Assembly: GCA_033344895.1 (NCBI GenBank)
Contig: JAWPMN010000001.1
Location: 2,674,001-2,738,000, forward strand
Direction of reading: 5' to 3'
DNA from: Alphaproteobacteria bacterium
GTDB lineage: Bacteria > Pseudomonadota > Alphaproteobacteria > UBA8366 > Aestuariispiraceae
DNA length: 64,000 nucleotides
The translations under genes were made by a program, and so were the position numbers. Numbering within the stretch: the stretch's first letter is position 1; each line of letters begins with the position of its first letter. The notes under the pieces were generated by a model, which had not been told where the DNA came from, did no database searches, and saw nothing but the letters and a program-made list of their open reading frames with translations. Shown in pieces: positions 1-64,000 of this stretch.

Positions 1-1
1 G

Positions 2-67
2 ATCGCTGCCATGATGTCTCTGCGCCGACTGCCGGAGGCCCGGCGAATGGCATCGGGCCGGCGCTGA
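2..67 (+). CDS. Possible C-terminal tail of an upstream gene (partial)
   Basis: An open frame enters from the left edge and stops with TGA at 65-67, giving 21 basic residues (ending ASGRR). It could be the tail of an upstream gene. Nothing identifies a family and the piece is too short to test for coding character. Confidence 0.2.
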   Translation: MAAMMSLRRLPEARRMASGRR

Positions 68-104
68 CCGGGGGCGGCCCGTCCCCGCCATCCGGCGAGA
101 AGCC

Positions 105-620
105 ATGAAAAGGAAGACCGTGAACCCCGACCCCGCCGCCATAGAATTCAGGGATTTCCGTGTCGCGGACCGCGAATGGGTCGAGACGCAGAACATCCAT
201 CATTACACACAGGTCGAGGGGTTCGATCCATCCTTTGCGGCGGCGGTCACCGCGGCCCTCGACGGGCTTCAGGATGCGATGGGGGAAAGGGGCAGCAAGT
301 TTCTGATCGTCGAGACGCGCCAGGGGCGGCAGCCCGTCGGCTGCGTCTTCTTCACCGCCGAAACCCCGGCCTCCGGCCGACTTCGCTTGTTCTATCTCGA
401 CCGGGCCTATCGCGGTTCCGGGCTTGGCCGGCTCATGCTCGATCGCATCGTCGAGCATGCGCGCGGGCAGATGATGGAGACGATCCGGGTTTCGACCTTC
501 GACCGTCACACCGCCGCCTGCCGCCTGTATCAGTCGGCGGGGTTTCTGTGCGAGGCGCAGGAACCGTCATGCGCCTTCGGTCAGGTCATGCGGCAACTCG
601 ATTTCGAGAAACGACTTTAG
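105..620 (+). CDS. GNAT family N-acetyltransferase
   Basis: A 171-aa acetyltransferase of the GNAT fold, transferring an acetyl group from acetyl-CoA to an unknown amine. The acetyl-CoA-binding motif A is visible as RGSGLG at residues 103-108, after the beta strand LRLFYLD. A GARGQ-like helix and the segment AACRLYQSAGF, typical of motif B, follow. The length is normal for a single-domain GNAT. The ATG at 105 is preceded by a GCGAGAAG purine stretch. The gene runs towards the GntR regulator and ends 31 bp from it, so it is probably a separate unit. Substrate unknown. Confidence 0.85.
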   Translation: MKRKTVNPDPAAIEFRDFRVADREWVETQNIHHYTQVEGFDPSFAAAVTAALDGLQDAMGERGSKFLIVETRQGRQPVGCVFFTAETPASGRLRLFYLDRAYRGSGLGRLMLDRIVEHARGQMMETIRVSTFDRHTAACRLYQSAGFLCEAQEPSCAFGQVMRQLDFEKRL

Positions 621-651
621 CGGCGGCCCCGCCCGCAGCGATTGCGGACCC

Positions 652-1347
652 TTAGGCCACATCCTCCGCATAGATCCGCGCGATGGCATTCTGAACCTGC
701 AGCCGCACCTCGTCGGCGGAGCGGTTCAGGTGGCCTTCCATCAGCGACAAGGCGCTGTCGGTTTCCCTTGCCGCGATGTGATCGAGCAGCCGCGCGTGTT
801 CGTCGAGCGTACTGCCCCGGCGCTGGTCGGTCTCAAGGTTGAGGCGGCGCACGAAGCGGATGCGGGCGTTGATGTTGCGCAGGAAATCCTGCCGGATCGG
901 GTTGTCCGCCAGTCCGGCAAGGGCGAGGTGAAAGTCCTCATCCAGTGCCACGAGGCGGTCCAGATTGGAAGGGCGCTCGCCGGAAAGGGTTCTGCGCCAT
1001 GCGGCGACGAACGCGTCGAGTTCCTCCTGCGGGGCTTCCGCAAGCGCCGCCTTCAGCGCGCCCAGTTCCAGATCGCGGCGCACGGCATAAAGCTCGGTCG
1101 TCTCGCGGATGCTGAGGCGGCGGCAGAAGAATCCGCGGCGCGCCTCGAAATGGACGAGCCCGTCCGCAATCAGGCGGTTCAGCGCCTCGCGGATCGGTGC
1201 CCGGCTCATGCCCAGATCGACGGCCAGTTCGCTTTCGTTCAACCGCTCGCCGGGCTTGGTTCGAAAGGTGATCAGCCGGTCACGGATCTGCTCATAGGCC
1301 AGTTCGACCGCATTCGCCCGTCCGGTCATGTCTTTCGTTCCCGTCAT
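652..1347 (-). CDS. GntR family transcriptional regulator, FCD subfamily
   Basis: A 231-aa regulator with a winged helix-turn-helix at about residues 14-80 (LGMSRAPIREALNRL is the recognition region) and an all-helical FCD ligand-binding domain at about 88-215. The FCD metal-site residues D136, H140, H184 and H206 are all present, so it probably binds a carboxylate ligand through a metal. It is transcribed divergently from the dioxygenase-mutase-reductase operon. The intergenic region carries a perfect palindrome of the TTGTNNACAA type used by this family, so it is probably the local repressor or activator. An in-frame ATG six codons downstream is an alternative start. Confidence 0.9.
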   Translation of the reverse strand: MTGTKDMTGRANAVELAYEQIRDRLITFRTKPGERLNESELAVDLGMSRAPIREALNRLIADGLVHFEARRGFFCRRLSIRETTELYAVRRDLELGALKAALAEAPQEELDAFVAAWRRTLSGERPSNLDRLVALDEDFHLALAGLADNPIRQDFLRNINARIRFVRRLNLETDQRRGSTLDEHARLLDHIAARETDSALSLMEGHLNRSADEVRLQVQNAIARIYAEDVA

Positions 1348-1435
1348 TCCCGTCGTCCCTCGACAGCCCGCCCGTCAGAAGCCTTCCCCTGGCATCCTTG
1401 ACAGGCCTTCGTCTTGCCGTCAACGTTGCCGACAT

Positions 1436-1449
1436 AATTGTCGACAATT
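1436..1449. promoter_or_regulatory. Perfect 14-bp palindrome, probable GntR operator
   Basis: AATTGTCGACAATT is identical to its reverse complement. It lies between the divergent GntR gene and the dioxygenase operon, 36 bp upstream of the dioxygenase ATG. A TTGACA -35-like hexamer is at 1398-1403, so the palindrome sits near the expected transcription start. FCD-type GntR proteins commonly bind TTGT-NN-ACAA sites (family knowledge). That this GntR binds here is inference. Confidence 0.7.
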
Positions 1450-1485
1450 TGGTGGCCCGCGATGTCACCGCCAGGGAGACAGGCC

Positions 1486-2310
1486 ATGACCGCAGCGCAG
1501 ACCAAAGCCGCCGCTGAAAAACATCTGTCCGAAGCAGAACAGGCGCAGTTTCACGACAAGGGCTGGATCGTCCCGCGCTGGGAACTGCCGGCGGAGCTGA
1601 TCGCGGAGATGCGGCGCGAATACGCTGACCTGCTGGCGCGGAACAGCCATGTGGAATCCGACATCATCCTGGCCCCGCATCAGACCAATGGCGGCTCCAT
1701 GGGGATCAAGGGGTCGGAAAAATGGCTGGAATTCGCGACCCATCCGAAGATCGTCGAGACGGCGCGGGAACTGATCGGCGAGGACATCATCCTGTGGGGC
1801 ACGACCCTGTTCGGCAAACCGGCGCGAAAGGGAAAGGAAACGCCCTGGCACCAGGACGGGGAATATTATCCGATCCGCCCGCTGGAGACGCTGACGGTGT
1901 GGATCCCGCTGGAGGATGTGACGCCGGAAAACGGGCCGATGCGCTTCATCCCCGGCTCCCACAAGAAGCATGAACTCTACAGCCATTCCTGGGTCGAGGG
2001 GGACGACAAGACAATCAACCTCGTCTGCGATACCGAGCATTATGACGAGGCGACGGCGGAATCGCTGATCATCCGGGCGGGGCAGGTGTCCTTCCACGAC
2101 GTTTACATGATCCACGGGTCGAAGCCGAACCGCACCGATCATCCGCGCCCGGCCTTCATCATCCGCCTGATGCCCGCGACCTGCTTCTATGACCACGCGC
2201 TGGGGGCCGAGACGGGCAAGAAACACCCGGCCCAGGGCTATGGCATCCGCCCGCTTTATCTGATCAGCGGCCAGGACCGGGCGAACAACAATTTTACCAT
2301 TGGTCACTAA
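1486..2310 (+). CDS. Phytanoyl-CoA dioxygenase family (PhyH) Fe(II)/2-oxoglutarate oxygenase
   Basis: A 274-aa non-heme iron oxygenase that would hydroxylate an unidentified substrate using O2 and 2-oxoglutarate. The iron-binding facial triad is visible as H122-x-D124 in WHQDGEYY and H210 in VYMIHGS. Arginines downstream (RTDHPRPAFIIR) are suited to hold 2-oxoglutarate. ATG 1486 is chosen over the upstream TTG 1438 because AGGGAGACAGG lies just before it and the TTG falls inside the operator palindrome. It is first in an operon, with 4 bp to the next ATG. Relatives include ectoine and proline hydroxylases, but the substrate cannot be read from sequence. Confidence 0.9.
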   Translation: MTAAQTKAAAEKHLSEAEQAQFHDKGWIVPRWELPAELIAEMRREYADLLARNSHVESDIILAPHQTNGGSMGIKGSEKWLEFATHPKIVETARELIGEDIILWGTTLFGKPARKGKETPWHQDGEYYPIRPLETLTVWIPLEDVTPENGPMRFIPGSHKKHELYSHSWVEGDDKTINLVCDTEHYDEATAESLIIRAGQVSFHDVYMIHGSKPNRTDHPRPAFIIRLMPATCFYDHALGAETGKKHPAQGYGIRPLYLISGQDRANNNFTIGH

Positions 2311-2314
2311 GCAC

Positions 2315-4099
2315 ATGACGGACGCGCTGAGCCGCGCAGCGATCCTGCCGGAGGAGAACTTGCCGTCCGGGGCCGAGGTGCTGGCCGAGGGGCGGGCCCT
2401 GGCGCAAGACGTGACGGTCGGCCCCTCCGCCTTCCTGACCGCGCAGGGTGTCGAGAGCGAAACCGCCTTCAAGCAGCGCGAGGCCGAGGCCGGGCGGATC
2501 ATGCAGCACGCCCAGATCGGCTTCCGCAGCCTGGACCGCAGCGTCGAGGCCGTCGCCGAAATCCATGCCCGCGTGGCCGAGGCCGGGTACCGCACCGACC
2601 GCTACGGCATCTGTCTGGACTGGTCCATGGGCTATCCAAGGGCGCAGCGCGACGGTCGGCCCAAGGGCACCGGGCTGATCCTGCAGGGGGAGGAGGATTT
2701 CGCGCGCCTCGCCAATGCCGCCCCGGTCGCCGCGCATTTCGGGGATTTCGTCATCGGCATGCCGGCCGCGCTGGAGAACACCGCCGCGGCCCTGCGCGCC
2801 GGATCGACGGCCATCGGCAATCTGGGCCAGTATTTCACCTTCGAACTGCCGGGCTGGCGCGACGATGTCGCGACGACCCGCGCCACCGTCGCCGCCATCG
2901 CGTTGGCCGCGGCACAGCCGGTCCCGGTCCTGATCCATTCCAATCTGGACGACGGTTTCGCGGCCCGCTTCACCGACCTCGCCTCGGCGCTGGGCGCCGT
3001 GCTGCTGGAGGCCTATATCGTCGACGAGCTGCTCGGCGGGCGGGTCAGCCATTGCTATGGCCACACCTTCTCGCGCCCGCTCGGCCGTTTCGCCTTTCAG
3101 CGCGCGCTGGCGCGGGTCTCGAAATCGCCCGGCACCATGGTCTATGGCAACACCACCTCCTATGGCGAGAACGAGGCGGCGAGCTATGCCGCGCTGGGCG
3201 CCTATCTGGGTGTCGATATCCAGGCCCAGCGCCTGATGCCGTCCGGCCATGCCGTGAACCCGGTCCCGGTGACGGAGGCGATCCGCATCCCCGATATCGA
3301 CGAGATCGTCGCCGCCCAGATCTTCTGCGGCGAGAGCGTTCGCCGGACGGAAGGCGTGGAACAGTTCACCGGAACGGACGCGGTGGACGCGCTGGCCGAC
3401 CGGCTGGTCGACGGGGCGCGGCGGTTCAAGGCCTCGGTGCTGTCCGGGCTTACGGATGCCGGGATCAACATCGCCGACCCGTTCGAGATGTTCCTGTCCC
3501 TGCGCCGCATCGGGGCCAAGCGGCTGGAGGAACTCTACGGGCCGGGCCGGGAAGAGGCAGGCGCGCCGAACGGCCGTCGCCCGGTCGAGCCGTCGCCGGT
3601 CCTGGACGAGATATCGGAACGCGCGGCCCAGGCCCTGACCCGGCTGCCCGCCGCACAGCGCAGCGCCATCGCCGCGTCGGATTTGCGCATCGTCACCGCG
3701 ACGACCGACGTGCATGAATACGGTAAGCGCCTGCTGGACGACATGCTGGCGCAGCTTGGAGTCACCGCCCTGGACGGGCAGGTCAGCACCGATCCCGACC
3801 GCCTGGCGGAGGTCGCGCGCGGGGCCGATGCGATCTTCCTCAGCACCTATAACGGTGTCGCGCTCAGCTTCCTGAAGTCGCTGAAATCCGAGCTGGCGGC
3901 ACGCGGGCTGGACGTGCCGGTCTTCATCGGCGGCAAGCTGAACCAGGTGCCGGATACATCGAATACCAGCCTGCCCGTCGATGTCGGCGCGGAACTGGGG
4001 GCGGAGGGCGCGATCGTCTGCCGCTCGGTCGAGGATTTCTACGCGCCTCTGGCGGCGCTGATCGAGGCGAAGGAACCGAAGGAGAAGACGGCACAATGA
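2315..4099 (+). CDS. Cobalamin-dependent mutase-like protein: TIM-barrel catalytic region fused to B12-binding domain
   Basis: A 594-aa protein. The N-terminal ~440 residues look like a TIM-barrel catalytic subunit, loosely like the epsilon chain of glutamate (methylaspartate) mutase. The C-terminal ~140 residues are a B12-binding Rossmann domain with the base-off signature D465-x-H467-x-x-G470 and a later GGKLN turn, so the lower axial ligand histidine is present. In clostridial glutamate mutase these are separate subunits; here they are fused. Coding starts 4 bp after the dioxygenase stop (ATG 2315; an upstream TTG at 2300 is possible) and ends in a 4-bp ATGA overlap with the reductase. Carbon-skeleton or amino mutase activity is inferred; the substrate is unknown. 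Confidence 0.75.
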   Translation: MTDALSRAAILPEENLPSGAEVLAEGRALAQDVTVGPSAFLTAQGVESETAFKQREAEAGRIMQHAQIGFRSLDRSVEAVAEIHARVAEAGYRTDRYGICLDWSMGYPRAQRDGRPKGTGLILQGEEDFARLANAAPVAAHFGDFVIGMPAALENTAAALRAGSTAIGNLGQYFTFELPGWRDDVATTRATVAAIALAAAQPVPVLIHSNLDDGFAARFTDLASALGAVLLEAYIVDELLGGRVSHCYGHTFSRPLGRFAFQRALARVSKSPGTMVYGNTTSYGENEAASYAALGAYLGVDIQAQRLMPSGHAVNPVPVTEAIRIPDIDEIVAAQIFCGESVRRTEGVEQFTGTDAVDALADRLVDGARRFKASVLSGLTDAGINIADPFEMFLSLRRIGAKRLEELYGPGREEAGAPNGRRPVEPSPVLDEISERAAQALTRLPAAQRSAIAASDLRIVTATTDVHEYGKRLLDDMLAQLGVTALDGQVSTDPDRLAEVARGADAIFLSTYNGVALSFLKSLKSELAARGLDVPVFIGGKLNQVPDTSNTSLPVDVGAELGAEGAIVCRSVEDFYAPLAALIEAKEPKEKTAQ

Positions 4100-4881
4100 C
4101 GACAATCGGCATACTCGGCGTCGGCTATCTGGGCGAATGTCTGGCGGAGGGGCTGGCAGGGGCCATCGGGGAGGGATCGGACTTCACCGTTCTGCTGTCT
4201 CCGCGCAGCGCCGCCCGCGCCGCCCGTCTTGCGGAAAAGCACGGCTATGAGATCGCCCGGGACAATGCCGATCTGGTGACGCGGTCCGATTTCGTCTTCC
4301 TGGCGACCAAGCCCGAACAGATCGTCGATACCGCCAAGGGCCTGCCCTGGCGCGAAGGCCAGCGGGCGGTCTCCATCGCGGCCGGGATCACGCTGCCCGC
4401 GATCCGCGATGCGGTCGCGCCCGCCACGGCGCTGCGCTCCATGCCCATCGCCGCCAGCCGCATCCGCCAGAGCCCGACCGCCTATTGCCCGCCCGACGAA
4501 ATGGCCGAGGAAGTCTTCGCCGCGCTCGGCTCCGCCCATGCCGTGGACGGCGACGACCAGTTCGAAACCGCCAGCATCTTCGGCGCCTATTACGGCCATC
4601 TGCATGTGCTCTACGACACGGTCGCCGGCTGGGCACAGGACAACGGCCTGCCCGCCGAAACCGCCCGCGCGCTCACCGCCCGCATGGCCCAGGCCGCCGC
4701 CGCCTCCATCCTCACCCAAACCAACCGCCGCCCCCGCGCCCCGCTGGACGATCTGATGACCGAAGGCGGCATCACCAAGGCCGGCCTCAACATCCTAGAC
4801 GCCGCCGACGCCTTCACCCCCTGGTCCGACGCCCTAACCACCGCCCGCAGGCGATCGGGGGAAATTGCGGGGGAGGGATAG
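4096..4881 (+). CDS. Pyrroline-5-carboxylate reductase-like (ProC family) oxidoreductase
   Basis: A 261-aa NAD(P)-dependent reductase with an N-terminal Rossmann fold (GVGYLGE near residue 7), a VFLATKPEQ strand typical of ProC, and a helical dimerisation half containing MTEGGITKAGL, where ProC has a T-P-G-G-T-T motif. It overlaps the mutase gene by ATGA, so the two are translationally coupled. Its place beside a mutase and a hydroxylase suggests reduction of a cyclic imine made from the mutase product rather than routine proline synthesis (inference). The last 40 residues are Ala/Arg-rich. Confidence 0.8.
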   Translation: MTTIGILGVGYLGECLAEGLAGAIGEGSDFTVLLSPRSAARAARLAEKHGYEIARDNADLVTRSDFVFLATKPEQIVDTAKGLPWREGQRAVSIAAGITLPAIRDAVAPATALRSMPIAASRIRQSPTAYCPPDEMAEEVFAALGSAHAVDGDDQFETASIFGAYYGHLHVLYDTVAGWAQDNGLPAETARALTARMAQAAAASILTQTNRRPRAPLDDLMTEGGITKAGLNILDAADAFTPWSDALTTARRRSGEIAGEG

Positions 4882-4940
4882 GTCCGTCCGATCTCGAGGA
4901 GCAGAGGACCTTTATGGGGCAGCACCGAAGAGGCCTAGTG

Positions 4941-4955
4941 TAGCCATTAACGGAC
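4941..4955. repeat. 15-bp repeat, copy 1
   Basis: TAGCCATTAACGGAC occurs here and again, identically, at 23433-23447. In both places it lies in an intergenic gap just left of a block of signalling genes. An ATG follows about 16 nt later (ATG at 4971 here), opening only a very short frame. It may be a shared regulatory site or the relic of an insertion boundary. The 186-bp gap around it holds no gene. Confidence 0.5.
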
Positions 4956-5067
4956 TCTTCAGAAGTCGGAATGAAGTTTGAGGGCGCAGGTCACCAGCTA
5001 CCGCCAACTTAGATTGGGCGGGTATAAAGTCAGCCCAAGAGCGATTTTGGCTCAAGAAGTGCGCTGT

Positions 5068-6081
5068 CTAGCTTTCACTGCCGATGGCGGTGTCATAGGG
5101 ACCTGCCACGACGGTGCGATTGCGCCCACCCCGCTTAGCGGCATAGAGACATTTATCGGCCCGGGCCATAAGCCCCTCCAAATTCTCCGACGGCGTCCAT
5201 TCAGCGATACCAATGCTTATGGTGCAGTGGATAGTGCCCTTCTCTCCGATATCAAGTTCCTTATCTGCAAATTCCTTTCGCAGACGTTCGGCAAAGAGTT
5301 TCGCCTCAGCCAACTCGGCCTCCGGAATTACCAACGCGAACTCTTCTCCACCCAGGCGACCAAATCGATCTGATCGCCGCATGAGTTCCATCCCCATCCC
5401 GGCTAGTTGCTGAATGACGATGTCGCCGGCAGGGTGGCCATATGTATCGTTTACTGACTTGAAGTTATCGATATCCAGAATCGCCAGACAGAGCGATCGA
5501 CCGTATCGGGTGGCTCGCTTGATTTCTGCCTCCGCAACTTCCGTCCACGCTCGACGGGTCATCGCCCCAGTCAGGCCGTCGCTGGAGGCAATCTGGCGTA
5601 GTTCAAGCTCGTCGACGACAATCTTGGCAAAGTTTGTCAGGATCGCGATTTCGTGCGACGCCCAACCTCGAATCTGGGTATCTATCGCACAGAGACTACC
5701 GACCTGATAACCTTCGGGCGTCTTCAGAGGTATTCCCAGATAAGCTCGAATATGCGGCTCGCCTGTCACCAACGGATTATCTCTAAAGGTCGGATGAACG
5801 GTCGCGTCATTCACGACAAATGCATCCGGCTGCCGAATGGCATGAGTGCAGAACGAGATGTCACGTGGCGTCTCCGACACATCAAGCCCTCGTCGCGCCT
5901 TGAACCACTGGCGATGACGATCAACCAGTGAAACCGCACAAATTGGAACCCGCAGGGTCTGTTCGACGAGAGACACGATGTTTTCAAATGGACGCTCCGG
6001 CCCCGTATCGAGCACATCATACCTCTCGAGGGCCAGTGCGCGTGCCTCTTCATCCCCCAGTTTGGTGTCAGGCCTATTCAT
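5068..6081 (-). CDS. Diguanylate cyclase with GAF sensor domain
   Basis: A 337-aa cytosolic cyclase that makes c-di-GMP from two GTP. A GAF sensor domain spans about residues 20-155 (ICAVSLVD, RAYLGIPLK, GSLCAID). A complete GGDEF domain spans about 165-330, with the active-site loop GGEEF at 244-248 and an inhibitory-site R235-x-x-D238 in the right place upstream, so product inhibition is expected. There is no membrane segment. Its ATG overlaps the stop of the 79-aa gene upstream by 4 bp, so the small protein and the cyclase are co-translated. The right end of the ProC-like operon points towards it. Confidence 0.92.
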   Translation of the reverse strand: MNRPDTKLGDEEARALALERYDVLDTGPERPFENIVSLVEQTLRVPICAVSLVDRHRQWFKARRGLDVSETPRDISFCTHAIRQPDAFVVNDATVHPTFRDNPLVTGEPHIRAYLGIPLKTPEGYQVGSLCAIDTQIRGWASHEIAILTNFAKIVVDELELRQIASSDGLTGAMTRRAWTEVAEAEIKRATRYGRSLCLAILDIDNFKSVNDTYGHPAGDIVIQQLAGMGMELMRRSDRFGRLGGEEFALVIPEAELAEAKLFAERLRKEFADKELDIGEKGTIHCTISIGIAEWTPSENLEGLMARADKCLYAAKRGGRNRTVVAGPYDTAIGSES

Positions 6082-6317
6082 CTATCCCTCAGGGCAAGGA
6101 TGGTGTTGGTTAGCTCCGTCTTATAGGAACTGAATAAGGTATCGATCGTGTGCCTTACGTCTTCCTCGCTCTGCCCTCCGTCTAGGAGCGCTGACGCCAG
6201 ATTCACCAGATTTGCCTGATGTGTAGCAATGCTCTTGGCCAGGCCGTCCGGTATATCGAAGCCTTCCAGAGTGGCCATCGCGTCGTCGACCAGTGTTTTC
6301 GCGTTCTTTGACATCAA
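6078..6317 (-). CDS. Small helical protein coupled to diguanylate cyclase
   Basis: A 79-aa acidic protein predicted all-helical from its composition, with no cysteine, no signal peptide and no recognised motif. Its stop overlaps the cyclase start (ATGA at 6078-6081), a spacing typical of a functional pair. It may modulate the cyclase, for instance as a partner of the GAF domain, but this is inference. A second in-frame ATG lies one codon downstream of the chosen start. Confidence 0.65.
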   Translation of the reverse strand: MMSKNAKTLVDDAMATLEGFDIPDGLAKSIATHQANLVNLASALLDGGQSEEDVRHTIDTLFSSYKTELTNTILALRDR

Positions 6318-6663
6318 ATCCTCGGTTCAACGAACCCAAGACCAAACATAGCAAATCCGCGGGCGGTCCGAAATGCTAGTACCGCTCGCATCGCAACAAG
6401 GCTCTCCGTACTAGCGCCCCCACCGCAATGTCTGATCTGCGGACCGCAATGCTCCTGACGGCGCGACTGATTGTCTAGCGGCCGATAGCCAATAACCGAC
6501 ACTGCCGAAACCTGGATCAATTTTACGGTCTCACGTCAGGGATAGCAATTTGATGTATCTTATAGTAGTATCTTTTTCGATTTCGCCATCATTTATATTT
6601 CACCTGCCAAGCAAAGCAAAACAATCCTCACTGTAAAAATGGACTTTAAGGCAATCAATCACA
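6318..6663. other. Non-coding stretch between cyclase pair and AT-rich gene
   Basis: This is 346 bp between divergent genes. The left half has the GC content of its surroundings and should hold the promoter of the minus-strand small gene/cyclase pair. From about 6530 the composition turns strongly AT-rich and stays so through the next gene. No convincing promoter hexamers, repeat or RNA structure was recognised. Confidence 0.5.
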
Positions 6664-7311
6664 ATGAGAAAACCATCAAATTACAAAAAAAGGACATATC
6701 ATGGCTTAACAAGAACCATCACATCCAAAGAACGAACAAATTGTATATACAGAAAATTATATAAGACATTAGTTCGCATATCATCAATTATAGCACTTAT
6801 AATATTTTTACCTTACATTTCTTTGGCAGAAACCAAAAACAAATCAGATATGCAAAACGAAACAAGAAAGTATGAACCTTTTGTAAATGAATGGAAAACG
6901 ATATGTCTTTCGGAAGATCCTTACAAGGAAATTGATGTTAGAATAAAGAAACAGGATATTCTAATAGAATCGACGTCAACCGCCACCAATACCATGCATC
7001 TAACGGGGCGCTCTGAGTTTTATTACTTCCCAAACAGAACCGGTTTTAAGTTACTGATCCAAAGGGAACGGGGGCGTTGCGGGCTTATTGTCATAGGAGG
7101 ATCATTCGATGGTGCGGTTAAGCTACTGAATCCGGACTTTTACTCGATTGCTAGCGGCTACAGTCGTACATCGTCATCTGGCTCGGTCTACGAAATTGGT
7201 TGGCGATTGCTAGATCCTGCTCCCACATTTCCAGAAGTCCGTATCGTATGCGTTCTAGATGCCGAGTTTGCAGTTATTCTGCTGGCCTCAAACGGTAAAA
7301 GGTGCAATTGA
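6664..7311 (+). CDS. AT-rich orphan gene, secreted or membrane-anchored protein of unknown function
   Basis: A 215-aa protein I do not recognise. A long basic N-terminus is followed by a hydrophobic stretch at about residues 39-55 (IIALIIFLP) ending in SLAE, so it is either a signal peptide with a long n-region or a membrane anchor. The exported part has cysteines near residues 80, 129, 189 and 214, which could pair outside the cytoplasm. Codon use is AT-rich (many AAA, ATA, TTA) and quite unlike the neighbours, so recent transfer is likely. A weak AAGG precedes the ATG by about 12 nt. Confidence 0.6.
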   Translation: MRKPSNYKKRTYHGLTRTITSKERTNCIYRKLYKTLVRISSIIALIIFLPYISLAETKNKSDMQNETRKYEPFVNEWKTICLSEDPYKEIDVRIKKQDILIESTSTATNTMHLTGRSEFYYFPNRTGFKLLIQRERGRCGLIVIGGSFDGAVKLLNPDFYSIASGYSRTSSSGSVYEIGWRLLDPAPTFPEVRIVCVLDAEFAVILLASNGKRCN

Positions 7312-7405
7312 ATTACCATATGCGTATCGAAAGTAGTCCCATTCTCTGCAAGCAGGTAACGGTTCGACACAATGCAATAATGCAATACCGGCCGACGCCG
7401 TTATC

Positions 7406-7700
7406 CTAGGCATCGGCAGCCATCCTGGCGATGGCCTCTACCAGAACCTGCTTCTCCTTCGATCAACATGCCGCACTCGAGGTTTGTCACCTTCGAGCGA
7501 CGAAGTAGATTGGCAGAGCCGACATAAGCCGCCACGCCGTCTGCCAGCACAATCTTCGCATGGAACGTCTCCTCAGGAGGATCCACTGGCCTGCCCCACA
7601 TTAGTGGTCCAACCTGCTTGTTAGTGTAAGACGCGTTCGAGCGCCCTGTTGAGCCGCCTGGAGCATAGCATCGGAAAGCCCAACAGAGTTTGGCAAACGT
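7406..7700 (-). pseudogene. Decayed phospholipase-D (HKD) family gene, C-terminal remnant
   Basis: The HKD motif of the PLD superfamily is plain in one minus-strand frame (FHAKIVLADG, then YVGSANLLRR). The expected C-terminal tail ending in VEAIARMAADA continues only in a second frame after 7450 and stops at 7406-7408. The segment expected upstream (AMLQAAQQGARTRLTLTS) is in a third frame around 7620-7675. At least two frameshifts therefore break it, and the rest of the gene is missing. The shape (HAK..D..GSAN followed by an ECG helix) resembles DrmC-like and other single-HKD nucleases, but the exact family is uncertain. Confidence 0.6.
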
Positions 7701-7936
7701 CCGCCTTGGGTCATCATCGGTAGTCTGAGCCCGCGAAGCGGATTGTCTGAAAATGCGCAGTTGTAGGCAGATCAAGATCGAGTTGCAGTAGCGCTCAGTC
7801 CGCATCGCCGGACGAAATTGGACCTTGCGCCCCGCTTTATCCGGCAGTTCCCACTGTTCGACAGTTCGGGTTTGAAAATTCCTGCCTGTCGGGGTTTCTA
7901 GTTGGGGCTTCAGACACAGTACAGGATTCCCCGCCC

Positions 7937-9097
7937 ATGACCCCCGATCAGGACGAATATCAGGATATCCGCGACGCCGTGCGGGCGCTGTGTGCCGAGT
8001 TTCCGGCGGAGTATCACCGCAAGATCGATGCGGAGCGGGGCTATCCGGAGGCCTTCGTGCAGGCGTTGACCGAGGGCGGTTGGATGGCGGCGCTGATTCC
8101 GGAAGAGTATGGCGGGTCGGGGCTGGGGCTGACCGAGGCGTCGGTCATCATGGAGGAGATCAACCGCGCGGGCGGCAATTCCGGGGCCTGCCACGGCCAG
8201 ATGTATAATATGAACACGCTGGTCCGGCACGGGTCGGAGGCGCAGCGCCGGGCCTATCTGCCGAAGATCGCGGCGGGCGAATTGCGCCTGCAGTCCATGG
8301 GCGTGACGGAGCCGACGACGGGCACGGACACGACCAAGATCAAGACCAACGCGGTGCGCAAGGGCGACCGCTGGGTCATCAACGGCCAGAAGGTCTGGAT
8401 CAGCCGGGTGCAGCATTCGGACCTGATGATCCTGCTGGCCCGCACGACGCCGCTGGCCGAGGTGAAGAAGAAATCCGAGGGCCTGTCGATCTTCCTGGTC
8501 GACATTGCCGAGGCGATGAAGGGCGGCATGGATGTGCGCCCGATCCCCAATATGGTGAACCACGAGACCAATGAGCTGTTCTTCGACAATCTGGAACTGC
8601 CGGAAGACAGCCTGATTGGCGAGGAAGGGCAGGGGTTCAAATACATCCTGACCGGCCTGAATGCCGAACGCACGCTGATCGCCGCGGAATGCATCGGCGA
8701 CGGCTACTGGTTCACCGACAAGGTCTGCGATTATGTCGGGGAACGTCAGGTCTTCGGCCGCCCGATCGGCCAGAACCAGGGCGTCCAGTTTCCGATTGCC
8801 GAGGCCTATATCGAGGTCCGCGCCGCCGATCTGATGCGCTTCCAGGCCTGCCGCCTCTACGATGCCGGACAGCCCTGCGGCGCGGAGGCGAACATGGCGA
8901 AATACCTGGCCGCCAAGGCGTCCTGGGAGGCCGCCAATGCCTGCATCCAGTTCCACGGCGGCTTCGGCTTCGCCTGTGAATACGATGTCGAGCGCAAATT
9001 CCGCGAAACCCGCCTCTACCAGGTCGCCCCGATCTCGACCAACCTGATCCTCAGCTACATTGCGGAGCACGTTCTGGGGCTCCCGCGGTCGTTCTGA
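7937..9097 (+). CDS. Acyl-CoA dehydrogenase family flavoprotein
   Basis: A 386-aa FAD enzyme of normal acyl-CoA dehydrogenase length, which would form an alpha,beta double bond in an acyl-CoA and pass electrons to ETF. Family segments in order: helical N-domain, MGVTEPTTGTDTT (beta-domain FAD loop), WVINGQKVWIS, and the helical C-domain with GGFGFACEYDVERKFRE. The common C-terminal catalytic E-G-T motif is replaced by LYQVAPIST. A glutamate in the LNAER segment sits where isovaleryl-type enzymes keep their base. Substrate unknown. It stands alone, with a 157-bp gap to the next gene. Confidence 0.88.
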   Translation: MTPDQDEYQDIRDAVRALCAEFPAEYHRKIDAERGYPEAFVQALTEGGWMAALIPEEYGGSGLGLTEASVIMEEINRAGGNSGACHGQMYNMNTLVRHGSEAQRRAYLPKIAAGELRLQSMGVTEPTTGTDTTKIKTNAVRKGDRWVINGQKVWISRVQHSDLMILLARTTPLAEVKKKSEGLSIFLVDIAEAMKGGMDVRPIPNMVNHETNELFFDNLELPEDSLIGEEGQGFKYILTGLNAERTLIAAECIGDGYWFTDKVCDYVGERQVFGRPIGQNQGVQFPIAEAYIEVRAADLMRFQACRLYDAGQPCGAEANMAKYLAAKASWEAANACIQFHGGFGFACEYDVERKFRETRLYQVAPISTNLILSYIAEHVLGLPRSF

Positions 9098-9254
9098 GAG
9101 GGACGCCCGGATGCGTCCTTTCTGAAGCATCGAAAAACTTCATATTCAGAAAGAATTTATTAAGTCGTCTGGAAGATTTTTGGAAGAAGCCTAATGTCAC
9201 CGGGGGGAGGTGAACGACGTGGCAGGGTAATCTGAAGAGTGGGTAAAGTCCGAA

Positions 9255-9683
9255 ATGAGCGACATTTCCAGAAACGAGTTTGCGTACGAACCGGTCCTGT
9301 TCGTGGATGACAATGAGATTATCCGTTCCAAGGCCGCCATGGTGCTTGAGAATATGGGAATAGACTGCGTCCTTGCCGCCAATGGCGATGAAGCGATGCG
9401 GCTGCTGGAGAAGGACCGCTTCAGTCTGGTGATCACCGATATCGTGATGCCAAAGATGGATGGTATCGAACTGATATCCTGGATGAGGTCCGCCAGGATC
9501 GATGTCCCCGTCATTGTCCTCAGCGGGAAGGTCCTGAACGAATCTCTGAGCTATTCCGAACTGGCCACGAAGTTCGGCGCGGATATCGGTTTCCATAAGC
9601 CGCTGACCCCGACAAAGATCGAGATGGCGATGATGTTCCGGGCCGCACCGATCGATGGCCCGGCCCATATTGCTTGTTCGTGA
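9255..9683 (+). CDS. Stand-alone response-regulator receiver protein
   Basis: A 142-aa protein with a single REC domain: acidic pair D18-D19, phospho-acceptor D62 in VITDIVMP, S90 and K115. There is no output domain. The final ~15 residues (RAAPIDGPAHIACS) are not typical and lie exactly at the junction with the truncated hydantoinase gene, so the C-terminus may have been altered by the rearrangement. No kinase is adjacent. The likely role is a phosphotransfer intermediate or CheY-like protein. Confidence 0.85.
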   Translation: MSDISRNEFAYEPVLFVDDNEIIRSKAAMVLENMGIDCVLAANGDEAMRLLEKDRFSLVITDIVMPKMDGIELISWMRSARIDVPVIVLSGKVLNESLSYSELATKFGADIGFHKPLTPTKIEMAMMFRAAPIDGPAHIACS

Positions 9684-9700
9684 GTCTCTGAAACCCCGCG

Positions 9701-10324
9701 ATGTCCAAGGCTGCGCCCGAAAAGGTGACGGCCATGGGCTTCGACTGCACGACGATTGCCTGCCTGGCCCACAAGGCCGATACCGGGTTCGCGGTTCACA
9801 TCGAACCCTATGGCGGCGGCTTCGGCGGTGGTATCGACCAGGACGGCTGCGATGCGATCGACAATCAGTTGTCGAACTGTGCCAATACGCCGGTGGAATC
9901 CCTCGACACGGGATACGACTTCTTCCGGGTCAAGGCCTACAGCATGGTGACGGATTCCTTCGGTCATGGACGCCATCGCGGCGGTGCGGGTTTCCTACGC
10001 AGCTACGAGATCCTGAAGGACGGGGCGACATTCGCGATCTATTCGGATCATCACAAATATGCGCCGTCCGGCCTGTTCGGCGGCGGTGACGGTACGAAGG
10101 GCTATTGCCGCGTGCTGAGGGGCGGTGAGGAAATCATCGTCGGTTCCAAAAACCTCGTGACGCTCAAGAAGGGCGACATCGTCGAGGTCTTCTGCGGCGG
10201 CGGCGGGGGCTATGGCGACCCGCGCGAGCGCGCCCGCAGCGACATCGAACGGGATATCGCGGAAGGGCTTCTGTCGCCGGGTGAGGCGGCCCGGGTCTAT
10301 GCCATCCCCGAAGCGGCCGAGTAG
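9701..10324 (+). pseudogene. Hydantoinase B / N-methylhydantoinase subunit, C-terminal fragment
   Basis: The 207 residues match the C-terminal third of HyuB-type hydantoinase/oxoprolinase B subunits: EPYGGGFGGGIDQDG, NCANTPVE, DSFGHGRHRGGAGFLR, SDHHKYAPSGLFGGGDG and the end pattern GGGGGYGDPRERA. Complete HyuB proteins are about 520-600 aa and follow a hydantoinase A gene. Here the N-terminal two thirds and the A subunit are absent, and a receiver gene abuts the break near 9690. It is most likely a non-functional remnant, although an ATG opens the frame. It runs 5 bp into the oxidase gene. Confidence 0.8.
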
Positions 10325-10329
10325 CCGGA

Positions 10330-11598
10330 ATGGAGCGCATTGTCTGGTCGGACACGGCCGCAGAACCGGCTGTCACGACGGAGGTCTATCAGGGAGGTTC
10401 CCGAACATCCGTCGTGGTGATCGGAGGCGGTTATGCCGGACTTTCCGCTGCGCTGCACCTGGCCGAGTCGGGCACCGATTGTCTGTTGCTTGAGGCGCAG
10501 ACATTCGGTGCCGGGGCGTCCGGACGCAATAACGGGCAGGTCATACCCGGTCTGAAATACGGGCCCGACGACCTTGAGAGGCGATATGGCGATGCGGGCG
10601 CCGTCGTCGCGCAAACGGCGGCGGGAACCGCTGATCTTGTCTTCGACCTGATCGAAAAGCACGCCATCGATTGCGAACCGGACCGTCGCGGCTGGGTCCG
10701 GGCCGCCCACAGCCTCGTTGCCCTGCCGACCATCGAAAAGCAGGCCGCCCAGTGGGCGCGGCGGGGGGCGCCGGTCGAAATGCTGGACCGCGAACAGGTC
10801 GAAACCCTGCTGGGAACGTCGAACTATGTCGGCGGCATGATCGATCGCCGCGCCGGAAGGCTCCAGCCGCTGTCCTACTGCCGCGGTCTCGCGCGCGCCG
10901 CGAAGGCAGCCGGCGCCTTGCTGCATCAGGACAGCCCGGTTCGTGCATTGACGCGTGAAGGTGGACGCTGGCGCGTGGATACCGATCAGGGAACGGTACG
11001 GGCGGACAAGGTCATCCTGGCGACCGGGGCATATCACGACAACCTGATCCCCGGCTGGTCCAGGGCCTTCATGACCGTGCAGGCGATGCAGATCGCATCG
11101 GAACCCCTGACGGCGAATATCGCCCGATCGATCCTGCCGGGTGTCTCCGCGATGTCGGATACGCGAAAGCTGGCAAATGCGATCCGGATGGATGCCGCCG
11201 GCCGATTGGCGATCACCGGCCGGGGACCGTTGAGCGGCAAGATCGACAATCGCATTCGCCAAGACCTTATCCGCGCCATAACGCGGCTTTTTCCGGCGGT
11301 TGAAGGACAGGCCTGGTCGCATATCTGGGCCGGCCGCATCGGAATCACCATCGACGAGTTGCCGCGACTCGCCGCGCCGCGCCCGGCCTGTCTGGCCATT
11401 GTCGGGTTCAATGGCCGGGGCGTTGCCATGGCCACGGCCCTGGGCAAGGCAGCCGCCGATCATGCCATGGGACAGGAAGCCGGCTTCCCGGTCGTTGACG
11501 CCCCGACCATCCCCTTTCACAGTCTGCGGCGACCGGCGCTCGCCACCGCCATTTCGTACTACCGCATGCGCGATGCGCTCGGCTTTGCCGGTCGCTAA
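10330..11598 (+). CDS. FAD-dependent amine/amino-acid oxidoreductase (DAO family)
   Basis: A 422-aa flavoenzyme. The dinucleotide-binding motif VVVIGGGYAGLSAAL lies near residues 28-42 and is preceded by ~25 residues, as in gamma-glutamylputrescine oxidase (PuuB) and related DAO enzymes. GRNNGQV follows the first helix, and AIVGFNGRGVAMATALGK forms the C-terminal FAD contact. It probably oxidises a secondary or primary amine to an imine with H2O2 or quinone reduction. It lies between the hydantoinase fragment and a gamma-glutamyltransferase-like gene, which fits a pathway through gamma-glutamyl or N-substituted amino compounds (inference). Confidence 0.85.
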   Translation: MERIVWSDTAAEPAVTTEVYQGGSRTSVVVIGGGYAGLSAALHLAESGTDCLLLEAQTFGAGASGRNNGQVIPGLKYGPDDLERRYGDAGAVVAQTAAGTADLVFDLIEKHAIDCEPDRRGWVRAAHSLVALPTIEKQAAQWARRGAPVEMLDREQVETLLGTSNYVGGMIDRRAGRLQPLSYCRGLARAAKAAGALLHQDSPVRALTREGGRWRVDTDQGTVRADKVILATGAYHDNLIPGWSRAFMTVQAMQIASEPLTANIARSILPGVSAMSDTRKLANAIRMDAAGRLAITGRGPLSGKIDNRIRQDLIRAITRLFPAVEGQAWSHIWAGRIGITIDELPRLAAPRPACLAIVGFNGRGVAMATALGKAAADHAMGQEAGFPVVDAPTIPFHSLRRPALATAISYYRMRDALGFAGR

Positions 11599-11625
11599 CA
11601 CGACCCCATTCGGAGTTCAGTTCAG

Positions 11626-13251
11626 ATGAAAGCCAAGTCCTTCGTCAGCACCCCGCAGCCCGAGGCCAGCGAAACCGGTATCGAAATCCTGCGACGCGGC
11701 GGAAACGCCGTCGACGCGGCCATCGCCGTCGCGCTGGTCCAGGGCGTCGTCGACCCGCAGATGTGCGGCATCGCGGGCTTCGGCAGCATGCAGATCTTCC
11801 TGCCGAAGAAAGGGTTTCACGGTCTTATCGATTTCCACGGCAAGACCCCCTCGGCCGCGCGTCCGGACATGTGGGAACACCTGATCGAAGGTGAGACGCG
11901 CGACGGGTTCGGCTTCATTCTGAAGGGGCGGGTCAACGATGTCGGCTATCAGTCCATCACCGTTCCCGGCAGTCTGAAAGCCTATTACGAGGCGCAGACG
12001 GAGCATGGCGTCATGGATTGGGCCGATGTTGTTCAGCCCGCCATCGACCATGCCGAACGCGGTGTCGTCATCCGGCCGCACATGTATTTCTTCTGGACCC
12101 AGAATGACGGCATGGGTCGGGTTCTGACATCGGATCGGCTGGCTTTCACGGAATCGGGACGGCGCATCTATTTCAATGCCGATGGCAGCCTCAAGCGGCC
12201 AGGGAACCGGCTGCACAATCCCGACATGGCCCGGACACTGCGCACCATCGCGGCGGAAGGCGCGGATGTTTTCTATCGCGGTGAAATCGCGGACCGGATC
12301 GCGGCCGATATGAAAGCGAATGGCGGTCTGCTTTCCCGCGAGGACCTGGAGACCTATCGGACCACAAGGACGGAGCCGCTATGGGGGCGGTTCCGCGATT
12401 TCGACATCGCCAGCAACCAGCCGCCGGGGGGCGGCATCATGCTGATCGAGATGCTGCAGATGCTTGCGCATTTTGATCTCAAGTCGCTCGGCCACAACTC
12501 GTCCGAATATCTGCGCATCGTCGCCGAAGCGATGAAGCGCGCGACCAGTGACAAGGATGCCTTTGTCGGCGACCCTGCATTTTACGACGTCCCGGTCGCC
12601 CGGCTGACCGATCCGGACTATGCGCGGGACCAGGCCGAGGCCATCCGCGCGGGTGAGGTCGCGTCAGTGGAGCGCCTCGTAAAGGCGTTCGACGAATCCA
12701 AGGACACGACGCATATCGCCGTTGTCGATCCGGAGGGCGGCATTGTCAGCATGACCCATTCGCTCGGCATGCCGTCCGGCGTGATCACGGAAGGCCTGGG
12801 CTTCATGTACAATGGCTGCATGGGCGTCTTCGATCCGCGTCCCGGGCGGGCGGGATCAATTGCCCCCGGCAAGTCCCGGTTCAGTTCGGTCTGCCCGACG
12901 ATCGCATTCAAGGACGGCGATCCCCGTCTGGTCATCGGCGCGCCGGGCGGCACACAGATCGCGATGGGCGTGCTGCAGGCAACACTGAACGTGCTGGAAT
13001 TCGACATGCCCATCGTCGAGGCCATCGCGGCGCCTCGCTTCTCCGCAACCAGCAACGCGATCGATATCAGCAACCGGATTCCGGGCTATGTGACCCGCCC
13101 GCTCGAGGAACGTGGATATGAAATCATCCGCAGCCATTTGAGCTATGGGTTTGCGGCGGTTCACGGCCTGAAGCGGGAACCCGACGGCCTGTGGACCGGC
13201 GGGGCGGATCCGGGACACGACGGCATGGCTCTCGGTTTCGCCGAAGACTGA
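11626..13251 (+). CDS. Gamma-glutamyltransferase family Ntn-hydrolase
   Basis: A 541-aa proenzyme of the gamma-glutamyltranspeptidase family. Early GGNAVDAAIAVAL is a family hallmark. The autoprocessing site is the TTH motif, with T361 expected as the new N-terminal nucleophile of the small subunit. In the small subunit, APGGTQI and the glycine-rich loop resemble the substrate-binding PGG segment. There is no signal peptide, so unlike classical GGT it is probably cytoplasmic. It would hydrolyse a gamma-glutamyl amide or related acyl bond. It lies 27 bp after the oxidase gene, so the two are likely one transcript. Confidence 0.88.
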   Translation: MKAKSFVSTPQPEASETGIEILRRGGNAVDAAIAVALVQGVVDPQMCGIAGFGSMQIFLPKKGFHGLIDFHGKTPSAARPDMWEHLIEGETRDGFGFILKGRVNDVGYQSITVPGSLKAYYEAQTEHGVMDWADVVQPAIDHAERGVVIRPHMYFFWTQNDGMGRVLTSDRLAFTESGRRIYFNADGSLKRPGNRLHNPDMARTLRTIAAEGADVFYRGEIADRIAADMKANGGLLSREDLETYRTTRTEPLWGRFRDFDIASNQPPGGGIMLIEMLQMLAHFDLKSLGHNSSEYLRIVAEAMKRATSDKDAFVGDPAFYDVPVARLTDPDYARDQAEAIRAGEVASVERLVKAFDESKDTTHIAVVDPEGGIVSMTHSLGMPSGVITEGLGFMYNGCMGVFDPRPGRAGSIAPGKSRFSSVCPTIAFKDGDPRLVIGAPGGTQIAMGVLQATLNVLEFDMPIVEAIAAPRFSATSNAIDISNRIPGYVTRPLEERGYEIIRSHLSYGFAAVHGLKREPDGLWTGGADPGHDGMALGFAED

Positions 13252-13367
13252 CCTGGTCCATCGCCGGCCATCACCCGTTGGCCGTATGCGTGAGGATATC
13301 AATCACGCAAACAGAACCGCTCCAGGCCAGATGAACGGTGCCCCCCCAGCGTGACGGGTAAACTCCG

Positions 13368-14177
13368 CTACGACGTTCGGGCGGAAAAGAAGGCGTGAAT
13401 CTTTGCGGCGACCCGGGTTGGGATCTCGGTAAGGATGCCGTTCTTCATCTCCGGAAAGATATGGACCTCCGATCCGGGAATTTGTCGCCCCAGATAGCGT
13501 GCCGTGTCCGTGTTGCAGCCTGAGGCATATTGACCGGTCAGGACCAGGGTCGGCACCGCAATGTCTCCAAGGCGGGGGCCGAGTTCCGTGTCGAGGTAGA
13601 GCTTGTAGGCTTCGAGAAAGACGGCGCGGTCGATATCTGCGAACTGATCGAGACGCTTCTCGAGGAGGCCGGGGTGGGTCGCGACAAATGCGTCGGTGTA
13701 CCAGCGGGCGACCAGACCGCCCATTGCCCCGCGAACCCCTTTCGAATTGACCTCGTCTATGAGTGCCTTTCCGGCGGCGCGATCCCGCTGTGTCCGTCCG
13801 GCGGGCATAGCCAGCAGGCACAATCCTTTCAATCGATCGGCATTTTCAAGCGCGTAGCTGGCGGCGATCATGGCGCCCAGTGAGTGTCCGACCAGGCGGA
13901 ACTGCTCCAGGTCGAAGCGTTTCCGAACGTTCTCCAGATCATCGACGAGGCGGGCCATGGAGAATGAACCCGAAGTGCATTCCGATGTCCCGTGGCACCG
14001 AAGATCATATGTGATGCAGCGATAGTGCGTTCGGAGGCTTTCGACGGTCGGCTGCCATGTCGCGTGGGTTGAGGCGTTGCCGTGCACGAACACGATCGGC
14101 GGCCCGTTTCCCTGCTCGAAACAGGACATGACGCAGCCGGGCGTCTCTACCCCGCGTTCTCTGCTTGCCGGTGTCAT
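13368..14177 (-). CDS. Alpha/beta hydrolase-fold protein lacking the Asp and His of the triad
   Basis: A 269-aa alpha/beta-fold protein, a clear paralogue of the hydrolase at 15622-16407. The nucleophile elbow GHSLGA with S99 is intact. Where the paralogue has the acid Asp (GELDGG) this one has A218 (GQYASG), and where the paralogue has catalytic His (KHAIL) it has N246 (KNGIL). It is therefore probably inactive as a standard serine hydrolase, or uses another mechanism. It overlaps the tautomerase gene by ATGA and is the last gene of the minus-strand operon. Confidence 0.85.
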   Translation of the reverse strand: MTPASRERGVETPGCVMSCFEQGNGPPIVFVHGNASTHATWQPTVESLRTHYRCITYDLRCHGTSECTSGSFSMARLVDDLENVRKRFDLEQFRLVGHSLGAMIAASYALENADRLKGLCLLAMPAGRTQRDRAAGKALIDEVNSKGVRGAMGGLVARWYTDAFVATHPGLLEKRLDQFADIDRAVFLEAYKLYLDTELGPRLGDIAVPTLVLTGQYASGCNTDTARYLGRQIPGSEVHIFPEMKNGILTEIPTRVAAKIHAFFSARTS

Positions 14178-14365
14178 TTGGCTTTTCGACTTATCAGCGT
14201 GCCGGCGACGCCCCAGTTCTGTTTCGATATGTCATTGATGACGATGTGCACGGATTCAGGGGATCCGCCGCATGTGCTGACAAAGGATTCGGTCAGGGCT
14301 TCAACGAGGGCGGCCTTGCTGTCCTCGCTGCGACCCTCGAACATTTCGACGCGAATAATCGGCAT
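14174..14365 (-). CDS. 4-Oxalocrotonate tautomerase family enzyme
   Basis: A 63-aa tautomerase-superfamily protein. After removal of Met the N-terminal Pro (MPIIRVEMFEGR) acts as catalytic base. The length and the helix-strand pattern (SEDSKAALVEALTES, then SVHIVINDI) fit the small oligomeric 4-OT fold. It would isomerise an enol or dienol ring-cleavage product. Its stop overlaps the start of the next hydrolase gene (ATGA) and it follows the monooxygenase by about 50 bp. This supports an aromatic or heterocycle degradation pathway for the operon. Confidence 0.88.
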   Translation of the reverse strand: MPIIRVEMFEGRSEDSKAALVEALTESFVSTCGGSPESVHIVINDISKQNWGVAGTLISRKAK

Positions 14366-14418
14366 GGTACGATTCTCTCATCAAGTTTTGGGTAAAGGAC
14401 GGTGCTTGGAACGTCACC

Positions 14419-15576
14419 CTAGATCGAGGGCAGATGGTCGACCGCGCATCTCAGGTTTCGCTGGAATGTGTCCGTGCGCGAAATGATCGGCAGGATGCGG
14501 CTTCGAAGTCCCAGCAGCTTGCTGGGCCAGCGGGTTCCGACAAAGCCGTAAAGGTAGGACATGCGCTGCGTCTGATCGATATAGGGGCGCTCCGCCCGCT
14601 CCCAGCGCTGCAGGCCGTCCAGGATATCGTTGGTTTCGGAGACCGTTTTCGCCAGTACCGTGGCATTGACGATGGCGACGCAGGCACCCTGGCCGAGATT
14701 GGGGGCCATTCCATGGGCCGCGTCCCCGACGATGCAAACGCGACCCTTTGACCAATGTGAGCAATGCACGTTGAAGAACGGCCGCCAGTGCTCTTCGGGA
14801 TGCCGCGGAAGTCGGCGCAGGTATTCCTCGTACATCGGGTGGCTTTGGACCCAGGCCTCCAGATTGAACGGTTGTTGAATCCGGCCGGCGACATCCTCCT
14901 CCGGGCAGCACAGGAATACGTAGTGATAGTCCTTGTTGGCCGGTGCCATTCCGATGCGCCGCCCGCCATTCCACATTTCAATGCGACGGGAGTTCAGGCC
15001 ATCGCCATCCTTCCGCGGGATCAGATGTCTGCCGCAGCCGTCGCGCAGACCGACAATGCGCCGCGCCAGCTTCGTGGAGTCCCGGACCTTGGAGAAGACA
15101 CCGTCCGCCCCCACGACCAGATCGACCTTGGGACCCATCCCGCTCTCAAATTCGAGCCGGCCTTCCGGGTCGGCACCCATCACACGGGAGTTCGTTACGA
15201 TATCGACGCCGGAAGCTGCGGCTTCCTCGGCGAGGATGCGATGAAGTTCGGTCCGCAGAATGACGATCAGTTCAGGGTCGCCGTAACCGTTTCGCCGCAG
15301 GTTGATCTCGCGACCTTTGTGGTCCTGCAGTAGCCGGGGAACGGTCGAGCGTACGCCGCTTTCCTCGACTTTGTCGTACACCCCAAGGCCGCGCAGCGCA
15401 TGCAGCGCATTCTGCCAGAGATAAATACCTGCACCGATTTCTCGAAGTTCCTTGCCCTTTTCATGCACACGGACCCTCCAGCCGCGCTTGGCCAGCGCGG
15501 TTGCGGCGGCGAGGCCGGCCAGGCCTGCGCCTGCAATTTCGGCGGTCCTTTGTGGAGTGGAGGTCATGCTGGTCAT
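14419..15576 (-). CDS. FAD-dependent aromatic-ring monooxygenase (salicylate hydroxylase-like)
   Basis: A 385-aa class A flavoprotein monooxygenase. The N-terminal FAD motif is GAGLAG at residues 16-21, followed by an acidic end of strand 2 (VHEKGKEL). A DG-type motif (LVVGADGVFSKVR) and the second FAD motif with GDAAHGMAPNLGQGA follow. Length and layout match salicylate and 6-hydroxynicotinate hydroxylases, which use NAD(P)H and O2 to hydroxylate a ring. Its operon partners are two hydrolases and a tautomerase. The ring substrate cannot be fixed from sequence. Confidence 0.87.
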   Translation of the reverse strand: MTSMTSTPQRTAEIAGAGLAGLAAATALAKRGWRVRVHEKGKELREIGAGIYLWQNALHALRGLGVYDKVEESGVRSTVPRLLQDHKGREINLRRNGYGDPELIVILRTELHRILAEEAAASGVDIVTNSRVMGADPEGRLEFESGMGPKVDLVVGADGVFSKVRDSTKLARRIVGLRDGCGRHLIPRKDGDGLNSRRIEMWNGGRRIGMAPANKDYHYVFLCCPEEDVAGRIQQPFNLEAWVQSHPMYEEYLRRLPRHPEEHWRPFFNVHCSHWSKGRVCIVGDAAHGMAPNLGQGACVAIVNATVLAKTVSETNDILDGLQRWERAERPYIDQTQRMSYLYGFVGTRWPSKLLGLRSRILPIISRTDTFQRNLRCAVDHLPSI

Positions 15577-15621
15577 CCGCGGTCTTCCTTCATGGATTGC
15601 TGTCGTGTCGGTGTGAATTCA

Positions 15622-16407
15622 TCAGACATCCGGGGTCTGGGCGGAGATGAAGCGGCCCACTTCAGCCGCGACGCGACCCGGCGCCTCGGCCAGGATCGCG
15701 TGCTTGAGGCCGTTCAGTATGACGAGCTCCGAATTCGGAAGCTGACTGTCGATGAATGTGTTGAGGCGCGGGTTGCAGCCGCCATCCAGCTCACCCGTGA
15801 GCACCAGGGAAGGGGTGTTCACTTCCTTGAGCCATGGCGCCATCTCGGTCTCCGCGTAAATGCGGAAAACGTTCAGGAAGACCTCCGGATTCGTCGACAT
15901 GACCTGATCGAGCCGGGCGCGGACGACATTCGGGTTCGCTTCGGCGAAGGCATCGGTGTACCAGCGGTCGACAAGGGTCTCGAGAACATTGCCGATGCCG
16001 TCGCGTTCCATGCGTTCGACGACGCCGATGACTTTCGCGCTGTCCTCCGAGGTACGGCCGGCGGCCGTGGACAGCAGCGACAGGGTCGCGACCCTTTCGG
16101 GATATTTTCGTGCATAGGCCGGACCGATCATACCGCCCAGCGAATGCCCGGCGATATGCATTCTTGGAAGGTCGAGCCGCGCACGAAGCCGCTCGAGATC
16201 GTCGACAAGATCGTCCAGCGTGAAGGGCACCGACGGCACCGGCGCGGTGCCGTGGCCACGAAGGTCATAGCTGATGCACCGAAACCGCGCCTGAAGATTG
16301 TTCACCACGCCGTCCCAGGCATTGTGGGAGGCGCCAATTCCATGCACCAGGACAAGCGGGTCTCCGTCTCCGGCTTCCCAGGAAGGACAATCGATTTCTT
16401 GAGGCAT
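15622..16407 (-). CDS. Alpha/beta hydrolase, enol-lactonase-like
   Basis: A 261-aa alpha/beta hydrolase with a complete triad: S89 in GHSLGG, D208 in GELDGG and H236 in LKHAILAE. The oxyanion motif HGIG lies at residues 22-25. Overall spacing is like PcaD-type 3-oxoadipate enol-lactonases and N-formylmaleamate deformylases. It is first in the minus-strand operon, and its promoter should lie in the AT-rich region to the right. It most likely hydrolyses a ring-cleavage lactone or amide. Confidence 0.88.
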   Translation of the reverse strand: MPQEIDCPSWEAGDGDPLVLVHGIGASHNAWDGVVNNLQARFRCISYDLRGHGTAPVPSVPFTLDDLVDDLERLRARLDLPRMHIAGHSLGGMIGPAYARKYPERVATLSLLSTAAGRTSEDSAKVIGVVERMERDGIGNVLETLVDRWYTDAFAEANPNVVRARLDQVMSTNPEVFLNVFRIYAETEMAPWLKEVNTPSLVLTGELDGGCNPRLNTFIDSQLPNSELVILNGLKHAILAEAPGRVAAEVGRFISAQTPDV

Positions 16408-16821
16408 TGCTGAAGATTTCCGTGCAGTAGTTGTGTCGTTTTTCCGTGCCAGGGAACCTGACCGTCACGGCACTAAACGTCGGTCATTTGGATCATGCAA
16501 ATTGATAGTATTGATTTTATCATCACTGTTTTTGATGAATTTAGGCGCACATCAATCATCAACAAAAACAATTCAAATATAAAAACTATCGATTGGATTT
16601 ATCGATGAGTATTTGGTTCCGTCAGTTCAATGAGTGTCCCGGCAGGCCAATTGTGGCTCGGCGCCGAGGCATGAATGAATGGCGGGGGAAGTCATGCGCG
16701 AGAGGGATACAAACGGGCCTGAAAGCCTTTCTGTCGGCTCTGACTGGGGGGCGATGCTCGGCGGACCGCGACGGTCGCTTGGTTTCATTCCATCCAGCAA
16801 AGACAAGAAGGGTGGAATCTA
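16408..16821. promoter_or_regulatory. Divergent control region between degradation operon and ABC importer, with three inverted repeats
   Basis: This is 414 bp without a gene. The stretch 16495-16610 is AT-rich and holds three inverted repeats built on TTGAT/ATCAA: TGATA (16503-16507) with TATCA (16518-16522), TTGATG (16532-16537) with CATCAA (16550-16555), and ATCGAT at both 16588-16593 and 16601-16606. Such clustered sites suit cooperative binding by a LysR regulator, and one is encoded at 20253. The bases from 16620 to 16821 are GC-rich with no gene I can support. Confidence 0.55.
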
Positions 16822-18027
16822 GTGTCGGCGAAACTCAAGATCGCGAACCTGTCGAAGGTGTTTGGGGATAAGCCGGATATTGTCTTCGGCATGGCCCGGG
16901 AGGGGCTGCATCCAAAGGAGATATTCGAGCGTACCGGCCAGATGCTGGCGGTGTCCGACGTCTCGTTCGACGTGAATGAAGGCGAAATCTTCACCATCAT
17001 GGGCCTGTCCGGGTCGGGGAAATCCACCCTGGTCCGGTGTCTGAACCGTCTCGTGGAGCCGACATCCGGTACCGTCCTGCTGGACGGCGAGGATATCTGT
17101 GGTGCCTCGCCTGCGCGCCTGCGGGATATCCGGCGTCACAAGCTGTCCATGGTGTTTCAGAACTTCGCACTTCTGCCGCACAAATCGGTCCGTCAGAATG
17201 TGGAATTCGGTCTGCTGATCCGTGACGAACCGGCGGTCGAACGCCGCCGCAGGGCGGAAAGTGCAATCGAACAGGTCGGTCTCACGCCCTGGGCGGACCG
17301 CTTTCCGGATAGCCTGAGCGGCGGCATGAAACAGCGGGTCGGATTGGCCAGGGCCCTGGCCAGCGATGCCGACATCATGCTGATGGACGAACCTTTCAGC
17401 GCCCTGGATCCCCTGATCCGAACCGACCTTCAGGCCGAACTGATCCGAATCCAAAAGGCGATCAAGAAGACAATCATCTTCATCACGCACGACTTCTATG
17501 AGGCCGTGAAGTTGAGCGACAAGGTCGCCATCATGCGCGACGGCCGTTGCGTTCAGGTCGCCTCGCCGGAAGAGATCGTGCTCTCTCCGGCGGATGGCTA
17601 TGTCCGGGACTTTGCAAAGGAACTGGACCCCGCGCGTGTGATTTCCGCGCGAACAATGGCCCGTTTCGGCGGGGCGGCCGTTGACCCCGATGCCAGTCCG
17701 GACGACGTCCTGGCCGCCATGCGCGCCGCTGGAAAATCCTGCCTGATCGTGGCGGACGAGATCGGCGCGCCGCAGGGCTATATCTGCCGTGCCGATCTGG
17801 ACTCCTTGGCGCGTTCCAGCGGTGCCCGGGCGCGGGATTTCTGCAACGGGGCCAGCGTCCGGGTGGTTCCGGAAACCATGCCGTTGATCGATGTCTATTC
17901 CGTCATGGGCGACGGTCTGCCCGTGGCTGTCGTCGATGCGAAAAGGCGGATCGTCGGGACCTTCGATGCGGGCGACGTGTTGAGCCGGCTGTCGACTTCG
18001 GCCCATTCCCATCAGCGTGCCGTTTGA
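16822..18027 (+). CDS. Glycine betaine/proline-type ABC transporter ATP-binding protein (ProV-like)
   Basis: A 401-aa ATPase powering import of a quaternary-ammonium-type solute. It has Walker A GLSGSGKST at 61-69, Q-loop FQNFALLPH, signature LSGGM at 165-169 and Walker B LMDE at 187-190. The ~130 C-terminal residues form the tandem CBS region typical of ProV/OpuAA. The N-terminal segment with FGMAREGLHPKEIFERTG is also characteristic of ProV. The start is GTG, backed by AAGGGTGG six bases upstream. It is first gene of a three-gene importer. The substrate may be a betaine used as a nutrient rather than an osmolyte. Confidence 0.92.
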   Translation: MSAKLKIANLSKVFGDKPDIVFGMAREGLHPKEIFERTGQMLAVSDVSFDVNEGEIFTIMGLSGSGKSTLVRCLNRLVEPTSGTVLLDGEDICGASPARLRDIRRHKLSMVFQNFALLPHKSVRQNVEFGLLIRDEPAVERRRRAESAIEQVGLTPWADRFPDSLSGGMKQRVGLARALASDADIMLMDEPFSALDPLIRTDLQAELIRIQKAIKKTIIFITHDFYEAVKLSDKVAIMRDGRCVQVASPEEIVLSPADGYVRDFAKELDPARVISARTMARFGGAAVDPDASPDDVLAAMRAAGKSCLIVADEIGAPQGYICRADLDSLARSSGARARDFCNGASVRVVPETMPLIDVYSVMGDGLPVAVVDAKRRIVGTFDAGDVLSRLSTSAHSHQRAV

Positions 18028-18043
18028 GGAGCATTGAACGGAA

Positions 18044-18976
18044 ATGGATAGACTTCCCGAAGACTATGAACTGCCGGTCGACGACGTCATCAACCTGTTC
18101 GTCGGGTGGCTTGTCGATGAATGGCGTCCGGTTTTCCAGGCGTTCCGGTGGCCAATTTCCTTCGTCCTGGACAACATTCAGGACTTCCTTCTGGTCCTGC
18201 CGTTCTGGGCTGTGGTGATCGCCTTTTTCGTGATCGGCTGGCGCGCTGCAGGATTTCGTACAGGCGTCTTCGCGGCGGCATCGTTCCTGGCGATTGCCCT
18301 GATGGGCATCTGGGATCAGGCGATGGAAACGCTGTCGATCCTGATGACCTCCGTGACCTTCTGCATCGTTGCGGGCATTCCGATCGGGATTCTGGTAGGG
18401 CGCCACAACAGGCTTTGGCTGGGGCTACGGCCGATCCTCGACATCATGCAGACGACGCCGTCCTTCGTGTACCTGGTGCCTGTGGTGATGCTGTTCGGGA
18501 TCGGCACCGTGCCGGGTGTGATCGCCACGATCTTCTTCTCCATTCCGCCAATCATTCGGCTGACCAATCTCGGGATGCGGCAGATTCCCGTCGAAACGCG
18601 GGAGGCCGGGGAGGCCTTCGGCGCAACGGAGTGGCAGTCGCTGTTTCACATCCGCCTGCCGCTGGCCCTGCCGTCAATCATGGCGGGCCTGAACCAGACG
18701 CTTCTGATGTCCATGGTCATGAGCGTGATCATCTCCATGATCGGCGCCGAGGGGCTGGGCCTTACCGTTCTACAGGGGATCGGTCGCCTTGATGTCGGCC
18801 TCGCCGGCGTCGGGGGCATCGGCATCATCCTGCTGGCCATCACATTGGACCGGATCACCCAGGGCCTGGGTGAACATGCAAGGCAACTGCACGGGGGGGG
18901 CACTGATCAGTCATTGGTGCGCCGGGTTTTCTCAGTTGTCTTCAGCACTTCCCCGGAAGTGAAGACCAACAAGTGA
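18044..18976 (+). CDS. Glycine betaine/proline-type ABC transporter permease (ProW-like)
   Basis: A 310-aa inner-membrane permease with about six to seven hydrophobic segments and the EAA loop contacting the ATPase (REAGEAFGATEWQSLFHIRLPLALP). The soluble N-terminal segment (LPEDYELPVDDVINLFV) before the first membrane helix resembles ProW. It lies 16 bp after the ATPase gene, with an ACGGA purine run before the ATG, and ends in a basic cytoplasmic tail. It works with the adjacent ATPase and binding protein. Confidence 0.92.
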   Translation: MDRLPEDYELPVDDVINLFVGWLVDEWRPVFQAFRWPISFVLDNIQDFLLVLPFWAVVIAFFVIGWRAAGFRTGVFAAASFLAIALMGIWDQAMETLSILMTSVTFCIVAGIPIGILVGRHNRLWLGLRPILDIMQTTPSFVYLVPVVMLFGIGTVPGVIATIFFSIPPIIRLTNLGMRQIPVETREAGEAFGATEWQSLFHIRLPLALPSIMAGLNQTLLMSMVMSVIISMIGAEGLGLTVLQGIGRLDVGLAGVGGIGIILLAITLDRITQGLGEHARQLHGGGTDQSLVRRVFSVVFSTSPEVKTNK

Positions 18977-18999
18977 AATCTAACAGAGGAGGCGTACCG

Positions 19000-20040
19000 A
19001 TGACTTTGTTTGGGTTGAATGCACGAATTGTTACCCTGGTCGGGGCAGCGTTCATCGCCGGGATCGGGTTCAGCGCGCAGGCCGAGGACCTGCCCGGGTC
19101 CGGGAAGGAAGCGAGCCCGGCGCGGCCGAACTGGGATTCATTCTGGTTCGGTCAGGCGATCCTCGACAAGGCGATGGTGCGGCTGGGCTATGAGGTCGAT
19201 GCGCCGAAGACCCTCGGCGTTCCGGCAATCTTCACGTCGATGTCGCATGGCGAACTTCACTACATGGCCGACACCATTCTGCCGAACCATGCCGGTCTCT
19301 ACGAAAAGACCGAAGGAACCGTGCGGCGGATCGGCCCGCTCATGAGCCCGGGTACCATTCAGGGGTATGCGGTCGACAAGAAGACCGCCGATGCGCACAA
19401 CATTCGCTACCTGGAAGACCTGCTGGATCCGAACATTGCCAGGCTGTTCGATCAGGATGGCGATGGCAGGGCCGATATGATCGGGCCGAATCCGGACTGG
19501 ACCGGGTCGTCGGCCGTTGTCGACCACCACATGACGGAACTGGGTCTGAAGGACAGCATCAAGGTCGTACAGGGCAATTACACGACCCTGTCCGCGGATG
19601 CCGTCGGGCGGTTCAAGGGCGGCGATGCCATCTTCATCTACACCTGGTTCCCGAACCCGGTAACCATGGATCTGCTGCCCGGCGAGGACCTGGTTTGGCT
19701 GGAGCTCAAGAACCCCACCTTGCCGAAGGATCAGTGGGAACAGTATCAGGCGCTGACCGACGCGCCGGGCTGTGCCAATCCGTGCGATATCGGATGGCTG
19801 CCGACGACATATTACATCGCGGCCAGTGAGGAGTGGGCGAAGGAGAACCCCGCCGCCGTCGCCTTCTTCGAGCGCATCAAGATGAAGCTCTCGGACCGCG
19901 TCTGGCAGAACGGCCTCATGAAGAATGGTGAAAAGAGCGAAGAGGATATCAGTCGTCACGCCGATATCTGGATCGAGCAGCATCGTGATGAATTCGAGGC
20001 ATGGATCGCGGAAGCAATCGAGGTTGGATCGGAGAACTGA
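19000..20040 (+). CDS. Glycine betaine/proline-type ABC transporter substrate-binding protein (ProX-like)
   Basis: A 346-aa periplasmic binding protein with signal peptide MTLFGLNARIVTLVGAAF... cleaved near SAQA|ED. The mature part has the ProX/OpuAC pattern: FWFGQAILDKAMVRLGYEV near its start, and later FIYTWFPN, where the aromatic box residues that hold a quaternary ammonium group are expected. ATG 19000 is chosen over GTG 18973 because AGAGGAGG lies just before it and the signal peptide begins there. It is last gene of the importer operon. Confidence 0.92.
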   Translation: MTLFGLNARIVTLVGAAFIAGIGFSAQAEDLPGSGKEASPARPNWDSFWFGQAILDKAMVRLGYEVDAPKTLGVPAIFTSMSHGELHYMADTILPNHAGLYEKTEGTVRRIGPLMSPGTIQGYAVDKKTADAHNIRYLEDLLDPNIARLFDQDGDGRADMIGPNPDWTGSSAVVDHHMTELGLKDSIKVVQGNYTTLSADAVGRFKGGDAIFIYTWFPNPVTMDLLPGEDLVWLELKNPTLPKDQWEQYQALTDAPGCANPCDIGWLPTTYYIAASEEWAKENPAAVAFFERIKMKLSDRVWQNGLMKNGEKSEEDISRHADIWIEQHRDEFEAWIAEAIEVGSEN

Positions 20041-20252
20041 TCCATTGATCTAGGTTCTCCCCAACTGGGTGGGTGCCGACTGCGATCCCCGCGCGGTACG
20101 CGCTGCCAATTGGTCTCACCGGCAGCACACGGCGCCCGCCCATCTTGTTCCAACGGTCTTGTTCGCGATCCAGAAATCTCTGTACACCGGCCATGTTTTT
20201 ATCAAAGGTTCCGATGGTTGCCGCGTAATCATGGAAATGCTTGAGGGGTCTT

Positions 20253-21206
20253 GTGGTCAGCGCCAAGAACGTGAACTGGAATCTGCTCTATACATTTGTG
20301 GTCGTCGCTGAGGCGCAGAGCATATCGACCGCGGCGAACATTCTTGGCAGAGGTCAGCCGGCCGTCAGTGCCGCACTGAAGACCCTCGAGGATCAGGTTG
20401 GCATTCGGCTGGTCGAGCGTGGTCCCAGGCTGTTCCGCCTCACCGAAGCCGGGCGTGTCCTGCATCGAGAAGCGTCCGAGATCTGCGGTGCCGTGGATCG
20501 TGTCCTGGCGTTGTTGCAGGATTCGGATGCAACACTGGCCGGAACGGTCCGATTGACCATCGCAAGCTTCATGACAAGCGGACTGCTGAATGAAGCGCTG
20601 ACACGGTTCCACGCCAACAATCCCAGAAGCAGCGTGTCGTCGACGGTCATGAACACTCCCGAAATCCTGGAGGCCTTGTCCAACAAGCTCATTCACTTCG
20701 GAATCGCACCGATCTCAAGCCGGGACCCGCGGTTCGACTATTTTCATATCTTCAAGGAGTATTGCGGGTTCTATTGTGGCCCCGATCACGAATTCTACGG
20801 GCGAAAGGGCCTCAAGGTGTCCGACCTCAAGGGGCAGGGCATGGTGACGTATCAGTCGGCGATGGTGTCCGACGCTCTGCGGTCAATCACGCTGCTGCAG
20901 AAGGAACTGGAATTCCGCTATCCCCCTGTCGGGATATCCAACAATCTGGAGGAGGTTCGCCGCATGGTCCTGTCGGGCCTTGGCATCGGCGCCTTCCCGG
21001 TTCAGATCGCGCATCGTGATGTCCGCGACGGGCTGTTGTGGCGGTTGCCGCCCTATGAGGATGTCATGCCGATCGACGTATACCTGATTACGAACGACAA
21101 GGTGCGCCCGAGCAGGACGGAGCGAGAATTCCTGAGCACGCTTCGGGATGTCGTGACGGAAACGCCGATCGAGGCGCGCACCTATACGGGCGCGATGTTC
21201 TCGTAA
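20253..21206 (+). CDS. LysR family transcriptional regulator
   Basis: A 317-aa LysR protein: N-terminal winged HTH (about residues 5-65, with SISTAANILGRGQPAVSAALKTLE as the HTH) and a periplasmic-binding-like effector domain (about 90-300). Start GTG 20253 is chosen because GAGGGG ends five bases upstream; TTG 20241 and GTG 20271 are alternatives. It follows the importer by 212 bp in the same orientation and is the only regulator in the 10-21 kb island. It probably controls the importer and the divergent degradation operon (inference). Confidence 0.88.
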   Translation: MVSAKNVNWNLLYTFVVVAEAQSISTAANILGRGQPAVSAALKTLEDQVGIRLVERGPRLFRLTEAGRVLHREASEICGAVDRVLALLQDSDATLAGTVRLTIASFMTSGLLNEALTRFHANNPRSSVSSTVMNTPEILEALSNKLIHFGIAPISSRDPRFDYFHIFKEYCGFYCGPDHEFYGRKGLKVSDLKGQGMVTYQSAMVSDALRSITLLQKELEFRYPPVGISNNLEEVRRMVLSGLGIGAFPVQIAHRDVRDGLLWRLPPYEDVMPIDVYLITNDKVRPSRTEREFLSTLRDVVTETPIEARTYTGAMFS

Positions 21207-21212
21207 CCGGAT

Positions 21213-21226
21213 GCGGCCTCGGCCGC
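21213..21226 (+). terminator. Short GC hairpin after lysR
   Basis: GCGGC-CTCG-GCCGC forms a 5-bp GC stem with a 4-nt loop just after the LysR stop codon. No T-run follows, so it is at best a weak intrinsic terminator. Confidence 0.3.
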
Positions 21227-21353
21227 TTGCATGATGCCCGCGCTCTGCCCCAGCCGGGTCCGGATGGGAGCATGTCGCTTTTACGCAATTTTAAGAGAAC
21301 TCAAGATAAGAGTAAGTGCGCGTTAACCAAGTCTGTTTGCCGGAGGCGAGGCT

Positions 21354-23224
21354 CTGCTCACAAAGTTTGCGATAACGGCATTGGCTTCCCTGGTCTGGAT
21401 TGGCGGCATTTTCGGCAATCAATCCGCATGGGCCGATCAGCCCTCTCAACCGGCAACCGTCCTGTTCATCAGTTCCTGGGATCCGCATCTGAAATGGGCG
21501 AAGGAGGTCGAAACCGGGCTTTTCGCGCGACTTGAGGAAACCGATACGCCGATGCGTCTTCGGTTCGAGTTTCTGGGGGCGAACCAGCATCGGGGCGGAG
21601 AACAGGCTGGGGCCTTCGCCCGTTTCCTGGAGCAGCGATACGGAAAACCCCGCCCGACCTGATCGTCGCGGAAAGCCTTCCGGCGGTGCGGTTCCTTGAG
21701 GCGCATCCCGACCTGCTGGATTCGGCGCAACGGTTGCTCGTGGCCCCCGGGGCCACTGTGGCGGCGGCGGATACGCGCAAGTCCGCCGTTCCCATTCTGG
21801 CCGACTATCGGGCGTCGATCGAAGAAATGCTGCGCCTCACCCGGGCCAAGCGAATCTTCGTTACGGTCGATACGCGCTCGCCCGGCGGATCGGATCGCCT
21901 CGAAGGGGTGCGCGCCGCGCTTCGGGAGATGGACTGGCCCGAGGACAGGGTCGAATATCTCGCCGATCTGCCGTTCGAAGCGCTGCTCAATCGGATCGCC
22001 GCCTTGCCGCCGGAAAGCGCGCTCTATCACCTGCTGATCTTTCAGGACGGGGAGGGCCGGCGGCTGAATGTCTTCGATGCGACCCAACAACTGTCCGACA
22101 CGGCGAACGCGCCGATCTTCAGCAATTGGAGCACGCTGGTCGGCAGCGGCATTGTCGGGGGATACCTGATCTCGGGAGAGGTCGTCGGTCAGATCATCGC
22201 GGACCGGGCCGCCGCCGTTCTGGCGGGTAAGGCAGTGGGTGGTGAACCCGAAAGCAGCTACGAATACATGTTCGATTGGCGGGAATTGCGCCGGTGGGAC
22301 ATCGACATGGACGCCCTTGATCCGTCATCCCGCGTTCTTTTCGAAACGCCTAGCGTGTTCGAACTGTACCGATGGCAGTTGGTCGCCATCGCTTCCATCC
22401 TGCTGCTGCTGATCGGGATCAGCCTCAATCAGCTCTATTCCAGGATCCGGCTCAAGCGGCTTGTGCTCGAGCGTACCGAGGAACTTGCCGAACTGGCCGA
22501 CAGTGAGGCCCGGTTGAACAGTCAGTTGAAGCAGGAAATCGCCATCAAGAACCGGCTGTTCTCGATTATCGCCCATGACCTGCGAAGCCCGTTTGCCGCC
22601 ATTCTGGGCGGCACAAAGATTATGTCGGACGCCGCAGACACCTTCGACAAGGCCGGGCTCGTCAGTTGCGCCCGGGAGGTCCACCGCTCTGCCAATCGGC
22701 TGCATGAGCTGCTGGAGAACCTGCTCGAATGGGCGCATCTTCAGATGAAGGGGCAGAAGGTTCAGCCCGTCTCGATCAGCCTGCGGGACATCACGGATCG
22801 CGTCGTCGGACTCCTTCAGGGTTCATTGGAAGGCAAGCAGATCACCGTCGAGACGGCCATCGACCAGGACCGGGCCTTCGCGGATCGCGGCATGGTCGAA
22901 ACGGTGGTCCGGAATTTGATCCACAATGCGATCAAGTTCAGCCATCCCGGCGGGCGCATCGCGATACGATCGGAGAAAATCGACGATCAGGTCCGCGTCA
23001 CGATCCGCGATGACGGGATCGGCATGGAGCAGGGCGTCTGCGACCGGATCTTCGATATGGACAAGAATGCGACCACGACCGGGACCGGGGGCGAGGCGGG
23101 TACGGGCCTGGGACTGCCACTGTGCCGGGAACTGATCGAGGCCAATGGCGGCACGATCCGCATCGAGAGCGCGCCCGGCCAAGGATCCAGTTTCACCTTC
23201 ACCCTGCCCGCAAAGACGGGATGA
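21354..23224 (+). pseudogene. Membrane sensor histidine kinase with ABC-substrate-binding-like sensor, split by a one-base frameshift
   Basis: Two frames together encode one ~610-aa kinase. The first (to the TGA at 21660) gives a signal peptide ending near SAWA and the start of a periplasmic sensor like ABC_sub_bind proteins (ATVLFISSWDPHLKW). The second, read from about 21645, continues the sensor, a membrane helix (LVAIASILLLLIGISL), HisKA with FSIIAHDLRSP (phospho-His codon at 22574) and HATPase (NLIHNAIKF, GTGLGLPLC). Adding one A to the run in GGAAAACCCC restores one frame. No ATG begins the first frame: TTG 21381 or CTG 21354 follows a GGAGGCGAGG site. It is a pseudogene, a sequencing slip or slippage expression. 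Confidence 0.75.
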
Positions 23225-23260
23225 CCGCTGCCGGTCCGCGGTCGCGCGGGATCCCGGGGC

Positions 23261-23365
23261 CTAATCGTCGTTCGAACAGGATTCCTGCGCCCGCAGCCTG
23301 TCGACCAGCTTCTGAATGTTCCTCATGATGTGGGTCTCGATGCAATAGGTGCCGCCCCGGTTCAT
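23261..23365 (-). CDS. Possible 34-aa protein
   Basis: A minus-strand frame with ATG at 23365 encodes a short basic peptide (RNIQKLVDRLRAQ near the middle) ending in an acidic tail. Codon use is plausible, but no ribosome-binding site is visible and no family is recognised. It lies in the gap between the split kinase and the antitoxin-like gene. Confidence 0.22.
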   Translation of the reverse strand: MNRGGTYCIETHIMRNIQKLVDRLRAQESCSNDD

Positions 23366-23432
23366 TCGCCGGGACGCAAGACGTCATTTCGGGAGCGCGA
23401 ACAGGGTCGGGACGCGCGCGCCTTTTGTGGTT

Positions 23433-23447
23433 AGCCATTAACGGACA
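23433..23447. repeat. 15-bp repeat, copy 2
   Basis: This is identical to TAGCCATTAACGGAC at 4941-4955. The following bases are also loosely alike (ATTCTAAGGTTCCGGTATG here, TCTTCAGAAGTCGGAATG there). No gene overlaps it; it sits between the split kinase and the antitoxin-like gene. Confidence 0.5.
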
Positions 23448-23480
23448 TTCTAAGGTTCCGGTATGTGGCTGCACGCGCCT

Positions 23481-23687
23481 TCAGAACCCTTCGCGAACCT
23501 GTTGCTCTGGTTGGTCGCACGTGGCCATGAAGTCCAAGGTCGCCCGGTCACCTTCGAAGAAGGTTCTCCACGTGGCGCCTTCTGGGTAAATCACGAGCGC
23601 GTTTCCAACGGCGAGGACTTCAACCTTTTTGATGTCATCCGGAAATGCCAATGCCTTTGGGATCCGAATGAACCCACCGCATATCAT
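23481..23687 (-). CDS. VapB/AbrB-like antitoxin, orphan and N-terminally short
   Basis: A 68-aa protein resembling VapB-type antitoxins: a swapped-hairpin DNA-binding segment (GGFIRIPKALAFP, VEVLAVGNALVIYP) then the toxin-binding tail with W-x-F, FMATCDQPEQQVREGF. Typical VapB proteins have about 8 more residues before the RIPK motif; here the ATG starts just before it, so the DNA-binding domain may be incomplete. The ATG overlaps the stop of the hybrid kinase gene (ATGA at 23684-23687). No PIN-domain VapC toxin follows in the 256 bp to the split kinase, so it is an orphan. Confidence 0.6.
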   Translation of the reverse strand: MICGGFIRIPKALAFPDDIKKVEVLAVGNALVIYPEGATWRTFFEGDRATLDFMATCDQPEQQVREGF

Positions 23688-26251
23688 TGTACCTGACTTC
23701 CCAACGAAGCGTTTGTTTCTGGCCCTGCATGAAGGACGTTTTCGATGGCCTTTGCCAGTTGGTCTTTGTTGATGGGCTTGGCGATACAATCGTTCATGCC
23801 CGCCGCGAGATAGCTTTGGACATTGTCTGCCATCACGTCCGCCGTCAGCGCAATGATTGGCACGGAACCATAGGGTGCCGGTAGCTCCCGGATCTGTTTC
23901 GCAGCGCCGGTCCCATCCAGTTCTGGCATTCGAATGTCCATGAGGATGAGGTCGTACAACTCACCGCCTGCCGCCTTGACCGCGTCGAGCCCGTTACTCG
24001 CAAACGTACATCGATGCCCCATCCCCGACAGAACTGCGTTCACGATTGTCTGGTTGATCTCATTGTCCTCTGCGACCAATACGGATAGCGCCCGCGGCGG
24101 CCCTTCCCCGTCCTGATCGCTTTCTTGTTCTGCACTGGAGGCAAGTTCTTCGGACACCGGCTTGTAGGGCAAAGTAAACCAGAACGTACTTCCGCGTCCA
24201 AACTGGCTCTCAACGCCGATCTCTCCGCCCATCAACTCGACCAGGCGCTTGCAGATGGCCAAGCCCAATCCGGTGCCATGATATTTCCGGCTTGTTGAGG
24301 CATCGGCCTGAACAAAGTCCTCGAACAGCTTGTCCTCTTCATCGGGTCGAATGCCGACGCCTGTATCGATGACACTGAATCGAAGAAGCATTGGGTCCGT
24401 TTGAGCCTCACAGTGAAGGGTCACTGATCCGGACTCCGTGAATTTTACGGCGTTCCCCATCAGGTTCACCAAGATCTGACGGAGCCTCGTCGGATCCGCA
24501 CTTACGGCCCGCGGGAAGTTCTCTCCCAGTTTTGCATTTATGTTGAGTGTGGATCTCTTTTCCGGCGGGCAGGATTGGTAAAAGACGTGTACGACCTCAT
24601 TGGCCAGTTTCGCCGGATCAAAGGCAATCTCCTCAACAAGAAGCTTCCCGGCCTCCAGTTTTGAGATGTCGAGGATATCATTGATGATCACCAGCAGGGA
24701 ATCAGCCAACTGCTTAATCTTGATGACTTTCTCTTTGTCGGCCTGAGGCAAGTCGCTTTCGATCAGCATGTCTGAGAAACCAAGAATGCCGGTCATGGGC
24801 GTTCTGATCTCGTGGCTCATCGATGCCAGGAACTCTGATTTTGTGCGGTTTGCCAAATCGGCGTGTTCAATGGCCTGTTCCAGGCGCTCATTGAGACGCA
24901 CCTGCTCGGTAACGTCGGTTACCACGGTAATTGTTCCGCCCGATGGCGCCTTGGTGCGCCGAACTCCATAAATTTTTCCATCCGGCAGGCGATCCATGAA
25001 CATCTGATCGGAAGGATTCCGAATCGAGTCGATCCGCGCCTGCACAAGGGCGTCTACATCACCTTCTCCATAGTCCCCTCGGGAGGCCAGGTGCCGAAGA
25101 AAGTCCGGATAGTATGCACCGGGCGCCAGAAGCCGGCCCGGAACATTGTAGGTCTGCTTCATTCTTTCCGTGCACAGGACGATCCTCAAATCGCTGTCCG
25201 TGTAAACCAATGCTCCGGGGAGATTGTTCAAGACGAGCTGCAACTCGATCTGTTTCTTGGCCAGAGCCTCGGAAATCTCCTTCGTCTTCGAGATGTCCAC
25301 CTGGATTGCCAGAAACTTATCCGAACCGTCGACATCCTTGTACGGCTGACAGTTGATCTGCATCCAATAAGGGGTGCCGCCCTTCGTATAGTTGACAATG
25401 TCGACAATGAACCCCTCGCCCTTTTCCAACTGCTCCGACATGTATCGGATGGTCGATGGGTTGGATTCCGGCCCCTGCAGCAACTGACCGGGCTTCTTAC
25501 CGATCAACTCACCAATGCTGTATCCTGAAATCCGCTCAAACCCTTTGTTGGCCCATTCAGCATAGCCGTCTCGATCCGTAATGATCACAGCATTTGTGGT
25601 CTCATGAGCAATACGTGCGAGCTTGGTGTTCTCCCGAACTTCGCTTTCGAGGCGTTGACTGAAGGACAGCAGACTCGAACCCTTAAGGATGAACACCCCG
25701 ACGATCAGCGTGCTCACAAGATTGTTAAGTAAGAAAATTGGGCCGGCGGATATCATGATCGAAACCGCTGTTTCAGGGTCCACGCTCACAAAGAATGCCG
25801 GCAAAACAAAAATAGATCCCAAGAATCCCAGGATCAGGAAGCGAAAGGGAGAAAGCTCGATATTGTGCCGCTCGATCAGCTTCAAGGCCAAAATGCCAAA
25901 TCCGGCATAGAGCCCGAAACTCACTGCGCCGCCGAGTGCCAATGGCCCGCCAATCGCAAAGTATCGGATACTTGCGCCGACAGAGGCCGCTACGATTGCT
26001 GCGATCGGCCCACCAAATACAGCAGACAAAATTGCCGGGCCGCCTCGCGGGTCAAATACGGCGCCCCCAACAGTGACAATCGGATCGACCATTGCAATCG
26101 CGATCAGACCGCCAAACAGCAAACCGATTAAAGCGTCCCGGAGATATTGGTTGGACAAAGGGGAGGCAAAGTGGCGCGCATAAACAAAGCCTACCACAAA
26201 CAATGTCAATAGGCCGATCTGTTGAACGATCTCTACCATCGTGCCAATCAT
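23684..26251 (-). CDS. Membrane-bound hybrid histidine kinase (LytS-type 5TM, PAS-PAS-HisKA-HATPase-REC)
   Basis: An 855-aa hybrid sensor kinase. A five-helix membrane sensor of the 5TM-5TMR_LYT type spans about residues 5-195 (with [19 protein letters not shown]). Two PAS domains follow (about 210-330 and 345-455). HisKA has phospho-acceptor H480 in MSHEIRTPM, HATPase lies at about 585-700 ([21 protein letters not shown]), and a C-terminal receiver at about 720-840 carries [13 protein letters not shown]. There is no HPt domain in the protein, so a separate phosphotransfer partner is expected. The downstream VapB-like gene overlaps its stop. Confidence 0.92.
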
Positions 26252-26405
26252 TCATTCATAATATCAGAAAATTGACATGTCAGAATAGGGAACATGCCGA
26301 TGTTGGAGACCTGACAGCATATCCTTTCTACAACTGCGGCGGCCTAGGGAAATTCAATTGGGCTGAATTTCCAGAGCGGCTTCAGAAACTTGTAGGAATA
26401 GCCAG

Positions 26406-27962
26406 TTGACTCCCCCAATTGAAAAGCCCCGAAAAACTACCGATTTTCGAAAGAGTGCGATGGAACTCTTCGAGGCTCGAAGGGAACTCAATTGCCTGTT
26501 CGAGACCACGAAGGAACTATGGGTCACACCTCAATCCCTTGAAGCCGCCCTGGCACACATACCTCATATTCTCCGTGATGGGCTGAGCTATCCCGACACC
26601 GCCATCGTCCATATTCATCTCCGCGGCAAAACCTTTACTACCGAAATGAATGACGAATGCGCGGTCGAAAACGAAACGGTTGAGACGATAGTCGCCAATG
26701 GTCAAAAGGTCGGTTGGATAGCGGTCGGATATCGGTCCAACGATGAAGGGAGGCAGTTGCTTCCCTTGGAAAAGGTACTTGTTCAAGAAATCGCAGTTCG
26801 TATTGGTGCGCGGCTTCGATTGCAGGACGCGACAGAGGAACTGCATCGGAGCCGAGAACGGTACCGCCAAACAGTCGACATGCACCCCGACCTCATCTTC
26901 AGAATTGACAAGGCAAGCAGCCGAATAACCTTCGCCAATCGTTCATTGGCCGGATTTCTGGGGTGTGATTGCGATGATCTGAACGGCAAACAACTAATGG
27001 AGGTATTTCCTGAGCAGGATTGGCCACCCTCTTTGAAGCCCCCCTTCGCACGTGGCTTCCATCCCCCGGAAACGCCGCGAAACGGTAGGCTTCGCCGTAG
27101 AGATGGCAAGATCCGACATGTGAGTTGGAAGGTAGTACAGGTTCCAAGTGACAGAGAAGATCTGGATGAATATCAGTTCATTGGGAGAGACATCACATCA
27201 ACGATACTCGCCGATCAGGTCATCAAAGATAGTCGCCGCCAAGAGAAGCTTCGGATAAATGAAAGGCTTCGACTTCATCAGTTTTCGTTGTCCCGGGTTG
27301 TCGCCATGGGGTTTGCGCATCAACTAAGTCAGCCATTGGCGGTGATAGGAACATTGATCGGGCACTGTCGTATGCTGATGGAGAAAGAGGGATTTGATAG
27401 AAACAAGATAATTTCCAACCTGGACCGCTCAATAAAGCAGGTCCAATTCGCGGCTTCTTTAGCCCACAGTTTTGTTAGTCAATCCATAAACAAAGAGCAT
27501 GCAGTGGAGCCTGTGAAGCTAAACGACATAGTCGTCGATAGCCTTCAATATCTCGAGTCCAGCGGGGAACTTGATAACATAAAGCTCATCCTGAACGTAG
27601 AATCTGAGGCGGCGTTGGAGAATGTGGATCGCCGTGAGGTAGAGCAACTCTTGATCGCACTCATCGGAAACGCCTGTGATGCTTCGCGCAGCCGCAGCAA
27701 TGAAGTTGAGGCACTTGTTACTATTGAAAGCTTTTCCAACGACGCCTTTGCATCAATTGCGATCTCCGACAATGGTGACGGAATAGACCTCAGCAACCTG
27801 GAGAATCTTTGTAAACCGTTTGTTAGTGGAAAATCGCATACTCTGGGAATGGGATTGCCAATTGCCAGAATGATCGTCGATGGATGGGGAGGCTCGTTGC
27901 AGTTCAAGCATCGCGCCAATGGCGGGACGACCGTAACCGTACGCATTCCCTTGAAAACATGA
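26406..27962 (+). CDS. Cytosolic PAS-containing histidine kinase, FixL-like
   Basis: A 518-aa kinase without membrane segments. An N-terminal GAF-like region spans about residues 30-140, PAS about 150-275 (YRQTVDMHPDLIFRID, QFIGRDIT), then a HisKA whose phospho-His box MGFAHQLSQPLAVIG is of the FixL/DctB type (AHELNQPL). The HATPase spans about 400-515 (LIGNACDA, DNGDGI, GMGLPIARMIV). It has no heme-PAS His signature that I can identify, so oxygen sensing is not implied. The start is TTG 26406 after AGGA, with ATG 26460 as alternative. A FixJ-like regulator follows after 27 bp, so the two form a pair. Confidence 0.87.
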   Translation: MTPPIEKPRKTTDFRKSAMELFEARRELNCLFETTKELWVTPQSLEAALAHIPHILRDGLSYPDTAIVHIHLRGKTFTTEMNDECAVENETVETIVANGQKVGWIAVGYRSNDEGRQLLPLEKVLVQEIAVRIGARLRLQDATEELHRSRERYRQTVDMHPDLIFRIDKASSRITFANRSLAGFLGCDCDDLNGKQLMEVFPEQDWPPSLKPPFARGFHPPETPRNGRLRRRDGKIRHVSWKVVQVPSDREDLDEYQFIGRDITSTILADQVIKDSRRQEKLRINERLRLHQFSLSRVVAMGFAHQLSQPLAVIGTLIGHCRMLMEKEGFDRNKIISNLDRSIKQVQFAASLAHSFVSQSINKEHAVEPVKLNDIVVDSLQYLESSGELDNIKLILNVESEAALENVDRREVEQLLIALIGNACDASRSRSNEVEALVTIESFSNDAFASIAISDNGDGIDLSNLENLCKPFVSGKSHTLGMGLPIARMIVDGWGGSLQFKHRANGGTTVTVRIPLKT

Positions 27963-27989
27963 AGTATCGAGATGTTGAGGGGCACAGGC

Positions 27990-28649
27990 ATGTCCGATGA
28001 TGCGTTGGCGCCGATAGTATACATTATAGAAGATGACGACGAACATCGCCGGGCTTTGTCGGAACTGATGGAATCAGCAGGGCTGACCGTGGAGTCATGT
28101 TCGAAACCGTCGGAGTCGTTTGAGTTGATCGACAAGGACCGCCCTGGCTGCGTCATTCTGGACATTCGCTTGCCGGAGGTGTCCGGTCTGTCGCTGATCG
28201 ATCGGTACGCGCCGCTTCCCATAGTCGTTGTGACCGGTTTCGGCGATGTCCAAGTCGCGGTCAGGTGCCTGAAGAAAGGGGTGGCGGAGTTTCTTGAGAA
28301 GCCTGTGCACCATCAACTTATGATCGACACCGTGCAGCGATTAACACAGATTTCGGTCGAAAAGTGTCACGCGGACCGGATCGCCCGGCAACTGCGAGCA
28401 AGAGTCGCGTCCCTGTCCCAACGGCAGGTTCAAGTGATTTCACAGGCCTTGTTGGGAGCGTCCAACAAAGAAATCGGTGTCAATATCGGGCTAAGCCCAA
28501 GGACCATAGAGAAGCACAAGCAAGCGGCACGGGAAAAACTGGGCGATCTGACAGAGTTTCCTTTGTCGTTGGTCCTGAAGGAACTTTCCCTGTTGTTGGG
28601 GGAGGAACCGGTTGCTTCCCCCACCTCAATGGGGAGATTCACCCATTGA
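27990..28649 (+). CDS. FixJ-like response regulator (REC plus LuxR HTH)
   Basis: A 219-aa transcription factor. The receiver domain has E14-D15-D16, phospho-acceptor D58 in VILDIRLP, T82 and K104. A linker leads to a LuxR-type HTH at about residues 145-205 (LSQRQVQVISQALLGASNKEI, then SPRTIEKHKQAAREKLG). ATG 27990 is chosen over ATG 27972 for the TTGAGGGG site eight bases upstream. It is the only DNA-binding output in the 26-40 kb array, so its targets are the array's transcriptional readout. The stop codon lies inside a strong hairpin. Confidence 0.9.
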   Translation: MSDDALAPIVYIIEDDDEHRRALSELMESAGLTVESCSKPSESFELIDKDRPGCVILDIRLPEVSGLSLIDRYAPLPIVVVTGFGDVQVAVRCLKKGVAEFLEKPVHHQLMIDTVQRLTQISVEKCHADRIARQLRARVASLSQRQVQVISQALLGASNKEIGVNIGLSPRTIEKHKQAAREKLGDLTEFPLSLVLKELSLLLGEEPVASPTSMGRFTH

Positions 28650-28654
28650 GGTGG
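28621..28654 (+). terminator. 13-bp perfect hairpin at end of fixJ-like gene
   Basis: CCACCTCAATGGG (28621-28633) pairs perfectly with CCCATTGAGGTGG (28642-28654) across an 8-nt loop. The right arm contains the fixJ stop codon TGA. There is no T-run, so it may attenuate or process the transcript between the FixLJ pair and the downstream kinase operon rather than fully terminate it. Confidence 0.65.
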
Positions 28655-28755
28655 TAGCAATACCATCTTCCTCTGCCTATCCAGCTAATGCATCGTTGAC
28701 CTCTGCAAGAATGCGCATTCGGCAGCTTCCGTACCAAGAGGGAGCGCGGAAAACG

Positions 28756-31458
28756 ATGCCATATGACCAAGTTGACGATGCGAGGTCGATCCAGGATGTC
28801 ATTCTGGACAAGTTCCGTTCGGCAGGGCACGCACGCTCACTCTCCATTTTGTTGAGCCTGGTTGTTGCCTCCATGGCAATGGTCGTAATGCTCGGCTGGT
28901 TGCTGCGACAACCATACTTGGTCCAGTTATCACCGAACCTCGTGCCGATGCAGTTCAATACGGCCCTCTGCTTTGTTTTGAGTGCCGTATCGCTGATCCT
29001 CCTATCATTCAACAATCCCCTCCATGCCGCGGTACTTGCCGCCTTTACCGGCATGTTTGCTGCTGCGACCGGACTGCAATACCTAACCGGCTGGAACCTG
29101 GGCCTCGATACGCTTTTTACCACTCCCTTTGTTACGACAGAAACATCCCATCCCGGTCGCATGGCCCCGAACACTGCCGGCCTGTTCCTACTGTTTTCGG
29201 CCTTTATCCTCGTATCCCTAGCCCCGGCCAGGGCGCGTATACGCAGCCTATTCGCCACACCGATCGCAAGTGTGATGCTTGGATACTGCATCTTTGTTCT
29301 TATCGGCTATGCAGGGTCGCTCGAGGCGTCATTCAAATGGGCCGAACTGACGTCGATGGCAATTCAGACAGCCATTTGCTTTCTTCTGCTCGCCGCCGGA
29401 TACCTTGCTTGTGCTTGGGAGCAGGGACGGAGGCACCGGGCAAGCGGCGTTTTCCCCGCATGGTCATCACTGGCGGCTACTGTAGCCTTGATGGCAATTG
29501 CGTTCGGGGCCTGGCACGCACTTTCCGACAAGGAAGACAGAGCTGTACAGCTAGAGTTGGAGATTGCGGCAGATGGAATGCAGAAGGGACTGTTCCTTGC
29601 CGTAGACCGCTATGTAAAGGCATTCGAGCGACTGGTTACTCGATATGAGCGTTCCGGCTACTCAGACGTTGCCTTCGAGCGCGACGCCAATGACTACTTT
29701 GAGGATCAGGGCGACCTTACCTATGCGCTTGTGACATCCCCTACAGGTCCGCGCGCCATGTTTCGGGGCGACGGCGTTGAACTTCGGGTTTTGTCGGACC
29801 TCAACAACGATCATCTAAATCCAATCGTTAATGAACTGGAGAGAAAGCAAGAGTATTCGACAACGGCAAGGTTGGTGGATCTCGAACATATCTCGAAACC
29901 GTATCTGATTATATCTCGATATTCTTCAAGTTTCTCGGGTGGTGTTAAAAGGGTCATAATATTTGTTTACGATTTTTCCGAAATACTTGATCTAATCGGC
30001 GCCCCTGTCAAAAGGCAGGGATTTGATTTTTCCATTCTAACCTACAAGGACGATGGCGATTCGGTTGTCCCTAACGCCACCTTCCCAGATTCTATTCAGA
30101 ACGCTTCTGCATCTTTCATGCTTCTTGATACGGATTGGAGGATACAGATCTGGAGCGACGGTACGGAGCCGACGATGCTTCGAAGTGCTCTGCCCGAAAC
30201 CATCCTCAGCCTCGTTCTTCTGATGTCACTTCTGGCAGGCGGCACAGTCTTTCTGCTACGCCGTGCGCAATTGCAGGAAGCTGACGCCGTTCGGCTGAAC
30301 AAGACCCTCTCTGAAGAGGTCGAGGCACGTACGAGATCCGAATCGGAGCTTCGAAAACTGAAGCGACAGTTTGAACTTATTCTCGATTCCGCTGGAGAGG
30401 GAATTTATGGCCTGAATTTGAACGGCGTTACGACATTCGCAAACAAGGCGGCCGAACAACTGACCGGTTGGACCAGAGAGGAGATGTCACGGCACAAGCA
30501 GCACGCTCTGATTCACCACAGCCATGCTAACGGAACAGCCTATCCTCAAACAGAATGCCCAATCTATGCCACCCTGACAGACAGTTCGGTTCACGCTGTG
30601 GCGAATGAAGTATTCTGGCACAAGAACGGGACGCCATTTTCTGTCGAATACGTCAGCACCCCAATATTTGACGATGATGGGAATACAGAGGGTGCGGTTG
30701 TGGTCTTCAGAGACATCACTCTCCGGAAACAACAGGAAAATGAACTCAAGAGGATCAACAGTGAGTTGTCCGCCGCGAACAAGGAACTGGAAGCGTTCTG
30801 CTATTCAGTGTCGCATGATCTGCGGGCACCGCTTCGGGCGATAAGTGGCTTCAGTGACATTCTGAAGGAAGACTACAAATCGGTCCTCGACGAAGACGGC
30901 GCTCAGTACCTCGACCGCATTTGCGCCGCAGCTAAGCGAATGGGGCGGTTGATCGATGATTTGCTCGCACTGTCCCGCCTGACACGACAGGAGATGGTAT
31001 CGCAGCCAGTCGACCTTTCGGACATTGCCCAGAAAGTCGTTCAAGAACTTCGAGACGGCGACCCTACCCGAAGCGTCGACGTTCGGATCGAGCCCGGCTG
31101 TATCGCCTTGGCAGACGCCCGTTTGATTGGCGCCGTACTGCAAAATCTGCTTGGCAACGCCTGGAAGTTTACCCGTCAAGCGCATTCAGCATGCATTGAG
31201 TTCGGTCGAGTCCCGTCCAGCCAACCGGAACTGGTGCGGTTTTTCGTCAGAGACAATGGGGCCGGCTTCAATATGGCCTATGAGGAAAAGCTCTTCGCGC
31301 CATTTCAGCGTCTTCACACGCAAGAAGAGTTTGAGGGGACGGGAATTGGCTTGGCTATCGTCCAACGTGCCCTTCATCGGCACAATGGAAGGATTTGGGC
31401 AGAATCTCAGCCTGGTGAAGGGGCGACCTTCTACTTCGAAATGCCGTGGGGGACCTGA
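28756..31458 (+). CDS. Membrane sensor histidine kinase with periplasmic domain, PAS and phytochrome-type kinase core
   Basis: A 900-aa kinase. The N-terminal ~230 residues hold about seven membrane helices (MASE-like). A periplasmic loop of ~230 residues between helices has the general look of a CHASE domain. A last membrane helix (LSLVLLMSLLAGGTVFLL) precedes a PAS domain (about 530-655) with PAC. The kinase core is of the phytochrome/Cph1 type: NKELEAFCYSVSHDLRAPLR with H687, then HATPase (NLLGNAWKFT, GTGIGLAIV). ATG 28756 follows a GAGGGAGCGCGGA purine stretch. A Rcp1-like receiver follows directly, the usual partner of this kinase type. Confidence 0.88.
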   Translation: MPYDQVDDARSIQDVILDKFRSAGHARSLSILLSLVVASMAMVVMLGWLLRQPYLVQLSPNLVPMQFNTALCFVLSAVSLILLSFNNPLHAAVLAAFTGMFAAATGLQYLTGWNLGLDTLFTTPFVTTETSHPGRMAPNTAGLFLLFSAFILVSLAPARARIRSLFATPIASVMLGYCIFVLIGYAGSLEASFKWAELTSMAIQTAICFLLLAAGYLACAWEQGRRHRASGVFPAWSSLAATVALMAIAFGAWHALSDKEDRAVQLELEIAADGMQKGLFLAVDRYVKAFERLVTRYERSGYSDVAFERDANDYFEDQGDLTYALVTSPTGPRAMFRGDGVELRVLSDLNNDHLNPIVNELERKQEYSTTARLVDLEHISKPYLIISRYSSSFSGGVKRVIIFVYDFSEILDLIGAPVKRQGFDFSILTYKDDGDSVVPNATFPDSIQNASASFMLLDTDWRIQIWSDGTEPTMLRSALPETILSLVLLMSLLAGGTVFLLRRAQLQEADAVRLNKTLSEEVEARTRSESELRKLKRQFELILDSAGEGIYGLNLNGVTTFANKAAEQLTGWTREEMSRHKQHALIHHSHANGTAYPQTECPIYATLTDSSVHAVANEVFWHKNGTPFSVEYVSTPIFDDDGNTEGAVVVFRDITLRKQQENELKRINSELSAANKELEAFCYSVSHDLRAPLRAISGFSDILKEDYKSVLDEDGAQYLDRICAAAKRMGRLIDDLLALSRLTRQEMVSQPVDLSDIAQKVVQELRDGDPTRSVDVRIEPGCIALADARLIGAVLQNLLGNAWKFTRQAHSACIEFGRVPSSQPELVRFFVRDNGAGFNMAYEEKLFAPFQRLHTQEEFEGTGIGLAIVQRALHRHNGRIWAESQPGEGATFYFEMPWGT

Positions 31459-31460
31459 CA

Positions 31461-31892
31461 ATGAGAAGCAACGCAATCTTGCTTGTTGAGGATAATCCCG
31501 ACGACATCGAGCTTACAAAACGTGCGTTCGCCAAAGCGAAAATACAGAACGAACTGATAATTGCGCGGGATGGGCAGCAGGCGATCGATCTGTTGTTTCG
31601 AGACGACAATGTGCAGCCAATACGTCCAGTGGTTACGCTGCTCGATCTCAGCTTGCCCAAAATAGGTGGGTTGGAAGTTCTCAGTCGCATTCGCAAGGAC
31701 AACAGAACGAAGCACTTACCAGTCGTTGTCCTGACCTCATCCAACGAGTCCGCGGACCTGTTTCAGAGCTACGATCTCGGGGTCAACAGTTACATTCGCA
31801 AACCTGTCGAGTTCAATCAGTTTGTTGAGGCCGTATCGACGCTTCAACTCTACTGGATAATCTTGAACGAACCACCGCCGGAGGCCGAATGA
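31461..31892 (+). CDS. Rcp1-like single-domain response regulator
   Basis: A 143-aa receiver of the Rcp1 family, recognised by the start ILLVEDNPDDIELTKRAF, the phospho-acceptor D62 in LLDLSLPKIGG, and the motif VVVLTSSN with K-P near its end. Rcp1 proteins receive phosphate from phytochrome-type kinases such as the one encoded just upstream (2-bp gap). ATG 31461 is chosen over the in-frame GTG 31446 because GGGGA precedes it. It overlaps the next gene by ATGA, so phosphorylation and the following REC-kinase are probably linked. Confidence 0.92.
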   Translation: MRSNAILLVEDNPDDIELTKRAFAKAKIQNELIIARDGQQAIDLLFRDDNVQPIRPVVTLLDLSLPKIGGLEVLSRIRKDNRTKHLPVVVLTSSNESADLFQSYDLGVNSYIRKPVEFNQFVEAVSTLQLYWIILNEPPPEAE

Positions 31893-33157
31893 ACGTTGTT
31901 CGAAAGCCTTCCCTCAGGGTCCTGCATGTAGAGGACAATTCAGACGACGCGATGCTCGTCGAACGGGCCCTTGAACGGCACTTCAATGTGCAAGTAGTGC
32001 GCGTGGAAACCTCGACGGAGATGGAACACGCGCTCGGCACAGGACAATTTGACCTAGTTCTTTGCGATTTCAACCTACCGCAGTTTTCTGCCGAATCGGC
32101 GCTGACGCTTACCCATCAAAACGATACAAATACGCCGTGCATCGTGATCTCTGGCTCCATTACCGAAGACCAGGCCGTGAGGCTCATGGAATCTGGCGCA
32201 CGAGATTACCTTCAGAAGGAAAGTCTTCAGAGACTGGTGCCAGCCATTCGCCGTGAAATGCGTGACGCTCGAATCCGCAGAGAACGAGTCGAAAGTGACC
32301 GCACCGCCGCAGAGGCGCAAGCCGCAGCGTTGGCGGCCGAAAAGAGAGCGGCGGTGGCTGATGACCTGGCACGGGCGAACAAGGAACTCATAGAGACGCA
32401 GGCGCAGTTGGTTCAAAGTGCCAAAATGGCTTCGCTAGGAGGACTGGTCGCCGGTGTTGCCCACGAAATCAACAACCCGCTGGGCTATTCGGTCAGTCAC
32501 TTGGGCACAGTCCGAAAACTCGCAATGGAGTTGTCTGACGAACTGGCCGATTTGCGCGGGGACAAGCATTGCCCGCGAACCAAAAAACTGAATGACCGCC
32601 TGAAAGCCATAGAACTAGGCCTTAAGCGGGTCCAGAGCCTAGTGGAAAAGCTACGCAATTTCGCCAGCAGAGACGATAGAAAAGCAAAAGATTTCGACCT
32701 GCGGAGCGGGATCGAATCCTCGCTCATGATGCTGGGCCATCGCATTGAGCGATCGGTCAATGTTGAACTCGATTTCTGTCACGACAACCGGATTCAGTGT
32801 TCACCTGGCGCCATCAATCAGGTCATCCTGAACCTGCTGTCAAATGCCATAGAAGCCATGGGCGGAAGCGGCACTCTTCAGATTTCCACTCGCCGCAGTA
32901 AACATCATCTGACGCTTCGCGTTCAGGATAGCGGTCCAGGAATACCACGGGACATACGTGAAAAAATATTCGAGCCATTCTTCACGACGAAGGCGGTTGG
33001 TGCCGGCATGGGGCTTGGCCTATCCATCAGCTACAACATCGTCGTAGATCATAACGGGTCGATAGAGTGTGAGTGCCCGGACGAAGGTGGGACCACTTTC
33101 ATCGTCTCATTGCCGATAACCGGAAGGAATCCGAATGGACGCGCTTCCGCAAGATGA
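31889..33157 (+). CDS. Receiver-histidine kinase fusion (REC-coiled coil-HisKA-HATPase)
   Basis: A 422-aa soluble protein: N-terminal receiver (about residues 8-130, phospho-acceptor D60 in LVLCDFNLP), an Ala/Glu-rich coiled coil (about 130-180), HisKA with H192 in [12 protein letters not shown], and HATPase at about 275-410 ([22 protein letters not shown]). The receiver at the N-terminus suggests that kinase activity is set by upstream phosphorylation, possibly from the neighbouring kinases through the Rcp1-like protein. It overlaps the upstream gene by 4 bp and the downstream gene by 23 bp. Confidence 0.92.
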
Positions 33158-36100
33158 CGTTGGCGATGACGATCTGCCTCGCCAGGAATCGAAGTCGATT
33201 CTAATCGTCGACGATGAGCCCGAAATCGTGACGGCTCTATCGGACCTTCTAGAAGACCAATACAATGTAATTGGACAAACATCCCCGTCAGAAGCACTCA
33301 ACACCCTTAAACAGAACCCCTCAATTTCGGTGGTGATTAGCGATCAGCGCATGCCAGACATGAGCGGTGACCAGTTTCTGGCAATGGCCAGAGAACTAAG
33401 TCTCGCTACAAGGATTCTAATCACCGGCTATGCTGACCTTGATGCGATCATTCGTGCGATAAATGACGGAAAGATCTTTTCCTATATCGCCAAGCCCTGG
33501 GATGCTGCCGCTGTTTCCTTGGCGGTTGGAAACGCCGTTCAACAATACGACCTGAATCTGGATCTCGCCCGAGAGCGCGCATTTATGCGCGACCTCATGA
33601 ACAACCATCCAGATGCAATATACTTCAAAGATCTGGAGGGGCGCTTCACCAGAATAAACCGACCGGTTCTGGGCTTTGTTGACGCTGCTTCCGAAGAAGA
33701 GGTTGTATCGAAATCTAACACCGACCTGATGCCTCCTGCTCGCGCACGTCACCATGACCGGGAAGAGCGGAGAATTTTTGAATCCGGGGCTCCAACTCGT
33801 GATCGGATTGAGAAGGTCAGCCGTCCAGGAGGGCGCCATTATTGGTTCTCCCATTCAAAAGCCCTTGTGCGGGACCAGGAAGGATGTCCGGTCGGACTGG
33901 TGGGGACGACGAGAGACGTCACCGCGCGAGTTATGGTCGAGCGCCAGCGCGACGTCTTGCTGGACGTTACGAGAAAACTGGTCGAGCTACACACCTTTGA
34001 TGAGGCAGCGGAAGCCGTATTGGAGACAATCTGCAAGGCTGCAGAAATCAAATATGCGGAGGCTTGGCGTCTCAAAGCCGAGGTCCCGACTCGATGGTCT
34101 GTTGCTGCTCGTTTTGTGAACTCCGCAGCAGCAGAGACTTATCGGGAAAAGACTTGCAGGGGAGAATGGGCGTTCGATCCCCTGATTGAGAACCTCCAGC
34201 AGACTGGTTCTTCGCTGATTGTGCTAGATCCTAAAGAAACAAAATCGATAAACCGAAATCTTAGAAGCATAATACAGGACTGTGGTTTCAGAAGCATAAT
34301 CGCCGCCCCTGTTAGAAATTCTGATGGAACTATTCTGTCATGCCTGATTTTTTTCGGAAATGCTGAAAACGATACAAAGAGTCAACGGTCCGAACTTCTT
34401 GATATTGTCTGTCGTCAGTTGGGGATTTTTCTGAAATCCAAACTAGATGAAGACAGGGTTCGTGAGAATGAGAAAAACCTCAGTGCTGTTCTCGAAACCC
34501 AAACTGAACTGCTGACACGGGTTAAACCGGATGGGACGCGACTTTTCGTCAATCCTGCTTTTGAGCGATTTCTCAATATTCCAAAAGAAGAGATTCTAAA
34601 CCTGACACCGTTCAACCTGGTTTCGGAGGAATATCACGAGAGAATTCGTAAAGACCTTTATAACCTAACGCCCGAAATCCCGGAACGAACCCTAACAGTT
34701 CAGATGCGCCGACATGACGGCGCGCTCCGATGGATCGAGTGGCGGGCGCGGGGAATTTTCGACGATGCGGGGCAGCTCATAGAAATTCAGGCAAGCGGTC
34801 GCGACACGACTGATCGGGTGGACGCTCAAAATCAAGCGCGGCAATCACATCAGATTCTTTTGGATGCCATCAATGCCTTGCCCGTCGGATTTGCTCTCTA
34901 CGATTCTGCTGATCGACTGTTGATGTTCAATGGTTTGTACAGGACGGACCGACCCAAACATCTGCGCAACATGGTCAAGAAAGGCGTAACCGCAGAATGT
35001 CTGGCCCGGCGGATGGCGGAATCCGGGCTCTACATACAGTTTGGCAGTGACGTCGAAAGCCAAACGGCGCGGCGTATGGAACTCTGGCGTGAGAGACCCA
35101 ACAGATATGTCGTGCAGTATTCCGACGGGTGCTGGAAAGAGTTTCTCCAAGTGCCTGCGTCCAACGGATGCACGGTCGTACTCCGAAGTGATATCACGGC
35201 CAAAAAAAAGGATGAGCGTTCACTTGCCATTAGTGAGGCGAAGTTTCGAGACTTTGCGGAGATCGCTTCAGATTGGATGTGGGAGGCAGATGAAGAGGGC
35301 CGCGTATTGGCCGTCCATGGTAGTGCCGCCTCGTCCACAGGAGTCGATCCCGCGCGCATTGTGGCCGATTGGTGGCAGGAGTACTCGCGCCAGCCAATCG
35401 ATGAAACTTCAGGCCTCCGCTCGCTGCAAAGCAGCATCGAGCTCAGCTTTGAAGACGCGACGTCTGCACCTCGAATATATGCAGTGAATGCCAAATGTCA
35501 TCTGGACGACGACCTGAGCAAGCTACGATACCGAGGAACGGTTTCCGATATCACGGCGCGCCGAGAGGCTGAGAGGCTTGTTCAGGAGAGTGAAACCAAG
35601 CTTCGCTCCATTCTGGATAACGCCGATGACAGCATCTTTCTGCATGACCAGGAAGGCCGAATAATTGAGGCCAACAAGGCCGCAGAGAGGAGTCTCGGTT
35701 ACAGCCGCAACGAACTGCTGTCCATGACCTTGTTCGACATCGAATGCGCGCATTCGAGCAAGGATTTGCGCGCTCTCTTCCCCGATGATCGACCGAGGCG
35801 AGTTATCACAGGTAGACATCGCCGCAATGACCGGAGTGAGTTTCCGGTCGAAGTTCACAGCGCCAGTGTCGCGAACAGCGATAAGCCACTGTTTGTAGCA
35901 ATCGCGAGAGATATGACGGCATGGCAGGAGCTGTTATCCGAACTGAAGAAGAACTCAGAGAGATTCCGGATCCTCATCACGCATGCGTCGCAAGGCATTC
36001 TAGTTCATAGGAATTTCAAGGCGCTTTATGTGAACCCAGCCCTTGCCCAAATGTTGGGCTATGACTTTCCGGATGAGTTGATGGAACTGGAAAGCGTCGA

Positions 36101-37469
36101 GAGCATTTTCCACCCTGATGATCTTGCACGAGTGAGATCGTATAATGAATTGAGGCTTCGAGGCGGCCAGGCCCCTGAGGCTTACGAGCTCCGCTGCAAA
36201 ATGAAAAACGGGAAGACGATATTCGTTGAAAATCGTGCAGCAAAAATCCCTTGGGATGATGGGGTCGCCGTCTGTGCCAGCCTCATTGACGTTACTGAGC
36301 GCAAAGGGATGGAAGAGTTGGTACGCCAGGCACAGAAGATGGAAGCCGTGGGGCAACTGACCGGCGGTATAGCGCACGATTTCAACAATCTTCTTACTGT
36401 CGTGCTCGGAAACCTCAACCTCCTGGTCAATCGCGTTGAGCAGCTTGACGAGCCCAAGCTCCTGAAATGGGCATCCAACGCGCGTTACTCGGCACACCGG
36501 GGAGCCGACCTGACCAAGCGATTGCTGGCGTTTTCGCGCCGTCAAGTCTTGGAGCCGACTGAGTTCGAGGTAGAAAAGACCGTCAGCAGCATGATGGAGA
36601 TGTTTGAACGCGTATTGGATGCCAACATCTCGCTGAATATTGAAACCCCTAGCGTGCAATCGCGTATTCGCACAGACCTATCACAATTCGAAAGTGCGCT
36701 GCTCAACCTCATCGTAAACGCTCAGGACGCCATGCCGGCTGGGGGCAGGCTCAGTATCATAATCAGAACGATCACACTCATCGAAACGGACCCCAGGCTT
36801 TGGCAAGATTCCAAGCCTGGATCATATGTGGAGATTTCCGTTGTCGATACCGGTCACGGCATGCCGGAGGACATCCGGAGTCGAGTATTCGACCCATTCT
36901 TTACTACCAAACCAACTGGCAAGGGGACAGGGCTGGGCCTCAGCATGGTTTTTGGCTTTGTACGTCAAAGTGGCGGCAACGTGACAATTGCTTCCGAAGA
37001 AGGTCAAGGGACGTCTGTAAAGCTGTACTTCCCAGCTATTGAAACTAGTGGACAAAAAGCTGAGGTGGTCCCCACGGGGGAGGACATTTCCTTCCAGGAC
37101 CTGAAAGTATTGATTGCAGAAGACGACGCGGCCGTCCGTGCTACGGCGGTAGAGATGTTTGAGCGACTGGGTTTCAATGTTGCGTGGGCCGAAACGGGCG
37201 CACATGCGCTTAAGGTCTTGGAAGAAAACTCAAATATAGACGTCTTGTTCACAGACATCGTCATGCCTGGTGGCATGAATGGTCTGGAACTCGCTGAGAA
37301 CGCCAGAGCTCGGTTCCCCGACTTGAAAGTTTTGTTCACATCCGGACATGCCGAAGGCGCTATCCGTGAAACAGGCGGGAGCCGGCAGGGGTATTGGCTG
37401 TCCAAGCCTTATTCGATTGAGGGGCTCGCAGAAAAACTCGCTGAAGTCTTACGACATCGGGAGGCTTAA
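33135..37469 (+). CDS. Giant hybrid kinase: REC, PAS, GAF, five further PAS, HisKA, HATPase, REC
   Basis: A 1444-aa soluble hybrid kinase. Approximate order: REC (21-140, acceptor D70 in VISDQRMP), PAS (150-270), GAF (280-440), PAS (450-570), PAS_7-like (575-690), PAS (700-815), PAS (820-935), PAS (945-1065), HisKA with H1081 in GGIAHDFNNLL, HATPase (about 1180-1300, GKGTGLGLSMV) and C-terminal REC (about 1315-1440, acceptor D1374 in FTDIVMPGG). There are no membrane helices. With receivers at both ends it can be both target and source in a relay. It overlaps the upstream REC-kinase gene by 23 bp. What the PAS and GAF domains bind is unknown. Confidence 0.92.
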   Translation: MDALPQDDVGDDDLPRQESKSILIVDDEPEIVTALSDLLEDQYNVIGQTSPSEALNTLKQNPSISVVISDQRMPDMSGDQFLAMARELSLATRILITGYADLDAIIRAINDGKIFSYIAKPWDAAAVSLAVGNAVQQYDLNLDLARERAFMRDLMNNHPDAIYFKDLEGRFTRINRPVLGFVDAASEEEVVSKSNTDLMPPARARHHDREERRIFESGAPTRDRIEKVSRPGGRHYWFSHSKALVRDQEGCPVGLVGTTRDVTARVMVERQRDVLLDVTRKLVELHTFDEAAEAVLETICKAAEIKYAEAWRLKAEVPTRWSVAARFVNSAAAETYREKTCRGEWAFDPLIENLQQTGSSLIVLDPKETKSINRNLRSIIQDCGFRSIIAAPVRNSDGTILSCLIFFGNAENDTKSQRSELLDIVCRQLGIFLKSKLDEDRVRENEKNLSAVLETQTELLTRVKPDGTRLFVNPAFERFLNIPKEEILNLTPFNLVSEEYHERIRKDLYNLTPEIPERTLTVQMRRHDGALRWIEWRARGIFDDAGQLIEIQASGRDTTDRVDAQNQARQSHQILLDAINALPVGFALYDSADRLLMFNGLYRTDRPKHLRNMVKKGVTAECLARRMAESGLYIQFGSDVESQTARRMELWRERPNRYVVQYSDGCWKEFLQVPASNGCTVVLRSDITAKKKDERSLAISEAKFRDFAEIASDWMWEADEEGRVLAVHGSAASSTGVDPARIVADWWQEYSRQPIDETSGLRSLQSSIELSFEDATSAPRIYAVNAKCHLDDDLSKLRYRGTVSDITARREAERLVQESETKLRSILDNADDSIFLHDQEGRIIEANKAAERSLGYSRNELLSMTLFDIECAHSSKDLRALFPDDRPRRVITGRHRRNDRSEFPVEVHSASVANSDKPLFVAIARDMTAWQELLSELKKNSERFRILITHASQGILVHRNFKALYVNPALAQMLGYDFPDELMELESVESIFHPDDLARVRSYNELRLRGGQAPEAYELRCKMKNGKTIFVENRAAKIPWDDGVAVCASLIDVTERKGMEELVRQAQKMEAVGQLTGGIAHDFNNLLTVVLGNLNLLVNRVEQLDEPKLLKWASNARYSAHRGADLTKRLLAFSRRQVLEPTEFEVEKTVSSMMEMFERVLDANISLNIETPSVQSRIRTDLSQFESALLNLIVNAQDAMPAGGRLSIIIRTITLIETDPRLWQDSKPGSYVEISVVDTGHGMPEDIRSRVFDPFFTTKPTGKGTGLGLSMVFGFVRQSGGNVTIASEEGQGTSVKLYFPAIETSGQKAEVVPTGEDISFQDLKVLIAEDDAAVRATAVEMFERLGFNVAWAETGAHALKVLEENSNIDVLFTDIVMPGGMNGLELAENARARFPDLKVLFTSGHAEGAIRETGGSRQGYWLSKPYSIEGLAEKLAEVLRHREA

Positions 37470-37470
37470 A

Positions 37471-38673
37471 ATGACTGATGCCATGACTGAAACTCAAATA
37501 CTTGTGGTTGATGATGACCCAAAGATTTGCGATCTGATTTCGGACATTGCTGATGAATTTGGAATTGGCGTAGAAACAGCGTCGAACTTTGAAGCATTCG
37601 AGAATACCTTCACTGGAGACAGATTTAAGGCGATAGTTCTGGACCTGATAATGCCCGATAAGGACGGAATAGAATACTTACGGCTACTGTCTGAGCGCCA
37701 ATGCCGCTCCAGGGTTGCCTTAATGAGCGGCTATGACAAACGCGTCCTGCAAACCGCACGTCGGTTTGGCGAGAGTCAGGACTTGTTCATGGACTGTGTT
37801 TTCGAAAAGCCGTTCGACGAAACCGTACTAAAGGCATTCCTTGAATCGCTCGGTGGCGAGTCCGATGAGTTGACCCCGAGAGACTTGGAGAGCGCGATCG
37901 TTTCGGGCGATCTGTTTCTGGAATACCAGCCGAAGGTGGTCGTCAAAGAAGACGCTACTTCGACGTCCCCTGTTCTACGCCTAACCCTCGGGTCATCTGA
38001 GTGGAGCGTCAGCTCTTTTGAGGCATTGGTTCGTTGGCGCCACCCCAAATTGGGAAAGGTAGGCGCTGACAGATTCATCCCGATGGCCGAAGAAACCGGC
38101 TTGATCCTTCCGTTGACCGAAGAGGTCAACAGGTTGGCGGTTCATCAGGTCAGGTATTGGGCCGAGGCAGGTCATAAGGTGAAAGTCGCTTTGAACTGGC
38201 CGGCTGCGGCTCTCGTAGACATTTCCGCGCCAGATCGATTTGCCGACCGGGTTTCGGCGGCCGGACTGAGCACGCAGCAATTCATTATTGAAATCACAGA
38301 AACTGCTGCAATGACAGATCCGCCAAAGGCGATGGATGTTCTAAGCCGCATACGGCTGAAAGGATTCGATCTGTCTATGGATGACTTCGGAAAAGGCTAT
38401 TCCTCACTTATACAACTACACCGCATGCCTTTCTCAGAACTGAAGATTGATCAATCCATCATTTCAGAGTTCGGGAAGTCGGAAGAGGCGGAAACCATTC
38501 TCCTCACGATTATCGAACTGTCTCATAAACTGGGACTTAAGGTTTGCGCCGAAGGAGTAGAGGAGCGCAGCGCGTTTGAGTTCCTACAATCGGTCGGATG
38601 CGACACGGCTCAAGGCTATTTTGTCAGCGCGCCATTAAGGATCGATCGAATTCAGTTGAAAAGCGAAGCATGA
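37471..38673 (+). CDS. Response regulator with EAL domain, c-di-GMP phosphodiesterase
   Basis: A 400-aa protein: receiver (about residues 5-125, acceptor D58 in VLDLIMPDKDG), then an EAL domain (about 135-390). The catalytic set looks complete: EALVRWRHP, Asn in VALNWPA, Glu in EITETA, DD in MDDFGKGYSS, Lys in ELKIDQS, Glu in CAEGVEE and Gln in AQGYF. It should therefore hydrolyse c-di-GMP when its receiver is set appropriately. ATG 37471 follows GGGAGG and lies 1 bp after the giant kinase stop, so the kinase probably controls it directly. Confidence 0.92.
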   Translation: MTDAMTETQILVVDDDPKICDLISDIADEFGIGVETASNFEAFENTFTGDRFKAIVLDLIMPDKDGIEYLRLLSERQCRSRVALMSGYDKRVLQTARRFGESQDLFMDCVFEKPFDETVLKAFLESLGGESDELTPRDLESAIVSGDLFLEYQPKVVVKEDATSTSPVLRLTLGSSEWSVSSFEALVRWRHPKLGKVGADRFIPMAEETGLILPLTEEVNRLAVHQVRYWAEAGHKVKVALNWPAAALVDISAPDRFADRVSAAGLSTQQFIIEITETAAMTDPPKAMDVLSRIRLKGFDLSMDDFGKGYSSLIQLHRMPFSELKIDQSIISEFGKSEEAETILLTIIELSHKLGLKVCAEGVEERSAFEFLQSVGCDTAQGYFVSAPLRIDRIQLKSEA

Positions 38674-38731
38674 ACCCAGGCGGTCACGACAACGCCTTTA
38701 GCGGATCCCTGTTTTGTCGATGGAGCAGACC

Positions 38732-40510
38732 ATGAAGAAAACAAGGGTCGACGTATTGATTATCGATGACGAGCCAATGATCCGGGAACTGCTGTATGAA
38801 TGCATTTCCGAAAGGGGGCTTGACGTTTGCACAGCCGGCGATGGTCAGGAAGGCCTTGAAAAAATTCTAGCCTTAACCCCCCGACTAGTCATCTCTGACG
38901 TTCGTATGCCAGGAATGAACGGCTACGAAATTCTCCACTACGTAAAGAAAAACCATCCTGAGCTCGAAGGGATGAAATTTGTATTGCTTACAGGCTTGTC
39001 CGCCACTGAATATGTAAGCGCCGCCTATAAGATTGGTGCGGATGAATACGTAGTAAAACCAATTGAGGACACGGACCTCTTCTCCGACCGAATTGTAAAC
39101 TTGCTAAAATCCGCCGCTTCCGGAACAGACGAACCTTCAAAAACGCCGTCTCCAGCGAACACTATTTCGACGGATTCGTTGAAAGGTTTTGGTGAAAATG
39201 TAGCCAAGTCCATTGGCAGGTATCCGTCTTCCCTCTGTCATTTCGTTTGTCTTGATGGCGAAGGAAACAATCTTGGTGCAGGTGATGCCCGCTGGGACAA
39301 GTTGAGGGACCATGCGATGGGGCTCGTCGTAAGCGCGGCGCGGCAATACTGCGGCCAGGAGGACCAGTTCCATCGGTGTCCGGACAACTCTGTTCTTGTA
39401 GTATTTGCCGACGATAGTTCCGACCGCATCAGAATCACCACTGCCCAGATTGTCGACTCTGTTAACTCCGTGTTGCGCCCCTCAGATCGAACAAATGGCG
39501 TACACGTGGAGGCTCAGATATCTAAGGTGGGCTCACAGACAAATGATGGTGCGATCGGGGCTGAACAGATTGTCTCAGCAATGCATCCAACCGCGCGAAG
39601 TGCGGCGGGATTGGAAAATGCTGCATTGCAGATGAAGGCAAACGAGTTTCATGGGACTGCTGGATCAGAGACGGACTCGCCTGGCCCCTTGCCGAAACGC
39701 CCGAAACCCGAATGTTTTCCCAGTCTTCGTGGCATATTGTCCAAGAAATTTCAGTTGCTTAAAACGAATCCGATTCGCTTCATGTACTTCCCGATATGGG
39801 ATATTCGGCGACGTTATGTTGGGATATTCGGCTGCGTCCCCAATAGGGACCTGGGCACTATGGGTGGCAATCAATGGAACTATGGTGTGCTGGGGGAGAC
39901 GCCCGAGCCCGGAGAGATCGCTGATCTCGATACAGCCTGTATGGAACGCGCTTTGCTTGGCGCGGTAGAACACCTTTCGAACGAGTGTCCGAGTGTTATC
40001 TGCCCCAATGTTCATTTTGAGACGATTTCCGCTCGACGTGGCAGAGAGCAAGTAATTGACCTGTTGTCATCCATGCCATCCGAACTGCGGGACTTTGTCT
40101 CGCTGAAGGTCATGCACATTCCGGAGGGCATTCCGGAGACCCGTCTTGCCGAGGTTCTCGGACCGTTAAGAGGTCTTGTCAGTTCCCTGTCCGTGGAGGT
40201 TTCCCTCACCGACAACATGCTCGCAAACTCCCACAGAATATCAAGACTTCGCTCGAGCGGCTTTCAAGCGATCCTGGTTGGACTTCCTCGAGAGGCCAGA
40301 AAGATGCATGTGGAAATCGCCATGGAAACCGCGAGATCGATCCAGAAAGTTGGAGCAATCTCAGGAATTTTGGGGGTCAGGGATAGTAAGCTCTTGATCG
40401 AACTGGCCTACTCTGGACTGGATCTCTGTGGCGGAAAGGCCATTGGAGTTGCAGTTCGCTCTTTGCCCACCCCCTATCCTTTCGACGCTAAGAACCTGGA
40501 ACAGATGTAA
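38732..40510 (+). CDS. Response regulator with unusual C-terminal region, probably degenerate EAL
   Basis: A 592-aa protein. The receiver at residues 5-125 is standard (acceptor D56 in VISDVRMPGMNG, later KPIED). A middle region of ~180 residues is not recognised; it could be a degenerate GGDEF-like segment. The last ~230 residues follow the order of an EAL barrel in outline (FPIWDIRRRYVGIFG, then LRSSGFQAILVG, then AYSGLDLCGGKAIG), but none of the catalytic EAL, DDFG or K-x-D motifs is present, so it would be a non-enzymatic partner or c-di-GMP sensor. ATG 38732 has GGAG six bases upstream. The EAL assignment is tentative. Confidence 0.7.
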   Translation: MKKTRVDVLIIDDEPMIRELLYECISERGLDVCTAGDGQEGLEKILALTPRLVISDVRMPGMNGYEILHYVKKNHPELEGMKFVLLTGLSATEYVSAAYKIGADEYVVKPIEDTDLFSDRIVNLLKSAASGTDEPSKTPSPANTISTDSLKGFGENVAKSIGRYPSSLCHFVCLDGEGNNLGAGDARWDKLRDHAMGLVVSAARQYCGQEDQFHRCPDNSVLVVFADDSSDRIRITTAQIVDSVNSVLRPSDRTNGVHVEAQISKVGSQTNDGAIGAEQIVSAMHPTARSAAGLENAALQMKANEFHGTAGSETDSPGPLPKRPKPECFPSLRGILSKKFQLLKTNPIRFMYFPIWDIRRRYVGIFGCVPNRDLGTMGGNQWNYGVLGETPEPGEIADLDTACMERALLGAVEHLSNECPSVICPNVHFETISARRGREQVIDLLSSMPSELRDFVSLKVMHIPEGIPETRLAEVLGPLRGLVSSLSVEVSLTDNMLANSHRISRLRSSGFQAILVGLPREARKMHVEIAMETARSIQKVGAISGILGVRDSKLLIELAYSGLDLCGGKAIGVAVRSLPTPYPFDAKNLEQM

Positions 40511-40867
40511 ACTGCAGAATCCCGAGCAAGTTTCATGAATTTCCAGAGCAAAGGTAGGTTGATTGGGCTCCATGTTGGCCACGACTGCAATCCATTGATG
40601 TACTGAGTGTCAGCCGAGTTCACTCCACACACCTCATAGCAGTTTGCCGGTTCATCACGAAAAGCCTGCGAGTCCGCTCAGGGTCAGGGTCAGAAGCGGC
40701 CTCCCCAAATTTTGGGCGTTTCCCGAGGTCGCAGGTCGTCTGGGGTACCGTTCTGATGAAGCTTCGGTCGGGGGGTGGCGTTGGGTTCCCCGGCCTTCTG
40801 GAGCGCCTGGCGGCCCTGCATCACAAGCCTTTGAAATGCCTGGATGCTGAACCAGCGGGCAATGTTG
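40511..40867. other. Gene-free stretch between convergent signalling genes
   Basis: This is 357 bp between the REC protein and the convergent CHASE4-like kinase. It contains a short direct repeat (CAGGGTCAGGGTCAG near 40680) and otherwise no frame, hairpin or mobile-element end that I can support. Confidence 0.5.
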
Positions 40868-42457
40868 CTAGATCGTGCGTTCTTTCGGGAAATGCATGCT
40901 TGCTGTGGTGCCGACACCCAATTCACTGGCAAGCGTCAGAGACCCGTCATGGAGTCGCATCAGATCGCGGGCGATACTGAGGCCAAGACCGGTGCCGGGG
41001 CGGGATGTCTTCGTGTCATTGTTCCCGGATTGAAAGAAGGGAGTGAAGACACGTTCCAGATCTTCGGCGGGGATTCCACGCCCCTTGTCCGCTACGTCGA
41101 TTCGAAGGCCGCCGGTGTCTTCAAGAAAGACGCGAACCGTGATTTCCCCTCCGTCGGAGTGCTTGGCCGCATTCGACAGAAGGTTTATCAAGACCTGCCG
41201 CAGCCGAAAGCCGTCCGCTCTCAATTTTGGCAGGTCCGGTTCGATCTCCTTGCGAAGCCTTAGGTTCAAGCCGCCGGCGTTGGTTGTCGGTACCCCCATC
41301 TCCGGCAGTGAGAGCTGGGAAACCTCGTCCAGCACATGCGCGACGTCCACATCCGACTCCCGCAATTCGATGCTGCCGGCTTCCATCTTTGATACGTCGA
41401 GAATATCCTCGATCAGCTGCCGCAGATGCTGGCCGCTGCCAAAAATGTCACATGCGTACTGGCGGTATCGAACGGAAAGCGGCCCCAGCATCTCCTTGGA
41501 CATGATCTCCGAAAACCCCATGATCGCGTTCAATGGGGTTCGCAGCTCGTGCGTCATCTTTGCGAAAAATGCAGATTTTGCGGTATTGGCTGCCAGCGCA
41601 GACCGAAACCACATCGTATAAACCGTTCCCGACGCGAGGAGCATGACGGTCGTTGCAATGAACACGGCGGGCAACAGTTGATGTATCAGGGCATCGCCTG
41701 GTCTGGGATGCTCCCACGTCGCCCAGGCGACGGCGGACCCATCCGGTGCCGCAATCGGAAACGCGTCATGATCGGGCGCCTGTATCTGGAATTTGAGCCC
41801 ACCCAAATCGTACAGTCCGGCCAGCCCGCGCTCTATCGCCTGGTCCAACTCTCGATGGAACAGCAGAATGGGTCGAGCCGCTTCCGAAAGATCCTGTGGT
41901 GCTGAATCGGACGGTACAATCGCCGCGGCGGAAATCAGAAACACGCGCTCCCCAAATCTGATGAATGAAGTGACAGCCTGCGGGCGATCCGTGGACGCGG
42001 ATTGAATGTGATCCACGATCAAATCCGAATGCTCGCCCAGAAAGGATTGAGCCTCTTTGGGGAGGTCGTTGTCCGCATTGTAGACGAACACCGTGCGACG
42101 ATCTGAATCCAGAACATACGTTCCAGAGTGGCCGTATTCGGCCCGCAAGCGCTTCCCGATGGCGCGGTCCGCCCAGGCGGCATCGATGCCCTTGCGGACC
42201 CTTTCATTCAGGTCCTTTCGCCCCGCAAAGTCGAGCGTCCGTCCGGCCAGGTCCTGTGACAAGGCCTGCATGGCCGTTGCCAGGAGATGTTTGGAAACTG
42301 TCTGGGCCGACTCGTCCAGTTTCCGGGCGCTGAACAGTGTTACATATGCAATGGAGCCAAGTGCGATCGCGAAAATTACCACGCAGATAAGCAGAGGTTG
42401 GACGAGGAAGCGTTTTCGTACGAAATCATTTACCCCGGAGCCAACATGATCGCCCAT
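40868..42457 (-). CDS. Membrane sensor histidine kinase with CHASE4-like periplasmic domain
   Basis: A 529-aa kinase. A membrane helix at about residues 17-40 (LLICVVIFAIALGSI) is followed by a periplasmic sensor of about 210 residues with CHASE4-like features (GHSGTYVLDSDRRTVFVYNADN). A second helix (LLPAVFIATTVMLLASG) leads directly to HisKA with H303 in MTHELRTPLNA. The HATPase (NLLSNAAKHS, GTGLGLSIARDLM) ends the protein. The start is taken at ATG 42457 (MGDHVGSG), where GGGGCGAAGAA precedes it. An upstream extension of the frame to 42697 looks non-coding. No receiver is fused or adjacent, so it may feed the array to its left. Confidence 0.88.
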   Translation of the reverse strand: MGDHVGSGVNDFVRKRFLVQPLLICVVIFAIALGSIAYVTLFSARKLDESAQTVSKHLLATAMQALSQDLAGRTLDFAGRKDLNERVRKGIDAAWADRAIGKRLRAEYGHSGTYVLDSDRRTVFVYNADNDLPKEAQSFLGEHSDLIVDHIQSASTDRPQAVTSFIRFGERVFLISAAAIVPSDSAPQDLSEAARPILLFHRELDQAIERGLAGLYDLGGLKFQIQAPDHDAFPIAAPDGSAVAWATWEHPRPGDALIHQLLPAVFIATTVMLLASGTVYTMWFRSALAANTAKSAFFAKMTHELRTPLNAIMGFSEIMSKEMLGPLSVRYRQYACDIFGSGQHLRQLIEDILDVSKMEAGSIELRESDVDVAHVLDEVSQLSLPEMGVPTTNAGGLNLRLRKEIEPDLPKLRADGFRLRQVLINLLSNAAKHSDGGEITVRVFLEDTGGLRIDVADKGRGIPAEDLERVFTPFFQSGNNDTKTSRPGTGLGLSIARDLMRLHDGSLTLASELGVGTTASMHFPKERTI

Positions 42458-42874
42458 TTCTTCGCCCCGTTTAAAGCGATGAATCAATATACGACTGATA
42501 CGCCTCGCATATGATCCTACATGCTGCCTGTACCTGTGGCTAGGTGGCGTTGTTTGGTGGTTTCGGCGATCGAATTCTCGAAAAGGTACCTGGCATCGGG
42601 CGGTTTGCCTCCCTGAACCTGGAGCAGTTCTTCGGCCGCAGATCGAAATTCGATCGCCTTGTTGTGTCGACCTGAACGGAGCGTCGAGGCAGCCCAAGAG
42701 GGCTCGGTCAACCTCCGCGCGGGGGCATAAACCGGATGTCGTCGTGCCTCCGTTAGCCGTTCCTTCTTTACGCCAATCAGATGCCTGAGGAAGGCGGATG
42801 ATGACGGGGCGGCGGTTCGCGTGCGCCTCGCGATTCTGCTTTCATTTTTATAATTATTGAAATATTGAAGTGAG
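42458..42874. other. Divergent intergenic region before arsR
   Basis: This is 417 bp without a well-supported gene. A minus-strand frame at 42517-42885 encodes 122 residues with a protein-like stretch (EFRSAAEELLQVQGG), but it begins inside arsR and has no family match. The last 40 bp (42840-42870) turn AT-rich with overlapping TTCA/TGAA and ATTATTGAA motifs, a plausible promoter and ArsR operator just before the arsR ATG. Confidence 0.45.
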
Positions 42875-43261
42875 ATGGCATGCATTGAGGACGAACGGGC
42901 GGTGATGCGCCTTTCCGCGTTGGCGCAACCGCATCGGCTGGCGGCGTTTCGGTTGCTGGTGGCGGCGGAGCCCGAGGGGATGGCGGCCGGGGATCTGGCG
43001 CGGGCGGTCGGGATCCCGCCGGCCGGGCTGTCCTTTCATCTGACCCATCTGGGGCATGCGGATCTGGTCACCTCCACGCGCGACGGTCGGCGGATCGTCT
43101 ACCGCGCCAATCTCGATGCGATGCGGGGGCTGCTGTCGTATCTGACCCGAGATTGCTGCGGCGGCAGGCCGGAAATCTGCGCCGGGCTTGCGGATGTCGT
43201 CGGATCGCATGGCCCATCCGGATCAGCCGGCGATGGTCCCGTGCCGGAGCGTCGGGGATGA
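42875..43261 (+). CDS. arsR: ArsR family arsenic-responsive repressor
   Basis: A 128-aa winged-helix repressor. The HTH spans about residues 35-75 (DLARAVGIPPAGLSFHLTHL), followed by the beta wing (STRDGRRIVYRAN). Cysteines C94, C95 and C102 near the C-terminus (RDCCGGRPEIC) form a metalloid site of the C-terminal thiol type. Binding of As(III) or Sb(III) there would release DNA. It is 31 bp upstream of the ACR3 efflux gene, giving a minimal two-gene arsenic operon. No arsenate reductase gene is adjacent. Confidence 0.9.
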   Translation: MACIEDERAVMRLSALAQPHRLAAFRLLVAAEPEGMAAGDLARAVGIPPAGLSFHLTHLGHADLVTSTRDGRRIVYRANLDAMRGLLSYLTRDCCGGRPEICAGLADVVGSHGPSGSAGDGPVPERRG

Positions 43262-43291
43262 GCAGGGCAACACCAACAGCATAGGACAGAC

Positions 43292-44353
43292 ATGACTCTC
43301 AGCGATACCGTTCCCTCCCCGATGGGGCTTTTCGAACGTTTCCTGTCGGTCTGGGTGGCGATCTGCATCGTCGCCGGGATCGTCCTCGGCCTCGCGGCGC
43401 CCGGGGTGTTCCAGGTCTTTGCCGATCTGGAATATGCCAGCGTCAATCTGGTCGTCGCGGTGTTCATATGGGTGATGATCTATCCGATGATGGTCAATGT
43501 CGACTTCGCGTCGATCGCCGATGTCGGACGGCGGCCCAGGGGCCTGTGCATCACCCTGGCGGTGAACTGGCTGATCAAGCCCTTCACCATGGCCTTTCTG
43601 GGGGTCCTGTTCTTCGAGCATCTGTTTGCCGGGCTGATCGATCCGGAAGATGCGAAATCCTATCTGGCCGGCGTGATCCTGCTGGGCGTCGCGCCCTGCA
43701 CGGCGATGGTCTTCGTGTGGAGCCAACTGGTCCGCGGCGATGCGAACTACACCCTGGTCCAGGTGTCGGTGAACGATGTGATCATGATCTTCGCTTTCGC
43801 CCCGATTGCGGCGCTGCTGCTGGGGGTGACCGATGTGATCGTGCCTTGGGACACGCTGCTGCTGTCGGTCGTGCTCTATGTTCTGGTGCCGCTGGGGGCG
43901 GGCTACCTGACCCGCAGGCGGCTCGACCGGTCCGGGGATTCCTCGCGCATCGCGAACTTCACCGCGCGGATGAAGCCGTTTTCGGTGATGGGGCTGCTGG
44001 CCACTGTGGTGCTGCTCTTCGGCTTCCAGGCGGAGACGATCGTGGCGTTGCCCATCGTCATCCTTCTGATCGCGGTGCCGTTGTTGCTGCAGAGCTACGG
44101 TATCTTCGCCATCGCCTATGGCTGGGCCTATCTCTGGAAGGTGCCGTTCTCGACCGCCGCACCGGCCGCGCTGATCGGCACGTCGAACTTCTTCGAACTG
44201 GCGGTCGCGGTCGCGATCAGCCTGTTCGGGCTGAATTCCGGCGCCGCGCTGGCGACCGTCGTCGGGGTTCTGGTCGAGGTTCCGGTAATGCTGTCGTTGG
44301 TCGCCTTCGCGAACCGGACCCGCCACCTGTTCCCGGCGGACGGGGAGGCTTAG
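43292..44353 (+). CDS. acr3: ACR3 family arsenite efflux transporter
   Basis: A 353-aa inner-membrane permease with about ten hydrophobic helices. The family-typical helix [13 protein letters not shown] carries the conserved cysteine C136 needed for As(III) transport. The helix-9/10 region [15 protein letters not shown] is also characteristic. ACR3 is a secondary carrier exporting arsenite with the proton gradient. It is the only structural gene of the arsR operon and ends 10 bp from the convergent LysR gene. The name arsB is often used loosely for such genes, but the sequence is ACR3-type. Confidence 0.93.
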
Positions 44354-44363
44354 ACGGTAGGGC

Positions 44364-45272
44364 CTAGGTGGTGAGGGTGGACAGCCGTGCCTTGAGGAAA
44401 TCGACGGTGACCCGCGTCTTCAGCGGCAGATAACGGCGGCTGGGATAAAGCAGCCAAATCCCGGTCTCCGCGCTGCTGGCGAAGACGGTGTGGTCGGGAA
44501 AGGGATCCACGAGGCGCCCGACCTGTCGTGCCTCGGCCGTCAACCAATCGACCAGGAGCGCGGGGCCCAGCCCCATTTCGGCACAGTCCCGCAGGGCGAT
44601 GGCGTTTGATACGCGCAGGCTGCCGTCGATGGGCACGGTCAATTCATTCCCATTGCCGTCGCGGAAGGACCAGCGCGACTGATAGTCGGGCAGGGACTGG
44701 CGCAGGCAGTCGCGCTGCACCAGGTCGGACGGCGCGCGCAGCCTGGTCTCCGGATTGTCCTGATAGCCGGGCGAGACGCAGACGCGATACCGGGTCGGGC
44801 CCACCATGGTCCCGACCGCATCGATGTCCGGCGACGGGCCCAGCCGGATCGCGATGTCGATGCCGTTCTCCACCAGGTCCAGGCGGCCGTCACTGGCGAT
44901 AAGGTCGACGGCCAGATCGGGATAGGCCGCCCGAAAGGCGGGCAGCAGCGGGACGAGGCAGATCTGGGTGAAGGCGATGGAGGCCGTCAGGCGCACCGTG
45001 CCGGTCGGGCGCGCCCGCAGTTCGAGGGCTTCCTGCCGGGCCCGGTCGAACTCGCTCATCAAGGGTTCGATCCTGGACAGGAACCGGCCGCCGGCCTCGG
45101 TGATGGCCGTCTGTCGGGTTGTTCTTTCGAACAGGCGCACGCCCAGTTCCGCCTCCGCGGCCGCCACCGTCCGGGAGACCATGGATGGATCGAGATCGCG
45201 CTCTCGGGCGACCGCAGCAAAACTGCCCAGGCGCGCGACATCCAGCAGGAGCGAAAGCGTCGAAGTCTCCAT
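44364..45272 (-). CDS. LysR family transcriptional regulator
   Basis: A 302-aa LysR protein of the CrgA/AaeR-like subgroup. The HTH is at about residues 5-60 (GSFAAVARERDLDPSMVSRTVAAAE), followed by a substrate-binding-like domain (about 90-295, with VDLIASDGRLDLVENGIDIAIRLG, typical of the group). It is divergent from the dehydrogenase gene, separated by 99 bp that contain two inverted repeats near its start, so autoregulation and control of the dehydrogenase are likely. The inducer is unknown. Confidence 0.9.
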   Translation of the reverse strand: METSTLSLLLDVARLGSFAAVARERDLDPSMVSRTVAAAEAELGVRLFERTTRQTAITEAGGRFLSRIEPLMSEFDRARQEALELRARPTGTVRLTASIAFTQICLVPLLPAFRAAYPDLAVDLIASDGRLDLVENGIDIAIRLGPSPDIDAVGTMVGPTRYRVCVSPGYQDNPETRLRAPSDLVQRDCLRQSLPDYQSRWSFRDGNGNELTVPIDGSLRVSNAIALRDCAEMGLGPALLVDWLTAEARQVGRLVDPFPDHTVFASSAETGIWLLYPSRRYLPLKTRVTVDFLKARLSTLTT

Positions 45273-45302
45273 TGATGCAAAAATGACATCAGTATCATGA
45301 TA
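45273..45302. promoter_or_regulatory. Inverted repeats in the lysR-dehydrogenase gap
   Basis: TGATG (45273-45277) and CATCA (45287-45291) form an inverted repeat starting next to the lysR ATG. TATCATGATA (45293-45302) is a perfect 10-bp palindrome just beside it. Both suit LysR binding between divergent promoters. Confidence 0.5.
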
Positions 45303-45371
45303 GATGCAATGTTTAATGCGAATTTTATCTGCTTTATCTCCGTGGCATCACTCGAAGCCAAGGAGACGAAG

Positions 45372-46283
45372 ATGACCAGGATCGCTTTTCTGGGACTGGG
45401 CGCGATGGGGCGCCGCATGGCCATGCGGCTGCTGAAGGCCGGGCATGACGTTACGGTCTGGAACCGGACGCCGGCGGCCTGCGATGCGCTGATCGCGGCA
45501 GGCGCAGCGCCGGCCGACACCCCCGCCGCCGCGGCACGGGGCGCGGAAGTCGTGATTGCGATGCTGCGGGACGACCCGGCCTCGCGTTCAGTCTGGCTGT
45601 CGGCCGAAGACGGTGCCTTGTCCGCAATGGCCGACGGCGCGGTTGCCGTGGAATGCTCAACGCTGACACCGGGCTGGGTCCGGGCCCTCGCCGCGGATTG
45701 CGCCCGGTGCGGGGTCGCCTTCTCGGACAGCCCCGTCGCCGGGTCCCTGCCGCAGGCCGAGGCCGGGCAATTGCACTTCCTGTCCGGCGGGACGGATACG
45801 GTGCTGGATCGGATCGAACCGATACTCCGGGCCATGGGGGCCGGCCTTCATCGCGGCGGCGCGGCGGGCGCAGGGACGGTTCTCAAGCTCATGGTGAATG
45901 CCTTCTACGGCGTTCAGGTCGCGATCCTGGCAGAAATCCATGGCGTTCTGCGACAGGCCGACCTCGATCCAGAGGCGGCTGTGGAAACGCTTGCGGCGCT
46001 TCCGGTCACTTCGCCCGCATCTGCGATGGCGATGAAGTCCATGCTGTCCGACACGTTCCCATCCGCCTTTCCGGTGCATCTGGTGGACAAGGATTTCGGC
46101 TATGTGGTCGCGGCGGCGGCGGCACTGGGCACCCCGATGCCGGTTGCCGGTGCGGCCAGCGGCGTCTTTCGCCAGGCGGTGTCGCGCGGGTTCGGCACCG
46201 ACAACATCACCGGCGTCGTTCAGCTTTACCGGGCGGGCGGGCCCTTCAATTCGACGGTGTTGCCGTCCGGATCCTCGATATAG
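45372..46283 (+). CDS. NAD(P)-dependent beta-hydroxyacid dehydrogenase (3-hydroxyisobutyrate dehydrogenase family)
   Basis: A 303-aa dehydrogenase. The N-terminal Rossmann motif is GLGAMG at residues 8-13. The family substrate loop appears as DSPVAGSLPQAEAGQL, and the catalytic lysine lies in GTVLKLMVNAFYG. It would oxidise a beta-hydroxyacid or reduce a semialdehyde using NAD(P)H. ATG 45372 has AAGGAG seven bases upstream; the frame continues upward to 45297 but without support. It is divergent from LysR and overlaps the convergent VOC gene by 58 bp, so the last ~20 residues are unusual and the C-terminus may be recently extended. Confidence 0.88.
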   Translation: MTRIAFLGLGAMGRRMAMRLLKAGHDVTVWNRTPAACDALIAAGAAPADTPAAAARGAEVVIAMLRDDPASRSVWLSAEDGALSAMADGAVAVECSTLTPGWVRALAADCARCGVAFSDSPVAGSLPQAEAGQLHFLSGGTDTVLDRIEPILRAMGAGLHRGGAAGAGTVLKLMVNAFYGVQVAILAEIHGVLRQADLDPEAAVETLAALPVTSPASAMAMKSMLSDTFPSAFPVHLVDKDFGYVVAAAAALGTPMPVAGAASGVFRQAVSRGFGTDNITGVVQLYRAGGPFNSTVLPSGSSI

Positions 46284-46651
46284 AGGGAGGGGCCTTCGCC
46301 CTCGGCGCCATAGCGCGATACGGCCCCTTCTGAGGGGACGGAAATGCCGCGCCCGGTCAAATAGGTCGTCAGATCCGCTTCATCGAACGAATCGATCCGC
46401 AGGCAGATATGGTCGACATTCCGCCCTTCCGGCCCTGGGGGTGCCCCGCCGGCGCGCCCCAGCTTGCCATCCAGGGGCACAAGGTCGATCAGGCTTTCTC
46501 CCGCCCGAAGCTGGACCAGGCCGATCTCGTCCTGGCGTTTCTCCACCGGGCAGCCCAGCGTGCTGCAATAGAAATCCAGCGACGCGTCCAGATCGTGGAC
46601 CCGCAGGACGACATGGTCGATGCGCCGGATTTCGAAAGGTCGGTTGGCCAT
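46226..46651 (-). CDS. VOC family protein (glyoxalase/dioxygenase superfamily)
   Basis: A 141-aa vicinal-oxygen-chelate protein with two beta-alpha-beta-beta-beta modules. Metal-ligand positions are plausible: His in IDHVVLRV near residue 12, His in VDHICLRI near 80, and Glu in NTVELKG near 134. The end pattern SLYIEDPDGNTVEL is typical. It overlaps the 3' end of the convergent dehydrogenase gene. It lies 12 bp after the zinc-ribbon gene in the same orientation, so the two may be co-transcribed. Reaction unknown. Confidence 0.87.
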   Translation of the reverse strand: MANRPFEIRRIDHVVLRVHDLDASLDFYCSTLGCPVEKRQDEIGLVQLRAGESLIDLVPLDGKLGRAGGAPPGPEGRNVDHICLRIDSFDEADLTTYLTGRGISVPSEGAVSRYGAEGEGPSLYIEDPDGNTVELKGPPAR

Positions 46652-46663
46652 TGCGGCGTTTCG

Positions 46664-47524
46664 CTACTGCGACTGGCCGCTTTCGGGCATTGCATCGCCG
46701 TCCTGCATGGCAGCGTCTCCGGGAGCGACGAAGGTGATGTCCGCCTTGACCGCGCCCGGGGGCGGGTTGAGGACGCGGGTCGTGTAGGGCACGGATTCGC
46801 CGGGCAGGATGTTGGGTTTGGATGCCGTGAAGGTCCACTGGTGAATGATCTGCCCGTCGGTATCCACCAGCATGCCCTGCAGCAGGGGGATGTCCATCGG
46901 ATCGTCGGACTCGGACAGGACCTTGCCGTCGATGATCAGCGACTGGCCGTCATCCGTCAGTTCGATAGTCACCTGATCGGGATCGGGAATCTTCAGGCCG
47001 TGCCCAATCAGACTGACTTCGAGACCAACCCATTCGTAAACCTTCGCCGCCGGCGGGAAGGCGCTCACGATGCTGCGCTGGAAGAACCAGCCGACGGCGG
47101 CGGTCGCGATTATCAGAATGACCAGAATGACCCAGGCCATGACCGGGGACTTCTTTTCCACCTTCGGCTTGCGCTGACGCAGTACGAAATCCTCACCCGG
47201 CGGAATCGGTGGCGGGTCGGCGGCTTCAGGCGGCGCCCCCATATCCAGGTCCGGCGGCGGCGGTGCCGGTTCCGGATCGGCAGCACGCGGCGCGGCGGGC
47301 GGCGGGGGCGGCGGTACTGGATCGTCGTCGACAGGCGGCGCGGCGGGACGAGGTTTGGGCTTCGGGGCCGGTGCGGGCTGCGCGCCGGAATCACCTACGC
47401 TTCCGTCCGGCATGGCCTTCCAGGTATGGGCGCAATTGCGGCATTTCACCTTGCGCCCGTTCGGGCCGATGGCGTCATCCTTGACTCGGAAGCGTGTTTC
47501 GCAATTCGGACAGGAAAGGATCAT
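46664..47524 (-). CDS. Zinc-ribbon (MJ0042) and DUF3426 membrane protein
   Basis: A 286-aa protein. The N-terminal zinc ribbon has C5-x2-C8 and C28-x2-C31 (MJ0042 type). A Pro/Ala-rich linker spans about residues 45-110, one membrane helix lies at about 130-150 (VMAWVILVILIIATAAVGW), and a C-terminal DUF3426 beta-rich domain would sit outside the cytoplasm. It is divergent from ftsE, a conserved arrangement in alphaproteobacteria. Function is unknown, but the link with the FtsEX locus suggests an envelope role. Confidence 0.85.
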   Translation of the reverse strand: MILSCPNCETRFRVKDDAIGPNGRKVKCRNCAHTWKAMPDGSVGDSGAQPAPAPKPKPRPAAPPVDDDPVPPPPPPAAPRAADPEPAPPPPDLDMGAPPEAADPPPIPPGEDFVLRQRKPKVEKKSPVMAWVILVILIIATAAVGWFFQRSIVSAFPPAAKVYEWVGLEVSLIGHGLKIPDPDQVTIELTDDGQSLIIDGKVLSESDDPMDIPLLQGMLVDTDGQIIHQWTFTASKPNILPGESVPYTTRVLNPPPGAVKADITFVAPGDAAMQDGDAMPESGQSQ

Positions 47525-47717
47525 AAAGCCGGTCGCCCAAGGATTGCCGCAACGGAGGAGAACTTTGGTAAGCTCCTAGTCTATTGGCAGATTTCCGCGA
47601 TTCGCGCAACTTTGCCAGCGCTTTCCAACAAGGCTTGCCCGTGCCATTGTCCCGACCGATCCGGCCCTGCTCGGCCGGGCATTCTAGGCATCCACGGTAC
47701 AGACGGATTGTTCCCAG

Positions 47718-48398
47718 GTGATACGGTTCGAAAATGTCGGCATGCGCTATGGGACGGGGCCGGAAGTCCTGCGCGACGTCTCCTTCGACTTGCCGCAGGG
47801 ATCGTTCCATTTCCTGACCGGGACCAGCGGTGCGGGAAAATCCTCGCTGATGCGCCTGATGTATCTCGCCCACCGGCCGAGCCGCGGGCTGATCAGCATC
47901 TTCGATCGCGACCTGTCGACGATACCGCGCGCCGACCTGCCCGCGCTGCGCCGCAAGGTCGGGGTCGTCTTCCAGGATTTCCGACTGCTCAATCATCTGA
48001 CCACCTTCGAGAATGTTGCCCTACCGTTGAAGGTGAAGGGCGCGTCGGAAGGCATGATCCGGAAACATGTCGGCGAATTGCTGGCCTGGGTCGGGCTCAG
48101 CGATCAGATGCATGCCCGGCCCGCGACCCTGTCCGGCGGTCAGCAGCAACGCGCCGCCATCGCCCGCGCCGTGGTCACGCGGCCGCAATTGTTGCTGGCG
48201 GACGAGCCGACGGGGAATGTCGACGACGCCTACGCCGTCCGGCTGCTGTTCCTGCTGCAGGAACTGCATCGTCAGGGCACGACCGTTGTTATTGCGACCC
48301 ACAACCACGCCCTGATCGAACGCTTCAAGCATCCGGTCCTGCATCTGGATGACGGGATACTGTCGCGCGTCGGGGAGGACCCGATCTACGATGGCTAA
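47718..48398 (+). CDS. ftsE: Cell-division ABC ATPase FtsE
   Basis: A 226-aa ATPase of the FtsEX complex, which controls septal peptidoglycan hydrolases at the divisome. It has Walker A GTSGAGKSS at residues 36-44, Q-loop in VVFQDFRLLNHLT, signature LSGGQQQRAAIARA and Walker B LLADEPTGNVD. IRFENVGMRYGTGPEVL at the start and TTVVIATHNHALIERF near the end are typical of FtsE. It overlaps ftsX by 8 bp. The start codon is the GTG at 47718 after CCCAGG. Confidence 0.93.
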   Translation: MIRFENVGMRYGTGPEVLRDVSFDLPQGSFHFLTGTSGAGKSSLMRLMYLAHRPSRGLISIFDRDLSTIPRADLPALRRKVGVVFQDFRLLNHLTTFENVALPLKVKGASEGMIRKHVGELLAWVGLSDQMHARPATLSGGQQQRAAIARAVVTRPQLLLADEPTGNVDDAYAVRLLFLLQELHRQGTTVVIATHNHALIERFKHPVLHLDDGILSRVGEDPIYDG

Positions 48399-49293
48399 GC
48401 GGAAATCGGACATCCCCTTCGGGCAGGATCCGGCCTCGCGGCTGTTGCCCTGGATTGTGGCGGTCATGGTCTATATTGCCGGCCTCGCCATGGCGGGCGC
48501 CTTTGTTCTGGCGGCCTTCGCGGATCGCTGGGAATCCGGATTGTCCGGCGCGCTTACGGTCCAGATTCCCCCCCCGGCGGATGAGGCGCTGGCCGTCGGG
48601 TCGCGCGATCAGATGGTGGAGGAGGTTCTGGCGGCGATTCGGTCGACCCAGGGCGTCGCCTCCGCTGAGGCGCTGGCCAGTGAGGAGATGCGGCGGCTGC
48701 TGGAGCCCTGGCTGGGCAAGACCGTTGATCCCCGCGACCTGCCCCTGCCGACCCTGATTTCGGTCGAACTGGCGGAGGGACGGAATGCCGGCAACATCGA
48801 TCTGGCGGATATGCGCCGACGCATCCAGGCCCACGCGCCGACGGCGGTGATCGACGATCACGGTCAGTGGCAGGCCCGGCTGGTCTCCTTTCTCGGAGCC
48901 CTGCGACTGGTCGCGGCGGTGCTGGTGTCGATCGTGGCGCTGGCGGGTCTGATCATGGTTGTCTTCGGAACGCGCAGCGGGCTGTTGGCCCATCGCTCCA
49001 CAATCGAACTGCTGCACCTTTTCGGTGCCCAGGACAATTACATTGCCCGCCAGTTCCAGCGCGAGGCGCTGAAGGCAGGGTTGAAGGGCGGAGTCGTGGG
49101 GGTCCTGGCAACGGCGCTGACGGTCATCGCACTGGGGCACGGGGCGGCGTCTGCCGGCACGGATCTTCCGGGTATGGCGGTTCTCGACGGGATGGACTGG
49201 GCGATCCTCGGCATGCTGCCGCTGGCCACCGCGACGATTGCCGCTCTGGCCGCCCGCTGGACCGTGCTGCGGGCCCTGGCCCGCATGGTATGA
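48391..49293 (+). CDS. ftsX: Cell-division permease-like protein FtsX
   Basis: A 300-aa inner-membrane partner of FtsE. A cytoplasmic N-terminus leads to a first membrane helix (WIVAVMVYIAGLAMAGAFVL), a ~110-residue periplasmic domain, then three C-terminal helices (LVAAVLVSIVALAGLIMVVFG and two later). The segment HRSTIELLHLFGAQDNYIARQFQ is a hallmark of FtsX. It transmits FtsE ATP hydrolysis to periplasmic amidase activators. The ATG lies inside the last codons of ftsE. Confidence 0.92.
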   Translation: MAKRKSDIPFGQDPASRLLPWIVAVMVYIAGLAMAGAFVLAAFADRWESGLSGALTVQIPPPADEALAVGSRDQMVEEVLAAIRSTQGVASAEALASEEMRRLLEPWLGKTVDPRDLPLPTLISVELAEGRNAGNIDLADMRRRIQAHAPTAVIDDHGQWQARLVSFLGALRLVAAVLVSIVALAGLIMVVFGTRSGLLAHRSTIELLHLFGAQDNYIARQFQREALKAGLKGGVVGVLATALTVIALGHGAASAGTDLPGMAVLDGMDWAILGMLPLATATIAALAARWTVLRALARMV

Positions 49294-49334
49294 TGTCGGG
49301 CAGCGACGGATCGGGTGGGGGAGGCTGAACCGGC

Positions 49335-49967
49335 ATGGCGCGAAATTTTGGTAAGTCCCCGCGGCGGCGCCCCTGGCTTCTGGGCTGTCTGGCAGCCCTG
49401 GCGACGGCGTGGGTTGCTGGGTTTGTTCTCTTCGCGGGGATGATCCCGGAAGATACCGCGCCTTTGTCCGAGAAAACCGATGCCATCATTGTCCTGACCG
49501 GTGGGACCCTGCGCATGGAGACCGGCATCGCCCTGCTGGAAGCCGGGGCGGCGCGGAAGCTGTTCGTGTCCGGGGTGCATCGCGGCGTGGACGTCGCGGA
49601 ACTGCTGCGCATCCAGAAACGGCAGCCGGACCGCCTGCAATGCTGTATCGTTTTGGGGCACGATGCCATCGACACGGTCGGCAATGCGCGGGAGACGGCG
49701 GTGTGGGTCGCCCAGGAGGGCATTGGGTCGATCCGACTGGTAACGGCGGGCTATCACATGCCGCGCAGCATGCTGGAATTCCGCGCCGCGATGCCGGGTG
49801 TGACCATCGTGCCGCATCCGGTATCGCCGGATCACGTCAAGACCGACAGTTGGTACCGCTATCCCGGAACGGCGTTGCTCATTGCCGGAGAATTCAGCAA
49901 ATACATCCTGTCCTGGCTGCGTCAGTCCGCCGGACAGGTTTTGGACAAGCTGCAGGCAACCGCATGA
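49335..49967 (+). CDS. YdcF/ElyC family DUF218 protein
   Basis: A 210-aa protein with one N-terminal membrane helix (WLLGCLAALATAWVAGFVLF) and a DUF218 domain (DAIIVLTGGTLRMETGIALL, KLFVSGVHRGV, SIRLVTAGYHMPRSM). DUF218 members such as ElyC/SanA act in envelope or lipid-carrier homeostasis, and some bind nucleotides. It sits 41 bp after ftsX and overlaps plsC by ATGA, which supports an envelope-biogenesis operon. Confidence 0.88.
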   Translation: MARNFGKSPRRRPWLLGCLAALATAWVAGFVLFAGMIPEDTAPLSEKTDAIIVLTGGTLRMETGIALLEAGAARKLFVSGVHRGVDVAELLRIQKRQPDRLQCCIVLGHDAIDTVGNARETAVWVAQEGIGSIRLVTAGYHMPRSMLEFRAAMPGVTIVPHPVSPDHVKTDSWYRYPGTALLIAGEFSKYILSWLRQSAGQVLDKLQATA

Positions 49968-50686
49968 CCCTGATCCGTTCGCTCCTTTTCGGTGTGCTGT
50001 TCTACGGCGGCACGCTGGTTATCGGGTTTCTATACACGCCGCTGGCCATCCTGCCTGGGCGGATCGGGCGGCCCTTTTTTCGCGCCTGGGTCATGTATTC
50101 CGCAGCGATCGTTCGCTGGGTGGCGGGAATCCGCTATCGCGTCGTCCTGCGGGATGGCGCCGCCTGGCCGGACGGGCCGGCCATATATGCATCGAAACAC
50201 CAGTCGGCCTGGGAAACACTGCTCTTCAACCTGCTGTTGCCGAATCCGGTGTTCGTTCTGAAGAAGGAGTTGCAGCGCATCCCCTTCTTCGGTTGGTATC
50301 TGCCAAAGATGCGCCAGATCGCGGTGGACAGGAAAGCGGGCGCCGCTGCGATGCGCGGTATGGTATCCCAGGCGGAAGCGGTCGTTGCCGATGGCCACTC
50401 CATCGTCATTTATCCGCAGGGGACGCGGGTCGCACCCGGTGTCGACCATCCCTACCATCCCGGCGTCTATGCTATGTACCGGGCCCTCCAGATCCCGGTT
50501 GTGCCGATCGCGCTGGATTCCGGACGATTGTGGGCGCGCAACGGGCTGATCAAGCGGGCCGGCACGATCACGGTATCCGTCCTGCCCGCGATTCCGCCCG
50601 GTTTGGACCGAAAATCCTTCATGGCCCGGCTCGAGCAGGCTATCGAGACGGAAGCTGCGGTGCTTCACAAGGCGTCCTGTGGATAA
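49964..50686 (+). CDS. plsC: 1-Acyl-sn-glycerol-3-phosphate acyltransferase
   Basis: A 240-aa membrane-bound acyltransferase making phosphatidic acid from lysophosphatidic acid. It has motif I HQSAWE (His with x4-Glu, a variant of the usual HX4D), motif III YPQGTR (FPEGTR equivalent) and motif IV VVPIALDSG. An N-terminal membrane helix (LLFGVLFYGGTLVIGFLY) anchors it. The frame is open far upstream, but the ATG at 49964 overlaps the DUF218 stop and fits the family length. It is the last gene of the ftsEX operon. Confidence 0.92.
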   Translation: MTLIRSLLFGVLFYGGTLVIGFLYTPLAILPGRIGRPFFRAWVMYSAAIVRWVAGIRYRVVLRDGAAWPDGPAIYASKHQSAWETLLFNLLLPNPVFVLKKELQRIPFFGWYLPKMRQIAVDRKAGAAAMRGMVSQAEAVVADGHSIVIYPQGTRVAPGVDHPYHPGVYAMYRALQIPVVPIALDSGRLWARNGLIKRAGTITVSVLPAIPPGLDRKSFMARLEQAIETEAAVLHKASCG

Positions 50687-50807
50687 CCTTGTGGAGGGGG
50701 TGCCGCTGAAGCGCCGTCTGAGGATGCCGTAACAAAACAGTCACTTAGCCAGCACAAGATGACGTTTGCGTGACCGGAATTGTCATCAAACAAAAACGGA
50801 ACACGCC

Positions 50808-50837
50808 TTGACGCAGGGGTGATTTGTGCTCTACAGT
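50808..50837 (+). promoter_or_regulatory. Probable nrdJ promoter
   Basis: TTGACG (50808-50813) and TACAGT (50832-50837), separated by 18 bp, resemble a housekeeping sigma promoter about 95 bp upstream of the nrdJ start in a 245-bp gene-free gap. Hexamers were judged by eye. Confidence 0.45.
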
Positions 50838-50931
50838 AAAAAGTGTGGAAAATCTGATACTTAGGCCCCAAATTCTTTTGTGACAGGGTTGTAGCCTAGG
50901 CGGGCGGTCGCTGTATTCAAGGGGTAAGCTT

Positions 50932-53205
50932 TTGGAAATCGACACTTTTTCACGCCGTATCTGGGACATGAAATACCGGCTGAAGCAGGCGGACGGTACC
51001 CCTGTGGACAAATCGGTGGAGGATACCTGGCGCCGGGTCGCGGAAAGCCTCGCCTCGGCGGAACGGGATACCGTGCTCTGGGCCGACCGCTTCTATCAGG
51101 CGATGGAAGGGTTCAAGTTCCTGCCGGCGGGCCGAATCCTGGCCGGGGCCGGGACCGACCGCGATGTCACCCTGTTCAATTGCTTCGTCATGGGCACGAT
51201 CCCGGACAACATGACCGGGATTTTCGATTCCCTGAGGGAGGCGGCGGTCACGCTGCAGCAGGGCGGCGGGATCGGCTACGACTTTTCCACGATCCGGCCT
51301 CGCGGGGCGCTGGTGCGCGGTGTCGGTTCGGACGCGTCCGGTCCGGTCTCCTTCATGGAGGTCTGGGACGCGATGTGCCGGACGATCATGAGCGCGGGCT
51401 ACAGGCGCGGCGCCATGATGGGCACCATCCGATGCGACCATCCCGACGTCGAAGCCTTCATCGAAGCCAAACAGACGGCGGGCGTCCTGACGAACTTCAA
51501 CATGTCGGTTCTGGTCACGGACGCCTTCATGGAAGCCGTGGACGCTGATACCGACTGGAACCTGGAGTTCGATGGTCAGACCTATCGAACTGTACGGGCA
51601 CGCGATCTCTGGGACCGGATCATGCGCTCGACCTACGACCATGCCGAACCGGGTGTGATCTTCATCGACCGCATCAATGCCCGGAACAACCTGCATTACT
51701 GTGAAACGATCCAGGCGACCAATCCCTGCGGCGAGCAGCCCCTGCCGCCCTATGGCGCGTGCCTGTTGGGATCGATCAATCTGGCGCGACTGATCCGCGA
51801 TCCGTTTACCGAGGCGGCGCATCTGGATCGCGAGGCCCTGGCCGACCTGACCGCGACCGCCGTGCGGATGATGGACAATGTCGTCGACCTGTCCCGGTTC
51901 CCGCTGGAACAGCAGCGAGCGGAGGCGCAGGCCAAACGGCGGATCGGGCTGGGGGTCACCGGTCTGGCGGACGCTTTCCTGATGTGCCGGGTGCGCTATG
52001 GCAGCGCGGACTCGGTACGCCTGACGGAAGACTGGCTGACGGAACTGCGCGATGCCGCCTATCGGGCGTCGATCATGCTGGCGGCGGAAAAGGGGGCCTT
52101 CCCGAAATTCGAACCCGAACCCTATCTGAAGGGTGAGATGATCCGGCAGCTGCCGGACGATATCCGCCAGGACATCGGCCGTTATGGTATCCGGAACGCG
52201 CTGCTGACGTCGATCGCGCCGACCGGCACCATCTCGCTGGTGGCGGAGAATGTATCGTCGGGGATCGAGCCGGTCTTCTCGTTCCGGGCGCAGCGCAAGG
52301 TGCTGGGGCCGGACGGGATCCGCGAAAGCCACGAGGTCGTCGATTATGCCTATCGCCTCTTCCGCGAAAAGTTCGGGGAGGAGAGTGAGGTTCCGGCGTA
52401 TTTCATCGATGCCCAGGCGCTGGAGCCGGAGGACCATCTGGCAATCCAGGCGGCGGCGCAGCGTTGCGTCGACAGTTCGATTTCGAAGACGATCAACCTG
52501 CCGGAGGATACCGGCTTCCAGGCGTTCAAGGATGTCTATGCCCGCGCCTATGCGATGGATTGCAAGGGTTGCACCACCTACCGCCCGAATTCGGTCACCG
52601 GATCGGTGCTGAGCGTTTCCGACGCGCCGGAGGCGGAGGGCACGCCGGACCTGCCGGAGGAGGATGGCGTGGTCTATATGGCCCAGCCGCTCGACCGGCC
52701 TGGTGCTTTGGAGGGCCGAACCTACAAGCTGCGCTGGCCCGAAAGCGACCATGCGACCTACATCACGATCAACGACGTGATCGACACATCCGGCCGCCGG
52801 CGCCCGTTCGAGGTCTTCATCAATTCCAAGAACATGGAACACTATTCGTGGACGGTCGCCCTGACCCGCATGATCAGCGCGGTTTTCCGGCGCGGCGGGG
52901 ACGTGTCCTTCGTCGTCGAGGAACTGAAGGCGGTGTTCGACCCGCGCGGCGGCTACTGGGTGGAGGGCCGTTATGTCCCGTCGATCCTGGCCGCGATCGG
53001 CGATGTCATCGAACAGCATATGGTCGCGATCGGGTTCCTGGATTCGCAGTCGGACGAAGGACTGACGGCCAGGACCGATGACGGTGTAAAGGTCTCAGCC
53101 GTCGGGCGCAGCGGCCGGCATTGCCCGCGCTGCGGACATCCCGGACTGGTCCGGATGGAAGGCTGCGATACCTGCGACAGCTGTGGCTGGTCGCGCTGCG
53201 GCTAG
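50932..53205 (+). CDS. nrdJ: Adenosylcobalamin-dependent ribonucleotide reductase (class II)
   Basis: A 757-aa class II reductase converting ribonucleotides to deoxyribonucleotides with a B12 radical, independent of oxygen. It has C84 in LFNCFVMG, and the active-site triad N264, C266 (thiyl radical) and E268 in NPCGEQ. The GTIS segment APTGTISLVAENVSSG and a TSCPD-type domain near residues 590-690 (INSKNMEHYSW) follow. A C-terminal zinc ribbon with paired Cys (CPRCG...CDTCDSCGWSRCG) probably carries the redox cysteines. The start is TTG, supported by AAGGGG about eight bases before it. Its stop overlaps the convergent VOC gene by 4 bp. Confidence 0.94.
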   Translation: MEIDTFSRRIWDMKYRLKQADGTPVDKSVEDTWRRVAESLASAERDTVLWADRFYQAMEGFKFLPAGRILAGAGTDRDVTLFNCFVMGTIPDNMTGIFDSLREAAVTLQQGGGIGYDFSTIRPRGALVRGVGSDASGPVSFMEVWDAMCRTIMSAGYRRGAMMGTIRCDHPDVEAFIEAKQTAGVLTNFNMSVLVTDAFMEAVDADTDWNLEFDGQTYRTVRARDLWDRIMRSTYDHAEPGVIFIDRINARNNLHYCETIQATNPCGEQPLPPYGACLLGSINLARLIRDPFTEAAHLDREALADLTATAVRMMDNVVDLSRFPLEQQRAEAQAKRRIGLGVTGLADAFLMCRVRYGSADSVRLTEDWLTELRDAAYRASIMLAAEKGAFPKFEPEPYLKGEMIRQLPDDIRQDIGRYGIRNALLTSIAPTGTISLVAENVSSGIEPVFSFRAQRKVLGPDGIRESHEVVDYAYRLFREKFGEESEVPAYFIDAQALEPEDHLAIQAAAQRCVDSSISKTINLPEDTGFQAFKDVYARAYAMDCKGCTTYRPNSVTGSVLSVSDAPEAEGTPDLPEEDGVVYMAQPLDRPGALEGRTYKLRWPESDHATYITINDVIDTSGRRRPFEVFINSKNMEHYSWTVALTRMISAVFRRGGDVSFVVEELKAVFDPRGGYWVEGRYVPSILAAIGDVIEQHMVAIGFLDSQSDEGLTARTDDGVKVSAVGRSGRHCPRCGHPGLVRMEGCDTCDSCGWSRCG

Positions 53206-53840
53206 AATAGATCCCGCACACCGGACGGCGTTTCGATCCGCGCCCGATAGCGTAGCGTAGGGCCGGGGACGATATCCGGAAGACCTTCGATGCCGATTTC
53301 CCGGTAGAGCGCCTGAATGGCGCCTGGGGTCGGATGTTCCAGTGTGAATGAGATCAGGCGCGCGCCGAGATCCGGGATCTCGGCCATCGAGGTCGGGTCG
53401 TTCTTGTGATCGATCAGCGAAGGCACCGCGCCGTCAAGCGGCAGCGACCCGTCCGCGGGTATGGCAAAGGCAAATTCGGGGGCGTCAAAGGGCAGCGGTA
53501 CGACGTCGCCGAAGATGGCGCGATGCGTGGCGATGACCGCGTCAATGTCCTGCGTGCTGGCGACCCAGCCCCGCAGGCGCCGTCCATCCTGCCAATCCGC
53601 ACCGACCTGCGCCGGGTCGTCGACACCGAACCAGCGGGCGCGGCCGGGATCGACGCCCGCCGGATCGCGTGCGACCACCTCCAGATAGACATTGCCGCCG
53701 AGCTGCAGGCGATGGTTATGCGTTCCCATATAAAGGTGACGTGTCCCGAACGGGATCTCGATGCCCAGGCAGTCCCGCACATGGGCAACGCCGTCGGCCA
53801 GAGTGGGGGCTATGACGGTCAGGTGGTCGAGCTTCAACAT
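53202..53840 (-). CDS. Glyoxalase-like domain protein (VOC, Glyoxalase_3-like)
   Basis: A 212-aa VOC-fold protein of the longer glyoxalase-like type. It opens with LKLDHLTVIAPTLADGVAHV, a usual start for the family, with HNHRLQLGGNVYLEVVA next and DHKNDPTSMAEIPDLGARL later. The start at ATG 53840 fits this alignment; an upstream in-frame ATG would add 22 unlikely residues. It is the last gene of a three-gene operon with a cupin (19-bp gap) and ChaC. Substrate unknown. Confidence 0.82.
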   Translation of the reverse strand: MLKLDHLTVIAPTLADGVAHVRDCLGIEIPFGTRHLYMGTHNHRLQLGGNVYLEVVARDPAGVDPGRARWFGVDDPAQVGADWQDGRRLRGWVASTQDIDAVIATHRAIFGDVVPLPFDAPEFAFAIPADGSLPLDGAVPSLIDHKNDPTSMAEIPDLGARLISFTLEHPTPGAIQALYREIGIEGLPDIVPGPTLRYRARIETPSGVRDLF

Positions 53841-53859
53841 CAGCCGGGCGTCGGTGGCG

Positions 53860-54156
53860 TCAGGCACGCTTGATTTCGACTTCAACGAAGGTGAAGGGCG
53901 CCGCATTGGCGTTCACCACATTGTGGTCGACACCGGCCTTCCGGGCATAGGAACGCCCGGCGGTCAGATCCGATGTGACCACTGAGCCGTCCGGCAGTTC
54001 GATGGTCAGAGCCCCCGTCGTCATCGGAACCACGACATAGTCCATTTCATGGACATGGCGGCCGGTTTCCGCGCCGGGCGGGAAATGCCATTCGGTGACG
54101 CGGACTGCGTCGTCATCGACCTGGACAGTGGGGATCGCCTTGGGTCTTTCGGTCAT
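53860..54156 (-). CDS. Small single-domain cupin
   Basis: A 98-aa cupin. Motif 1 appears as PPGAETGRHVHEMDYVVVP, where His, His and Glu/Asp can bind a metal. The second motif (RKAGVDHNVVNANAAPFTFVEVE) keeps one His. The GALTIELPDGSV strand pair lies between. It overlaps ChaC by ATGA and precedes the VOC protein. The role is unknown; small cupins of this kind are often isomerases, dioxygenases or ligand-binding proteins. Confidence 0.87.
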   Translation of the reverse strand: MTERPKAIPTVQVDDDAVRVTEWHFPPGAETGRHVHEMDYVVVPMTTGALTIELPDGSVVTSDLTAGRSYARKAGVDHNVVNANAAPFTFVEVEIKRA

Positions 54157-54791
54157 GCGGATTCCTTCCTTCGGGTCAGGCGCTCTGCCAAACCGTGCAG
54201 ATCCGGGTCGTGAATCCCCATCTCGTCCAGATGGGCCACCGTGTTCAGGACATAGTCGATATTCGGTCCGCGCGCGCCTGCGGCGAGGCGGACGGTTTCC
54301 TCGATCACCTCCGGTGACAGGTCGAAGGCGCATTGCGGATGATCGGGGCAGGGGGTGAAGCTGTAGCAATCGATATCGCCCCGATCGGTCGATCCGCGCA
54401 CCTGGATCAGCTGATAACTGCCATGCCCCATTTCGCGACGCCACAGCGAGCGGGCGGCTTCCTTTCGGCGGTCGGGATCGATGCGGAAGGCGCAGCCCTC
54501 GCAATGCCCGCCGGGTGCCAGCCCCATGACGAGGCCCGGCCGGTCGCAGGTGCCGCGATAGCTGATGGAATAGAGGCAGAGCGCGCGATGCCAGCCGTCG
54601 ACCGCGGCCCGTCGCCGTTCGACATAGGGAAAGTCCGGATTCCAGATTAGGGAACCGGTCGCGAAGATCCAGATCGCGGATGGATCGGGGCGGGAGTCGA
54701 TCCAGGCGTCTGCCTGGGCATCGATTTCCGCGTCGGACAGTCTTGGAAAGTCCGGCAGCGGCGGTACCGGGTGCGGATGTGTATCGGACAT
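54153..54791 (-). CDS. ChaC-type gamma-glutamylcyclotransferase
   Basis: A 212-aa enzyme that cleaves gamma-glutamyl compounds, mainly glutathione, to 5-oxoproline and the remaining peptide. It has the substrate loop ATGSLIWNPDFPY near residue 44, then GWHRALCLYSISYRGT and GLVMGLAPGGHCEG. The segment SLWRREMGHGSY carries the expected catalytic Glu. The start at ATG 54791 (MSDTHPHP) fits family length. It is first in an operon with a cupin and a VOC protein. Confidence 0.9.
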   Translation of the reverse strand: MSDTHPHPVPPLPDFPRLSDAEIDAQADAWIDSRPDPSAIWIFATGSLIWNPDFPYVERRRAAVDGWHRALCLYSISYRGTCDRPGLVMGLAPGGHCEGCAFRIDPDRRKEAARSLWRREMGHGSYQLIQVRGSTDRGDIDCYSFTPCPDHPQCAFDLSPEVIEETVRLAAGARGPNIDYVLNTVAHLDEMGIHDPDLHGLAERLTRRKESA

Positions 54792-54856
54792 GCGGCATAT
54801 CCTGTACAACCGCCGCCAACTTGCCAAGCCATGCGACGGCGCGTACACCCGCAGGC

Positions 54857-56017
54857 ATGACTTCAAAGCGTCTTGCGATCTGGACGACCGCTTTTGCGGG
54901 ACTGGCCGCCGCCCTCTGGACCGGCTGGTGGTTCTATGCGGGTCATTTCGCCGTTGCGTCGGTTCAGGATTGGGCCGCGGAACAGCGCAAGAACGGCTAC
55001 GATGTCAGCTTCGCCCGTATCGATCTGGACGGATTTCCCTTTCGCGTCGACCTGAACGTTCAGCGTTTCGGCATTTCCGCGCCGGGCCGGTTCTGGTCGG
55101 TGTCGGCGGAGGACATGACGGTTTCCTTCCGGCCCTGGAACTTCAACCGCTACACATTCCATACCAAGGCGCCGGTTCGGGCCATTGCCGCCGCTCTTCC
55201 AGGTACGCGCCAGGATCCGATCGTCCTCGGCGGGGTCGAGGGACTTTATCGGCATGCGGCCGACGGCCAGGACCACATCCTGCAACTCGTCGCCGGCCCT
55301 GTTGTCGGGCCGGACGGCCTGTCCATCCAGGAACTTGGCCTGACCGGCCAGCGGCCGGAAAAACGGGCGGCGGACCATGAAGCAACGGCGCTGTCGGGGC
55401 GACTGGAACTGGTCGACGGGACTGCACCGGCGCTGTTCCCGACGGGACTGCCCAATCGTGTCGCCGCGGCGGTCCTCGACTTCGATGTGCTGGGGCCCGA
55501 ACCGGCACAGAAGGGCAGTGCCCTGAAGCGCCTGGGAGAATGGCGCGACGGCGGCGGTTCCATCGAAGTGCGGGAAATCGCACTGATCTGGGAGGACCTC
55601 AACCTGCGTGGGGAAGGGACGCTGGCGCTGGATTCCGAAATGCGGCCGATCGCGGCCTTCGCGCTGGATGCGGTCGGTGTGCCGCAGACCGCGCGGCGCT
55701 TCCAGGATGCCGGTCTGATCGACGAGCGTACCCGACGCTATATTGAACTGGGCACGGGATTGCTGTCCCTGGGGCAGAGCAAATCGGCCAGCATCCGCGT
55801 CCCGGTCTCGGCTCAGGACGGCATCATCTATCTCGGCCCGGTCGCCGTCGGGGAGGTTCAGCCGCTGATTCCGGGATACAATCCCGCCCCGGCTGCCGCG
55901 CCGTCACCGCCCGCCGACGACTTCGCGCCGCCACCGCCGCCGCCGACCGTCAGCGAAGAAACGCTGGGCGCGGATCAGCGGCCCCGGCCGGTACCGGTTC
56001 CCGTTCCGTCACAATAG
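54857..56017 (+). CDS. DUF2125 family envelope protein
   Basis: A 386-aa protein with an N-terminal membrane helix (LAIWTTAFAGLAAALWTGWW) and a large beta-rich extracytoplasmic domain of the DUF2125 type (GYDVSFARIDLDGFPFRVDL; SFRPWNFNRYTFHT). The last ~60 residues are Pro/Ala-rich and probably disordered. It starts 65 bp from the divergent chaC gene and ends 25 bp from convergent hisC. The fold resembles lipid-transport or AsmA-like envelope proteins, but function is not established. Confidence 0.85.
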   Translation: MTSKRLAIWTTAFAGLAAALWTGWWFYAGHFAVASVQDWAAEQRKNGYDVSFARIDLDGFPFRVDLNVQRFGISAPGRFWSVSAEDMTVSFRPWNFNRYTFHTKAPVRAIAAALPGTRQDPIVLGGVEGLYRHAADGQDHILQLVAGPVVGPDGLSIQELGLTGQRPEKRAADHEATALSGRLELVDGTAPALFPTGLPNRVAAAVLDFDVLGPEPAQKGSALKRLGEWRDGGGSIEVREIALIWEDLNLRGEGTLALDSEMRPIAAFALDAVGVPQTARRFQDAGLIDERTRRYIELGTGLLSLGQSKSASIRVPVSAQDGIIYLGPVAVGEVQPLIPGYNPAPAAAPSPPADDFAPPPPPPTVSEETLGADQRPRPVPVPVPSQ

Positions 56018-56042
56018 GATTGCCGCCGCCTGGTGCGGTGTC

Positions 56043-57140
56043 TCAGGCGTCCTGCGCCATGAAATCCGTCAATGCCGACAGCAGCTTGTCGTTCTCCGCC
56101 GCCGTACCGACGGTCATGCGCAGACAGTCGGCCAGACCGTATGCCGCCACCGAACGGACGATGACCCCGTGCTCCGACAGATAGGCATTGGCCCGGCGTG
56201 CCGTTTCGGCATCCCGGAACCGCGCCAGGACGAAGTTGCCGACCGAAGGCGGCATGGCGATGCCAAGCTGCGCCAGCGCACCGCTCAGTCGGTTGAGCTG
56301 TGTCGCATTGGTCTGGATGCTGAGATCGATATGCTCCCGGTCAGCAAGTGCCGCCAGCCCGGCGGCCTGGGCCGGAACCGAGACGTTGAACGGGCTGCGC
56401 ACGCGGTTCAGGGCATCGACCACAGCAGCCGGCGCATAGCACCAGCCGAGGCGCAATGCCGCCAGACCGAAGATCTTGGAGAAGGTCCGCAGCATCACGA
56501 CGTTTTCATAGTCATCGACCAGATCGCGGCCGTCCGAATAGTCCGGCAGGTCGACATATTCCGAATAGGCCGCATCGACCGCCAGCAGAATGTCGTCGCG
56601 CAGGCCCTCCCGAAGACGGCGCAGTTCCGATCCTGCGATATAGGTACCGGTCGGATTGTTCGGATTCGCGACGAAACAGATTTTCGTGCGTTCCGTGACA
56701 CTGGCCAGCAGGCTGTCGACATCGGTATGCAGGTCGGTCTCCGGCGCCAGAACCGGTGTCGCACCGACGGTTCGGGCGGAAATCCCGTACATCAGGAAGC
56801 CGTGTTGCGACTGCAGGACCTCGTCTCCCTGTCCGGCGTAGCAACGGATCAGCAGGGTGATCAGTTCGTCGGATCCCGCACCGCAGACAATCCGCGCCGG
56901 GTCCAGGCCGAACCGCGCGCCGATCGCGTCACGCAGGGCGACCGCGCCGCCGTCCGGGTACCGGTTGAGCGCGAGGGCCTGGCCATAGGCCTCAATGGCC
57001 TTCGGGCTGGGCCCCAAAGGGTTCTCGTTGGCTGACAGGACGACCGGCGGCTCGGCATCGTCATCGCTGCCATGGGCGCCGGGCACGTAAATCGGTGCGT
57101 CGGCGATGCCGGGACGCAGCTTCAGCGGACTCTCACTCAT
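56043..57140 (-). CDS. hisC: Histidinol-phosphate aminotransferase
   Basis: A 365-aa fold-type I PLP enzyme. NENPLGPSPKAIEAYG near residue 38, NPNNPTGTY (PLP ring contact), DAAYSEY and FSKIFGLAALRLGW with the Schiff-base lysine are all present. In alphaproteobacteria such enzymes often serve both histidine and aromatic amino acid synthesis. The overlap with the chorismate mutase gene (ATGA at 57137-57140) argues for a role in phenylalanine/tyrosine synthesis as well. Prephenate dehydrogenase, the usual next gene, is absent; DUF2125 converges instead. Confidence 0.92.
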   Translation of the reverse strand: MSESPLKLRPGIADAPIYVPGAHGSDDDAEPPVVLSANENPLGPSPKAIEAYGQALALNRYPDGGAVALRDAIGARFGLDPARIVCGAGSDELITLLIRCYAGQGDEVLQSQHGFLMYGISARTVGATPVLAPETDLHTDVDSLLASVTERTKICFVANPNNPTGTYIAGSELRRLREGLRDDILLAVDAAYSEYVDLPDYSDGRDLVDDYENVVMLRTFSKIFGLAALRLGWCYAPAAVVDALNRVRSPFNVSVPAQAAGLAALADREHIDLSIQTNATQLNRLSGALAQLGIAMPPSVGNFVLARFRDAETARRANAYLSEHGVIVRSVAAYGLADCLRMTVGTAAENDKLLSALTDFMAQDA

Positions 57141-57994
57141 TCGATGATCACTCCTGTCCGTCGATCCGGACCCAAGACTTCGGCATAGCCGCCGACGACC
57201 TCAACCCGAACGACCGCGTCGCGGACTTCGATCAGTTCCAGACGTTCGTCCTTGCTGTCGACGAAATCGCCCAGTTCGACCAGGTGAACCCAGCTTTCCT
57301 CCTGCGGTGCGGAGGCGGTGAACAGCGGGTGCAGCTTGGCGCGCTGAAGAATGGCGTTTAGGCCCGTGCGGGACAGCGGCGCCGAGGTTTCGACAAGGAT
57401 CAGGGTCCGGTCGCTGCCGGTCGGTTCCAGTTTCAGGCGGGCCACGGCCAGCGCATCCTGCATCTGCCCGCGGACGCTGCCGACCCCGGCGAAGGGCAGG
57501 CGCATGATGACCTTGGGCGCATTGGCGCCGGACAGCTTTACCCACCAGGGGTCATCATCGCTTTCGCGCGGCGCCGGCAGGACGGCGATCTGGTGCTTGT
57601 CCTCGAAAACCTGGGCCAAGGCGTCGCGGACCGTCGGATAGGCGGTCATCGGGACCTGGCTGCCGAACTGATCGCGGGCCAGATCCCAAAGGGTATGTTC
57701 CTCCGAATTCGCGAAGACCGCGACGGAGTAATCGGCCTGCAGCATGGTGAAGGCGGCAATCATCTCGTGCCACATCCGCGCGAGTGCGGAGAAGGGGAAG
57801 GGCCCCGAATGGCGTTCCGCCAGACGGCGAAGCATGCCGGCCTCACGGGTCGGGCGCAGCGGAAAGCTGACGCTCTTGCCCTTGGCCTCGGCGACGTGCT
57901 GCACCACGTCCCAGCGCTTCAGAATCAGATCGTGAATCTGATCGTCTATCGTGTCGATCTGCTGACGCAGTTCGTTCAGGTTCGGTTTGGACAT
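57137..57994 (-). CDS. Chorismate mutase (AroQ type) with additional C-terminal region
   Basis: A 285-aa protein. Residues 5-95 form an AroQ helical chorismate mutase (LNELRQQIDTIDDQIHDLILKRW, later RPTREAGMLRRL), turning chorismate into prephenate. The remaining ~185 residues resemble the periplasmic-binding-like half of prephenate dehydratases in outline (YSVAVFANSEEHTLW, TAYPTVRDALAQV, ending in an ACT-like region with LILVETSAPLSRTGL) but lack the usual TRF active-site motif. It may be monofunctional with a regulatory tail. The start at ATG 57994 fits AroQ. Confidence 0.85.
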   Translation of the reverse strand: MSKPNLNELRQQIDTIDDQIHDLILKRWDVVQHVAEAKGKSVSFPLRPTREAGMLRRLAERHSGPFPFSALARMWHEMIAAFTMLQADYSVAVFANSEEHTLWDLARDQFGSQVPMTAYPTVRDALAQVFEDKHQIAVLPAPRESDDDPWWVKLSGANAPKVIMRLPFAGVGSVRGQMQDALAVARLKLEPTGSDRTLILVETSAPLSRTGLNAILQRAKLHPLFTASAPQEESWVHLVELGDFVDSKDERLELIEVRDAVVRVEVVGGYAEVLGPDRRTGVIIE

Positions 57995-58155
57995 TTTCCC
58001 GGTCCCGCATTGGAGCCGATAGGACGTAGCGCGCCCCCTTCGTGAAATCAAAACAAAACCGTTTCGACAGCAGCTCAAGGGCATGAAGGTGGAATGATTT
58101 ATTTTACGATTTTTCTGTGGAAATTGTGCCGCCAGGGTATTAAATCACCTGCTCC

Positions 58156-58173
58156 GCGGTGACGTACCACCGC
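58156..58173 (+). promoter_or_regulatory. Hairpin in metA leader
   Basis: GCGGTG (58156-58161) pairs with CACCGC (58168-58173) across a 6-nt loop, 33 bp before the metA start. A second pairing, GGTGAC with GTCACACC, overlaps it, so alternative folds are possible. It does not match the SAM-II consensus by eye. Confidence 0.35.
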
Positions 58174-58206
58174 TGTCACACCGATTCCAAGAGCGAGACC
58201 AAGGAT

Positions 58207-59127
58207 ATGCCGATCAAGATTCCGAATGACCTGCCCGCCCGCTTCGAGCTGGAGCGTGAGGGCATGATGGTCATGTCGGAAGCGGATGCGATCCGGCAGG
58301 ATATCCGGCCGATGCGGATCGGGTTGCTGAACCTGATGCCGCAGAAGCAGAAGACCGAAACCCAACTGGCGCGCCTGATCGGTGCCACGCCGTTGCAGAT
58401 CGATCTGACACTGGTCACGACGGGCAGCTATGTGCCGTCCAATGTTTCGGCGCACCATATGTCCACCTTCTACCGTACCTGGGAAGAGGTCGCGGACGAG
58501 AAGTTCGACGGCTTCATCATCACGGGTGCGCCGGTGGAGACCCTGCCGTTCGAAGAGGTCCGGTACTGGTCGGAACTGGAGCGGGTCATCGACTGGACCC
58601 TGACCAATGTGCATTCGACCCTGGATATCTGTTGGGGCGCGCAGGCGGCGCTGCACCACTTCCATCGGGTGCCGAAGCATGAACTGCCCAGCAAGATGTT
58701 CGGCGTCTATCCGCACCGGGTGACAGACCGGACCGCCAATCTGCTGCGGGGCTTTTCCGACGAACTGGCCATCCCTGTGTCGCGGCATACCGAAACTCGC
58801 AAGGAGGATCTTGCAGGAATCGACGGGGTGCAGGTTCTGATCGAATCCGATGAGGCCGGACTATGCCTCGCACAGGACAGTGCGAAGCGGCACATCTACA
58901 TGCTGAACCATCTGGAATACGACGCCTGGACCCTGCGGGACGAGTACCAGCGGGATGTCGACCAGGGCTTGTCCATCGCGCCCCCGAAATACTATTTTCC
59001 GGACGATGATCCGACTCGCGATCCGCCGAACACTTGGCGCGGCCACGCCCATCTGTTCATTGCGAACTGGATCAACGACACCTATCAGACGACGCCCTTC
59101 GATCCGCAGGATATCGGGAAGGTCTGA
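58207..59127 (+). CDS. metA: Homoserine O-acyltransferase, MetA family, predicted acetyl-CoA specific
   Basis: A 306-aa MetA-fold enzyme starting methionine synthesis from homoserine. It has catalytic C142 in LDICWGAQAA, the conserved LLNLMPQKQKTE near residue 40, and HLEYD towards the C-terminus. Residue 111 is Glu (ITGAPVE); in this family Glu111 marks acetyl-CoA users and Gly111 succinyl-CoA users, so O-acetylhomoserine is the expected product. The ATG at 58207 gives the standard MPIKIP start. It is a single gene with a structured leader. Confidence 0.92.
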   Translation: MPIKIPNDLPARFELEREGMMVMSEADAIRQDIRPMRIGLLNLMPQKQKTETQLARLIGATPLQIDLTLVTTGSYVPSNVSAHHMSTFYRTWEEVADEKFDGFIITGAPVETLPFEEVRYWSELERVIDWTLTNVHSTLDICWGAQAALHHFHRVPKHELPSKMFGVYPHRVTDRTANLLRGFSDELAIPVSRHTETRKEDLAGIDGVQVLIESDEAGLCLAQDSAKRHIYMLNHLEYDAWTLRDEYQRDVDQGLSIAPPKYYFPDDDPTRDPPNTWRGHAHLFIANWINDTYQTTPFDPQDIGKV

Positions 59128-59151
59128 TATCCTCCGGAAAGCGGGGCGCAT

Positions 59152-59532
59152 TTGAAGCGGTTTCGGCAATTGACTGGCATCGGCGGATTGGCGCGGAACC
59201 TCGCGCTTTTCGCCCTGTTGCTGCAGTTCACGCTGCCGGTCGGGCTGGCAATCGCGGCCGATCTGCCGGGCGCGCAGCTCGATCCTGCCGCTGTCTTCGA
59301 TTGCCTGGGTGGAAGCCGCGAGAAGGGCGAAGCGTCGGTCAGCGGCCTGCATGGCTGCGTCCTGCCCGGGGGCTGCTGTGTGCCGGGAGGCTCGGTCTGT
59401 CCCTGTGGACTGTCTGCCAAAGGTGCGGGCACCGTCCTTTCTGCGGCCTCGCCACACGCGGGGGCGCCGCCGATACCGGCACGTCCGTCGGCCCAGAATC
59501 TCGTCAGGGGGCCACCGAACACGTCCGCTTGA
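59152..59532 (+). CDS. Small Cys-rich secreted protein upstream of copper chaperone
   Basis: A 126-aa protein with a signal peptide (LARNLALFALLLQFTLPVGLA, cleavage near AIAAD). The mature part carries a Cys-rich segment (GCVLPGGCCVPGGSVCPCG), a likely metal site. It looks like the loosely defined DUF2946-type proteins found in copper loci, but the match is weak. The start is TTG 59152 with GCGGGG upstream. It lies 37 bp before the PCuAC gene in the same direction, so a shared role in periplasmic copper handling is inferred. Confidence 0.6.
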   Translation: MKRFRQLTGIGGLARNLALFALLLQFTLPVGLAIAADLPGAQLDPAAVFDCLGGSREKGEASVSGLHGCVLPGGCCVPGGSVCPCGLSAKGAGTVLSAASPHAGAPPIPARPSAQNLVRGPPNTSA

Positions 59533-59569
59533 ATTCCCGCTCTACACGTATTCAAGAAGGACAAAAGAC

Positions 59570-60082
59570 ATGTTCAACCGACGTCAGATCATCGGTTCCC
59601 TTACCGCCGTAACCCTGTTTTCCGGCACCGTTCTGCCTGCTGCGGCCGAAATGAAGCATGGCGGCATCATGGTGGATGCGCCCTTCGCGCGCGCCAGTGC
59701 CAGCCCTGCGGTCAAGAGCGGCGCGGCCTATTTCACGCTGCAGAATCACGGCGAGATGGCGGACCGCCTGATTGCGGTGGAAAGCGACGCCGCCGCGCGC
59801 ATCGAACTGCACACCCATGTCATGAAGGACGGGGCGATGCAGATGACCGAAATCGAAGGTGGGGTTTCGCTCGCGCCAGGCGAAAGCGTGGCGTTCGAAC
59901 CGGGCGGCAACCACGTCATGATGATGGGGCTGGCCGCCCCTTTGAAGGAAGGCGACACGCTACCGCTCACGCTGGTTTTCGAGCATGCCGGCAAGGTCGA
60001 GGTCGCGGTGCCCATTCTCGGCGTCGGTGCCATGGGCGCGACGAAACACGGGGATCATTCCGGCCACAAGATGGCGGAGTAG
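59570..60082 (+). CDS. PCuAC family periplasmic copper chaperone
   Basis: A 170-aa protein with a signal peptide (QIIGSLTAVTLFSGTVLPAAA) and a PCuAC beta-barrel domain. The Cu(I) site is visible: HTHVMKDGAMQM supplies His and Met, and NHVMMMGL the second His and Met, in the H-M...H-x-M pattern of the family. The C-terminus is His/Met-rich (KHGDHSGHKMAE). Such proteins deliver copper to cytochrome oxidase CuA/CuB sites. ATG 59570 has AAGAAGG nine bases upstream. Confidence 0.92.
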   Translation: MFNRRQIIGSLTAVTLFSGTVLPAAAEMKHGGIMVDAPFARASASPAVKSGAAYFTLQNHGEMADRLIAVESDAAARIELHTHVMKDGAMQMTEIEGGVSLAPGESVAFEPGGNHVMMMGLAAPLKEGDTLPLTLVFEHAGKVEVAVPILGVGAMGATKHGDHSGHKMAE

Positions 60083-60131
60083 GCGGGGCCCTCCGAAGGC
60101 GCGGCTTTCCTTGGCGGAACCGATCCGGTAA

Positions 60132-60881
60132 ATGCCGGGCATGCAGCGCTGGAAGATCACGATCGAATACGACGGCGGACCGTTCGTCGGCTGGCAACGC
60201 CAGACGAACGGTCCCTCCGTTCAGGCGGCCCTGGAGGACGCGGCCTTCGCCTTCTGTGGCGAGCGCGTCCTGGTACAGGGCGCGGGGCGCACCGATACGG
60301 GGGTGCATGCCCTGGCCCAGGTGGCCCATCTGGATATCCAGCGCGATACGGATGCCAAGACTGTCCGGGATGCGATCAATCATCATCTCAAGCCCGACCC
60401 GGTCGCGGTGCTGGACGCGGAACCGGTTCCGGAGGATTTCCATGCGCGGTTCTCCGCCACGGGCCGGTCCTATCTGTATCGCATCCTGAACCGCCGTGCG
60501 CCCGCCGTGCTGGATTACGGGCGCGTCTGGGCGGTACCGAAGGACCTTGATGCGGCCGCCATGCATGAAGCCGCGCAGGTTCTGGTTGGACAGCACGATT
60601 TTACCAGCTTTCGCGCGTCGGAATGTCAGGCCGACAGTCCGGTAAAGACCCTGGATCGTCTGGATGTGTCCCGGCGCGGTGAGGAAATCCATATCGTGGC
60701 GGAGGCGCGGAGCTTCCTGCATCACCAGATCCGCAATTTCGCGGGAACGCTGGAGCGTGTCGGCCGCGGGCGCTGGTCGGCAGGAGATGTCGAGCGCATC
60801 CTGGCGGCAAGGGACCGGGCGGCGGCGGGCCCCACCGCACCGCCGCAGGGTCTCTATCTGACTGGGGTGCGCTACGACTGA
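60132..60881 (+). CDS. truA: tRNA pseudouridine synthase A
   Basis: A 249-aa TruA, forming pseudouridine at positions 38-40 of tRNA anticodon arms. The catalytic aspartate is D55 in [25 protein letters not shown] at the N-terminus and [17 protein letters not shown] later are signature segments. Either ATG 60132 or ATG 60141 may start it. It is convergent with the bufferin operon, 6 bp apart. Confidence 0.93.
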
Positions 60882-60887
60882 CTGGCG

Positions 60888-61451
60888 CTATCTCAGCCGC
60901 AGGATACGGTCGACGGACAGCATGCCGCCGCCGCGGATGACAAGCACGATCAGCAGAAAGACCCACAGCGCGCGCTGATCCAGGATCGCGGCGTCCGAGA
61001 ACCGGTCGAACCACGCCCCCACCGTTGCGGCATCCGCGTGGTGGAAGGCGATGTCGACAAAACTCTGCACCAGGACGAAGCCGATCATGCCGAGTGCCGC
61101 AAGGCGCGTCAGTAATCCCAGTACGATAAGGATCGGGAGGATGAACTCCGCATAGGTGCCTGCAAAGACGATCAGGTCGTAGGGGAAAAAGGGGACCTGC
61201 GCCGCGTCGTAGTCATAAGCCTCCACGACGCTGGGCAGAATCTGGAAATAGGCGTTGTCACCGATGCTGAAGAACCCGGTGATGCCGTCGCCGACCTTTG
61301 TCGAGGCGGAGTTCAGATAGTAGATCAGCAGCACGGCCGCGAAGACGAAACGGGCCGCCAGTTCCAGGAACCATCCTTCGGTCCTTGCCTGCATGGCGGC
61401 AAAGATCCGGTCGTGAATGTCCCGCGCGCATTCGATCGATTTCTTGAACAT
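60888..61451 (-). CDS. DoxX family membrane protein of the bufferin operon
   Basis: A 187-aa protein with four membrane helices (FVFAAVLLIYYLNSA, LIVFAGTYAEFILPILIVLGLLT, and two later), of the DoxX/DoxD type. DoxX genes regularly close bufA-bufB-bufC operons; their role there is not settled. It lies 9 bp after the DUF2063 gene, so it is the operon's last gene. It converges on truA. Confidence 0.9.
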   Translation of the reverse strand: MFKKSIECARDIHDRIFAAMQARTEGWFLELAARFVFAAVLLIYYLNSASTKVGDGITGFFSIGDNAYFQILPSVVEAYDYDAAQVPFFPYDLIVFAGTYAEFILPILIVLGLLTRLAALGMIGFVLVQSFVDIAFHHADAATVGAWFDRFSDAAILDQRALWVFLLIVLVIRGGGMLSVDRILRLR

Positions 61452-61460
61452 GGTTTCCCC

Positions 61461-62201
61461 CTAGCGTCGATCCCTGGAGCCGATGACGGCCTGCAGGGCG
61501 AAAAGGCCCTGCAGATGAGCCGCGAGATCGAATTCCGTGTCTTCCCCGAGTGCCGCCTGCGCGGCCGTGCCCAGGGGATCGCCGGACTTCAGCGATGCGA
61601 TGAACCGGTAGGCGCCGCCCGATAGCCGGGTCGTTTCGACCTGAAAGTCCGGCCTGAGAACCGCGATGTCCTCGCCGAACCTCATGTCGACATCGTCCGC
61701 CCCCGCCCAGATCGACCCGATCGGAAAGCGCGATCGGATCAGATGCAGCGACGGCAACAGGACCAGACAGGTGCGGTCGAGCCGGTCGGCCGGTATTTCG
61801 GCCAGAATGTCGATGGCGACCGGCATCGCGTCCGCAGCGTGATAGGCATGTCTGCGTGCCCATTCCAGCCGGGCGATGTCGCCCAGATAAGGCACGGAAG
61901 CCGCCGGCTCGAACCCGTCGAGAAAATCCCCGAACCGGTCGCCATAGGTCAGCAGGATCGGTCCCCGTGGCGGGTGAATGTCGATATAGACGCGGGCAGC
62001 GGCGCGGAAGAAGTCCTCTCCAACCAGTCGCTGCACGGTCGGAAAGATGTCGGCCAGGACATCGATCAGGGCGACGGCGCGATTGTTCCGGTAGACATCG
62101 AAGCGTTTCCGGCCCGACCGCCGGACCACTTCCGGCGGTGGCGTTTCCGGGTCGCACAGTGCCGCGGCGAAATCGCTGTGAAAGCTATCCGGCATGGGCA
62201 T
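61461..62201 (-). CDS. bufC: BufC-type DUF2063 protein, RiPP maturation partner
   Basis: A 246-aa DUF2063 protein. Its N-terminal helical part (FHSDFAAALCDP, then RFDVYRNNRAVALIDVLADIFPTVQRLVGEDFF) is diagnostic of the MbnC/BufC-like family, which binds the precursor leader and forms the modification complex with the DUF692 enzyme. The start may be ATG 62201 or 62195. The gene overlaps bufB by 17 bp, so the two partners are made together. Confidence 0.9.
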   Translation of the reverse strand: MPMPDSFHSDFAAALCDPETPPPEVVRRSGRKRFDVYRNNRAVALIDVLADIFPTVQRLVGEDFFRAAARVYIDIHPPRGPILLTYGDRFGDFLDGFEPAASVPYLGDIARLEWARRHAYHAADAMPVAIDILAEIPADRLDRTCLVLLPSLHLIRSRFPIGSIWAGADDVDMRFGEDIAVLRPDFQVETTRLSGGAYRFIASLKSGDPLGTAAQAALGEDTEFDLAAHLQGLFALQAVIGSRDRR

Positions 62202-63072
62202 GGGCCCCCTTGGCCGCGGTGGCGTCCCCGTCCAGAATGGATTGTGCGCGTAGGGCCTCCGCATGCAGGGTTGGCCAATCCGGGACGTCATTGTCCCATT
62301 CGATCAGTGTCGGCACGGGGCCCGACCGGCGCAGCGCGTCCCGGTACAGGGCCCATACGGGATCGGAGACGGCGCGGTCATGGGCATCGATCAGCAGGTC
62401 CGCCCCTGCATCGTCGCAGTCCTGTGCATGACCCGCCAGATGAATTTCGGCGACCCTGTCCATTGGGAAGTCCGCAATATAGGCGTTCGCGTCCCAGCCG
62501 TGGTTGACGGCTGAGACATGCACATTGTTGACGTCCAGCAGCAGCGCACATCCGGTACGCGCGCTCAGGGCGGACAGGAATTCGACTTCGTCCATTTCCT
62601 GGTCGGCGAAGGCGACATAGGTGGACGGATTTTCGATCGCGACCCACCGGTTCAGGACGGATTGCAGGCGATCGACGTGGTCGCACAGGCGGTTCAGATT
62701 TTCCCCGGTATTGGAAATCGGCAGAAGGTCGTTCAGAAAGGCGCCGTCATGGCGCGACCAGGCCAGATGTTCGCTGATCAGCCCGGGCTCGTACCTATCC
62801 GCAAGGTGCCTCAGACGCCGCAAGTGGTCCGCGTCCGGCGGTTCGGCCCCGCCCAGCGAAAGGCCGACCCCGTGAAGGGAAAGCGGATAGTCGGATCGGA
62901 TCTTTTCCAGGTAGCGATGCGGCGGTCCGCCGTCGCCCATGTAATTCTCGGCATGGACTTCGAACCAGCCGACATCCGGTCGCTCGGAGAGGATGACGTC
63001 ATAATGGACCGGCTTCAATCCGACGCCGGCGCTGGCGGGAAGACCCGGTCGTATCGTCGATGCGTCGGGCAT
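62185..63072 (-). CDS. bufB: BufB-type DUF692 multinuclear iron enzyme, RiPP modification
   Basis: A 295-aa TIM-barrel of the DUF692/MbnB family, which uses a two- or three-iron centre and O2 to modify precursor cysteines into copper-binding groups. Candidate metal ligands lie in the expected order: His in FEVHAENY and SLHGVGL, Glu in ISEHLAWS, Glu/Asn in AIENPSTY, Asp/Asn/His in LDVNNVHVSAVNHG, His in EIHLAGHA, Asp/His in IDAHDRAV and Glu in LIEWDND. The opening PASAGVGLKPVHY is typical. ATG 63072 starts it 73 bp after bufA. Confidence 0.93.
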   Translation of the reverse strand: MPDASTIRPGLPASAGVGLKPVHYDVILSERPDVGWFEVHAENYMGDGGPPHRYLEKIRSDYPLSLHGVGLSLGGAEPPDADHLRRLRHLADRYEPGLISEHLAWSRHDGAFLNDLLPISNTGENLNRLCDHVDRLQSVLNRWVAIENPSTYVAFADQEMDEVEFLSALSARTGCALLLDVNNVHVSAVNHGWDANAYIADFPMDRVAEIHLAGHAQDCDDAGADLLIDAHDRAVSDPVWALYRDALRRSGPVPTLIEWDNDVPDWPTLHAEALRAQSILDGDATAAKGAHAHAG

Positions 63073-63145
63073 GATGGTAATGCTCCGGATACCGGGAACC
63101 GGCGCGGCGCGCAGACTGGTTGGGCCGCGCGCCGCGACAACGGAA

Positions 63146-63481
63146 TTACGCTTCCGGAACGTCGCGTTCCAGCGGCTCCAGCGATCCTTTGCGGTCACCC
63201 GGCAGTTCGTATTCGGCCATACTCTCTTCCACGCCGTATTTCTCGCAATCGCCGGTCGGAACCAGTTTCCAGGCATTGCCCTGATAGTCGACCTTGGAAG
63301 TTCCGGCGCAGGTCGTACCCGGACCGGCGGCGCAGTCGTTCTGACCGGCCAGCGAGATACCGTAACATTTCTCCTTGCCCGCGGCAGATGCCGTCGTCGT
63401 GGTGGCGGCGGTCGCGGAAAGGGCCAGCGCAACGGCACCGGCGATCATGGCGGCGTTAAGGGTCTTTTGATTGTCAGCCAT
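63146..63481 (-). CDS. bufA: Bufferin precursor peptide (DUF2282, BufA-like)
   Basis: A 111-aa precursor. A signal peptide ([22 protein letters not shown], cleaved near residue 33) is followed by a core with the family's four cysteines: C39, C50, C58 and C79 in the arrangement [23 protein letters not shown] and GDCEKYG. Two of these are expected to be modified by the BufB/BufC pair to give a copper-binding, secreted metallophore. An acidic tail of ~25 residues follows. AAGGAG lies seven bases before the ATG at 63481, the strongest ribosome site in the operon. Confidence 0.93.
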
Positions 63482-63541
63482 GTTGCTGCTCCTTCGGTTT
63501 GGAAAAACGGCGGTCACCCTCCGCCGCAAGGGTAGCGCAAA

Positions 63542-64000
63542 TCAGTTCCGGATGGGGGCGGAAACCGAATAGGTCCCGTCATTGTCGGCGATTGCCTTCC
63601 AGCCCTTATCGGATGCCGGCTTGGATTCCGCCGACTGCCAGTTGCTTTCCGACTTGGACAGGTTGCCGTCGATATCCTGTTCCCAGAAGCCGACCACGGT
63701 GGGCGTGATGTTCAGATACAGTTTGCCGTCGACGATCCGCCACAGGTTCGGATTGCCCGGAACCTTGCCGCCCTGGGCGATGCCATAGGCGCAATGCCCG
63801 TCATAGGCCGGGGCGTATCGTGCCGGGTCCGCCAGAAACTTGTCGCGGTTCTCCTCGCTGGAAAAGGCCCAGGTGGCGCCGTTGTAATCGGCGGTGATGT
63901 CGGCGCGGCCGGGGACGGCCTCTTTCTGCTTCTGGCCGACCGGCATCTGGTCCAGATCGAAATAGGCAACCGGATCGTATCCGCCGACGGCGAAGCCGGA
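63542..64000 (-). CDS. YHS-domain protein (5' end beyond window)
   Basis: The frame runs uninterrupted off the right edge; 152 residues are visible. It holds a YHS domain, which often binds copper or other metals: GYDPVAYFDLDQMP, then EVPGRADITADYNGATWAF-like sheet residues, PARYAPAYDGHCAYGIAQGG, and the later WEQDIDGNLSKSESNW. It is 60 bp upstream of bufA in the same direction and may share its transcript. Such proteins often sit in copper or toluene-tolerance loci. The signal peptide, if any, is outside the window. Confidence 0.85.
   Translation of the reverse strand, partial: SGFAVGGYDPVAYFDLDQMPVGQKQKEAVPGRADITADYNGATWAFSSEENRDKFLADPARYAPAYDGHCAYGIAQGGKVPGNPNLWRIVDGKLYLNITPTVVGFWEQDIDGNLSKSESNWQSAESKPASDKGWKAIADNDGTYSVSAPIRN

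Follow-up and report, generated by a model that had tools for sequence, protein, structure and literature searches.

A barrel–B12 protein resembling adenosylcobalamin mutases is paired with a ProC-like reductase in an alphaproteobacterial operon

Results

The 594-residue protein encoded at 2315..4099 (+) of the window (the whole 64,000-nucleotide stretch of DNA, from a marine alphaproteobacterium, analysed here) combines a barrel with a B12-binding domain, and neither Pfam nor NCBIfam holds a model dedicated to its family. The explanation that accounts best for our data, to which we give a probability of about 0.6, is a single-chain adenosylcobalamin (AdoCbl) mutase that acts with a ProC-like partner, together with a PhyH dioxygenase and a GntR regulator at this locus. 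Because the predicted barrel is AdoCbl-mutase-like, D465-x-H467 is retained in 72 of 72 aligned rows and the PLP-bearing lysine is missing, the protein looks like the representative of a separate, unnamed family of AdoCbl mutases, with 2-methyleneglutarate mutase and a B12 family predicted in 2009 compared by description.

Organisation of the operon

A divergent GntR/FCD gene followed by three tightly packed genes had been proposed in the preliminary description, and all four ORFs were confirmed at the positions given there. The regulator (652..1347, −) matches Pfam GntR (4.3e-17) and FCD (1.4e-21); its best NCBIfam model, phnR_burk, scored 94.6 bits, below the cut-off of 271.5. The first gene of the operon (1486..2310, +; ATG at 1486, TAA at 2308–2310) encodes an Fe(II)/2-oxoglutarate dioxygenase of the PhyH family, identified by both a Pfam PhyH match (3.1e-35) and an intact 2-His-1-Asp facial triad; H122/D124/H210, together with R221, are kept in 11 of 11 aligned rows. 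The barrel–B12 ORF (ATG 2315, TGA 4097–4099) begins after a gap of 4 bp and shares a 4-bp ATGA overlap with the ATG (4096) of the third gene, which encodes a ProC-like NAD(P)-dependent imine reductase (4096..4881, +). This protein belongs to the ProC fold family (Pfam F420_oxidored 1.4e-12, P5CR_dimer 4.8e-10), and its score against the proC equivalog model for pyrroline-5-carboxylate reductase (TIGR00112) was 106.2 bits, below the cut-off of 196.75. Since a canonical proC (242.6 bits) is also found elsewhere in the same genome, we rejected the identification of the operon reductase as canonical ProC.

A perfect 14-bp palindrome, AATTGTCGACAATT (1436..1449, unstranded), lies between the regulator and the operon, and its first base is the position at which the preliminary description starts. 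Based on its sequence and location, we consider it a candidate GntR operator. The palindrome core, TGTCGACA, is also present in the two relatives that carry the same GntR (L002 and L003), with one half degenerate in each; the row for L083, in which the regulator gap is not covered, was ignored in this alignment. The exact 12-mer occurs once in the window, and among 131 loci the exact 10-mer was restricted to two loci, both of the window's own genome. Allowing up to two mismatches raised the count to 13, where 2.3 were expected; imperfect copies of the palindrome are therefore not specific. Promoter and terminator scans performed no better than on shuffled sequences.

The barrel half has a predicted AdoCbl mutase fold

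The AlphaFold2 models were of high confidence for both the full-length protein (pLDDT 93.1, pTM 0.92) and the barrel half alone (residues 1–440; 2315..3634, +; pLDDT 95.0, pTM 0.93). When the predicted barrel was compared with the PDB by Foldseek, ranks 1–16 were all chains of AdoCbl mutases, consistent with the substrate barrel of this enzyme class. The top match was glutamate mutase E (4.4e-9, TMq 0.61), and the others included lysine 5,6- and ornithine 4,5-aminomutase (ranks 3–6 and 9–11), methylmalonyl-CoA mutase and 2-hydroxyisobutyryl-CoA mutase. Unrelated barrels begin at rank 17 with rhamnose isomerase, at an E-value of 4.6e-4 that equals that of rank 16. The full-length model returned methylmalonyl-CoA mutase at all of ranks 1–18. 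A match of the barrel to a non-mutase family, which would have contradicted the proposed mutase, was not seen in these structural comparisons.

At the sequence level the barrel half had no match of its own in Pfam, NCBIfam or the PDB sequences; phmmer and profile searches against the latter gave weak matches, from E 0.033 upwards (e.g., adrenodoxin), which we took as chance. The profile comparison of residues 1–440 with glutamate mutase E, suggested in the preliminary description, was not significant by hhalign (probability 7.5%, E 0.0047), nor was that with the methylmalonyl-CoA mutase of the same genome (E 0.19). The barrel alignment comprised 52 sequences hand-picked for spread. Because these comparisons were not significant, the assignment to the AdoCbl mutase fold rests on predicted structures. 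PF01642 had no match in the 594-residue protein at E ≤ 1, the single match in the genome being another gene. The Pfam and NCBIfam searches revealed no domain additional to the barrel and the B12 domain. When the 72 rows were scanned with NCBIfam, the matches were to B12-type models, apart from two unrelated models that each matched a single row (E 0.002).

Glutamate mutase E being the closest structure, the protein could be a fused glutamate mutase producing 3-methylaspartate in an aerobe. Glutamate mutase E was found in some other Alphaproteobacteria met in this analysis, in two cases within long ORFs (867 residues in L079, about 660 in L094) whose length suggests fusions. Nevertheless, PF06368, the GlmE family, matched nothing in the window's genome at E ≤ 0.001 and did not match the 594-residue protein at E ≤ 1, and the three genes of the operon do not include a methylaspartate ammonia-lyase. 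The enzyme's arginine claw (R66/R100/R149) and E171 are described in PMC10947579; in the weak hhalign alignment R66 corresponds to Q67 and R149 to H141, with the positions of R100 and E171 uncertain, so that the claw may not be conserved. We consider this identity highly improbable.

The B12-binding domain has the cobalt-ligand motif and no PLP lysine

The C-terminal domain spans about residues 455–585 (3677..4069, +) and matches Pfam B12-binding at residues 459–542 (1.2e-7) with 32.0 bits, just below the cut-off of 32.1. Its cobalt-ligand motif, D465-V-H467-E-Y-G470 (3707..3724, +), was analysed in an alignment of the window protein with 71 of 77 related loci; L002 (98% identical) and L027, L068, L070, L072 and L074 (split or cut) were left out. 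D465, H467 and K471 are kept in all 72 rows and G470 in 68, which bears out the C-terminal D-x-H-x-x-G domain noted before and agrees with the base-off/His-on binding typical of AdoCbl mutases. In the first tandem copy, D-x-H is kept and alanine replaces the glycine.

In ornithine and lysine aminomutases the PLP lysine is located 11 residues after the cobalt histidine (K629/H618 and K144/H133, respectively; PMC3958899). The corresponding column, 478, is occupied by L (54 rows), F (14), M (2), G (1) and S (1), and by K in none of the 72. This argues against a PLP- and B12-dependent aminomutase of the ornithine/lysine type whose cyclised product is reduced by the ProC-like enzyme, a reading for which the aminomutases among the best barrel matches and the ornithine-linked neighbours of two relatives, arginase (L068) and acetylornithine deacetylase (L073), both above model cut-offs, would speak. 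We regard it as rejected or at least weakened, and quite improbable. With neither a PF06368 match nor the PLP lysine, the protein lacks these testable marks of glutamate and ornithine mutase, the enzymes named in the preliminary description.

The B12 domain profile found MetH as its best PDB match (4.2e-12), with glutamate mutase S at 3.4e-7, and many rows match models of MetH and of corrinoid proteins. Based on this, the 594-residue protein might instead be a methylcobalamin-dependent methyltransferase, for example one that demethylates an N-methylated amino acid, in which the barrel would hold the methyl donor or acceptor and the B12 domain would work as in MetH or the MtaC/MtbC corrinoid proteins. 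Neighbours of the methyl-amine type fit such a role: L011 has a GcvT-domain oxidase (sarcosine-oxidase/TMAO-demethylase-like), members of whose family also occur in L013 and L051, and L026 has a GbcA-like Rieske oxygenase. However, the 16 best PDB matches of the barrel contain AdoCbl mutases only and no methyltransferase barrel, no further domain was recognised, and one relative adjoins a GlmL gene. We therefore judge a methyltransferase unlikely.

A phylum-wide profile search gave matches in 267 of 299 genomes, with a best E-value below 1e-200 in only three (the window's own, G028 and G107) and 9.7e-15 in the next best. Among the matches listed, these weaker ones cover the B12 part, mostly in long ORFs, and are probably MetH.

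The mutase gene recurs with the reductase gene

The 77 related loci are matches listed from short patterns of the window protein, and their counts are no census. A ProC-like gene was present within 1.5 kb in 48 of them, directly downstream in 40; among the 29 loci without one, only 6 had less than 600 bp of contig downstream. PhyH was found in 10 of the loci listed (divergent in L004, L005, L007 and L008, co-directional in the other six), and the same GntR in two, both of the window's genus. The idea of four genes conserved as a unit is thus largely refuted and was dropped, only the ProC-like gene being common; the core unit is the mutase–imine reductase pair. The low frequency and unfixed orientation of PhyH leave some room for a functional unit made of this pair alone, with PhyH outside the pathway. 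On the B12-protein tree, however, close PhyH homologues adjoin the gene in separate clades; this distribution needs five changes, gains or losses, at least four of them forced by supported branches, and we find a PhyH outside the pathway conceivable but less likely than not.

The mutase–reductase pair occurs mostly in Proteobacteria, with further cases in one Acidobacteriota and two Asgard archaeal bins. A clostridial relative and a Phyllobacterium plasmid locus lie outside the 77. In the former, a GlmL/MutL gene (491.3 bits against NF040745, whose cut-off is 475) ends approximately 40 bp before the mutase gene; GlmL scored above cut-off in only 1 of 12 genomes searched, and not in the window's genome. 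The neighbours on the plasmid are read as genes of trans-4-hydroxyproline catabolism. PutP-like and SNF symporters and pyrroline-2-carboxylate-reductase-like, ectoine-hydrolase-like and PxpA genes are neighbours in single or few loci, and many neighbourhoods consist of housekeeping genes. The neighbours highlighted here were selected by eye. A listing of 132 neighbouring ORFs, many of them uncertain, left out nine near-duplicate loci and L001. Some of these contexts point to an amino or cyclic imino acid as the substrate.

Discussion

We propose that the central protein is a base-off/His-on AdoCbl mutase with a barrel of the glutamate mutase/aminomutase class. AdoCbl bound through H467 of the C-terminal domain would undergo homolysis above the barrel, and the resulting adenosyl radical would set off a 1,2-rearrangement of an amino- or imino-acid-like substrate. 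Because the PLP lysine is absent, a rearrangement of the carbon skeleton appears more likely than an amino migration. The ProC-like enzyme would interconvert the imine and amine of substrate or product and so pull the reversible mutase step. In the window's genus and a few other lineages, PhyH would hydroxylate an upstream compound, possibly followed by cyclisation to an imine for the ProC-like enzyme, and GntR would control the gene set at the window's locus. In a more specific version, which we think rather unlikely, the substrate's own cyclic imine is the radical acceptor of a PLP-free mutase and carbon moves across the C=N bond. The ProC-like enzyme would then set or trap a pyrroline or piperideine imine, and the imine, in place of the PLP of aminomutases, would permit ring expansion or contraction between proline-type and pipecolate-type compounds.

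An aerobic or fused B12 mutase had been called unusual. This is not supported, since the same genome also encodes a fused methylmalonyl-CoA mutase, as well as a CobA-type adenosyltransferase, and since the glutamate mutase E of other Alphaproteobacteria lies in two cases in the long, possibly fused ORFs mentioned above.

The AdoCbl mutase proposed here shares with glutamate mutase (GlmS/GlmE; NF002612, TIGR01501, PF06368) the barrel fold, the D-x-H-x-x-G B12 domain and, in one relative, proximity to GlmL. Unlike that enzyme, it is one chain rather than two, lacks a PF06368 match and perhaps the claw, and is accompanied by a ProC-like protein instead of methylaspartate ammonia-lyase. Methylmalonyl-CoA mutase (PF01642) has the same single-chain order of barrel and C-terminal B12 domain and provides the top full-length matches, but it differs in the missing PF01642 match, the operon without an acyl-CoA gene and the non-significant sequence comparison. 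Ornithine 4,5- and lysine 5,6-aminomutase share the barrel fold but have a PLP-bearing lysine, which is absent here (72 of 72 rows). 2-Methyleneglutarate mutase is a single chain of about 600 residues with a C-terminal B12 domain; by this description our protein is similar in chain length and domain order, and close kinship is possible. PMC2667541 lists that mutase as one subclass of AdoCbl isomerases. It also predicts a novel B12-dependent family, always adjoining a CH-NH oxidoreductase of the octopine/nopaline dehydrogenase family, in Firmicutes, Chloroflexi and Thermotogae; by that description the B12-binding region is N-terminal, whereas here it is C-terminal and the pair is mainly proteobacterial. 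A literature search of titles and abstract beginnings found nothing on the barrel–B12 family.

The classes of AdoCbl mutases are few, and each represents a distinctive conversion. The curated models searched assign no function to the further family proposed here, which extends from Alphaproteobacteria to Clostridia and Asgard archaeal bins. Often accompanied by a reductase, it provides a concrete starting point for studying an amino- or imino-acid conversion not yet described, as well as a potential demand for cobalamin hidden from annotation. The operon could thereby point to a new step of amino-acid-like chemistry.

Composition of the operon

The reading frames, strands and overlaps in the preliminary description were borne out when the operon sequence was re-examined. 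By Pfam, the first gene (1486–2310, forward strand) is PhyH, the divergent one (652–1347, reverse) GntR/FCD, and the third (4096–4881, forward) a two-domain enzyme resembling P5C reductase. The central gene (2315–4099, forward) encodes a 594-residue barrel-B12 protein whose sole Pfam match is a B12-binding domain at residues 459–542; an NCBIfam scan also matched the B12 part and nothing else. As searched, neither database holds a model of its own for this family. The protein is the single match in its own 4.64-Mb genome and is present in four of five other genomes of the genus. Fully annotated copies on the plasmids found are labelled “cobalamin-dependent protein” or “hypothetical protein”, and the titles and abstract openings of the literature searched contained no account of the family. 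For the closest relative among the matches listed (L002, with 98% identity), the public record names a Mesoflavibacter bin; this label looks wrong because a genome with a match at the same coordinates is assigned to the window's genus, near Pacificispira.

The barrel is predicted to adopt an AdoCbl mutase fold

For the first 440 residues, corresponding to the barrel, PDB sequence searches returned nothing beyond weak matches, which were taken as chance. The full-length structure was predicted from an alignment of the window protein with 71 of 77 relatives (pLDDT 93.1, pTM 0.92), and Foldseek placed methylmalonyl-CoA mutases at ranks 1–18, followed by ornithine aminomutase and glutamate mutase E. 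Because the B12 domain could drive these matches, the barrel was folded separately (52-row alignment; pLDDT 95.0, pTM 0.93). The best 16 PDB matches of this model were all AdoCbl mutase chains, led by glutamate mutase E (4.4e-9; TM 0.61 by query, 0.56 by target), so a match to a non-mutase family, set beforehand as one of two refuting outcomes, was not seen. Rank 17 was rhamnose isomerase, an unrelated barrel, with an E-value (4.6e-4) equal to that of rank 16. The suggested kinship with glutamate mutase is supported by predicted structure. At the sequence level, the link to known mutases is weak: hhalign of the barrel against seven glutamate mutase E sequences gave a probability of 7.5% (E 0.0047), and comparison with the methylmalonyl-CoA mutase of its own genome gave E 0.19.

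Within the cobalt-ligand motif, D465 and H467 are conserved in all 72 rows of the full-length alignment and G470 in 68 of 72. In PLP-dependent aminomutases the PLP lysine lies 11 residues past the cobalt histidine (K629/H618 and K144/H133; excerpt of PMC3958899), whereas the barrel-B12 family has no lysine in the corresponding column (0/72 rows). Glutamate mutase holds its substrate through R66, R100, R149 and E171 (excerpt of PMC10947579); the weak profile alignment (probability 7.5%) sets Q67 against R66 and H141 against R149, and the arginine claw seems to be absent. Because the PLP lysine is never present and the claw seemingly absent, we infer that carbon-skeleton chemistry is the more likely class. 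The central reading as a B12 mutase stands, based on the predicted fold, the D-x-H motif and one reactivase neighbour. The earlier view of the aerobic setting as unusual is not supported: the same genome encodes a fused methylmalonyl-CoA mutase and a CobA-type adenosyltransferase, so an AdoCbl mutase next to an O2-dependent enzyme is not odd in itself.

Partner genes and regulation

Short sequence patterns taken from the window protein retrieved the 77 loci, and counts hold among the matches listed, not as a census. Among these, a ProC-like gene lies within 1.5 kb of the B12 gene in 48/77 loci and directly downstream on the same strand in 40/77; 29 loci are without one, six of which have <600 bp of contig downstream. 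A close PhyH homologue occurs in 10/77 of the listed loci and the window's GntR in 2/77. The proposed conserved four-gene pathway must be cut back to a pair of mutase and imine reductase, with PhyH and GntR optional. Canonical proC is encoded elsewhere in the genome (242.6 bits, over the curated cut-off); the operon copy scores 105.8 bits, under it. Of the ten PhyH homologues, four are divergent from the B12 gene and six point the same way. Its label is clustered on the B12-protein tree (5 changes; 0/500 shuffles as low, shuffle mean 9.5), yet its distribution requires at least four changes, with gains or losses both possible; PhyH is therefore inherited within some clades, outside the core.

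The gap between GntR and the operon contains a perfect palindrome, AATTGTCGACAATT, a candidate operator as judged from sequence. The relatives L002 and L003 share its core, TGTCGACA, at the equivalent position, and in each of them one half of the palindrome is degenerate. Elsewhere in the window, the hydantoinase B/oxoprolinase ORF at 9701–10321 is probably a C-terminal remnant because its profile match is confined to positions 343–519 of 519; it adjoins a DAO-type oxidase (10330–11598) and a gamma-glutamyltranspeptidase (11626–13251). About 12 kb from the operon, the ABC transporter ATPase encoded at 16822–18027 contains a CBS domain, as in the kind that serves glycine betaine/proline uptake.

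Neighbourhoods, arrays and hosts of relatives

A Phyllobacterium plasmid carries GntR, ProC-like and B12 genes beside a proline racemase-family gene, genes for an aldehyde dehydrogenase and an FAD oxidoreductase, dapA and amino-acid ABC genes; we take these neighbours to be a trans-4-hydroxyproline pathway. Other loci carry PutP-like symporters (L010; L066 and L023 have the same cluster), an ectoine-hydrolase-like gene (L006; 608.5 bits, cut-off 613), acetylornithine deacetylase (L073; 382.7, cut-off 297.7), a pyrroline-2-carboxylate-reductase-like gene (L051; 303.1, cut-off 322), a GcvT-domain oxidase (L011), PxpA (L005, with a near-identical gene at L004) or arginase (L068; 286.1, cut-off 227.6). 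Housekeeping genes surround the B12 gene at many loci. At L087 (7416–9004), an alpha/beta hydrolase gene and one resembling aspartate dehydrogenase lie immediately 5′ of the B12 gene, possibly in the ProC-like position, and an annotated proC stands 7 kb downstream beside a GntR gene.

Tandem arrays were observed in two bins. L018 (641–9637) contains five paralogous barrel-B12 genes head-to-tail, with a ProC-like gene at the array end and an internal stop in one copy, and L021 (878–8400) contains at least four; the two genomes hold six and seven matches, respectively, some partial. Paralogues are ~50–69% identical among themselves, and same-position copies 86–92% identical between bins. In the first copy, A replaces G in the B12 motif and the barrel motifs are altered. 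These paralogues possibly form a heteromeric mutase.

By record title, hosts among the matches listed are Proteobacteria, Chloroflexota, Acidobacteriota, Bacillota and two Asgard archaea; a nearby ProC-like gene is missing from the listed Chloroflexota loci. Because many of the 77 loci are metagenome bins and the sole Oceanobacillus locus clusters with an Alphaproteobacterium on the B12-protein tree, unexpected hosts may be contamination.

Clostridial relatives

The protein was found in 3/245 genomes of the clostridial relative's class, that relative counted. GlmL (PF13941) exceeded its cut-off in one of 12 genomes searched, and in this search was not found in the window's genome. At L121, from a clostridial-class genome, an FCD regulator precedes the B12 gene and an SNF-family symporter follows it. 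At the clostridial locus L120, ~40 bp separate the B12 gene from a preceding GlmL gene, which scores 491.3 bits against a cut-off of 475. Also close by are a 2-oxoacid:ferredoxin oxidoreductase and a HypD-like glycyl radical enzyme (672.9 bits, short of its cut-off of 1100) together with the activase of the latter; a ProC-like gene was not recognised in this neighbourhood. The cluster (431–14114), which also contains DUF362 and HpaB-family genes, looks like a fermentation pathway, and the substrate of this pathway could disclose that of the barrel-B12 mutase.
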